This document shows, piece after piece, positions 1 through 34,751 of a DNA stretch of 34,751 nt. The position numbers and the translations under genes are program-made. The stretch is from Bacillota bacterium. GTDB lineage: Bacteria > Bacillota > Sulfobacillia > JAJZYS01. Location of the stretch: contig JAJZYS010000004.1 in NCBI GenBank assembly GCA_021797925.1, positions 1 through 34,751 of the forward strand, given 5' to 3'. Every line of letters starts with the position of its first letter. Within the stretch, counting starts at the first letter, position 1. The notes beneath the pieces are model-generated. The model saw only the letters and a list, made by a program, of their open reading frames with translations, was not told the DNA's origin and did no database searches.

Positions 1-27
1 GAGGCCCAGCTTCCAGACCTTTTGCAT
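1..27 (-). CDS. Start of a further operon gene (partial, product unknown)
   Basis: An ATG at 27-25 on the minus strand opens a reading frame beginning MQKVWKLGL that runs off the left edge of the window. A GGGGGA Shine-Dalgarno-like stretch lies about 5 bases upstream of it. It follows the membrane Fe-S gene by 86 bases on the same strand, so it may be the next gene of the catabolic operon. Only nine codons are visible, so no product can be assigned. The call rests only on the start codon, the ribosome site and the position. Confidence 0.4.
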
Positions 28-113
28 CCCGATCCCCCGGGCCCGCGACTGCGCCGCAGGGCGGTCCGGGGTCGCCTCCCTTCGTGGATTCATCGCCGGG
101 GCGTGGCGTTGGC

Positions 114-2105
114 TCACGGCCCGCGCCGCGCCGCCTGCTCCGGAAGAGCGGCCGCCACGAGTTCGGCGACGTCCTGCACCGCCACGCCGGATCCCGCGTC
201 CGCGAGCCCGTCGCGCAGCATGACGAGACAGAACGGGCAGGCGGTGGCGATGACCTCGGCGCCCGTCTCGAGGGCCTCCTTCACCCGGATGGCGTTGACG
301 CGCTGGGTCGGCGCCTCCTCCAGCCACATTCGGCCCCCGCCCGCGCCGCAGCACAGGCCTTTCTCCCGGCACCTGGGCATCTCCACGCACCGGCCGCCCA
401 CCGCCCGGATCAGCTGCCGGGGCGGTTCGTACACGTCGTTGTAGCGGCCGAGGTAGCAGGGGTCGTGGTAGGTGACCGAGCGCTCCCCGGTGCCCGCGAC
501 GGCGAGGGCGCCGCCCTCCACGAGCCCGGCGAGGAAGACCGCGTGGTGGACCACCTCCACGTCGCCCAGGTCGTATTCGTGGCGGAAGGTGTTGAAGCAG
601 TGGGGGCAGGTGACGAGGATCCGGCGGGCGCCGGCGGCGAGGATCCGCTCGCGGTTGGCCTCGCGCAGGGTCTGGAAGAGGAACTCGTTTCCGAGCCGCC
701 GTGCCGCCTCCCCGTTGCACGCCTCCCCCGGCCCGAGGACGGCGAAGGAGATGTGCGCCGCTTGGAGCAGGCGCACCACCGCCCGCGTCACCTGCCGGAC
801 GCGCTCGTCATAGCCGCCGGCGCAGCCGATCCAGTACAGGGTGTCCACCGGGCCCGCCACCTCGTCGAGCGACGGCACGCCCAGCTCCGCGAGCCACGCC
901 GAGCGGTCCGCGGGATCCTTGCGCCAGGGGTTGCGGGCGCGCTCAAGGTTCGAGAAGAACACCTGCGCCTGCGCGGGCGCCCGGGCCTCGGTGAGCACCA
1001 GGTACCTTCGCATCTCCACGATGTCCGGGACGTGCTCGTTCATCACGGGACACGCCTGCTCGCAGGCGCGGCAGGTGGTGCACGCCCAGAGGACCTCCTC
1101 GGAGACGATCCCGCCGGGCAGGGGCGCGGGCGGGGCGTCTGCGGCCAGGAGCGCACCGCGCAAGTCGACCATGAGCGCCTTGGGGGAGAGCGGCTTGCCG
1201 CTGAGCCACGCGGGGCAGGCGTCCTGGCAGCGGCCGCACTCGGTGCAGGTGAGGGTGTCCAGCCCCTGCTTCCACGTGAGATCCTCCACGGTCATGGCCC
1301 CGTAGTGGTCGAGCGCCGGGTCCTCGAAATCGACGGGCGCGATCCGGCCGCCCTTGGGCCGGCCGTCCCGGAAGAACACGTTGAACGGCGCCAGCAGGAT
1401 GTGAAAGTGCTTGGACCGCGGGATCTCCACGAGGATGGCGAGGAACGAAAGGTCGTGGAGCGCGAACAGGGCCAGGTAGAGATCACGGGCGGCGGCGGGT
1501 CTCAGCGCGCCCAGGCTGCTGCGCACGAGCTCGCCCAGCGCCCCGCCGGCAGGGGAGGCCGCCTGGGCGAAGCGCATGGCGCTCATGAGAAGGTCGGTGG
1601 CCATGAGCAGGAAGATCAGCAGCACAATCGCGCCGGCGCCGAAGCTGCGCGTGAGCCGGGGCAGCCGGAGCACGTAGCGGCGCCAGGCGGCCACGCCCAC
1701 GGCGACGATCACCAGCGCCTCGGCCACATCCTGGCTCCAGACAAAAGCCGGGCCGAGGGCGCCGCGGAACACGGGCAGGGTGACCTGGCCCAGGAGCGGC
1801 GCCACGATGTTGTTGAGGTTGCCGGCCAGCAGGACGATGAATCCCCAGAAGATGACCGCGTGCATGGACCCGGCCACGGGGTCTTGAAGCAGCCGCCGCT
1901 GCCCGAACACGTTGACCAGGACCGACCCGACACGGCGCAGCGGCCGGTCGAGGCGCCGGTCCGCTCGCAGCCGGGCAAGGCGCACAAGCCGCCAGAGCGC
2001 CTCGCGGGTGAAGACGACGAGGCCCGCGAGGCCCACGGCCACGAACAGCACCGGCCCCGGGATCCCCAACACCACGAGCCGGACCAGCACCCACCTGGGA
2101 TCCAC
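114..2105 (-). CDS. Membrane Fe-S oxidoreductase, ETF:menaquinone oxidoreductase (EMO/HdrD-like) type
   Basis: The protein has 663 residues. The N-terminal third is hydrophobic with about five to six membrane segments, like the nitrate-reductase-gamma cytochrome b domain. Candidate haem histidines are H82, H217 and H233. Two [4Fe-4S] motifs follow: Cys 287/290/293/297 and Cys 342/345/348/352. Two CCG (cysteine-rich, DUF224) domains come next: C428, C463 and CPHC at 500-503 (the first CCG is written ACNG), then C550, CCG at 585-587 and CPFC at 623-626. This architecture is known in membrane proteins that take electrons from reduced ETF and pass them to menaquinone, and in HdrDE relatives. Its place just after etfA supports that role. 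I chose the GTG at 2105 because GGGGGA lies upstream and because longer readings run into etfA in another frame. The electron acceptor is inferred. Confidence 0.85.
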
Positions 2106-2142
2106 CCGCTGACGTCCCCCTTTTCGGGCCCGTGCCTTGGAG

Positions 2143-3093
2143 CTAGCGCTTGACCCCGTGTTCCGCGAGGCCCCCGATGAGGCCCGCGACCACCTCGCGC
2201 CAGTCGCCCACCACGCCCAGCTCGGCGCGCTGGAAGACGGGCGCGTCCGGGTCGCGGTTGATGGCGACGACGTGGCGGGCCCGGGTGATGCCCGCCAGGT
2301 GCTGGCTGGCCCCGGAGATGCCCACCGCGATGTACAGGTCCGGTGCCACCTGGACCCCGGTCTGCCCCACCTGGCGGGCCGGGGCCGCCCAACCCGCGTC
2401 CACCGCCGCCCGGGATGCGCCCACCGCCGCCCCGATGAGCTCGGCCAGCTCCGCGAGGCGCCCGAACCCCTCGGGACCGCCCAGCCCCCGGCCCCCGCTG
2501 ACGATGCGGCGAGCGCCCGCAAGGTCGGCCCCGTCGCTCGCGGCCGCTTCGCGCCGCTCGACGCGCACCGCGGCGTCCCTGGGCCGGCGGCCGCGCACTG
2601 CGGCGGGCGCGGGCGGCCCGGCCTCGGGGTCCTCGGGGTCCACCGCGCCCGCCAAGAGCTGCACCATGGGCACGGGGCCCAGGGGTCTGAGGGTGGCCAC
2701 CGCCTTGCCACCGTGGATGCCCTTGCGGACCGCGACTCCCTGCGCGTCGACCATCAGAGCCTGACCCGCGGCGACAAAGCCCGTGCCCAGGCGCACGGCC
2801 ACCCGCGTGCCCGTCTCGAGGCCCCAGCGGCCGGCGGGCCACACCACGAGGCCGGGCGCCGCCTCCGCGACCGCCTCGGCGAGGTCCGCGACGGCGTCGT
2901 CCTCGATCTCGGCCGGAGGATCGAAGCCGAGGCGGCGGGTGGCGCCGTAGGCCCCGTAGTCCGCGGGGGCGGGACCCGGGTCGATCACCAGGAGATCCGA
3001 AAGCGGCCCGGCGCCCCGGGCCGCGGCGATCGCCTCGAGGGTCGCGCGGGTCGGTCCCTCGGGCGACGGTTCGGCCACGACGCATGCGCGCAT
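2143..3093 (-). CDS. etfA: Electron transfer flavoprotein alpha subunit
   Basis: The protein has 316 residues, a normal length for EtfA. The C-terminal FAD domain is clear: SGGRGLG at 199-205, [10 protein letters not shown] at 226-235, QVGQTG at 241-246 and [12 protein letters not shown] at 257-268. These residues contact FAD in the family. The N-terminal half is the less conserved alpha/beta domain. The ATG at 3093 follows a GGGAGGG ribosome site. The gene starts 17 bases after etfB ends and stops 37 bases before the membrane Fe-S gene begins, so the three form one electron-transfer unit. It should accept electrons from a flavin dehydrogenase, here most simply the TcuA-like flavoprotein encoded just upstream, and hand them to the membrane Fe-S protein. 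That partner choice is inferred from order alone. Confidence 0.93.
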
Positions 3094-3110
3094 TCCCGAC
3101 CCTCCCGCGT

Positions 3111-3896
3111 TCACAGGATCCGCTCCGACACGAGGCGCTGGGCCAGCGCCCGGCCCCTGGCCTCGCCCGTGGGCCCCTCGAGCAGGACGCAGGTTCCCGC
3201 CGACTTCGGCGCGAGGGCGACCCCCTCGGTGCGCACCGCCGCCGGGACGTCCGCGCGGCTTCCCCCGCTCAGGGTGACGATGGGCCTGCGCCGCGAGGCC
3301 AGGACGTCGCGCACCCGGGCCATGCGCAGCGCGTTGGTCCCGTCGTTGGTCACCGCGACCGCCACCGGCCGCGGGGCCGCCACCCACTGGGTCTCGGCCT
3401 CGAGCATGCGCCGCAGGCGAAAGCCGCCCGGCGGCGAGGCCTCGACGGCGGCCACCGGGGAGACGAGCGGCCAGCCCAGGACCTCGGCCAGCGCCGGCGG
3501 CGTCTGGCGGGTGTCCCACTCGCCCCCTTCCAGGCCCATGAGCACCGCGTCCACCTCGCCCAGTTCCCCGATGGCCGCCGCGAGGACCCTGGCGACCGCG
3601 AACGCGTCCCGTTCGCCGGCGGGTCCCGGGACGAGGGCCGCGTCGGTGGCTCCCACCGCGAGCGCTCGGCGCAGGATCTCCTCGGTGCCCTCCTCCCCGT
3701 GGGACAGCGCCGTCACGAGGGTGTCGGGCTGGGCGTCGCGCACCTTCAGGGCGCACTCGAGCGCGTTTTCGTCATAGGGACCCATCACCATCGGTCCGTC
3801 GCCGGCGCGGGCCCTGCCGGTCACGGGATCGACGTCGAAGCGGCTCGCGGGGATCTCGGGATCGACGATGGCATGCACGCACACCACCAGGTGCAC
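3111..3896 (-). CDS. etfB: Electron transfer flavoprotein beta subunit
   Basis: The protein has about 261 residues, the usual EtfB size. It begins [14 protein letters not shown] and contains the family segment [16 protein letters not shown], followed by an alpha/beta nucleotide-binding fold with [10 protein letters not shown] and the region [13 protein letters not shown]. EtfB holds AMP and docks the partner dehydrogenase. Two in-frame GTG codons compete. The first, at 3905, lies inside the GGGAGG ribosome site. The second, at 3896, has an 8-base spacing from it and is preferred. The TcuA-like gene starts upstream at 5426 and ends at 3927, 30 bases before this start. The sequence alone does not show whether the ETF is of the bifurcating type, but no NADH-linked partner is visible nearby. 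Confidence 0.92.
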
Positions 3897-3926
3897 GGCG
3901 CGCACCTCCCTCTGCGGAATGCCGGG

Positions 3927-5426
3927 TCACGCGCGGCGGGGGGCGTCCGCGGACTCGGCGAGCCGGGCCGCGCCCTGACCGGCGCGCCGGCCGAAGACGG
4001 TTCCCGACATGAGGCCGGTGCCCCCGGGATAGTTGTGGTAGAAGAGGCCCCCCACGAGCTCGCCGCAGGCGAAAAGGCCCGGGATGACCCGGTGCTCGGT
4101 GTCGAGCACCTTCGCGTCGGGCGTCACCCTGAGCCCCCCGAAGGTGAACGTGATGCCGCAGGTGACCCCGTAGCCCACGAACGGCGGCTCGTCGAGCCGC
4201 AGCGCCCAGTTGCTCTTGGGGGGAGTGATCCCCCGCGCGGCCTTGCCGTCCTTCACCGTGGGGTCGAAGTCTCCTTCCTGCACCGCGGCGTTGAACTCGG
4301 CGACGGTGCGCTCCAGCGCGTCCGCGTCGATCTCAAGCCGCCTCGCCAGCTCCCGGATCGTGTCCGCCTCCGCCCGGGTCACCTCCGGGATGCGGTACTC
4401 GTCGCGCAGGAGGTGCATCACCTTGCGGTCGAACAGCTGGAACGCCACGTGGTCGCTTTGGCGCAGGATCTCCCGGCCGTACTTCGCGTACGTGTAGTTG
4501 CGAAAGTCCGCGCCCTCGTCGACGAAGCGCCGGCCCTCGCGGTTGACCATGATCCCGAACGGGTACGAATGCTTTTGGAAGCCGTCGGCGATCTTGCGGT
4601 CCCCGTGCGCAGGAGCGTTCTGGTCCCACGCGACCGCGTGGCAGCCCGACCAGTGCCCGTACGGCTCCGCCCCGGCCTCCAGGCCCATGACGATCCCGTC
4701 CCCGGTGTTGTACGGCGTGCCCCGCACCTTGGCCAGATCCCAGTCCGGACCCAGGTACGCGGCCCGCAGTTGCGCGCTGGCCTCGAAGCCGCCCGACGCC
4801 AGCACCACCGCGGGGGTCCGGACGGTCTCCTCGCCCTGGGGCGTCTGCACCTTCACCCCGCGCACGCGGCCCCCCTCCAGGAGCAGGCGGCGGGCCCGCG
4901 CGTCGTAGCGCAGCGTCACCCCGCGGGCCTCGGCGGCGTCGGCGAGCATGCGCACAAGGTCCGCCCCTCCGCCCACCGACTCCACGATCAGCCCGCCCCA
5001 GAAGCGGTGGCGGCCCCTCACCTGGAACGCCTGCCGGCCGTACATGAGCTCGAACCGGACTCCCTGGCTGCGCATCCAGCACATGGCGGGGAACGAGTCC
5101 GAGACCAGCCGGTCCGCGAGCTCGGGATCGCAGCGGTACTGGGTCACCCGGCACAGATCGTCGTAGTACTGCTCCTCGGAGTACGAACCCACCTCCACGG
5201 CGGTGCGCTCGTGCTCATCCAAGGGTCCCACGACCTGCTCCACGTCCTCAAGGCCCCGGTACGCGAAGCGGAAGGCGCCGGCGGTGAAGTGGGAGTTCCC
5301 GCCCCGCCACTCCCGGGGGGCCCGCTCCAGCACCAGGGTGCGGGCGCCGCCCTCGGCGGCGGCGAGGGCGGCGCAAAGCCCCGCATTCCCGCTGCCCACG
5401 ACCACCACGTCGAACGCCTGCCCCAT
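3927..5426 (-). CDS. TcuA-like FAD-dependent dehydrogenase (fumarate reductase/succinate dehydrogenase flavoprotein family)
   Basis: The protein has 499 residues. It starts with a Rossmann FAD motif, VVVVGSGNAG at about 7-16, with an acidic residue after the second strand (LVLER). It then has RGGNSHFTAG at about 41-50, typical of tricarballylate dehydrogenase-like flavoproteins. Further family signatures include GRHRFWGG, VLASGGFEA, RNYTYAKYG, VTCGITFTFGGL and the C-terminal YPGGTGLMSG that closes the FAD site. TcuA oxidises tricarballylate to cis-aconitate and is normally reoxidised by the Fe-S membrane protein TcuB. No TcuB is seen here. EtfBA and a membrane Fe-S oxidoreductase follow instead. 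The ATG at 5426 is chosen over one at 5441 because GGAGGGA lies 7 bases before it. The actual substrate is unknown and may well not be tricarballylate. Confidence 0.85.
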   Translation of the reverse strand: MGQAFDVVVVGSGNAGLCAALAAAEGGARTLVLERAPREWRGGNSHFTAGAFRFAYRGLEDVEQVVGPLDEHERTAVEVGSYSEEQYYDDLCRVTQYRCDPELADRLVSDSFPAMCWMRSQGVRFELMYGRQAFQVRGRHRFWGGLIVESVGGGADLVRMLADAAEARGVTLRYDARARRLLLEGGRVRGVKVQTPQGEETVRTPAVVLASGGFEASAQLRAAYLGPDWDLAKVRGTPYNTGDGIVMGLEAGAEPYGHWSGCHAVAWDQNAPAHGDRKIADGFQKHSYPFGIMVNREGRRFVDEGADFRNYTYAKYGREILRQSDHVAFQLFDRKVMHLLRDEYRIPEVTRAEADTIRELARRLEIDADALERTVAEFNAAVQEGDFDPTVKDGKAARGITPPKSNWALRLDEPPFVGYGVTCGITFTFGGLRVTPDAKVLDTEHRVIPGLFACGELVGGLFYHNYPGGTGLMSGTVFGRRAGQGAARLAESADAPRRA

Positions 5427-5443
5427 GTCGCTTCCCTCCATCG

Positions 5444-6892
<1,449 letters not shown>

Positions 6893-6920
6893 GCTCACGC
6901 CTCCTTCCGCCACCGCCACC

Positions 6921-7733
6921 TCATGCCCCCCATCCCAGGGGCGCCAGCGCCGCCACCGATCGCGCCAGCGATCCCGCGGGGTCCGCGCCGTCGACCACCT
7001 CCAGCACGCTGGGACCGGCGTACCCCGTGAGGGCGATGGCCTCGGCGAGGGCCGGGAAGGGGACGTCCCCCGTTCCTACCGCCCCGTGGGTCCATCGCGA
7101 CCGCGTCGTGTCCGACAGGTGCACGAGCCCCGCGTGGGCGCTCGCGAGCCGCCAGGCCGGGAGGGGATCCTCGGCCGTGAAGACGTTGGCCGAGTCGAAG
7201 ACCAGGCGCAGGCCCGGATCGGCCATCTCCTCGATGACCGCGACGACGTCCTGGGTTCGCTCGAGAAAGAGCGAGGGGGCGGCCTCGAGGCCCAGTCGCA
7301 CGCCCAGGGCGGACGCCCGCCTCAGCAGCCGCTCGAGGCCCCGCTTGAGGACCCCGGTGGCGTCCTCGAGCGGGGAAGGCAGCAGGCCGTGCCGCCGGCC
7401 GCCGATGACGACCACCAGCTGGCCCTCGAGGTCGTGACACAGCTCGATGCACGATTCCAGTTCACCCAGCGTCGCCTTGCGGATGGCGGGGTTCAGGCTC
7501 ACCAGGTTCAGGTCCAGGTAGGTCGGGTTCACCGACACCACCGTGAGTCCCAGCCGGCGCAGCCGGCGCGCGAGTCGAAGGCGCTCGTACGCCCCCGCGC
7601 CGGCCGGCCACAGGTGCGGCGGACTGGCCGTGAGCTCCACCTCGCGCATGCCCAGCTCCGCCAGGGCCGTCAGCGCCTCCTCCAGCGTCGAGCGGTAGAG
7701 AAACCCGTACGTGGCGGCGCCCAGCGGCCTCAC
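6921..7733 (-). CDS. Sugar phosphate isomerase/epimerase-like TIM barrel (xylose isomerase-like)
   Basis: The protein has 270 residues and is an AP endonuclease 2/xylose isomerase-like TIM barrel. The recognisable parts are LAELGMREVELTA near the start, the metal-site strand LGLEAAPS, LRLVFDSANVF, LVHLSDTTRSR followed by GTGDVPFPALAEAI, and VLEVVDGAD at the last strand. The two glutamates (GLEAAP and VLEVVD), the FDSAN aspartate and the HLSD residues match the divalent-metal site of this superfamily. Its members isomerise or epimerise sugars, inosose or hydroxypyruvate, or act as dehydratases or lyases. The GTG at 7733 overlaps the stop of the ThDP-enzyme gene as GTGA, so translation is probably coupled. 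The IolE/IolI/IolH group is a possible analogue given the neighbours, but the exact reaction cannot be told. Confidence 0.82.
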   Translation of the reverse strand: MRPLGAATYGFLYRSTLEEALTALAELGMREVELTASPPHLWPAGAGAYERLRLARRLRRLGLTVVSVNPTYLDLNLVSLNPAIRKATLGELESCIELCHDLEGQLVVVIGGRRHGLLPSPLEDATGVLKRGLERLLRRASALGVRLGLEAAPSLFLERTQDVVAVIEEMADPGLRLVFDSANVFTAEDPLPAWRLASAHAGLVHLSDTTRSRWTHGAVGTGDVPFPALAEAIALTGYAGPSVLEVVDGADPAGSLARSVAALAPLGWGA

Positions 7734-9529
7734 TGGGCCCCGGCTCCCGGAACGTACGACGGGGCGAACGGCGCCAGAGGCGGCAGCTGCCACCCGCCGG
7801 TCCCCGCGGGACGCACGTCGCCGCGCACCGGCACGTCGATCACCGACGGCCGGCGGGAGCGCACGGCGCTGTCGATGGCGTCGCCCAGGTCCCCGACGCG
7901 CTCGACGCGGTACCCGTCCGCTCCCATGGCGCGGGCGATGGCCGCGAAGTCGTAGCGCACCGGTTCGCCGCTCTCCCCGTCCAGGAAGCGGGTCCCGAGC
8001 TCCCTGGGCCCGAACGCGGCCACCTGCAGGTCCAGGATGGAGAGGTATCCGCCGTTGTTCCACACCACCCAGATGGCGGGGATGTGATACTCCACGGCGG
8101 TGGCCACGGCGTGGGGGGTCATGAGCATCCCGCCGTCGCCGCACACGGCCACGCACGTCCGGTCGGGCACCGCCAGGTGGGCCCCCAGGACGCCGCACAC
8201 GCCGAACCCCATGGAGCCGAATCCCCACGACTGCAGCAGGGAGCGGTGCCGGCGCACGGGCCAGCTCTGCACCAGCCAGTTGTGGTGCACGCCCACGTCG
8301 GAGAGGACCACCGCGTCCTCGGGCAGCGCGGCGGCCAGGGTGGTGATCAGCCGCTCCGGATGGAAGGGAACCCCGTCGGCCTCGCGCAGCGGGGCCCGAT
8401 CCGCCTGCCAGACGCGCCGGGCCTCCTCGAGCCGACCGACCCAGGCCGCCTCCGACCCCGGGCGGATCCCGCCGGGACCGAGCTCGGCCTGCATCTGGCC
8501 CACCACCGTCTTGACGTCTCCCAGGAGGCCGATGGCCACGGGGTAGTTGCGTCCGATCTCGTCGGGATCCACGTCCACCTGGATGAGGCGGGTGGGGGGG
8601 ATGCTGAAGGTGTAGCCGTGGATCCAGCCGCTCGAGACCCGGTCGTCGAAGCGCACGCCCAGGGCCACGAGCACGTCGGCGCCCCGGGTGGCCTCGTTGG
8701 CCGCGTACGTGCCGTTGCGGCCGACCCGACCGAAGTGCAGGGGATGATCCTCCGTCAGCACGCCCGCGCCCAGGGGGGTGCTCACCACCGGCAGGCCCAG
8801 GCGTTCGGCCAGCGCCTGGACTTGCGCCTCGGCCTCGGACAGCACGACCCCGCCGCCCACCAAGAGGACCGGGCGCCGCGCCTCGAGCAGCATCCCCACC
8901 GCCGCGCGGACCCGCTCGGGATCGGCGCCGCCCCGGAACACGGGCGGACCGGGGACGGGGGCGTCGCCGTCGTCGCATTCCACCTTCTCCACGAACAGGT
9001 CCAGGGGCACGTCCACGTGCACCGGTCCGGGTCGGCCGTCGCACATGATGCGGAAGGCCTGGCGCATCACCCCCGGGAGCTGCTCGGGCCGGGTGGGCTG
9101 GAAGCTGCGCTTGACGTAGGGACGCAGCACCGAAGGAAAGTCGGCCTGGAAGTAGCGGTAGGTTTCCTGGAAGGCGCCGCGGTTGAAGTGGGAGCTGGGG
9201 ACGTTGCCGGTGATGGCCAAGAGCGCCGAGGAGTCCATCATCGCCGACGCGAGGGCGACGGGCAGGTTGGTGGAGCCGGGACCGGAGGAGGCGAAGATGG
9301 CGCAGGGCTCGTGGGTGAGCCGGAAATACGCGTCGGCCATATGGCCGGCGGCCTGCTCGTGGTGGACGGATATGGTGCGTACGTTCGCGCGTGCGTCGTA
9401 GAGGGCGTCGAGCAGCCCGATGTTGGCGTGGCCGCACAGCCCGAAGGCGTACGGGACGCCTTGGCGCACCAGCTGGTCGACGATGACGGCACCCCCGGTC
9501 CGGAGCGTCACTCCGCTTCTCAGGGACAC
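7730..9529 (-). CDS. Thiamine diphosphate-dependent enzyme, acetolactate synthase-like
   Basis: The protein has 599 residues with the three-domain layout of the acetohydroxyacid synthase/IolD superfamily. The N-terminal pyrimidine domain carries the catalytic glutamate E59 in VHHEQAAGHMADAY and the segment FASSGPGSTN. The middle domain is of the FAD/transhydrogenase-like type (VLLVGGGVVL). The C-terminal domain has the ThDP-Mg motif from GDG at 464-466 to NN at 491-492. The N-terminal FGLCGHANIGLLDAL resembles an uncharacterised family of ThDP enzymes often labelled acetolactate synthase. No small regulatory subunit and no other branched-chain amino acid gene is present, so a catabolic C-C cleavage, ligation or ring-hydrolysis role is more likely than biosynthesis. 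The GTG at 9529 follows GGGAGG at a spacing of about 10 bases. Confidence 0.87.
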   Translation of the reverse strand: MSLRSGVTLRTGGAVIVDQLVRQGVPYAFGLCGHANIGLLDALYDARANVRTISVHHEQAAGHMADAYFRLTHEPCAIFASSGPGSTNLPVALASAMMDSSALLAITGNVPSSHFNRGAFQETYRYFQADFPSVLRPYVKRSFQPTRPEQLPGVMRQAFRIMCDGRPGPVHVDVPLDLFVEKVECDDGDAPVPGPPVFRGGADPERVRAAVGMLLEARRPVLLVGGGVVLSEAEAQVQALAERLGLPVVSTPLGAGVLTEDHPLHFGRVGRNGTYAANEATRGADVLVALGVRFDDRVSSGWIHGYTFSIPPTRLIQVDVDPDEIGRNYPVAIGLLGDVKTVVGQMQAELGPGGIRPGSEAAWVGRLEEARRVWQADRAPLREADGVPFHPERLITTLAAALPEDAVVLSDVGVHHNWLVQSWPVRRHRSLLQSWGFGSMGFGVCGVLGAHLAVPDRTCVAVCGDGGMLMTPHAVATAVEYHIPAIWVVWNNGGYLSILDLQVAAFGPRELGTRFLDGESGEPVRYDFAAIARAMGADGYRVERVGDLGDAIDSAVRSRRPSVIDVPVRGDVRPAGTGGWQLPPLAPFAPSYVPGAGAQ

Positions 9530-9575
9530 TTCGTTCCCATCCTCCCTCGACGCGCCCCCTCAGGTCGCCGCGGGG

Positions 9576-11120
9576 TCACGGGTTGGCGGGTCGCGCCGAC
9601 CCCTCCCCCGGTCCTGCGAGCGAGATCCAGACGCTCTTCACATGGGTGTAGGCTTCCAGGGCGTGCGCCCCGAGCTCCCGACCGTAGCCGCTCTGCCGGT
9701 AACCACCGAAGGGGACGGCGGGATCGAACTCGTTGTCGCAGTTGACCCACACGGTGCCTGACCTCAGGTTCGCCGCCAGGCGATGTGCGGCCGCCAGGTC
9801 GTGGGTCCACACCCCGGCCGCCAGTCCGTACGGGGTGGCGTTGGCCAGCGCCACCGCCTCGTCCAGGGTGTCGAAGGGCACGACGCCGAGGACCGGGCCG
9901 AAGATCTCCTCCTGGGCGATGCGCATGCCTGGGTCCACCTGCCCGAACACGGTGGGTGCGACGAAGTATCCGTTCCCCAGCGGTCCACCCGGGCGGGTGC
10001 CGCCGCACAGGACGTGGGCCCCTTCCCGCCGGCCCGCGTCGATGTACCCGAGGACGCGGTGCAGCTGGGTCTCGGAGACCAGGGGCCCCATCTGGGTGTC
10101 CGGGTCGAGCCCGGGACCCACGCGGATCCGGCTCGCAAGCTCGGCCACTCTCTCGGTGAACGGCCGGTAGCGCCGCCGCTGCACCAGCACCCGCGAGAGC
10201 GCCGAGCAGACCTGGCCCGCGTTGTGGAAGACCCCGTGGAGTACCGACGGGGCCACCTCCTCGACGGCCACGTCGTCGAGGAGGATCACCGCGGACTTGC
10301 CGCCGAGTTCCAGGGTGACACGCTTGAGGTTGCCCGCGGAGGCCGCGACGATCTTGCGGCCGGTCTCGGTGGAGCCGGTGAAGGCGATCTTGTCCACGCG
10401 GGGATGCTCGCTCAGGGCGGCCCCTGCCTCCTCGCCGAGCCCGGTGATCACGTTGAGGACCCCGGGCGGGAAGCCCGCCTCGCGGCTCAGCTGGGCGAGG
10501 TAGAGGGCACTGAGCGGCGTCTCCTCGGCCGGCTTGAGGATGACGCAGTCACCCGCCGCCAGGGGCGCTCCCAGCTTCCACGTCGCGTTGTCCAGGGGGA
10601 AATTCCAGGCGGTGATGGCGGCGACGACGCCCACCGGCTCGCGCCGCGTGTACACGAAGAAGCGGCCGGCTTCGCGGACGGGGATCGTCTCCCCGTGGAT
10701 CTTGGTCGCCCAGCCGGCGTAGTACCTGAGGTGCGCCGCCGAGGAGCGCACCTCGCCCCGGCTCTGGGCGAGCGGCATGCCGTTGTCGAGGGTGTCGAGC
10801 ACCGCCAGGGTGTCTTCGTGCTCCTCGAGAAGGTCCGCGAGCCGTTCGAGGCACCGGGAGCGCTCGGCGGGTGGAACGCGGGTCCAGGTCCCTTCGTCGA
10901 ACGCCCGGCGCGAGGACGCGACCGCCCGGTCCACGTCCGCGGCCTCGGCGAGGGCGACGTGAGCCAGCGTGGAACCGTCGGCGGGATTGAGGACGGGGAG
11001 GGTTCGGGCGGCGGCGGGGGTCTCCCACCGCCCGTCGATCCACAGGCCGTGACCGCGGGCGAGAAAGCGCTCCACGGGCTCGGGCAGCCGGGTGGGAGCG
11101 CCGGCGGCGGGGCCCGTCAT
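9576..11120 (-). CDS. NAD(P)-dependent aldehyde dehydrogenase (second of two)
   Basis: The protein has 514 residues and closely resembles the betaine/phenylacetaldehyde/aldehyde dehydrogenase group. N173 (TAWNFPLD), K196 (ILKPAEETP), E271 (LELGGKSA) and the catalytic C305 (AGQVCSALSR) are all present. The NAD loop FTGSTETGR is also there. The C-terminal signature PFGGYRQSGYGRELG is normal for this branch. The ATG at 11120 overlaps the cupin stop as ATGA, implying coupled translation with the cupin. The motif around the cysteine rules out the CoA-acylating methylmalonate semialdehyde dehydrogenase (IolA/MmsA). The product should therefore be a free acid. Which aldehyde it uses cannot be read from the sequence. 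Confidence 0.92.
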   Translation of the reverse strand: MTGPAAGAPTRLPEPVERFLARGHGLWIDGRWETPAAARTLPVLNPADGSTLAHVALAEAADVDRAVASSRRAFDEGTWTRVPPAERSRCLERLADLLEEHEDTLAVLDTLDNGMPLAQSRGEVRSSAAHLRYYAGWATKIHGETIPVREAGRFFVYTRREPVGVVAAITAWNFPLDNATWKLGAPLAAGDCVILKPAEETPLSALYLAQLSREAGFPPGVLNVITGLGEEAGAALSEHPRVDKIAFTGSTETGRKIVAASAGNLKRVTLELGGKSAVILLDDVAVEEVAPSVLHGVFHNAGQVCSALSRVLVQRRRYRPFTERVAELASRIRVGPGLDPDTQMGPLVSETQLHRVLGYIDAGRREGAHVLCGGTRPGGPLGNGYFVAPTVFGQVDPGMRIAQEEIFGPVLGVVPFDTLDEAVALANATPYGLAAGVWTHDLAAAHRLAANLRSGTVWVNCDNEFDPAVPFGGYRQSGYGRELGAHALEAYTHVKSVWISLAGPGEGSARPANP

Positions 11121-11536
11121 GACCGAGGCGCCTCGTGGTCCGCTTCGGGAGCCGCGAAGTACTCCCGGTAGTGGGCGTGAAACGCCTCTTCGGGCGGGGA
11201 GGCGGTCACCACGAACACCAGGTGGGTGAACCCCGTGTTGAAGATGCCGTGGCGGGAACCGGGCGGGACGAAGATCACCGTGCCCGGCTCCACGACGTGC
11301 CGCTCGCCGTCGAGCAGGAAGAGCCCCTCCCCGGCGAGGAAGTAGAAGACCTCCTCGGAGCGCTCGTGAGCGTGGACCTCGGCGTGGGCCTTGGGAGCGT
11401 ACGAGGAGATGAAGAAGTCCAGGTTCCTCGCGCCGCAGGTCTCGCGGGTGACCAAGAGCTTGGTCAGGGCCGCGTCCTTGTGACCCATGAGGTCCACCCA
11501 TTCCACTTCCACCGCGCGCCGCACCATGCCGCTCAT
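11117..11536 (-). CDS. Small cupin-domain protein
   Basis: The protein has 139 residues and is a single-domain cupin. Motif 1 is HAEVHAHERSEEVFYFLAGEG, with the H-x-H-x4-E-x6-G metal-binding pattern. Motif 2 is PGTVIFVPPGSRHGIFN, with the expected histidine. Such proteins bind a divalent metal and act as small isomerases, epimerases, dioxygenases or ligand sensors. The ATG at 11536 has GGGAGGGAGC just upstream and overlaps the preceding oxidoreductase stop as ATGA. It also overlaps the following ALDH start, so three genes are tightly coupled. It is about half the size of IolB and is not that enzyme. A role in isomerising a ring ketone or hydroxy-acid intermediate is only a guess. Confidence 0.83.
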   Translation of the reverse strand: MSGMVRRAVEVEWVDLMGHKDAALTKLLVTRETCGARNLDFFISSYAPKAHAEVHAHERSEEVFYFLAGEGLFLLDGERHVVEPGTVIFVPPGSRHGIFNTGFTHLVFVVTASPPEEAFHAHYREYFAAPEADHEAPRS

Positions 11537-12525
11537 CGTCCGCTCCCTCCCATGGCCTGCGCCAGGCTTGCGTCCATGGCGCGGGCGGTCTGGATGAGGT
11601 CGACGTTGTCCACGCACACCGGGCCCTCGGCCCCCTGGGAAGCAAGCCCCGCGACGGCGGCGCAGAAGTCGTCCACCTCGGTGACGAAGGGGTCGTGGGG
11701 CTCGGCGGCCATGGGTGCCAGGCCGGTCCCCTCCAGGGTGCCCCCGCCGCCGAGGGTGTCGTCGGCGCGCAGCCAGCCGCGGTCTCCGTACACCTCGATG
11801 CGGCTCGACGGGCTGGGAAGGGCCGTCGACGTCTCCATCACCCCCACCGCGCAGTCGCCCAGCGCGAAGAGGACCGTCGCCGTGTCGTCGGTGGGCAGGC
11901 CGAAGCGCTGCGAGCGGAGCCCTGCGCCCACGACCCGCGCGGGCAGGCCGCTGATCCACAGCATGAGATCGATGAGGTGGGTGCCCACGTCGTTGATGGC
12001 CCAGCCTCCGCTGGTGGCGGGATCCTGGCGCCAGGCGGGCGGGGGGGCGTCGTAGGGCGCGAAGAAGTGAACGCGCACCTCCCCCACCCGCCCCACGGCG
12101 CCGGCGGCCACCCGCTCCCGCATCGCCTGGTGCAGGGGCCGGAAACGGTGGTGATAGCCCACCTTGAGGCGAACGCCCTCCCGGCGAGAGGTCTCCAGCA
12201 TGGCCCGGGCGTCCTCGACGCGGATGGCCATGGGTTTTTCGACCAGGACGTGCTTTCCGGCCCGCATCAGTTCCATGGCCATGGGCGCGTGGAGATGGTT
12301 GGGCGTGGCCACCCACACCGCCTGCACGCCCGGATCCCTGGCCAGCGCCTCGAGGGACGCGAAGGCGCTCGGTGCGCCGTGGCGGGTGGCGAACGCCTGG
12401 GATCGCTCGAGACTCGACCCGACCGCGCCCACCAGCCGGGCCCGGGTCGAGCGCCGGATCGCGGGGGCGAAGGTGGACTCGGCGAAGCCCGACGTGCCCA
12501 CCAGCGCCCAGCCCAAGGGTTCCAT
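11533..12525 (-). CDS. Gfo/Idh/MocA family NAD(P)-dependent oxidoreductase
   Basis: The protein has 330 residues, typical of the family. The N-terminal Rossmann motif is WALVGTSGFAE, followed by WVATPNHLHAP and the hallmark EKP at 96-98 (VLVEKPMA), whose lysine is catalytic. The second domain has the GYHHRFRP loop and NDVGTHLIDLMLW, containing the D-x-G-x-H-x-x-D catalytic set. Members oxidise or reduce hydroxyls of sugars, inositols and sugar derivatives. Two ATG codons lie close together. The second, at 12525, has the better spacing from AAGGAG. It is the first enzyme after the transporter genes, a position that fits the first oxidation of the imported substrate. Inositol 2-dehydrogenase-like and glucose-fructose-oxidoreductase-like activities are equally possible. 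Confidence 0.9.
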   Translation of the reverse strand: MEPLGWALVGTSGFAESTFAPAIRRSTRARLVGAVGSSLERSQAFATRHGAPSAFASLEALARDPGVQAVWVATPNHLHAPMAMELMRAGKHVLVEKPMAIRVEDARAMLETSRREGVRLKVGYHHRFRPLHQAMRERVAAGAVGRVGEVRVHFFAPYDAPPPAWRQDPATSGGWAINDVGTHLIDLMLWISGLPARVVGAGLRSQRFGLPTDDTATVLFALGDCAVGVMETSTALPSPSSRIEVYGDRGWLRADDTLGGGGTLEGTGLAPMAAEPHDPFVTEVDDFCAAVAGLASQGAEGPVCVDNVDLIQTARAMDASLAQAMGGSGR

Positions 12526-12566
12526 GTGCATCGCTCCTTGTCTCTGGCGGCGGCCTCGGGGCCCCG

Positions 12567-15089
12567 TCAGGCCAGTCTCGACTCCCGGTGGATCCGGTCG
12601 GTGTAGGCCCACACGGCCACCACGGCGAGCATGATGAGTCCCCGGAGGATTCCGATGTAGAAGGGGTTCACGGCCAGGAGGGTGAGGCCGTTGGAGATGA
12701 CCGTGAGGACGATGACCCCGGCGATGGTTCCGAGCACCGTGATCCGGCCGCCGAACAGGCTGGCTCCGCCCAGCATCACGGCGGCGATGGCGTCCAGCTC
12801 CAGGCCCGAGGCGGACTTGGGCAGCCCGCTGCCGATGCGGGCGGTGAGAAAGACCCCCACCAGCGCGGCCATGAGCGCGGAGGTGACGTACGCGAAGAGC
12901 ACCATGCGCACGGGACGCACGCCGCTCACCCGGGCAGCCTCGGGATCGCGGCCGAACGCGAAGAGGTGGCGGCCCATGGCGGTGCGCAGGAGAAGAAAGC
13001 CCGCGAGCGCGAACAGCCCGAACACCACCAGGGTGGCCGCGGGGAAGGGACCCAGCCGGACGCCCGACAGTCCCCAGAAGTAGCGCGGCACGGTGGCCGT
13101 TCCGTTCTCGTACCAGCCCAGGCCCAGGCCGTTGACGATGAGGGCCATCGCGTACGTGGCCAGGAAGGGGGGAATCTTGAAGTTGACCAGAAACGCGTTC
13201 ACCACCCCTGCGGCCACGCCGATCAGCAGCGTCAGGGGCACCGCGAGCCCGGCGAGGGGCCCCAGGAGCAGCGAGGCGCTCACCAGGTTGGCGAGGGTCG
13301 CCACGGCTCCGATGCTCAGGTCGATGCCTCCGGTGAGGATGACCAGCATCTGACCCACGCTCGCAAGGCCCAGCACCACCATCTGGCGGGCCAGGTTGCC
13401 CAGGTTCTGCCCGCCCAGAAAGTACGGGGTCAGGAAGCTGAACACGACGCTGAGGAGCACAAGGGCCGCGAAGGGGACCAGGGCCGGCCGCACCGCCCTT
13501 CGCCGCGTGGCGGACGGCGCCGTCGGCCCCGGAAGGGCGCCCGGCCGCGGGTCCCCGTCGCGCGCCACCGACGCGCTGGCCATGACGGATTCGCGGGTGA
13601 GCTCGGGCCCCTCGAGCTCGCGGACCACCTGTCCCCGGGCCATCACCACCACCCGGTCGCACAGCTGCACCACCTCGCGCGTGTCCGAGGAGACGACCAG
13701 GATGGCCATGCCCCCCTCGGCCAGGTGGCGGACGATCTCGTAGATTTCCGCCCGGGCGCCCACGTCCACCCCGCGGGTGGGTTCGGCGAGGACCAGCACC
13801 TTGGGACGGGCCGCCAGGCAGCGGGCCAGCAGCACTTTCTGCTGCTGGCCGCCGCTCAGGTACCGGCACTCGCGGTCGAGGAGCGCCGGGGAGAGGGCCA
13901 CCTCCCGCACGCCGCGCTGGAGCACGCTCGCCTCGTCGGCCCGCGAGAGCAGGCCCCGGCGGCGCAGCGCGGGAAGGATCCCCATGGTGATGTTCTCGCG
14001 GACGGTCCGGCCCATGGCGAGGCCGTCGCGCTTTCGGTCCTCCGGGGCGAACACGATTCCGGCGGCGGCCGCGGCGGCGGGGGACGAGAGGTCCACCGCC
14101 CGCCCGTCGCGGCGCACCGAGCCCCGAAAGCCGACGGCCACGCCCCCCAGCACCTGGGCCACCTCCACCGCACCCGAGCCCACCGGACCGCACAGGGCCA
14201 GGATCTCCCCCTGGCGCAGGGTGAAGCTCACCCCGGAAAAGCCGTGACCGCAAAGCCCCTCCACCGCGAGGGCCGCCGGGGCCGCCCTGTGTGGAGCCCT
14301 GGGCAGCGCGGCGTCGGCGACCTCGCGGCCCACCATGGCGCGGATGAGCTGGGTCTCGTCGATCTCGCCGCGCTCCGCCCTCAGCACCACCGCGCCGTCC
14401 TTGAGGACGGTGACCCGATCGGCGATCCTGAGGACCTCGTCGAGCCGGTGGGAGATGTACACGATGCCGAGCCCCTCCGCCTTGAGCCGGGCCACGAGGC
14501 GGTAGAGGTCCTCGCTCTCCCCGGGTCCCAGGGCGGAGGTCGGCTCGTCGAGGATGAGCACGCGCAGGGGATGGGCCAGGGCCTTGCTCAGCTCCAGCAG
14601 CTGCTGCTGGGCGACCGACAGCGCCTGCACAGGGTCGTCGGGGCGCTGGGGCAGGGAGACCCGCCGGAGGAGCCCTTCGCTGATGCGCCTGAGGTCCGCG
14701 AGCCGGAGGATCCCGCCCAGCCGGGTGGGCTCCTGACCCAGCAGCACGTTCTCGCCGACGGTGAGGTTGTCCACCAGGGTCAGCTCCTGGTACACGGTTC
14801 CCACGCCGTGGCGGAACGCGTCCAGAGGGCTGCCGAAGTGAACGGGCTCGCCCATGAGGCGCACCACGCCCGTGTCCGGGGCGATCGCCCCGGAGAGGAT
14901 CTTCACGAGGGTGCTCTTGCCCGCCCCGTTCTCGCCCACCAGGGCGTGGACCTCACCGGCGCGCAGGGTGAGGGAGACGTCCCTGAGGACGGTGACCCCC
15001 GAGTACGTCTTCCCGGCGCCCTCGACCGACAGGACCACCTCGCCCCGCCGCTCCACGGGATCCAGGGGCATCAGCCGCTCCACTGCCAT
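12567..15089 (-). CDS. Ribose-type ABC importer: double ATPase fused to a permease domain
   Basis: The protein has 840 residues. Residues 1-510 form an RbsA/MglA-like double ATPase. NBD1 has Walker A GENGAGKST at 52-60, signature LSVAQQQ at 157-163 and Walker B LILDEPTSAL at 178-187. NBD2 has signature LSGGQQQK at 411-418. Its Walker A position reads GPVGSGAVEV (no Lys or Thr) and its Walker B reads VLVLAEPTRG, with Ala435 where Asp is usual. Only NBD1 therefore looks fully catalytic. Residues from about 520 to 840 are an RbsC-like permease with about eight to ten membrane segments and the family motifs ILTGGIDLSIG and MLGGASLFGGR. In most systems these are two genes. A second free permease gene lies upstream. 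The ATG at 15089 has GAGGTGG before it. Confidence 0.9.
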   Translation of the reverse strand: MAVERLMPLDPVERRGEVVLSVEGAGKTYSGVTVLRDVSLTLRAGEVHALVGENGAGKSTLVKILSGAIAPDTGVVRLMGEPVHFGSPLDAFRHGVGTVYQELTLVDNLTVGENVLLGQEPTRLGGILRLADLRRISEGLLRRVSLPQRPDDPVQALSVAQQQLLELSKALAHPLRVLILDEPTSALGPGESEDLYRLVARLKAEGLGIVYISHRLDEVLRIADRVTVLKDGAVVLRAERGEIDETQLIRAMVGREVADAALPRAPHRAAPAALAVEGLCGHGFSGVSFTLRQGEILALCGPVGSGAVEVAQVLGGVAVGFRGSVRRDGRAVDLSSPAAAAAAGIVFAPEDRKRDGLAMGRTVRENITMGILPALRRRGLLSRADEASVLQRGVREVALSPALLDRECRYLSGGQQQKVLLARCLAARPKVLVLAEPTRGVDVGARAEIYEIVRHLAEGGMAILVVSSDTREVVQLCDRVVVMARGQVVRELEGPELTRESVMASASVARDGDPRPGALPGPTAPSATRRRAVRPALVPFAALVLLSVVFSFLTPYFLGGQNLGNLARQMVVLGLASVGQMLVILTGGIDLSIGAVATLANLVSASLLLGPLAGLAVPLTLLIGVAAGVVNAFLVNFKIPPFLATYAMALIVNGLGLGWYENGTATVPRYFWGLSGVRLGPFPAATLVVFGLFALAGFLLLRTAMGRHLFAFGRDPEAARVSGVRPVRMVLFAYVTSALMAALVGVFLTARIGSGLPKSASGLELDAIAAVMLGGASLFGGRITVLGTIAGVIVLTVISNGLTLLAVNPFYIGILRGLIMLAVVAVWAYTDRIHRESRLA

Positions 15090-15127
15090 CGCGCCACCTC
15101 GGCCTGCCAGGATGGGTTACCGTCGGG

Positions 15128-16300
15128 TCACTTGTGCGGGCAGTACGGGTCGAACTTGCACGGCAGCCCGCCGGACCACCACCACTCGTCAGGCCGGTTG
15201 AACTTGACGTAGTGCGCGATGTTCTCGGGGGTGATGTTGGGCTTGGGCACGATGAAGTCCTCCGGGACGGGTTTTCCCTCGAGGATCTTCACCGCCTGGA
15301 GCACCGCGTACTTGCCCGCGTCCACGGGGATGGGCGTCATGATGGAGGGGATGTGGGTGCGGGCGACGATCTTCATCCAGCCGTTGGCGTCGTCGCCGGT
15401 CCAGGCCTTGATCTGGGAGACGCGGCCCGCGGCCTTCACCGCGTCGTAGCAGCCCACGCCCTGGTTGCCGCTGATGGACTCCACCGCGTCGATCTTGGGA
15501 TAGCGGGCCAGCAGCGCCTGCATGATCTCCTTGCACTTGCCGGGTTCGTAGTCGGCGTACTGGGTCGTCAGCACATGGATGCCGGGGTAGCGGTGGAGGA
15601 TCTTCAGGGCGTTGTCCACCTCGTCGATGGTGGCGCCGTTGCCCTGCTGGCCACCGATGATGACGACGTTGCCGTGGCCGTGGAGGCGCTGGGCCACCCA
15701 CGCGCCCTGGAGGTAGCCGTTGTCGTTGTCACGGTCGTTGATGAACTCGGTGTAGCTGCGGCAGCTGACCGCGCGCTCCAGGATCAGGACCGGCACGTGC
15801 TGCGCCACGGCCTTGGCGATGGAGGGGCACAGCGCGCTCGTGTTGGTCGCCGCCAGGATGATCGCGTCCACGTGCCGCGCCAGGAGGTCCTCGACGTCGG
15901 CGATCTGCTGGGACGTGCTGTTGTTGGCGTTGGTGTAGACGAGCTTCGCCAGGCCGTGGGTCAGGGAGATGCCCCATTCCACCTCGGCCTTGGCCATGAT
16001 CCGCCAGGAGTTGGAGAGGGAGGCGTCCGCGTAGCCGATGATGAACGGCGGCTTGCGCTGATACGGCTTGGTGTTCACCATGATGTGCACGCCATACTGC
16101 GGCGGGACCTTGGGCGGATAGAAGACGAAGCGGTGACTTGCCGAGCCGGTGGATGAACCGGCGGCGACCGGGACGCCGCCGGTGGTCAGGATGGTCGCCA
16201 CGGCCACGGCCGTGACACCCAGGAGGCCCCGGATTCCGAGGCCGCGAGGCCGGCGGGTGGGGGAGCGAAGGACACGGGAGCGGGACCACACCTTGATCAT
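15128..16300 (-). CDS. Sugar-type ABC transporter substrate-binding protein (RbsB-like)
   Basis: The protein has 390 residues. A basic N-terminus and the hydrophobic stretch GLLGVTAVAVATIL end near residue 47 in a probable signal peptide. No lipobox cysteine is present, unlike most Gram-positive binding proteins. The mature part is a periplasmic-binding-protein type 1 fold: IIGYADASLSNSWRIMAKAE, then DVEDLLARHVDAIILAATNT, VPVLILERAV, VVIIGGQQGNGAT and VESISGNQGVGCYDAVKAAG. It ends with CKFDPYCPHK, two cysteines that could form a disulfide. It should capture a sugar- or polyol-like ligand outside the membrane for the fused ATPase-permease. The ATG at 16300 follows AAAGGAGAG at an ideal distance. 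A start 21 bases further up lacks such a site. Confidence 0.9.
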   Translation of the reverse strand: MIKVWSRSRVLRSPTRRPRGLGIRGLLGVTAVAVATILTTGGVPVAAGSSTGSASHRFVFYPPKVPPQYGVHIMVNTKPYQRKPPFIIGYADASLSNSWRIMAKAEVEWGISLTHGLAKLVYTNANNSTSQQIADVEDLLARHVDAIILAATNTSALCPSIAKAVAQHVPVLILERAVSCRSYTEFINDRDNDNGYLQGAWVAQRLHGHGNVVIIGGQQGNGATIDEVDNALKILHRYPGIHVLTTQYADYEPGKCKEIMQALLARYPKIDAVESISGNQGVGCYDAVKAAGRVSQIKAWTGDDANGWMKIVARTHIPSIMTPIPVDAGKYAVLQAVKILEGKPVPEDFIVPKPNITPENIAHYVKFNRPDEWWWSGGLPCKFDPYCPHK

Positions 16301-16384
16301 CGCTGCTCTCCTTTCGCGCACCTGGATCCGACCCCTCGACGGGACCTGGCCGTCGTCCTTCAGTGCACCGGCTGGCCCAGCGCG

Positions 16385-16399
16385 GCCCCGGGCCGGGGC
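16385..16399 (-). other. Short GC hairpin between permease and binding-protein genes
   Basis: Six paired bases (GCCCCG with CGGGGC) enclose a three-base loop within the 109-base gap separating the permease stop from the binding-protein start. There is no T-run, so it is not a classical terminator. It could mark an mRNA processing or stabilising point that sets a different level for the binding protein. In this GC-rich DNA, chance is a real alternative. Confidence 0.25.
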
Positions 16400-16409
16400 G
16401 CACCCGCCA

Positions 16410-17462
16410 TCACCTCCCTTCCGGTCTCGTGCCGCCCGCGCGCGCCAGGTGGCGCACCAGGGCGCGCAGTCCGTGGTGTTCCGGCGACTGGTACAGCGCC
16501 ACGCCCAGGAGGAGGATCAGCCCGGTGGCCACGGGCTCGAACGCCGCCGGCACGCCGGAGATGACGAGGAGGTTGAAGATGACGGCGAGCAGGAGCGCTC
16601 CGCCCAGGGCGCCGGCCGCGCTGCCGCGCCCTCCGAAGAGCGAGGTGCCGCCGATGACCGTCGCCGCGATGGCGGTGAGTTCCATTCCCGATCCCAGCCA
16701 GCTCTGGCCGGAACCCACGTACGAGGTCTCGAACATGCCGGCCAGCGCGGCGAACAGTCCGCAGAGCATGAACGCCAGGGTGCGCATGCGGGCCACGGGG
16801 ATCCCGGCGATGAAGGCGGCCCGGGGATTGCCGCCCACGATGTACAGGGCTCGCCCGGCGACGGTGCGGTTCAGCACCGTCCAGATCGCGGCGGTGCCCG
16901 CGGCCAGGACGAGCGCTCCCACGGGCAAGGGTCCCAGGGTCAGGGCGCTGAAGTGCCCGAAGGCCGGAGCCAGGGTGCTCGAGGGACCGCCCGACGTCCA
17001 CACGAGGTTGACGCCCTGCAGGATGAGCAGCATGGCCAGGGTCACGATGAAGGAGGGGATTCCGAGGCGGGTGGTGAGCAGGCCGTTCACCAGGCCCACG
17101 GCGACCCCCGTGGCGGCGGCCGCGAGGAGCACGGGCGCGATGAGCGCGTCCCTGGCCTGCATGCCGTTGGCCGAGATCACCGAGACGATGGAGATGACCG
17201 AGCCCACCGAGAGGTCGATCTCCCCGGTGACGAGGACCAGGGTCATGCCCAGGGCGGTCAGCCCCAGGGGCACGGCCTGCGTGACGACATTGGCCAGGTT
17301 GACCGGAGTCAGCACCCCGGGATAGAGGATCGCGCCCACGAGGACGATGAAGGCCAGGATGGCGTAGACCCCGCCGAAACGCAGTCGGCGCAGGAGAGCC
17401 CCCCCACCAGCCCCCGCAGGATCGAAACCGCCGGTCGCCGCCACGCCCGAACGATTGCGCAC
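16410..17462 (-). CDS. Ribose-type ABC transporter permease (RbsC-like)
   Basis: The protein has 350 residues with about eight to ten membrane segments. It carries the branched-chain/ribose permease signatures ALGMTLVLVTGEIDLSVGSV near the first third, GIPSFIVTLAMLLILQG, then GNPRAAFIAGIPV and the C-terminal VIGGTSLFGGRGSAAGALGG. It is the first gene of the operon. With the permease half of the downstream fusion, it would give a heterodimeric membrane channel. The GTG at 17462 is preferred because GAGGGA lies 5 bases upstream. The ATG at 17489 has no purine-rich site in front. A longer reading to 17609 would run through the AT-rich control region. Confidence 0.88.
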   Translation of the reverse strand: MRNRSGVAATGGFDPAGAGGGALLRRLRFGGVYAILAFIVLVGAILYPGVLTPVNLANVVTQAVPLGLTALGMTLVLVTGEIDLSVGSVISIVSVISANGMQARDALIAPVLLAAAATGVAVGLVNGLLTTRLGIPSFIVTLAMLLILQGVNLVWTSGGPSSTLAPAFGHFSALTLGPLPVGALVLAAGTAAIWTVLNRTVAGRALYIVGGNPRAAFIAGIPVARMRTLAFMLCGLFAALAGMFETSYVGSGQSWLGSGMELTAIAATVIGGTSLFGGRGSAAGALGGALLLAVIFNLLVISGVPAAFEPVATGLILLLGVALYQSPEHHGLRALVRHLARAGGTRPEGR

Positions 17463-17516
17463 CGTGTTCCCTCGCTCGTGATTCCGCATGGATGAGGGAC
17501 GGAAGGACCGTGACGG

Positions 17517-17535
17517 TGTCTCATAGAATAAGACA
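17517..17535. promoter_or_regulatory. Candidate operator in the operon control region
   Basis: This is an imperfect inverted repeat with arms TGTCTcAT and ATaAGACA around a 3-base centre, with seven of nine base pairs matched. It lies in the most AT-rich stretch of the area, 55 bases before the first permease codon, and overlaps the 8-base palindrome ACATATGT at 17533-17540. IclR-family regulators usually bind palindromes of this size, and an IclR gene diverges next door. The -35 and -10 boxes for the leftward promoter could not be fixed with confidence. Confidence 0.5.
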
Positions 17536-17652
17536 TATGTATCAAAAATCGCGACGATGGTGCGATCATTCGCCGGGGCGGTGAGGAATCCTGCCGCGGC
17601 CCGGGGCAATCTGTGCGGATCTCGCGCCGCGAGGCGCAGGCGGGAGGCTTCG
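17536..17652. other. Non-coding part of the divergent control region
   Basis: The gap between the permease start (17462) and the regulator start (17813) is 350 bases. Apart from the palindrome and the rightward promoter listed separately, this part shows a short A-run (17543-17548) and GC-rich sequence. I see no convincing gene, RNA or further repeat in it. Confidence 0.5.
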
Positions 17653-17681
17653 TTGAAGATCCCGGCGAGGAAGGCTATAGT
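17653..17681 (+). promoter_or_regulatory. Sigma-70-type promoter for the IclR regulator
   Basis: TTGAAG (17653-17658) and TATAGT (17676-17681) are separated by exactly 17 bases. They match the vegetative consensus at four and five of six positions. Transcription would begin near 17688, leaving a leader of about 125 bases before the regulator start. Confidence 0.6.
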
Positions 17682-17812
17682 GGCAGCGCAGGATCCGTTT
17701 GCTTCACGTTTCGACCCTCGCCGCCAGCGAGCGGCACGCCGCGGCCGGCGGTCCGCCCAGCGCGGATGCGGGCCCGGCGGCTCGGGCGGCCAACCAGGGA
17801 GGCCTCGGGGTG

Positions 17813-18667
17813 ATGGCGCTGGAAGGGAAGTCTCGGGAGGCCGGTGCGCCCTCGCTGTCGCCGGTGGGGCCGAGGACCGTGGACCGCATCCTGGCCCTGC
17901 TCGACTGCTTCACGCCCGCCCGGCATCATCTCTCCCTGCGCGAGCTCAGCCAGGCCATGGGCCTGCACCGCAGCACCGTGCACCGGCTGGCGACGCGGCT
18001 GTGCGCGGCGGGATACCTGGAACACGACCGCGAGCGCGCAACCTACCGCCTGGGCCTGCGGCTGTTCGAACTGGGCGCGATCGTGCTCACGGACATGGAG
18101 CTGGTGACCCAGGCTCGTCCCCACCTCGAGGCGCTGCGCGACGAGACCGGCGAGACCACGCACCTGGGGGTCCTCGACCACGGCGAGGTGGTCTACGTGG
18201 AGAAGTTCGAGGGCGAGCACCTGCTCAACCTGACCAGTCCCGTGGGCTCGCGCCGGCCGCCCCACTGCACCTCGCTGGGCAAGGTGCTGCTCGCGCACCT
18301 TGACGAGCGCGACGTGGTCCGCATCGCCGAGGTGACCGGGCTGCCGCGCTACACCGAGCACACCATCGGCGACGTGGCGACCCTGCTCGACGAACTGCGC
18401 CGGGTGCGGGCCTCAGGTTACGCCGTCGACAACGAGGAGACGGACATCGGCCTGCGCTGCGTGGCCGTGCCCATCCGGGACTTCACCGGCCAGGTGGTCG
18501 CGTCGGTGGGCATCTCCGGCTCCACCTCCCGGCTTAGGCTGGAGGCCCTGCCCGCGCTCGTGGAGCTCCTCGCCGCCCACGCCGAGCGCATCTCCGTGGC
18601 CATGGGCTGGGGCGGTACCGGGGGTGCCTGGAACCGGACCGAGACCCAGCCTCACCGCCTGCCCTGA
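17813..18667 (+). CDS. IclR-family transcriptional regulator
   Basis: The protein has 284 residues. The N-terminal winged helix-turn-helix reads TVDRILALLDCFT, then LSLRELSQAMGLHRSTVHRL and a wing at ATYRLGLRLFELG. The C-terminal IclR effector domain has ETTHLGVLDHGEVVYVEKFE, RRPPHCTSLGKVLLA and the closing segments GLRCVAVPIRDFTG and VASVGISG. Such proteins sense a small metabolite and control adjacent catabolic operons. It is divergent from the transporter-led operon and is its most likely regulator. The start is ATG 17813. The codon just before it is GTG 17810, which is slightly better spaced from the GGGAGG site and is also possible. Upstream extension to 17699 adds low-complexity sequence and is not favoured. 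Confidence 0.9.
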   Translation: MALEGKSREAGAPSLSPVGPRTVDRILALLDCFTPARHHLSLRELSQAMGLHRSTVHRLATRLCAAGYLEHDRERATYRLGLRLFELGAIVLTDMELVTQARPHLEALRDETGETTHLGVLDHGEVVYVEKFEGEHLLNLTSPVGSRRPPHCTSLGKVLLAHLDERDVVRIAEVTGLPRYTEHTIGDVATLLDELRRVRASGYAVDNEETDIGLRCVAVPIRDFTGQVVASVGISGSTSRLRLEALPALVELLAAHAERISVAMGWGGTGGAWNRTETQPHRLP

Positions 18668-18678
18668 CCCGGCGCGCT

Positions 18679-18700
18679 TGGCCCGGGTGCGCCCGGGCCA
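18679..18700 (+). terminator. Perfect GC hairpin after the IclR gene
   Basis: A 9-base-pair perfect stem (TGGCCCGGG with CCCGGGCCA) and a TGCG tetraloop begin 12 bases past the regulator stop. No T-tract follows, but strong hairpins of this kind often end genes in GC-rich bacteria. Confidence 0.55.
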
Positions 18701-18728
18701 CCGCGGCAACCCTGGTATCCCGGCGGAT

Positions 18729-18749
18729 CTGGCCGCTTGAGGCGGCCAG
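18729..18749 (+). terminator. Second hairpin after the IclR gene
   Basis: An 8-base-pair perfect stem (CTGGCCGC with GCGGCCAG) and a TTGAG loop are followed by a moderately T-rich stretch (CTTGGCTCC). Together with the hairpin at 18679-18700 it may form a tandem terminator insulating the regulator from the LCP genes. Confidence 0.5.
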
Positions 18750-18919
18750 CTTGGCTCCGGTGTTCCGTGTCGCCCCGACGCGCATTCCGAAGGGCTCCCG
18801 CACGGCGGGATGGCGCCGGCGGCGGACTTGTCCCGCACGTGGTGCTGCGGTAGGCTCGGGAAGGGGAGTTCGATCTGGTTCGACGCAGCGCAAGACACCG
18901 GCGGCGGCGGCTGCGCCCG

Positions 18920-20134
18920 GTGCCCGTCATCATCCTGGGCCTGGCGGTGCTCCTGGCCCTGGGGATCGTGCTCCAGCGCCTCAGCGACCCCGCCGCGCCG
19001 GTGTGGGAGCCGGTCACGGCGACGCTGGGCCGCCTCATCTCGGGAGTCTCGGGAAGCGAGAACATCCTGCTCATCGGCAACAACGCCCGCAGCGCCACCT
19101 CGCCGCTGAGCCCCGGCCAGGCGGACATCCTGATGGTGGTGCACGTGGATCCGGCGGCCCGCACCGTCACCCTGATCTCCATCCCGCGCAACGTGCTGTT
19201 CGCCTACCCGGGCTGGCGTGATCCCATCCCCAAGATCAAGGGCGCGTTCTTCCTGGGCGCGAACGAGACGCCCAACCGCGGGCCGCAGATGGCGGTGCAG
19301 GCGGTCTCCAAGCTCACGGGCCTGCCCATCAACGGGTATGTGGTCACGGACTTCCAGGGGTTCGTGGACGCCATCAACGCCGTGGGGGGCATCACGGTGG
19401 ACGTGCCGGCCCGCCTGTACGACCCCAAGAACAGCGGCGCCAACCTCTATCCCGGGGTGCAGCGGCTCGACGGCGCCCAGGCGCTGGCCTACGTGCGCAT
19501 CCGTCAGAACGAGGCCGGGAACGGCGTGCGGGTCAACGACTTCCAGCGCATGGACGCGGAGGCCCAGGTCCTCGCCGGCCTGAAGCGGGCGCTGCTCAAC
19601 CCAGCCACCGCCCCCACCACGGTGCCGAGGCTGGTGGCCGTGTGGCAGCGCGACGTGGTCACCAACCTCAACCGTTCCCAGCTCGTGGGGTTGCTCATCG
19701 GCGCGGCCGGCGACCACTTCCACCATCTCACGCTGGGCGCGCTGCGCGACTCCATGATCCTCGCCAGCGCCCCGCTGCCGGGGGTCAACGCGGAGGGAGC
19801 CATCGAGGGGGCCTACTACGACATCCTCGACCCCGCGCACATCGAGGCCGAGCTGGCGCCGCTGGGCGGCGGCCCCGCCAGCACGGGGCTGCCGCCGTTG
19901 CCCGCGCCGGCCTCGGTGCCCGTGGAGGTGTCGGGCTCCGCCTCGCTGATCAGCAGGCTCAAGGCGGCCGGTTTTCCCCTCACCGCCCAGGTGACCGCAG
20001 GCGGAGGCCACATCACGGTCTACTATCCCCCCGGCGAGCCCGCCGCGGGCTGGGCGGTGGCGCGAGCGGTCGCCGCGAGCAACGAGTACGTGGTTCCCGG
20101 GAGCAGCGCCCGGGTCGTGGTCGTCGACAACTGA
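18920..20134 (+). CDS. LytR-CpsA-Psr (LCP) family protein with LytR C-terminal domain, copy 1
   Basis: The protein has 404 residues from GTG 18920. A membrane anchor at 2-20 is followed by an extracellular LCP domain: NILLIGNNARSAT at 48-60, the polyprenyl-binding core LISIPRNVLF at 85-94, TDFQGFVDAINAVGGITVDV, and RLDGAQALAYVRIRQN with VNDFQRM after it. A C-terminal LytR_C-like domain covers about 310-400. LCP proteins attach glycopolymers such as teichoic acid or capsule from a lipid carrier to peptidoglycan. Two family aspartates are asparagine here (GNNAR at 53-57 and PRN at 89-91). The true start may lie at CTG 18875, which has GGGGAG 6 bases before it and would add a basic cytoplasmic tail (LVRRSARHRRRRLRP) suited to a membrane anchor. 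Confidence 0.88.
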   Translation: MPVIILGLAVLLALGIVLQRLSDPAAPVWEPVTATLGRLISGVSGSENILLIGNNARSATSPLSPGQADILMVVHVDPAARTVTLISIPRNVLFAYPGWRDPIPKIKGAFFLGANETPNRGPQMAVQAVSKLTGLPINGYVVTDFQGFVDAINAVGGITVDVPARLYDPKNSGANLYPGVQRLDGAQALAYVRIRQNEAGNGVRVNDFQRMDAEAQVLAGLKRALLNPATAPTTVPRLVAVWQRDVVTNLNRSQLVGLLIGAAGDHFHHLTLGALRDSMILASAPLPGVNAEGAIEGAYYDILDPAHIEAELAPLGGGPASTGLPPLPAPASVPVEVSGSASLISRLKAAGFPLTAQVTAGGGHITVYYPPGEPAAGWAVARAVAASNEYVVPGSSARVVVVDN

Positions 20135-20436
20135 GGGCCCCGTGTATTTCATCGGCCTCGATGACGACGATCGTCGAGGGGTCGATGAGCGTGCAGAAAA
20201 TGATATAATGGAGCGGCTGGGCGAATCCGCGGTCGGAACCGGCGGTATCGCCGCGAAAACGATGACGGTGACCCTGCGGCGGCGGGACGAAGGCGCCGAG
20301 CGCCGGCGGCGGGGGTAACGGTTCAAGAGGATGGGGAGGGGAGGGCGGCCGCAGTGCCCGCAACGCGCGTCGCAGCGGATAGGGCGGCTCAAGCCCCGCA
20401 AGGACCCGGCGGGTCGCGGGCGGTCAGGGGGACACG
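20135..20436 (+). other. Intergenic region with long 5' leader before the second LCP gene
   Basis: These 302 bases contain no credible gene. After the first LCP stop there is a 12-base perfect palindrome CGACGATCGTCG (20165-20176), then the promoter at 20201-20209, then about 220 bases of GC-rich leader with several possible stems (for example around 20285-20320). I compared it by eye with c-di-GMP, c-di-AMP, TPP, FMN, cobalamin and ZTP riboswitch cores and recognised none. Confidence 0.5.
20201..20209 (+). promoter_or_regulatory. Extended -10 promoter for the second LCP gene
   Basis: TGATATAAT contains a perfect TATAAT at 20204-20209 preceded by the TGN extension. There is no good -35 at 16-18 bases upstream, which is usual for extended -10 promoters. 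Transcription would start near 20216. A perfect TATAAT is striking in DNA this GC-rich. Confidence 0.65.
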
Positions 20437-21696
20437 GTGCCCGGGCCGGCCCCGGGGGGCCGCTCTCCGATGAGGGGGCGCCGCCTGCTCTGGATCGCCG
20501 CGGGCGCGCTGGTGGTCGCGGGCGCCGCCGCCGCCACCGGCGCCCAGCGCCCGGGCTCGACGCCGCTGTGGAAGCCCGTGGCCCGGTCCATCGGCAAGGC
20601 GCTGGCCACCGGTTCGCGCAGCACCAACGTCCTTCTGATCGGCAACAACGCGCGCAACGCCGCCTCGCCGCTGGCGCCGGGACAGGCCGACATTCTCATG
20701 GTGGCGCACGTGGATCCGGCCAAGAACGTGGTCACCCTCGTCTCGATCCCGCGCAACGTGCTCTTCGCGTACCCGCGATGGCGGGACCCCATTCCCAAGA
20801 TCAAGAGCGCCTTCTTCCTCGGGGCGCAGGTGGCGCCGGCCCAGGGCCCCCGCATGGCCATGGCGGCGGTGTCCAGGCTCACGGGCCTGAAGATCCGCCA
20901 CTACATCGTCACGGACTTCCAGGGATTCGTGGACGCGGTGAACGCCGTGGGCGGGGTGAAGATCGACGTGCCCGCGCGGCTTTACGACCCCGCCAACAGC
21001 GGCGCCAACTTCCAGCCGGGCGTTCAGCGGCTCGACGGCCAGCAGGCGCTCGCGTACGTGCGGATCCGCCAGAACCAGGCGGCGGACGGCGCGCGGGTGA
21101 ACGACTTCCAGCGCATGAACGCCGAGGCCCAGGTGCTCTCGGCCATCAAGGCCGAGGTGCTGGAACCGGCACGGGCCGCGGCGTCGCTGCCCAGGCTGCT
21201 CTCGGTGTGGAGCCGCGACGTGCGCACCAACCTGAGCACCCACGCGCTGGTGGGCCTGGCCCTCGAGGTGGCGTCGATGCACGTGAAGCATCTGACCCTG
21301 GGGAGCATCGCCGACTCCATGCAGCTGGGACCCGAAAGCATCCCCGGCGTCAACGCCGAGGGCGCCATCGAGGGCGCCTATTACGACGTCCTCAGTCCCG
21401 CGCACATCGCCCGGGAGCTCGCGCCCCTCGGATCCCGGGGTGCGGCCACGGGACTGCCGCCCCTGCCCTCGCCCGCGTCGGTGGAGGTCATCGCGCAGTG
21501 CGCTGCCACCTGGACCCAGCGGCTCGTCGCGGCGGGGTTCCAGGTGCACCCGGGCGCGGTGCGCGGCGGGGCGCTCACCGTCTGGGCGCCGGCCGGCGCC
21601 CTGCCCCAGGCGTGGGCGGTGGCCAGGGCGCTGGGCGCGGGAAACGAGGCGGTGCTGGTCGCCCCGGTGCCCGAGGTCACCGTCACCGGCGGCTGA
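20437..21696 (+). CDS. LytR-CpsA-Psr (LCP) family protein with LytR C-terminal domain, copy 2
   Basis: The protein has 419 residues from GTG 20437, which follows AGGGGGA by 5 bases. ATG 20470 is an alternative with a poorer site. A membrane anchor lies at about 17-37. The LCP domain parallels the first copy almost segment by segment: NVLLIGNNARNAA, LVSIPRNVLFAYPRWRDPIP, TDFQGFVDAVNAVGGVKIDV and RLDGQQALAYVRIRQNQ. The C-terminus again carries a LytR_C-like domain (about 330-415). It shares with copy 1 the asparagines at the GNNAR and PRN positions, so the change predates the duplication. It stops one base before the convergent short-chain dehydrogenase stop, leaving no room for a separate terminator. 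It probably transfers a glycopolymer to the wall, though catalysis may be altered. Confidence 0.9.
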   Translation: MPGPAPGGRSPMRGRRLLWIAAGALVVAGAAAATGAQRPGSTPLWKPVARSIGKALATGSRSTNVLLIGNNARNAASPLAPGQADILMVAHVDPAKNVVTLVSIPRNVLFAYPRWRDPIPKIKSAFFLGAQVAPAQGPRMAMAAVSRLTGLKIRHYIVTDFQGFVDAVNAVGGVKIDVPARLYDPANSGANFQPGVQRLDGQQALAYVRIRQNQAADGARVNDFQRMNAEAQVLSAIKAEVLEPARAAASLPRLLSVWSRDVRTNLSTHALVGLALEVASMHVKHLTLGSIADSMQLGPESIPGVNAEGAIEGAYYDVLSPAHIARELAPLGSRGAATGLPPLPSPASVEVIAQCAATWTQRLVAAGFQVHPGAVRGGALTVWAPAGALPQAWAVARALGAGNEAVLVAPVPEVTVTGG

Positions 21697-22437
21697 TCAC
21701 GGGTGGCCGCCGTCGATGCCGATGATCTGGCCGGTGATGAACCCCGATCCCGGATCCACGAGAAAGCGCACCAGGCGGGCCACCTCCTCGGGCGATCCCG
21801 CGCGGCCCACTGGGGTTTCGGCCCGGAACGCCTCGAGGGTGGCCTCGCCGCCCGGCGGCGGCGGGCCCGAATTGATGAGGCCGGGAGCGGCCACGTTCAC
21901 CGTGATGCCGCTGGGGCCGAGCTCCTGGGCGAGCGAGCGGGCCAGGGCGTGAAGACCGCCCTTGGCGGCGGCGTAGGCGCTCTCGCCGGCCGCCCCGCGG
22001 CTGCCCCACAGGGAGCCGATGAAGGCGATGCGGCCGTAGCGGCGGCGGATCATGCCCGGCGCGCCCGCGCGCACGAGCTCGAACGCCCCGCCCACGTGGG
22101 TGCGCCACAGCTCATGGAACGCGTCCGCTCCCGTGTCCTGCACGAGGCCGTAGAACGGGGCGCCCGCGGCGTGGACCAGAATGCTCAGCTTTCCGCCGCC
22201 CTCCGCGGCGGCGACGGGCGGGCGCGCGCTCGCCGGATCGCCGGCGTCCGCCGGCATCACGAGCACACGCAAGCCCGACGCCTCCGCCTCGGCGCGGAGC
22301 CGTTGCGCGGCACAGGCGTCGCGGTGAAAGGTGGCGACCACGAAGGCGCCGTCGGCGGCCAGCGACCAAGCCACGGCCCGGCCGATGCCCCCGGTGGCGC
22401 CGGTGACCACCGCCGACTGGCCCGCCAGTGGGCCCAC
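21697..22437 (-). CDS. Short-chain dehydrogenase/reductase (SDR)
   Basis: The protein has 246 residues, a classical SDR length. It shows the cofactor motif TGATGGIG at 12-19, ILVHAAGAP in place of the NNAG motif, the catalytic serine in AFIGSLWGS, the YxxxK pair in SAYAAAKGG, and the end motif GFITGQIIGIDGGHP. This closely follows 3-oxoacyl-ACP reductase (FabG)-like enzymes. No fatty-acid genes are nearby, so a FabG role is not implied. The GTG at 22437 begins 5 bases after the HNH gene ends, so both are probably read from the promoter at 22869-22898. Its ribosome site is weak (GAGAG), which suggests coupling. Confidence 0.9.
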   Translation of the reverse strand: MGPLAGQSAVVTGATGGIGRAVAWSLAADGAFVVATFHRDACAAQRLRAEAEASGLRVLVMPADAGDPASARPPVAAAEGGGKLSILVHAAGAPFYGLVQDTGADAFHELWRTHVGGAFELVRAGAPGMIRRRYGRIAFIGSLWGSRGAAGESAYAAAKGGLHALARSLAQELGPSGITVNVAAPGLINSGPPPPGGEATLEAFRAETPVGRAGSPEEVARLVRFLVDPGSGFITGQIIGIDGGHP

Positions 22438-22442
22438 GGCTC

Positions 22443-22838
22443 TCAGCCGGTGCGGGCGCCGGTGCGCGTCACGAGCAGCGGATGGGTCACGGGGTGCTCC
22501 AGGGTCTCGATGAACGCCTCCACCGGCAGGTTGCCCCGGCGGCCGTTGCACTCGGCACACGCCGCCACGCAGTTCTGCATGGTGGTGCGCCCGCCCTGGG
22601 ACCAGGGAAGCAGGTGGTCGATCGTACCCGCCTTGCCCCGGCAGTACGCGCACGTGAAATCGTCGCGTTCGAGGATCTTCTTGCGGACCTTGCGGTCGTG
22701 GAACGGGTTGAACCTGAGCCGTATCGCCCGGGGTCCCACCCAGCGCGCCCGCCCCAGCGCCACCTCTCGCCTGGCGACCTCCAGGGAGCACGGCGTCAGC
22801 GGCCAGCCGTTCTTGTTCTTGACTTCGATCTGAACCAA
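22443..22838 (-). CDS. HNH endonuclease-domain protein
   Basis: The protein has 131 residues. The HNH domain has C63-x-x-C66 (CAYC), the metal-binding DH pair at 74-75 (TIDHLLPWSQGG), N89 (MQNCVAAC) and C94-x-x-C97 followed by N98 (CAECN), so both zinc-knuckle pairs and the catalytic core are complete. The N-terminal 45 residues (KNGWPLTPCSLEVARREV...GRARWV) resemble the short RRXRR-like segment found in IscB and related HNH proteins. The large IscB RuvC domain is missing. The start is TTG at 22838 with GAGGTGATC, a near-full anti-16S match, 7 bases upstream. Free HNH proteins of this type are common in high-GC bacteria, and their targets are mostly unknown. Confidence 0.87.
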   Translation of the reverse strand: MVQIEVKNKNGWPLTPCSLEVARREVALGRARWVGPRAIRLRFNPFHDRKVRKKILERDDFTCAYCRGKAGTIDHLLPWSQGGRTTMQNCVAACAECNGRRGNLPVEAFIETLEHPVTHPLLVTRTGARTG

Positions 22839-22868
22839 CGGATCACCTCGGTGAGAACTTCAGCATTC

Positions 22869-22898
22869 ATTCTATCACGGATGGAACCCATATGCCAG
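22869..22898 (-). promoter_or_regulatory. Promoter for the HNH-SDR gene pair
   Basis: Read leftwards, CTGGCA (22898-22893) and TAGAAT (22874-22869) are 18 bases apart. TGA precedes the -10 as a TGN extension. The start point would be near 22862, giving a leader of about 24 bases that contains the strong ribosome site. Confidence 0.55.
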
Positions 22899-23050
22899 CT
22901 CAAATCCGCTCCGGGGCGGCTTCTCGCCCCGGGCGCCCGGGGGAGGGGTCCGGGCGGCGGGCGGCAAGATAGGGCGCCCGCCCGATGCGCCGTGGCGCCG
23001 CAGCGCCCATGATGGTGGGGGGAGCATGGTCGGGAAGGGGACTGGGGCAC

Positions 23051-23908
23051 GTGATTCGCATCAAGCCGGATATCTCTGACCGCAAGCTTCTGCGCCTCTT
23101 TCACCTGGGTGCCCGGATCTCCTGGACCAGCGAGGACTATCCCGAGTTCCTCCCTTCGGGCGTCGAGCCCCGGGCGGCGTTGGCGCTCGCCCATCTCATG
23201 ACGCCGGTCTACCTGGGAGAGCAGTCGGCCATGCTGGGCGCCAACCGGGCCATTGCGTACTTCTCGGAGCACCGGGACATGTCGTATGTGGTGTACCTCT
23301 CGACCTTCATGGTCGACGAGGCCCGGCACCTGGAGGCGATCACGCGGCTGTACGACGGGCTGCAGACCGATCCGCTGGCGATCCGGGATCTGCCGGACAT
23401 GCTGCGCTACCACCACCGGATGCGGGCGGGGCAGGAGATCGCCACCTGGGTCTTCGGGATCATGGTGTCGGACCTGTTCGCCAAGCACTTTTACCGGGCC
23501 CTGGCGGTCCTGTACAAGGACGCGCCGCTGGGCCACATGGCCGTCAGGGTCATCCAGGACGAGTCCCGCCACCAGGCGTTCGCGGAGCATTACCTGCGCG
23601 CGAACCTCCCCACGCTCAGCGACGACCGCTACACCGAGTTGTGGGACCTCAAAGAGGACCTCCTGCGGATCATCGGCAACATGGCCCGCAGCCTGGGGGA
23701 TGACGCCCGGGCCCTGGGCATCTCGGCGCCGGAACTGTTCGATCGGTTCGCGACCGACGTGTCGGAGCACTCCCGGCGCATGGGACTGAAGGCCCGCTGC
23801 CGTCGCTGCCCGCTCGAAGGCGGTCCGCCTCCCGACTGGTCGCAGCTTGCAGGAGAGGGTGGCTGCGCTTGCGAAGCCTTCAGTCGGACGGTGGCCAGGG
23901 AGGGGTAG
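23051..23908 (+). CDS. Diiron ferritin-like protein (R2-like/AurF-like oxygenase fold)
   Basis: The protein has 285 residues, mostly alpha-helical. Four helices supply a complete carboxylate-bridged diiron set: E57 (YLGEQSA), E90 and H93 (DEARH), E129 (GQEIATW), E171 and H174 (DESRH). This is the pattern of ribonucleotide reductase R2-like oxidases and relatives, which activate oxygen at two metals. The C-terminus adds four clustered cysteines (CRRC and, 24 residues on, CAC) that could hold a metal or form disulfides. The GTG at 23051 follows GGAAGGGGA at about 9 bases. Earlier in-frame ATG codons give a glycine-rich extension without homology. Its stop is 2 bases before the first kinase gene, so they should share a transcript. 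The substrate is unknown. Confidence 0.8.
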   Translation: MIRIKPDISDRKLLRLFHLGARISWTSEDYPEFLPSGVEPRAALALAHLMTPVYLGEQSAMLGANRAIAYFSEHRDMSYVVYLSTFMVDEARHLEAITRLYDGLQTDPLAIRDLPDMLRYHHRMRAGQEIATWVFGIMVSDLFAKHFYRALAVLYKDAPLGHMAVRVIQDESRHQAFAEHYLRANLPTLSDDRYTELWDLKEDLLRIIGNMARSLGDDARALGISAPELFDRFATDVSEHSRRMGLKARCRRCPLEGGPPPDWSQLAGEGGCACEAFSRTVAREG

Positions 23909-23910
23909 GG

Positions 23911-24939
23911 GTGGAGCGGACGGGCTGGCTGCGCCATGCCCACGAAGCGGTGCACTCGCGGCTGACGGTGTTTCACAAGGCCATCCTGGCGGTGTTTGCC
24001 GTCAGCCTGGCCTCGTTTGCGGCCCAGCGGGCGGTGGGGCTTCTTCCGGTCACGGCCGGCCTGCGGGCGGAAGAGGTGACGCTGGTCCTGGTGGGCGTGC
24101 TCGGGCTCAGCTGGTTTCTCACCTACGGTCTCCTGCGCCTGGCGTTTCGCCCGGTGTGGGCGGTGCGGCGCACGATGGAGCGCATCGCCCAGGGCGACTA
24201 CCGCGCCCGCATGCCCGTGGACCGGCTGGATCCCGACTTCGCCGCGCTGGCGGAGAGTTTCAACCGGACCCTGGACGAGCTGGACCGCTATCGCCGGGCC
24301 ACGCTGTTCGAGGTCCAGGTGGAGGAGGAGGTGCGGGGCCGGGGGATGGCGCGCACCCTGCACGATCAGGCCGGGCAGGCGATCACCGCGGTGATCATGC
24401 ATCTGGACCAGGTGGCGCCCCAGCTCACCGACCCCGCCCTCATCGACCGGACGCGGGAGTTGAGGGCGCTGCTGGCCGAGGGGCTCGAGGCGATCCGCGG
24501 TCTCATCTCGGACCTGTACCCCCAGATCCTCGAGGACCTGGGGCTGCTCGGGGCGCTCGAGGCGTACGCGCGCCACCAGCTGTCCGACGGCGGCTTCGAC
24601 GTGGACGTGAAGGTGGCGGGAGCCCTGAGCCAGGTCTCGCCCAAGGTGGAGGTGGGACTGTACCGCGTGGCCCAGGAGGCCATGGCGGCGGCGATCCACG
24701 AGGGCGGCGCTCGCCACGTGTCCGTGCGGGTGGAGTCGTCCGAGGGCGGCATCCGGATGGAGGTCCTGAGCGACAGCCGGCCTGCCCGCCGGGGCGACGC
24801 GGAGATCCAGGCGCACCTTGTCAGCATCGGCGACCGGGTCAAGGCCCTGAGCGGGACCCTGCTGGCGCCGCCCACCCCCCAGCACCTGGTGCTGCAGGTG
24901 CCCTGCGGTCTCGAGGCGGGATTCGACCGCCCCGCGTGA
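23911..24939 (+). CDS. Membrane sensor histidine kinase, NarL type, with degenerate ATP-binding domain
   Basis: The protein has 342 residues. Two membrane segments (about 22-46 and 54-80) flank a very short outside loop. A HAMP linker (81-125) and a HisKA_3 phosphoacceptor helix with H151 (ARTLHDQAGQAITA) follow. The C-terminal HATPase_c-like region starts VEVGLYRVAQEA as expected. The N-box is AMAAAIHEGGA at 257-267, lacking the ATP/Mg asparagine, and the G1 box is LSDSRPA instead of DDGxG. It probably cannot bind ATP normally and may instead be phosphorylated in trans or work as a scaffold or sensor. The GTG at 23911 has GGGAGGGG at the right distance. The next gene, the response regulator, begins 17 bases after its stop. 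Confidence 0.85.
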   Translation: MERTGWLRHAHEAVHSRLTVFHKAILAVFAVSLASFAAQRAVGLLPVTAGLRAEEVTLVLVGVLGLSWFLTYGLLRLAFRPVWAVRRTMERIAQGDYRARMPVDRLDPDFAALAESFNRTLDELDRYRRATLFEVQVEEEVRGRGMARTLHDQAGQAITAVIMHLDQVAPQLTDPALIDRTRELRALLAEGLEAIRGLISDLYPQILEDLGLLGALEAYARHQLSDGGFDVDVKVAGALSQVSPKVEVGLYRVAQEAMAAAIHEGGARHVSVRVESSEGGIRMEVLSDSRPARRGDAEIQAHLVSIGDRVKALSGTLLAPPTPQHLVLQVPCGLEAGFDRPA

Positions 24940-24956
24940 CGGAAGGAGGGACGCAG

Positions 24957-25610
24957 TTGCCAGCCGGCAGTGAGCCCGGCGCCGTGGCGCCCATTCGGAT
25001 CCTCCTGGTCGACGACCACACGATCGTGCGCCAGGGGGTCCGCATGCTCCTGGAGAGCGAACCGGACCTCACGGTGTGCGGAGAGGCCTCGGGGGGTGAG
25101 GAGGCCATCAAGCTCACCGAGGCGCTGGATCCGGACGTGGTGGTGATGGACATCAGCATGCCCGGCATGAGCGGGATCGTGGCGACCCACCGCATCCGCC
25201 AGCGCGACCCCACGGCCCGGGTGCTGATCCTCACCATGCACGATCGCCGGGAATACGTGCTGGACATGCTGGACGCCGGCGCGTGCGGCTACATCCTCAA
25301 GGAGACCGCCGCCGAGCAGCTGGCCCAGGCCGTGCGCTCGGTGGTGCGGGGCGAGTCGGTGTTCTACCCGACGATCGCGCCCTCGGCGGACGCCCCCCGT
25401 CCCGAGGGGCGGCTGCCGCTGACGGTCCGCGAGCGGGAGGTGGTGACCCTCATCGCCCGGGGCCTGACCAACCAGCGCATCGCCGAGGCCCTGAACGTCA
25501 GCCTGAAGACGGTGCAGGCGCATCGCAGCCACATCATGGAGAAGCTGGACCTGCACGACCGGGTGGAGATCGCCAAGTACGCGCTGCGCCACGGGCTGTG
25601 CGAACTGTGA
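24957..25610 (+). CDS. NarL/LuxR-family response regulator
   Basis: The protein has 217 residues. The receiver domain has the acidic pair D19-D20 (LLVDDHTIVRQG), the phosphoacceptor D65 (VVVMDISMPGMSG), T93 (ILTMHD) and K115 (GYILKE). The C-terminal LuxR-type helix-turn-helix reads LTVREREVVTLIARGLTNQ and LNVSLKTVQAHRSHIMEKL. All catalytic positions are intact. The start is TTG 24957 with GGAAGGAGG 7 bases upstream. Its stop overlaps the start of the second kinase as GTGA. It should be phosphorylated by that intact kinase and bind DNA as a dimer. Targets are unknown, but the adjacent diiron gene is an obvious candidate. Confidence 0.94.
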   Translation: MPAGSEPGAVAPIRILLVDDHTIVRQGVRMLLESEPDLTVCGEASGGEEAIKLTEALDPDVVVMDISMPGMSGIVATHRIRQRDPTARVLILTMHDRREYVLDMLDAGACGYILKETAAEQLAQAVRSVVRGESVFYPTIAPSADAPRPEGRLPLTVREREVVTLIARGLTNQRIAEALNVSLKTVQAHRSHIMEKLDLHDRVEIAKYALRHGLCEL

Positions 25611-26512
25611 ATGCGGGCGAAAAGCTCCGGTCCGCGCCGGGGGCCGGCGAGTCCTTCGAGGACTGGCCCGAACCCCTCGTGCTGGTGGCCGTGGACGGCC
25701 GGACCCTGTGTACGAACCGCGCCGCCCGGGCGCTCCTGGGCGCCGAGCCTGGAACCCTGGCCTGGACGGTGACGGGGAGCCAGGTGCGGGTGCGGACCGA
25801 GGCGGGGGTGCTGGTGGGACACGTGCTGCCGGTGCCGTCGGCCGGCGGGGACACGAACCTGCTCCTGCGGATCCGGCCCGAGGCCGCCGATGCGCAGCCG
25901 CGCGGCGCGGAGCGGGCCCGGCTGGCCCGCGATCTCCACGACGGTCTGAGCCAGACCCTCGCGGCCCTTGGCATCACCGCCCGGCTCATCGAGCAGCGCG
26001 CCGCCGGCGACGAGGACCTCCGGCGCCACGCCCGCCAGGTGGCGCGGCTGGCCGAGGAAGCCCGGGAGGAGATGCGCCGGGTTCTGGACGACGTCGCGTC
26101 CCGTCCCGAGGGCGACCTGGCCTCGGCCATCGCCGCGGTCGTGGAGTCGGTGCGGCTGGCGGGGGGCCCGGTCGTCGTGTGGGAGCCGCCGGGGCCGGGA
26201 GGGCCCGGGGACCCCGAGGTGGTGCGCGAGGTCGTGCTGGTCGTGCGCGAGGCCATCGCCAACGCGCTGCGGCATGCGCAGGCCCGCACCATCCGGGTGG
26301 CCCTGGGCTGGGGTGAGGGGACCGGCGAGGTGACGGTCCGTGACGACGGACGGGGCATCGCCGGCTCTCCCTGGAGTGCGCCGGGGCACAGTGGCCTGGC
26401 GTTCATGCGCGAGCGTGTGGACCGGCTCGGCGGACAGCTCGTCATCGACGAGGCCGCGGGAGGCGGAACCGTGGTGCGGCTGACCTTCCCCGCGGCCCCG
26501 CCGCCGCGGTGA
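25607..26512 (+). CDS. Soluble sensor histidine kinase, NarL type, intact catalytic domain
   Basis: The protein has 301 residues with no membrane segment. Residues 15-92 form a PAS-like fold (LVLVAVDGRTLCTNRAARALLG). A HisKA_3 helix follows with H111 (ARLARDLHDGLSQTLAALG). The HATPase_c domain is complete: N-box REAIANALRHAQA with N219, G1 box DDGRGI at 246-251, then HSGLAFMRERVDRLGGQL and the final GGGTVVRLTFP. The GTG at 25607 overlaps the response-regulator stop as GTGA. No separate strong ribosome site is seen, so translation is likely coupled. It probably supplies the ATP-dependent activity that the membrane kinase lacks. Confidence 0.9.
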   Translation: MNAGEKLRSAPGAGESFEDWPEPLVLVAVDGRTLCTNRAARALLGAEPGTLAWTVTGSQVRVRTEAGVLVGHVLPVPSAGGDTNLLLRIRPEAADAQPRGAERARLARDLHDGLSQTLAALGITARLIEQRAAGDEDLRRHARQVARLAEEAREEMRRVLDDVASRPEGDLASAIAAVVESVRLAGGPVVVWEPPGPGGPGDPEVVREVVLVVREAIANALRHAQARTIRVALGWGEGTGEVTVRDDGRGIAGSPWSAPGHSGLAFMRERVDRLGGQLVIDEAAGGGTVVRLTFPAAPPPR

Positions 26513-26527
26513 CGGGGCCGGGTGGCG

Positions 26528-27481
26528 TCACTCGCGACTGCGCAGCCAGCCCTTGCTCTTCACCCAGTAGAGCAGAGCGGCGGTGGTGGAGGCCATCAGC
26601 GCCAGGGAGTAATAATACCCGAACGACCAGTGCAGTTCCGGGATCTTGAAGTTCATGCCGTAGATGCTGGCGATGGTGGTGGCTGGAAGGAACAGGATGG
26701 ACACCAGGGTGAGCACCTTCATCACGTCGTTGGTCTGGTTGGCCTGCACCGACGCCAGGGCTTCCACCGACCCCGACATGCCCTCGCGCACCCCGTCGAC
26801 CTCGCCCAGATGATCCTGGAGCCGGTCCCGCAGGTCCTCGAAGTAGCTGCGGGCGGTCTCGTCCACGACCCTTAGGTCGGGACGCGAGCAGAAGGAAAGC
26901 GTGTCCAGGACCGGCGTCAGGGAACGCCGCAGATCTAGCGCCTGGCGGCGGGTGCGGAAGATCTCGTGAAAGATCTCGCCCCGGGGATGGCGGATCACCT
27001 GGTTGTTCACCGACTCCGTGTGGTCCACAAGCTGCAGCGTGAACTGGCCCAGCCGGTGCACCACGCGCTCCATGAGATGCGCCAGGAGGATGTCCGGCCC
27101 CTGGGCCAGTTCCTCGCCCACGCCCTGGCTGTCGTAGACCTCGTCCACCAGGTCGATCGGGGCCCGGTGCACGGTGACGAGAACCCCGTGAAGGAGCAGG
27201 ACCGAGAGCCACGGGGTGTCGCGCCCGTCGCCCGTGGGGATGGCCAGGTGGAGGAAGGCGTACCGGTCGTGCACGGCGAAGCGGCTCCCCTGGGGCGGGT
27301 GCTCCAGGAGGCGGGCGGTCTGGGGCCGGACTCCGAAGGGCGCGACGACGATCCGATCCAGTTCGTCGTGCCAGGGCCCCTGGACGTCGATCCAGAGGAT
27401 CTGGCCCGGACCCGGAGGCCGGGGCGCGACACCCCGCTGCTCCTGCCCCGATCGCCGCTGCGCCCCCATGGTTCGCACCAT
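26528..27481 (-). CDS. corA: CorA-family divalent metal ion transporter
   Basis: The protein has 318 residues. A long, soluble, mostly helical N-terminal domain ends in two membrane helices separated by the selectivity motif YGMNF (GMN at 276-278), the hallmark of CorA. The sequence before it (VLTLVSILFLPATTIASI) is the pore helix. The following loop, FKIPELHWSF, lies where the family usually has MPE, here reading IPE. It would carry Mg2+ or Co2+ into the cell as a pentamer. The start is ATG 27481, with GGAGG about 10 bases upstream. An extension to 27538 adds only low-complexity residues. It converges on the kinase operon with 15 bases between stops and diverges from the DUF72 gene. Confidence 0.9.
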   Translation of the reverse strand: MVRTMGAQRRSGQEQRGVAPRPPGPGQILWIDVQGPWHDELDRIVVAPFGVRPQTARLLEHPPQGSRFAVHDRYAFLHLAIPTGDGRDTPWLSVLLLHGVLVTVHRAPIDLVDEVYDSQGVGEELAQGPDILLAHLMERVVHRLGQFTLQLVDHTESVNNQVIRHPRGEIFHEIFRTRRQALDLRRSLTPVLDTLSFCSRPDLRVVDETARSYFEDLRDRLQDHLGEVDGVREGMSGSVEALASVQANQTNDVMKVLTLVSILFLPATTIASIYGMNFKIPELHWSFGYYYSLALMASTTAALLYWVKSKGWLRSRE

Positions 27482-27585
27482 CGCGTCACCGCCTCCGCCG
27501 GCCGTGCCCTGCCCGGGCGCGCGGGCCGGGGGCCTCATGGCCGAAGGATTCCCCGCGGGGCGACACTGATGCGGGAGGCGTGGCG

Positions 27586-28416
27586 GTGGGTGAGGTGCGC
27601 GTGGGAACCTGTGCCTGGTCCGACCATGAGGGGCTGTATCCCCCGGGACTGGCGCCGGGGCTGCGCCTGTTCCACTACGCGCAGCAGTTCGACCTGGTGG
27701 AGGCCGATGTCTCCTTCTACCGGCCCATCACGGCGGCCATGACCGCGCGCTGGGTCAGGAGCACCCCGTCGGGGTTCATATTTGACCTCAAGGCGCCGGG
27801 GCCTGTGACGGGGCACAGACCCGCCGACCAGGAGCAGCGCGCCGGGGCCCTGGAGGCGTTCGTCGCCGCCCTGGAGCCGATCCTGGCCGCCGGCCGGCTG
27901 GGGGCCGTCCTGCTCCAGTTTCCTCCCTGGACCACCGACACGGCCGCGACGCGCGACGCCATCGAGACGCTGGTGCGGGGCTTCCGCGGGCTGCGCCTGG
28001 CGGTCGAATTCCGCCACGCGAGCTGGTTTTCCGGGTCGCCCCGGCGCACGCTGGACTGGCTCGAGGGGCAGGGACTCGTCCACGTGGTGGCCGACGAGCC
28101 CCAGGTGGGACAGGGCTGCGTGCCGCGCGTCGAGGCGGTCACGTGCCGGGAGCTTTCCATCATGCGGCTGCACGGACGCAACGCCGCCACCTGGTACGGC
28201 CGTCACGCGACCTCGGGCGAGCGCTTCCGGTACCGCTACAGCCGGGAGGAGATCGGGGAACTCGTGGAGGTCGCCCGGCGGCTTGCGCGCCAGGCGACTG
28301 AGGTGCACCTGCTCTTCAACAACAACTACGGCAACTACGCCGTGGAAGGAGCGCGGGCGGCCCTCCTCGCCCTGGGCCGCCCCCCCGGCGGGACGCTGTT
28401 CCCCGACGAGCGCTGA
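27586..28416 (+). CDS. DUF72 (YecE-like) family protein
   Basis: The protein has about 276 residues. It has the DUF72 TIM-barrel features: VRVGTCAWSDHEGLYPP at the start, FDLVEADVSFYRP, GFIFDLKAPGPVTGH, LGAVLLQFPPW, LRLAVEFRHASWF, VVADEPQ and the C-terminal HLLFNNNYGNYAVEGA. The biochemical function of the family is not established. The GTG at 27586 is preferred because GGGAGG is 7 bases upstream. The GTG at 27580 lies only one base after it. It ends one base before the stop of the convergent membrane protein gene. Confidence 0.92.
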   Translation: MGEVRVGTCAWSDHEGLYPPGLAPGLRLFHYAQQFDLVEADVSFYRPITAAMTARWVRSTPSGFIFDLKAPGPVTGHRPADQEQRAGALEAFVAALEPILAAGRLGAVLLQFPPWTTDTAATRDAIETLVRGFRGLRLAVEFRHASWFSGSPRRTLDWLEGQGLVHVVADEPQVGQGCVPRVEAVTCRELSIMRLHGRNAATWYGRHATSGERFRYRYSREEIGELVEVARRLARQATEVHLLFNNNYGNYAVEGARAALLALGRPPGGTLFPDER

Positions 28417-28417
28417 C

Positions 28418-30694
28418 TCACGGGGGCGAAGTCGGCATCGAAACCGGGGCGCGCTCCGGCAGCTCCGGGGCCGCCAGGCTGAGGCGCAGCAGGGCGGAGA
28501 TGGGATAGATGACCGCCGTGGAGGCGGCGACGACCCCGGTGTCGTTGAAGAAGTACCCCACGACCACGCCGACCCCGGCTCCCACCAGCCCCATGGAGAG
28601 CATGGGATAGCGGCGGGCGATCTCCCGGGTGATCCCCGTGGAGCGGGTGAGCGCCAGCACGGCGGCGATGATCGACGCCACGAGCAAGAGGGTCCAGTAG
28701 CTCGCCTGGGTGAGGATCAGGTTGGTCTGCAGCTTGCGCAGGATGATGAGGATCCCCTGGTACGGTCCGCCGTCGACGATGAGGGCGCCTGCCCGGCCGA
28801 TGTCTGTCCTGTGGCCGGGGGCGTGCACCAGGAGGTCGTATCCCACCAGCATCAACAGCAGGGCGATGATGACCCCGGCGATGCCCAGCACCTCCCGCCC
28901 GCGGATCTTGCGTCCCGACAGCAGGAGCAGCGTCACGCCGTAGGCGGCCGTGGCGGTGATGGCGCCGCCGGCCTTGGTGCCAAGTCCCGGCAGGACGAGC
29001 ACCACCACCACGAAGACGTAGATGGCCGCCGCCACCGGCAGGAAGGAGCGGAGCCGGAAGCGGTCCATGAAGGCGGGCAGCCCGATGGCCCCCGCCCCCA
29101 CCAGCACGCCCATGTACTCGTTGCCGATGCCGTAGTAGCGGGCGCCGATCTGGGGGTCGTAACCCAGCGGCGAGCCCTTGATGAGGTGCGCGCCGGTGAG
29201 CACGTCCCCCATGAGCAGGGCGATCATGATGAGCGAGGGGATCCAGATGGGGTCCAGCGGGTGCCGGGATATGAGCAGGGTCAGCGCGGTGAGCGCCGCC
29301 GTGACCCCGACGAGGAAGAGGAACGACTCGCTGAGGTAGAGCGAGTGGATGGCCGAGAGCAAGAGGAGGGTCACGGGGAGGTACAAGACCGAGGCGATCA
29401 GGGCGGAGAGCGCTCGGGCGAACCAGAGCTTGCGTCGCCGCAGGCCGAGATAGAGCACGGCCAGCACGAACAGCAGCGCGATGTAGTACACGGTGGGGCG
29501 GAGGATGGGAACCCGCTGCGTGGAGGTGGCCGCGATGCGGGGGCCGATGATCGACAGGTAGTGCAGGGGGTGGGCGTACGCGATGGTGCGGCAGTACTGG
29601 CCGAACATGTCCATGGGGGGCGTGCGCATGCCCAGGAGGAACCTGAGGATGGTGGGGGCGATGTCGATGTCGGAGACGATGCCCCGGCGATGCGTCGTGC
29701 CCGAGGTCAGCAGCCCGTGCCGAAACGGACCGCCGGCGATGGCCAGGGGAGTCAGGGTGGCCCCCTCGTGCAGGCTCTGGCGCGAGGGCGTGGGCGAGAC
29801 CATGATGATCTCCGTGGTCCGCAGGTTGATGTGGGGGAGGATGAGACGCAGGTAGGTGTTGAAGCGGTCGATCGCGTGGGTCATGTAGCCGTGGGCGATG
29901 GCGGGTGGGGTGCCGTAGTACTGGTAGGCGTCGGCCCGGTCGGTGTCCCCGTAGTCCACCTCGACGACCGCGGCGCGCCTGAGGTACGCCAGCGTCTTTT
30001 TGGCCAGCAGGTGGTTGCGAAGCTCCACGCCGTACGGCTCCATGGGGGCGCGGCGCAACAGGTCGGACGAGACGTCCCCCATGGGGACAATCCCCTGGCT
30101 GTTCATCACCATCGCGGCGGCGCCGTGGTTGAGCACGTAGGTCGGGGGCCGGGTCGTGTAGTCGACGATGTCGCTGTTGCCCAGCGCCGCGGTCTTCAGC
30201 CCGTGGTCCTGGAGCACCTGGCCGAGGTAGCCGATGTGGATGACGTACTCCAGACCCAGGTTCTCCCGCTGAATGCCCGCGAGGTTCAGGGCCACGACCG
30301 ATCCCGGCGGCGGCCGCACCCCGGTGTTGCGCTGGTAGATGTCGGCCGCCGGCACGCCGCCCAGCCTGGTGCCGGCGTTGAACATCTCCGCGGCGGTCAG
30401 GCCCCGGAGGTGTTCGCTGGAGGCGATGGTCATGGCCGCGGCGTCGAGACCCGGCGCGCCGGCGGTGTTGGAATTCATCAGGCCGACGCTGCTCATGTGC
30501 AAAAGACGCGCCAGGGGCTCGAGGTGCGGGCGGTCCAGATTGTTCAGGGTGGTGCGGTCGACCACGAGGACCAAGACATGGCGGCCGGTTCGCGTCGAGG
30601 CGGCGAGCGCGGGATGGAGCCACACCGCGACCAGGGCCGTGACCACGAGAGCCAGCGGCCAGCTCTTTCGCAAGGCGCAAGGACCTGCCTTCAT
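28418..30694 (-). CDS. Large membrane protein with alkaline-phosphatase-like extracellular domain
   Basis: The protein has 758 residues. A signal peptide or anchor (1-33) precedes an outside domain to about residue 390, then about ten membrane helices (395-740). The outside domain follows the alkaline phosphatase/sulfatase fold: VLVLVVDRTTLNNL at the nucleophile position, then TEIIMVSPTPSRQS, TPLAIAGGPF and SDIDIAPTILRFLLGM near its end. The family's metal-binding SDHG is replaced by SPTPS, so the metal site looks incomplete. The membrane half has repeated hydrophobic helices and the loop GARYYGIGNEYMG. Such proteins are usually called hypothetical or alkaline phosphatase family, and an envelope polymer role is possible. 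The ATG at 30694 lacks a good ribosome site. A TTG seven codons in is another option. Confidence 0.72.
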   Translation of the reverse strand: MKAGPCALRKSWPLALVVTALVAVWLHPALAASTRTGRHVLVLVVDRTTLNNLDRPHLEPLARLLHMSSVGLMNSNTAGAPGLDAAAMTIASSEHLRGLTAAEMFNAGTRLGGVPAADIYQRNTGVRPPPGSVVALNLAGIQRENLGLEYVIHIGYLGQVLQDHGLKTAALGNSDIVDYTTRPPTYVLNHGAAAMVMNSQGIVPMGDVSSDLLRRAPMEPYGVELRNHLLAKKTLAYLRRAAVVEVDYGDTDRADAYQYYGTPPAIAHGYMTHAIDRFNTYLRLILPHINLRTTEIIMVSPTPSRQSLHEGATLTPLAIAGGPFRHGLLTSGTTHRRGIVSDIDIAPTILRFLLGMRTPPMDMFGQYCRTIAYAHPLHYLSIIGPRIAATSTQRVPILRPTVYYIALLFVLAVLYLGLRRRKLWFARALSALIASVLYLPVTLLLLSAIHSLYLSESFLFLVGVTAALTALTLLISRHPLDPIWIPSLIMIALLMGDVLTGAHLIKGSPLGYDPQIGARYYGIGNEYMGVLVGAGAIGLPAFMDRFRLRSFLPVAAAIYVFVVVVLVLPGLGTKAGGAITATAAYGVTLLLLSGRKIRGREVLGIAGVIIALLLMLVGYDLLVHAPGHRTDIGRAGALIVDGGPYQGILIILRKLQTNLILTQASYWTLLLVASIIAAVLALTRSTGITREIARRYPMLSMGLVGAGVGVVVGYFFNDTGVVAASTAVIYPISALLRLSLAAPELPERAPVSMPTSPP

Positions 30695-30718
30695 GGGCCG
30701 AGTGCCGGGGACCGTCCC

Positions 30719-30724
30719 ATTATA
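30719..30724 (-). promoter_or_regulatory. TATAAT -10 box for the large membrane protein gene
   Basis: A perfect leftward TATAAT lies 25 bases before the ATG, in otherwise GC-rich sequence. The -35 position at 17 bases spacing reads TTCCCC, a weak match. The leader would be under 20 bases and lacks a clear ribosome site, so leaderless or near-leaderless translation is possible. Confidence 0.5.
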
Positions 30725-30893
30725 GCGGTTCGACCCGGCGGGGGGAACCTTGGAGGCCGACCCCGGGCGCGCGTGGCCATCGGCCCCGGCGGATCCTGCG
30801 CCGGCTTGACCGCCTCCCGCGCCGCCGCGGTCGCCCTCACCCCCTCAACGCCGGCGGGGCGACCGAAGACCGCTGCCGGGAGGGTGATGCCCG

Positions 30894-32528
30894 ATGAAGC
30901 GCTGGCCCCGGAGCCTGAGGTCCCTTCTCGCGGCGCCCCTCGTGCTCGGCGCGCTTGTGGCCGCTGGCCCCTGGGCGTTCGCGGGATCCTTCGCCGCGGG
31001 AGCGAGCCCGTCCGCGGTGTCCCGGCAGGCTCCGGCGCCTTCCCCGGCGGCGAGCCGGCCGACCGCCTGGATCCTCGCGTACGCGCACTTCGACCAGGTC
31101 GTCGGGGCGGCCGGCGTCGCGGCCAAGCTGAAGCACGCGACCGTGTACGAGGTCGTGAACCTGCGGCAGAAGCCTTCCACGCTGCTGCCGGTGGTGGCGA
31201 CCCTCGACTTCCACTCGTACGCCCGGATGCGCGCGGTGCTCAGTGGGCCGCTGCCGGGCTACATCCGCGCGGTCATCTACGACAACGAGCGTTACGCGAA
31301 CACCCCCGCCGACGAGCAGGCCCACCCGGCCGCGTACACCCGCCTGGCGGTGGCCCTCGCCCATGCCCACCACCTCAAGATCATCTGCGACGACATCCTG
31401 CCCGACCGGGTGCCCGGTGGCGTGGTTGCGGACTGCGACGTCGTGGGGCTGAACACCGTCCAGCAGTCGGAACGCCGCGTGGCCGTCTACCGGGCGAAGG
31501 TGAGCCGGCTCGTCGCCGTCATTCACGCCGCCCGGCCCGGCGTGCCCATCACCGCCGGGCTCAGCAGCAACCCGGTCGGCCCGCCGGTCCACGCCTCGGT
31601 GCTGGCGCAGGACATGGACGCGGTCGAGGGACTGGTCAACGGCTTCTGGCTCAACGTCCCCGCTCCGGGTGTGGGCTGCCCGCGCTGCGGCCTGCCCAGA
31701 CCCCAGGTGATGGCGCGGGCCCTCTCCGAGTGGGAACCGTCCGCCGCGGGCGTGGCGGGCCCTGGCGCGCGGCTTGGCGCCATCGCCTGGATCATGGCGG
31801 CGTCGGGCCTCTCGAAGCTCGACGCCGCCGACCAGGCGTGGTTCGAGCGCCGGGCGCGCGTCGCCGTGCTGGAGCCGGGGAGCGCCCCCCGCGGCCCGGA
31901 GGGAGCCTTCCGCCCGTGGGCGGACGCGACGAGCCTCGCAGCGGTGAAGCGGATCGTCGGGCGAAGCCGTGCCGGGGGCGGCTTCGCCGCGATCCTGCTG
32001 GACATCGAGCGCTGGCGGTTCACGCCGTCCGGCGAGGCGGCGCACCCTGTCCAGACGGCTCTGCAGGCCGCCTCGGCCGCCCATCGCGCGGGGCTTGGGC
32101 TGGTGGTGGCGCCCGCGCTCGACCTCGCCCACGGGACGCGCTCGCCGGTGCAAACGCTCCTCGGAGCGGACCTCTACGGCCGGCTGGCGCGCGTCGCCGA
32201 CGGCGTCGAGGTCCAGGCCCAGGGTCTGGAGCGCGATCCGTCGGCCTACCGGTCGTTCGTGCTCGCCGCGGTGGCCCAGATGCGCTCGGCCCACCCGGGG
32301 ATCCCCGTCTGGGCCGGCCTGAGCACGAATCCGACCTCGGGCGTGCCCACGCTGGCGATGCTGCTGGCGGACATCCGGGCCGTCGACGGGGTGGTGCAGG
32401 GATTCTGGCTGAACGTCCCGGCGCCGGGGCCTTTCTGCCCCCGCTGCCACGCATCCGATCCAGCGTTGGCGGACGCGCTCCTTCACGTCTTCGGGGCGCC
32501 GGCCCCGGGCTCGAGCGGCGCCGGGTGA
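30894..32528 (+). CDS. Secreted protein with two tandem copies of an uncharacterised domain
   Basis: The protein has 544 residues. A signal peptide (about 1-30) and an Ala/Pro/Ser linker (31-56) lead into two related halves, roughly 57-280 and 295-535. Each half has a strand ending in an acidic motif, VIYDNERYANTP with EQAHP (128-145) and ILLDIERWRFTP with EAAHP (368-385). Each closes with GFWLNVPAPG and CPRC (250-265 and 503-518). The shared pattern D-x-E-R-aromatic-x-x-T-P-x-x-E-x-A-H-P looks like an active or ligand site, and the D-x-E recalls TIM-barrel glycosidases such as GH18. That link is speculative. CPRC could bind metal or form disulfides outside the cell. I do not recognise the family by name. 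The ATG at 30894 follows GGGAGGGTGA. Confidence 0.82.
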   Translation: MKRWPRSLRSLLAAPLVLGALVAAGPWAFAGSFAAGASPSAVSRQAPAPSPAASRPTAWILAYAHFDQVVGAAGVAAKLKHATVYEVVNLRQKPSTLLPVVATLDFHSYARMRAVLSGPLPGYIRAVIYDNERYANTPADEQAHPAAYTRLAVALAHAHHLKIICDDILPDRVPGGVVADCDVVGLNTVQQSERRVAVYRAKVSRLVAVIHAARPGVPITAGLSSNPVGPPVHASVLAQDMDAVEGLVNGFWLNVPAPGVGCPRCGLPRPQVMARALSEWEPSAAGVAGPGARLGAIAWIMAASGLSKLDAADQAWFERRARVAVLEPGSAPRGPEGAFRPWADATSLAAVKRIVGRSRAGGGFAAILLDIERWRFTPSGEAAHPVQTALQAASAAHRAGLGLVVAPALDLAHGTRSPVQTLLGADLYGRLARVADGVEVQAQGLERDPSAYRSFVLAAVAQMRSAHPGIPVWAGLSTNPTSGVPTLAMLLADIRAVDGVVQGFWLNVPAPGPFCPRCHASDPALADALLHVFGAPAPGSSGAG

Positions 32529-32638
32529 GCGGGCCGCGAAGGCGCCGTGGGAAGCGTGCTCCGGGGTGGGTGGCGGCTTGGTGCGCGTGTTGGAGTCCAG
32601 CGCACCGTCCAAGCTAACGGGGCCGGGATCCGCAAAGC

Positions 32639-32655
32639 CCCGGCGCTGCGCCGGG
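32639..32655 (+). terminator. GC palindrome downstream of the duplicated-domain gene
   Basis: CCCCGGCG and its complement flank a central T (8 pairs in the palindrome, about 6 once a loop is allowed), 110 bases after the stop. No T-tract follows. It may end transcription of the secreted-protein gene. The rest of the 248-base gap (32529-32776) is featureless except for an AT-richer patch at 32720-32750, where a promoter for the next gene is likely but could not be fixed. Confidence 0.35.
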
Positions 32656-32776
32656 CCCGCGACTGGAGGCGAACCTGCGCGCGTGTGATTCGGCGACAGG
32701 AATGGCTGCGCCGAGGAAGAACATAGTAATGGTTTGAGGGCTTCAGTATGTTGGAGGAAGGGGTTCCCACCCAGCG

Positions 32777-33940
32777 TTGGCATCGAGCGAGACCCGGCCG
32801 GACCGGCCTCACATCCTGATCCTGACCGCGACGTTCGGAGAGGGCCACCGCCGGGCGGCCATGGCTGTGCAGCAGGCGCTCGCCCTGGAGAGCCCGCAGA
32901 CGCCGGTGGAAACTCGCGACTTCTTCGAGTTCGTGAGCGGGGCGCTCAACGTGGCCATCCGGCAGGCGTACATCCAGAGTGTGCGTCACGTTCCCGGCGC
33001 CTACGGCTGGTTTTACCACCGCACGGACGTCGCCAACCCCGACGCGCGGGTGCAGCACCTGCTCAACCACCTGGGGAAGGGGCCGTTGCTGCGCTTCCTG
33101 CAGGAGACCCGACCGCCGGTGGTGATCTCCACCTATCCGACCCCGGCCGGGGTCATCTCCGACCTCAAGCGCGAACACCGGTTCAGCGGCGCCAACCTGG
33201 CGGTGGTCACCGACTACACCGTGCACGGCCAGTGGGTGCACCCGAAGGTGGACACCTACTTCGTGGGGGCGCCCGAGGTGCGCGACGGGATCGTGCGCCG
33301 CTGGCGCATCCCCCCCGAGCGGATCCTCGTCACGGGCATCCCCGTGGACCTGAGCTTCGGGCAGCCGGTGGACCGAGAGGCCCTCCGGCGCCGCTGGGGG
33401 TTCGACGAGCGGCCGGTGGTGGTGTTCATGGCCGGCGGCTACGGCATGATCGGGGATTTCGGCCGGGTGGTGAGCGCCCTGGCGGACCTGCCTCAGGATC
33501 TCATCCTGGCGGTGGTGGGCGGAAAGCAGCCCGCCCGCCAGGCGGAGGCGCAGGCGGCGGGGCAGGGCCGGCGCAACCCCGTCTATGCGCTGGGATACGT
33601 GGATCCCATCCTCGATCTCCTGGGCGCGGCGGACATCCTGGTCTCCAAGGCCGGGGGCCTGACCGTCTCCGAAGCGCTGTGCCAGGCGGTGCCGCTGGTG
33701 ATCTACCGCCCCATCATCGGGCAGGAGACGCGCAACACCACCTATCTCGTGCACCGGGGTGCGGCCCGCTGGGCCCGCAACCGCAAGGAGCTCGTGGCCA
33801 CGGTAGCCGAGCTCATCGAGCATCCCGACCTGCGTGCCAAGCTCAGCGCCGCCGCCCGGGCGGCCGCGCATCCGGACGCGGCCAGGGAGGTGGCGCGGTT
33901 CGCGGTGAACTGCTTGAAGGAGCAGGTCGCGGTCCCGTGA
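32777..33940 (+). CDS. UgtP/MGDG-synthase-like diacylglycerol glycosyltransferase
   Basis: The protein has 387 residues and a GT-B fold of family GT28. The N-terminal MGDG-synthase domain has HILILTATFGEGHRRAA at 12-28, whose GxGH motif is typical, and then VISTYPTPAGVISDL and VVTDYTVHGQWVHP. The C-terminal nucleotide-sugar domain has VVFMAGGYGMIGDFG and SKAGGLTVSEALCQAVP with YRPIIGQE. These enzymes add glucose or galactose to diacylglycerol, making membrane glycolipids that can anchor lipoteichoic acid. The start is TTG 32777, the only start codon that keeps the GxGH motif. GGAGGAAGG lies a rather long 13 bases upstream. It ends in a GTGA overlap with the MFS gene, matching the ypfP-ltaA type of pairing. 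The sugar donor is not determined. Confidence 0.87.
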   Translation: MASSETRPDRPHILILTATFGEGHRRAAMAVQQALALESPQTPVETRDFFEFVSGALNVAIRQAYIQSVRHVPGAYGWFYHRTDVANPDARVQHLLNHLGKGPLLRFLQETRPPVVISTYPTPAGVISDLKREHRFSGANLAVVTDYTVHGQWVHPKVDTYFVGAPEVRDGIVRRWRIPPERILVTGIPVDLSFGQPVDREALRRRWGFDERPVVVFMAGGYGMIGDFGRVVSALADLPQDLILAVVGGKQPARQAEAQAAGQGRRNPVYALGYVDPILDLLGAADILVSKAGGLTVSEALCQAVPLVIYRPIIGQETRNTTYLVHRGAARWARNRKELVATVAELIEHPDLRAKLSAAARAAAHPDAAREVARFAVNCLKEQVAVP

Positions 33941-34751
33941 GATCGCCCGCGCGCGAGCGGATGGGCGGGGTACGGACGCGCTCGTTGTACCTGGGCATGC
34001 TGGGGCTGGCGGAATTCGCCCGCACGGCGATGTTCTTCATCCTGCTGCCCATCTACGCGACGCAGGACCTGGGCCTGTCCCTGGCGCTGGCGGGGCTCGC
34101 CATCTCCAGCCACTATCTCGCCGACACGCTCTTCCGCGGCCCCATGGGCTGGCTCGTGGACCGGGTCGGCACCCGCCCGCTCATGCTGCTGAGCTTTCTC
34201 CTGGGCAGCCTGGCCATCTTCCTCATCTGGCACGCCCGCTCGGCGCTCTCGCTCGTGGTGGCCTGCGCCTTCTTCGGCTTCACCATCTCCCCGGCGTGGC
34301 CCAGCGTCGTCACCGGCACCACCGCCCGCGCCACCCCGGAGAACCGCGCCACCATCATGGGCATGGTCTTCTCCGCGTGGCTCCTGGGCGGAGGCTCGGG
34401 CCTGATGCTCCTCGAGCTCCTGATCGGCAACAGCGTCCGGCTGTCCTTTCTCATGCTCATCCTCGCCCAGGTCGTCGGTCTCATCCTGGCCCTGCTGCTT
34501 CGAGACGGCCGCCCCGGAGCCCGGGTGGAAGGGATCAGCTGGATGGAGGGGCTCTCCCACGTGGGGCGCGACATCCGGACGGTGCGGCTTCTGTTTCCGG
34601 GGATGATCGTGCAGAACATGGCCCTGGGACTGCTCGTTCCCGTGGCGCGCATCTTCGCCGCCCAGGATCTCAAGGTCTCCAGCCAGCAGTTCGCCCTGCT
34701 CATCGTCGGCGGGGGGGCCCTGACGGTGCTGCTGCTGATCCCCATGGGCCG
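33937..34751 (+). CDS. MFS transporter, possibly a glycolipid flippase (partial at window end)
   Basis: An open frame of 271 codons continues past the right edge. It has about eight membrane helices so far, with the MFS loop-2/3 signature GPMGWLVDRVGTRPLML after the second helix and FGFTISPAWPSVVTGTTARA in the fourth to fifth helix region. The GTG at 33937 overlaps the glycosyltransferase stop as GTGA. ATG 33961 is an alternative. In Staphylococcus the glycosyltransferase YpfP is encoded next to LtaA, an MFS flippase for the glycolipid anchor. The same order here suggests a similar job, but most MFS proteins export drugs or metabolites, so this is inference from position. The C-terminal third is not visible. 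Confidence 0.85.
   Translation, partial: MRSPARERMGGVRTRSLYLGMLGLAEFARTAMFFILLPIYATQDLGLSLALAGLAISSHYLADTLFRGPMGWLVDRVGTRPLMLLSFLLGSLAIFLIWHARSALSLVVACAFFGFTISPAWPSVVTGTTARATPENRATIMGMVFSAWLLGGGSGLMLLELLIGNSVRLSFLMLILAQVVGLILALLLRDGRPGARVEGISWMEGLSHVGRDIRTVRLLFPGMIVQNMALGLLVPVARIFAAQDLKVSSQQFALLIVGGGALTVLLLIPMG

Follow-up and report, generated by a model that had tools for sequence, protein, structure and literature searches.

A probably exported protein of two similar halves

We analysed a 34,751-nucleotide stretch of DNA, hereafter the window, from a Bacillota bacterium of the class Sulfobacillia (assembly GCA_021797925.1, contig JAJZYS010000004.1). An open reading frame at 30894-32528 on the forward strand starts with ATG, stays open throughout and encodes a protein of 544 amino acids, with a coding-like base composition (GC of 0.76, 0.56 and 0.92 at the three codon positions); promoter, terminator and Rfam scans gave no matches. 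The protein begins with MKRWPRSLRSLLAAPLVLGALVAAGPWAFA-G, which by eye is a typical Sec signal, and an N-terminal hydrophobic stretch recurs in nearly all of its relatives, about 13 of which carry a lipobox. Judged from its sequence, the 544-residue protein is probably exported, in agreement with a preliminary description of this DNA that had called it secreted.

The same description had pointed to landmarks repeated in the same order in the two halves, and this was borne out. Each half carries D-x-E-R, TP, AHP (beginning 13 residues past the D of D-x-E-R), GLS-NP, GFWLNVPAPG and CPRC. The halves share 37% identity over 182 amino acids (BLASTP 3e-29), with a local alignment score of 246, whereas 1000 shuffles averaged 36.8 and never exceeded 60 (z about 36). 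The gene has the following features:

30894..32528, + strand: whole gene, 544 aa, stop codon included, two predicted barrel domains in the order B-A
30894..30983, + strand: probable Sec signal peptide, residues 1-30 (charged start, hydrophobic core, AFA-G; hydrophobic stretch)
31005..31760, + strand: N-terminal predicted (beta/alpha)8 barrel, subfamily B (profile match 31044-31733; AlphaFold; tree)
31281..31307, + strand: D-x-E-R-Y-x-x-T-P of the N-half, strand 4 end (D, E, T and P invariant in 40/40 domains; strand 4 ends at D)
31557..31574, + strand: GLSSNP of the N-half, strand 7 end (AlphaFold model, conservation)
31641..31661, + strand: GFWLNVP of the N-half, strand 8 (AlphaFold model, conservation)
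31677..31688, + strand: CPRC of the N-half, loop past strand 8 (C-x-x-C in 38/38 covering rows)
31758..32525, + strand: C-terminal predicted (beta/alpha)8 barrel, subfamily A (profile match 31779-32492; AlphaFold; tree)
32001..32027, + strand: D-x-E-R-W-x-x-T-P of the C-half, strand 4 end (AlphaFold model, conservation)
32316..32333, + strand: GLSTNP of the C-half, strand 7 end (AlphaFold model, conservation)
32400..32420, + strand: GFWLNVP of the C-half, strand 8 (AlphaFold model, conservation)
32436..32447, + strand: CPRC of the C-half, loop past strand 8 (AlphaFold model, conservation)

The upstream neighbour, at 28418-30694 on the reverse strand, encodes a protein of 758 amino acids that contains several hydrophobic stretches and matches nothing in Pfam or NCBIfam. 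Downstream, at 32777-33940 on the forward strand, lies a glycosyltransferase of the MGDG-synthase/diglucosyl-diacylglycerol-synthase type, which scores below the NCBIfam equivalog cut-offs. Elsewhere in the window, positions 7733-21693 hold what reads as a cluster for uptake and breakdown of the inositol or ribose type, made up of a TPP enzyme, sugar ABC transporter genes and an IclR regulator; two LytR-CpsA-Psr proteins come after it.

Both halves are modelled as complete barrels

The halves were folded with AlphaFold2 from their own alignments; the full-length alignment was set aside, single domains having piled onto the C-half. Both models were confident (C-half, 40-row alignment: mean pLDDT 90.6, pTM 0.88; N-half, 37-row alignment: mean pLDDT 90.5, pTM 0.86), and each has the eight strands alternating with helices of a complete (beta/alpha)8 barrel. 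The D-x-E lies directly past strand 4 in the C-half, while in the N-half its D is the last residue of that strand, so that the earlier suggestion of a TIM barrel with an acidic motif at a strand end is upheld by structure prediction of each half. Past strand 6 follow Q-x-Q in the C-half and N-T-V-Q-Q in the N-half. In both models strand 7 closes with GLSTNP or GLSSNP, strand 8 is made up of GFWLN, and CPRC occupies the next loop, rather than forming the chain end as the preliminary description had it.

The active site of TIM-barrel enzymes lies on the C-terminal face of the strands. Conservation in the family is concentrated there: 32 of 238 scored columns are conserved at 85% or more, and 19 of these 32 fall where strands end C-terminally or in the loops that follow, positions that make up 74 of all 238 columns (p=3.5e-4). 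By its eight strands, a pLDDT of about 90.5 and this enrichment, each half belongs to the (beta/alpha)8 TIM-barrel fold. All 40 domains, which come from several phyla, have the D, E, T, P and second Q. W-x-N-x-P occurs in every row covering those columns, W-L-N-x-P likewise in all rows covering it, and C-x-x-C in 38 of 38 covering rows. Of the motif originally described as D-x-E-R...TP...AHP, D-x-E and T-P are thus invariant, whereas the family as a whole does not keep the R or the A/H of AHP.

The conserved cysteines invite a reading in which C-x-x-C is itself the working part, a thiol/disulfide or metal site in a redox protein working outside the cell in acid habitats rich in iron and sulfur. 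CPxC resembles thioredoxin-like motifs and the pair is kept in every covering row; moreover, the 544-residue protein has two such pairs, and B domains carry two further cysteines. However, the pair sits in a barrel's loop past strand 8 with no thioredoxin fold, one relative (L051) lacks it in the alignment, and such an account would leave the invariant D-x-E and T-P unexplained. We regard this reading as improbable, and the pair past strand 8 probably forms a disulfide.

Searches of solved structures with Foldseek returned generic barrels only (TM about 0.57 or less, roughly 10-16% identity). These were mostly aldolases and lyases with a few glycosidases, the best E-values being about 3e-6 to 1e-5, and isocitrate lyase, aldolases, homocitrate synthase and triosephosphate isomerase were the top matches. 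GH5, GH18, GH128 and PgaB barrels were among the generic matches, and a viral library gave GH5 and GH18 barrels. Isocitrate lyase, class I and II aldolases and homocitrate synthase have the best Foldseek E-values against the family barrel, but at a TM of about 0.57 or less and 10-15% identity; they are larger and cytoplasmic, and do not have its motifs. On the models, then, each half is a described fold in an undescribed family.

An unnamed family with a strong tie to acid habitats

Sequence searches of Pfam, NCBIfam and the PDB with the protein, its halves and the family profile gave no match, and this, together with the Foldseek results, accords with the earlier statement that no named family could be assigned. 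A match to a characterised family, which would have counted against the earlier description, did not turn up. Matches to carboxysome-shell and zinc-ribbon proteins were dismissed as chance, with E above 0.01 and in single members only. Both halves match the family profile (E-values 8e-68 and 5e-75) and bear its signature: D-x-E-x-[WYF]-x-x-T-P, a Q past strand 6, a GLSTNP-like strand 7, G-[FY]-W-L-N-x-P and C-x-x-C.

Relatives were found in 11 of the 61 nearest genomes, source genome counted, and in 21 of 154 genomes of the class. When 84,980 species genomes were scanned with a single degenerate pattern, 38 named loci emerged. The number is a lower bound, since the pattern misses any member in which a different residue precedes GYWLN, as in the N-half of the 544-residue protein. 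These loci span at least five phyla (Bacillota, Actinomycetota, Acidobacteriota, Pseudomonadota and Dormiibacterota). Searches of plasmids (with a Nocardia domain), of phages (with the C-half) and of viral contigs found no relative.

More than half of the named loci (23 of 38) bear names of one bin series. One of its codes, DBS, denotes a mining area in a study of acid-mine-drainage sediment (PMC12153355), and the other codes we provisionally assign, by name and accession, to the same series. Five further loci come from Thiomonas, Actinospica acidithermotolerans, Sulfoacidibacillus, Sulfobacillus and Aciditerrimonas, which, by name or known biology, are acidophiles or genera of acid habitats. 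About 28 of the 38 named loci are from apparent acid-mine-drainage bins or named acidophiles, and the remainder include two Nocardia strains and uncultured lineages. The family's tie to acid habitats is therefore strong, though not absolute. Little is known about the extracellular polymers of acid-mine and bioleaching biofilms or about the enzymes that shape them, and an unnamed family of exported barrels with interchangeable modules, spread over several phyla of such habitats, provides a concrete target.

Neighbouring genes hint at extracellular polysaccharide

An all-against-all comparison of flanking open reading frames revealed neighbours common to closest relatives only and none common to the source window; no neighbour is kept across the family. 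The most regular arrangement was seen in one related Bacillota family, where the gene is preceded on the same strand by a PAPS synthase (a bifunctional ATP-sulfurylase/APS-kinase fusion) and a sulfotransferase at 7 of 7 loci. At L014:3181-5891, and likewise in L015-L020, these two genes lie directly upstream, with a DUF6020-like protein downstream on the other strand. A universal role in sulfation was rejected, as neither a sulfotransferase nor an APS kinase was matched in the source genome, which is 96% complete.

In a Dormiibacterota bin (L043:1626-6753), genes for an HlyD-like adaptor, an unknown protein of 320 amino acids and a GT2 glycosyltransferase precede the family member on one strand, overlapping or adjacent, a run that from its gene content looks like an exopolysaccharide operon. 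Other neighbours include an HlyD-like adaptor (L037 and L040), a sulfatase (L021) and a pectate-lyase-like protein (L029). Taken together, the neighbours hint at extracellular or sulfated polysaccharide, inconsistently across the family, and action on the cell envelope, as first proposed, becomes one possibility only.

Some neighbours point elsewhere, towards a secreted (beta/alpha)8-barrel enzyme other than a glycosidase, such as a lyase, esterase or phosphodiesterase whose target is an extracellular metabolite or the head group of a lipid. Phosphoesterases or phosphatases adjoin the family member in L023, L030 and L038, the next gene in the source window is the MGDG-synthase-like glycosyltransferase, and the structural ranking is led by isocitrate lyase, aldolases, homocitrate synthase and triosephosphate isomerase. 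Yet matches at such low TM mirror a common fold, the metabolic enzymes concerned are cytoplasmic whereas family members are exported, and neither the phosphoesterase nor the glycosyltransferase neighbours are conserved. We consider such an activity rather unlikely, although the strongest of the competing accounts.

A candidate glycosidase-like hydrolase

We propose instead, with a probability of roughly 0.4, that the protein is an exported enzyme of two fused (beta/alpha)8 barrels, a glycosidase-like hydrolase of extracellular polysaccharide at low pH. A hydrolase outside the cell, most simply a glycosidase, is suggested because the protein appears to be exported, has the invariant D-x-E carboxylates at strand 4 and presents an aromatic-rich face. 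Of the "TIM-barrel hydrolase" first put forward, the barrel is supported by the models, and hydrolysis is what we infer. The site, on the catalytic face of each barrel, would combine D-x-E-x-[WYF]-x-x-T-P past strand 4 and Q-x-Q past strand 6 (subfamily B has N for the first Q) with G-L-S-T-N-P from strand 7 and G-[FY]-W-L-N-x-P from strand 8. The Glu of D-x-E would act as acid/base, and the Asp two residues earlier would assist or orient the substrate, as in substrate-assisted glycosidases, so that a glycosidic bond in an extracellular polysaccharide might be cut outside the cell at low pH.

Like the substrate-assisted, hexosaminidase-type glycoside hydrolases of GH18, GH25 and GH56 (hyaluronidase), the 544-residue protein combines the barrel fold with a D-x-E pair ending strand 4. 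Those families also have an aromatic residue near D-x-E and a Trp on strand 8, as does this one, and its resemblance to the GH56 hyaluronidases is limited to the short D-x-E-x-W. Nevertheless, comparison of the 40 domains with Pfam gave no match to any glycoside hydrolase family, including GH18 (PF00704), GH25 lysozymes (PF01183) and GH56 hyaluronidases (PF01630). The GH18 signature D-x-x-D-x-D-x-E is missing, D-x-E alone being present, and T-P, Q-x-Q, GLSTNP and CPxC are the family's own landmarks. In hyaluronidase, the Asp of D-x-E assists the acetamido group and the Glu is the acid/base, and the same arrangement occurs in other substrate-assisted families despite little sequence similarity (PMC13080975). 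Of a substrate-assisted mechanism, which would involve hydrolysis of a 2-acetamido sugar and an oxazoline-type intermediate, what fits here is the placement of D-x-E. Because by sequence the family belongs to none of GH18, GH25 and GH56, we claim, with moderate confidence, a likeness in working only.

Weighing against a glycosidase are the lack of any GH-family sequence match among the 40 domains and the structural ranking: the fold does not single out glycosidases, because aldolases, lyases and isomerases, the top matches, score at similarly low TM. Also comparable are glycosidases of exopolysaccharide operons, namely the PgaB C-terminal domain and the GH114/spherulin-4 type, which like the family are exported barrels tied to secreted polysaccharide; PgaB is among the fold matches, a spherulation-specific family 4 phage protein is among those from the viral library, and L043 sits in its run with an HlyD-like adaptor and a GT2 synthase. 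They differ from the family in that there is no sequence similarity, the TM is low and no operon is conserved.

A barrel that is dead or only binds, its conserved face holding a ligand as in a surface lectin or a chaperone for an exported polymer, would account for the missing catalytic signature. Many members are membrane-fixed lipoproteins, and avidity would suit a fusion of two barrels. However, conserved aromatics would suffice for binding, and two carboxylates invariant in 40 of 40 domains across several phyla would be unusual; we therefore think this reading unlikely. If the protein is a glycosidase, it would represent a new carbohydrate-active family working extracellularly at low pH.

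The halves come from different subfamilies

That the gene arose by recent internal tandem duplication of one domain is suggested by the 37% identity between its halves, and the preliminary description had called it tandem-duplicated. The phylogeny makes that term misleading: the N-half falls in subfamily B and the C-half in subfamily A, in different supported clades, and placing them as sisters costs 62 log-likelihood units and is rejected under the model used (AU test, p=2.7e-9). Because sisterhood is rejected, the halves are not a recent tandem copy, an origin we hold to be very improbable; on sequence grounds they are old paralogues from two subfamilies, joined by fusion.

Stand-alone A, B and C domains all exist among the relatives. 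Kin of the N-half, marked as subfamily B by CD...PDR...GLNTVQQSER, occupy the C-terminal position in two-domain proteins of Actinomycetota (L045, L050) and of Sulfobacillus or its class (L047, L071), and one more (L068) is a stand-alone protein. In the tree, the C-half sits with domains from an acid-mine proteobacterium (L041), from Sulfoacidibacillus (L042) and from a relative within the class (L064). Subfamily C, marked by YLQLGN...DLQVQSSER, stands alone in L069 and apparently L073, and is N-terminal in L047 and L071. B is thus followed by an A domain in the 544-residue protein, preceded by another A-type domain in L045 and L050, and preceded by a C domain in L047 and L071. Because B has different partners on different sides across lineages, at least two fusions are needed and three separate ones are probable. 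Phyla are intermixed in the tree, which fits transfer between co-resident bacteria without proving it.

Since A, B and C differ around strands 5 and 6, the two barrels probably have different subsites or substrates. The modules may have a catalytic core in common with different binding subsites, in which case the fused B-A protein would be a two-specificity enzyme. More tentatively, the whole may represent a new exported glycosidase family of acidic habitats, in which three recombining barrel modules serve distantly related acid-mine-drainage bacteria in acting on extracellular polysaccharide, perhaps sulfated in one lineage.

At L071:1-1511 (genome G518), the two-domain C-B gene reads as two overlapping frames that part near the B domain's D-x-E, either because the gene is broken or because of an assembly error. 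At L042:6526-7260 (Sulfoacidibacillus thermotolerans), the A domain is fused to an unrelated domain of 245 residues with no Pfam or PDB match, which by eye is barrel-like, of the spherulin-4/GH114 type.
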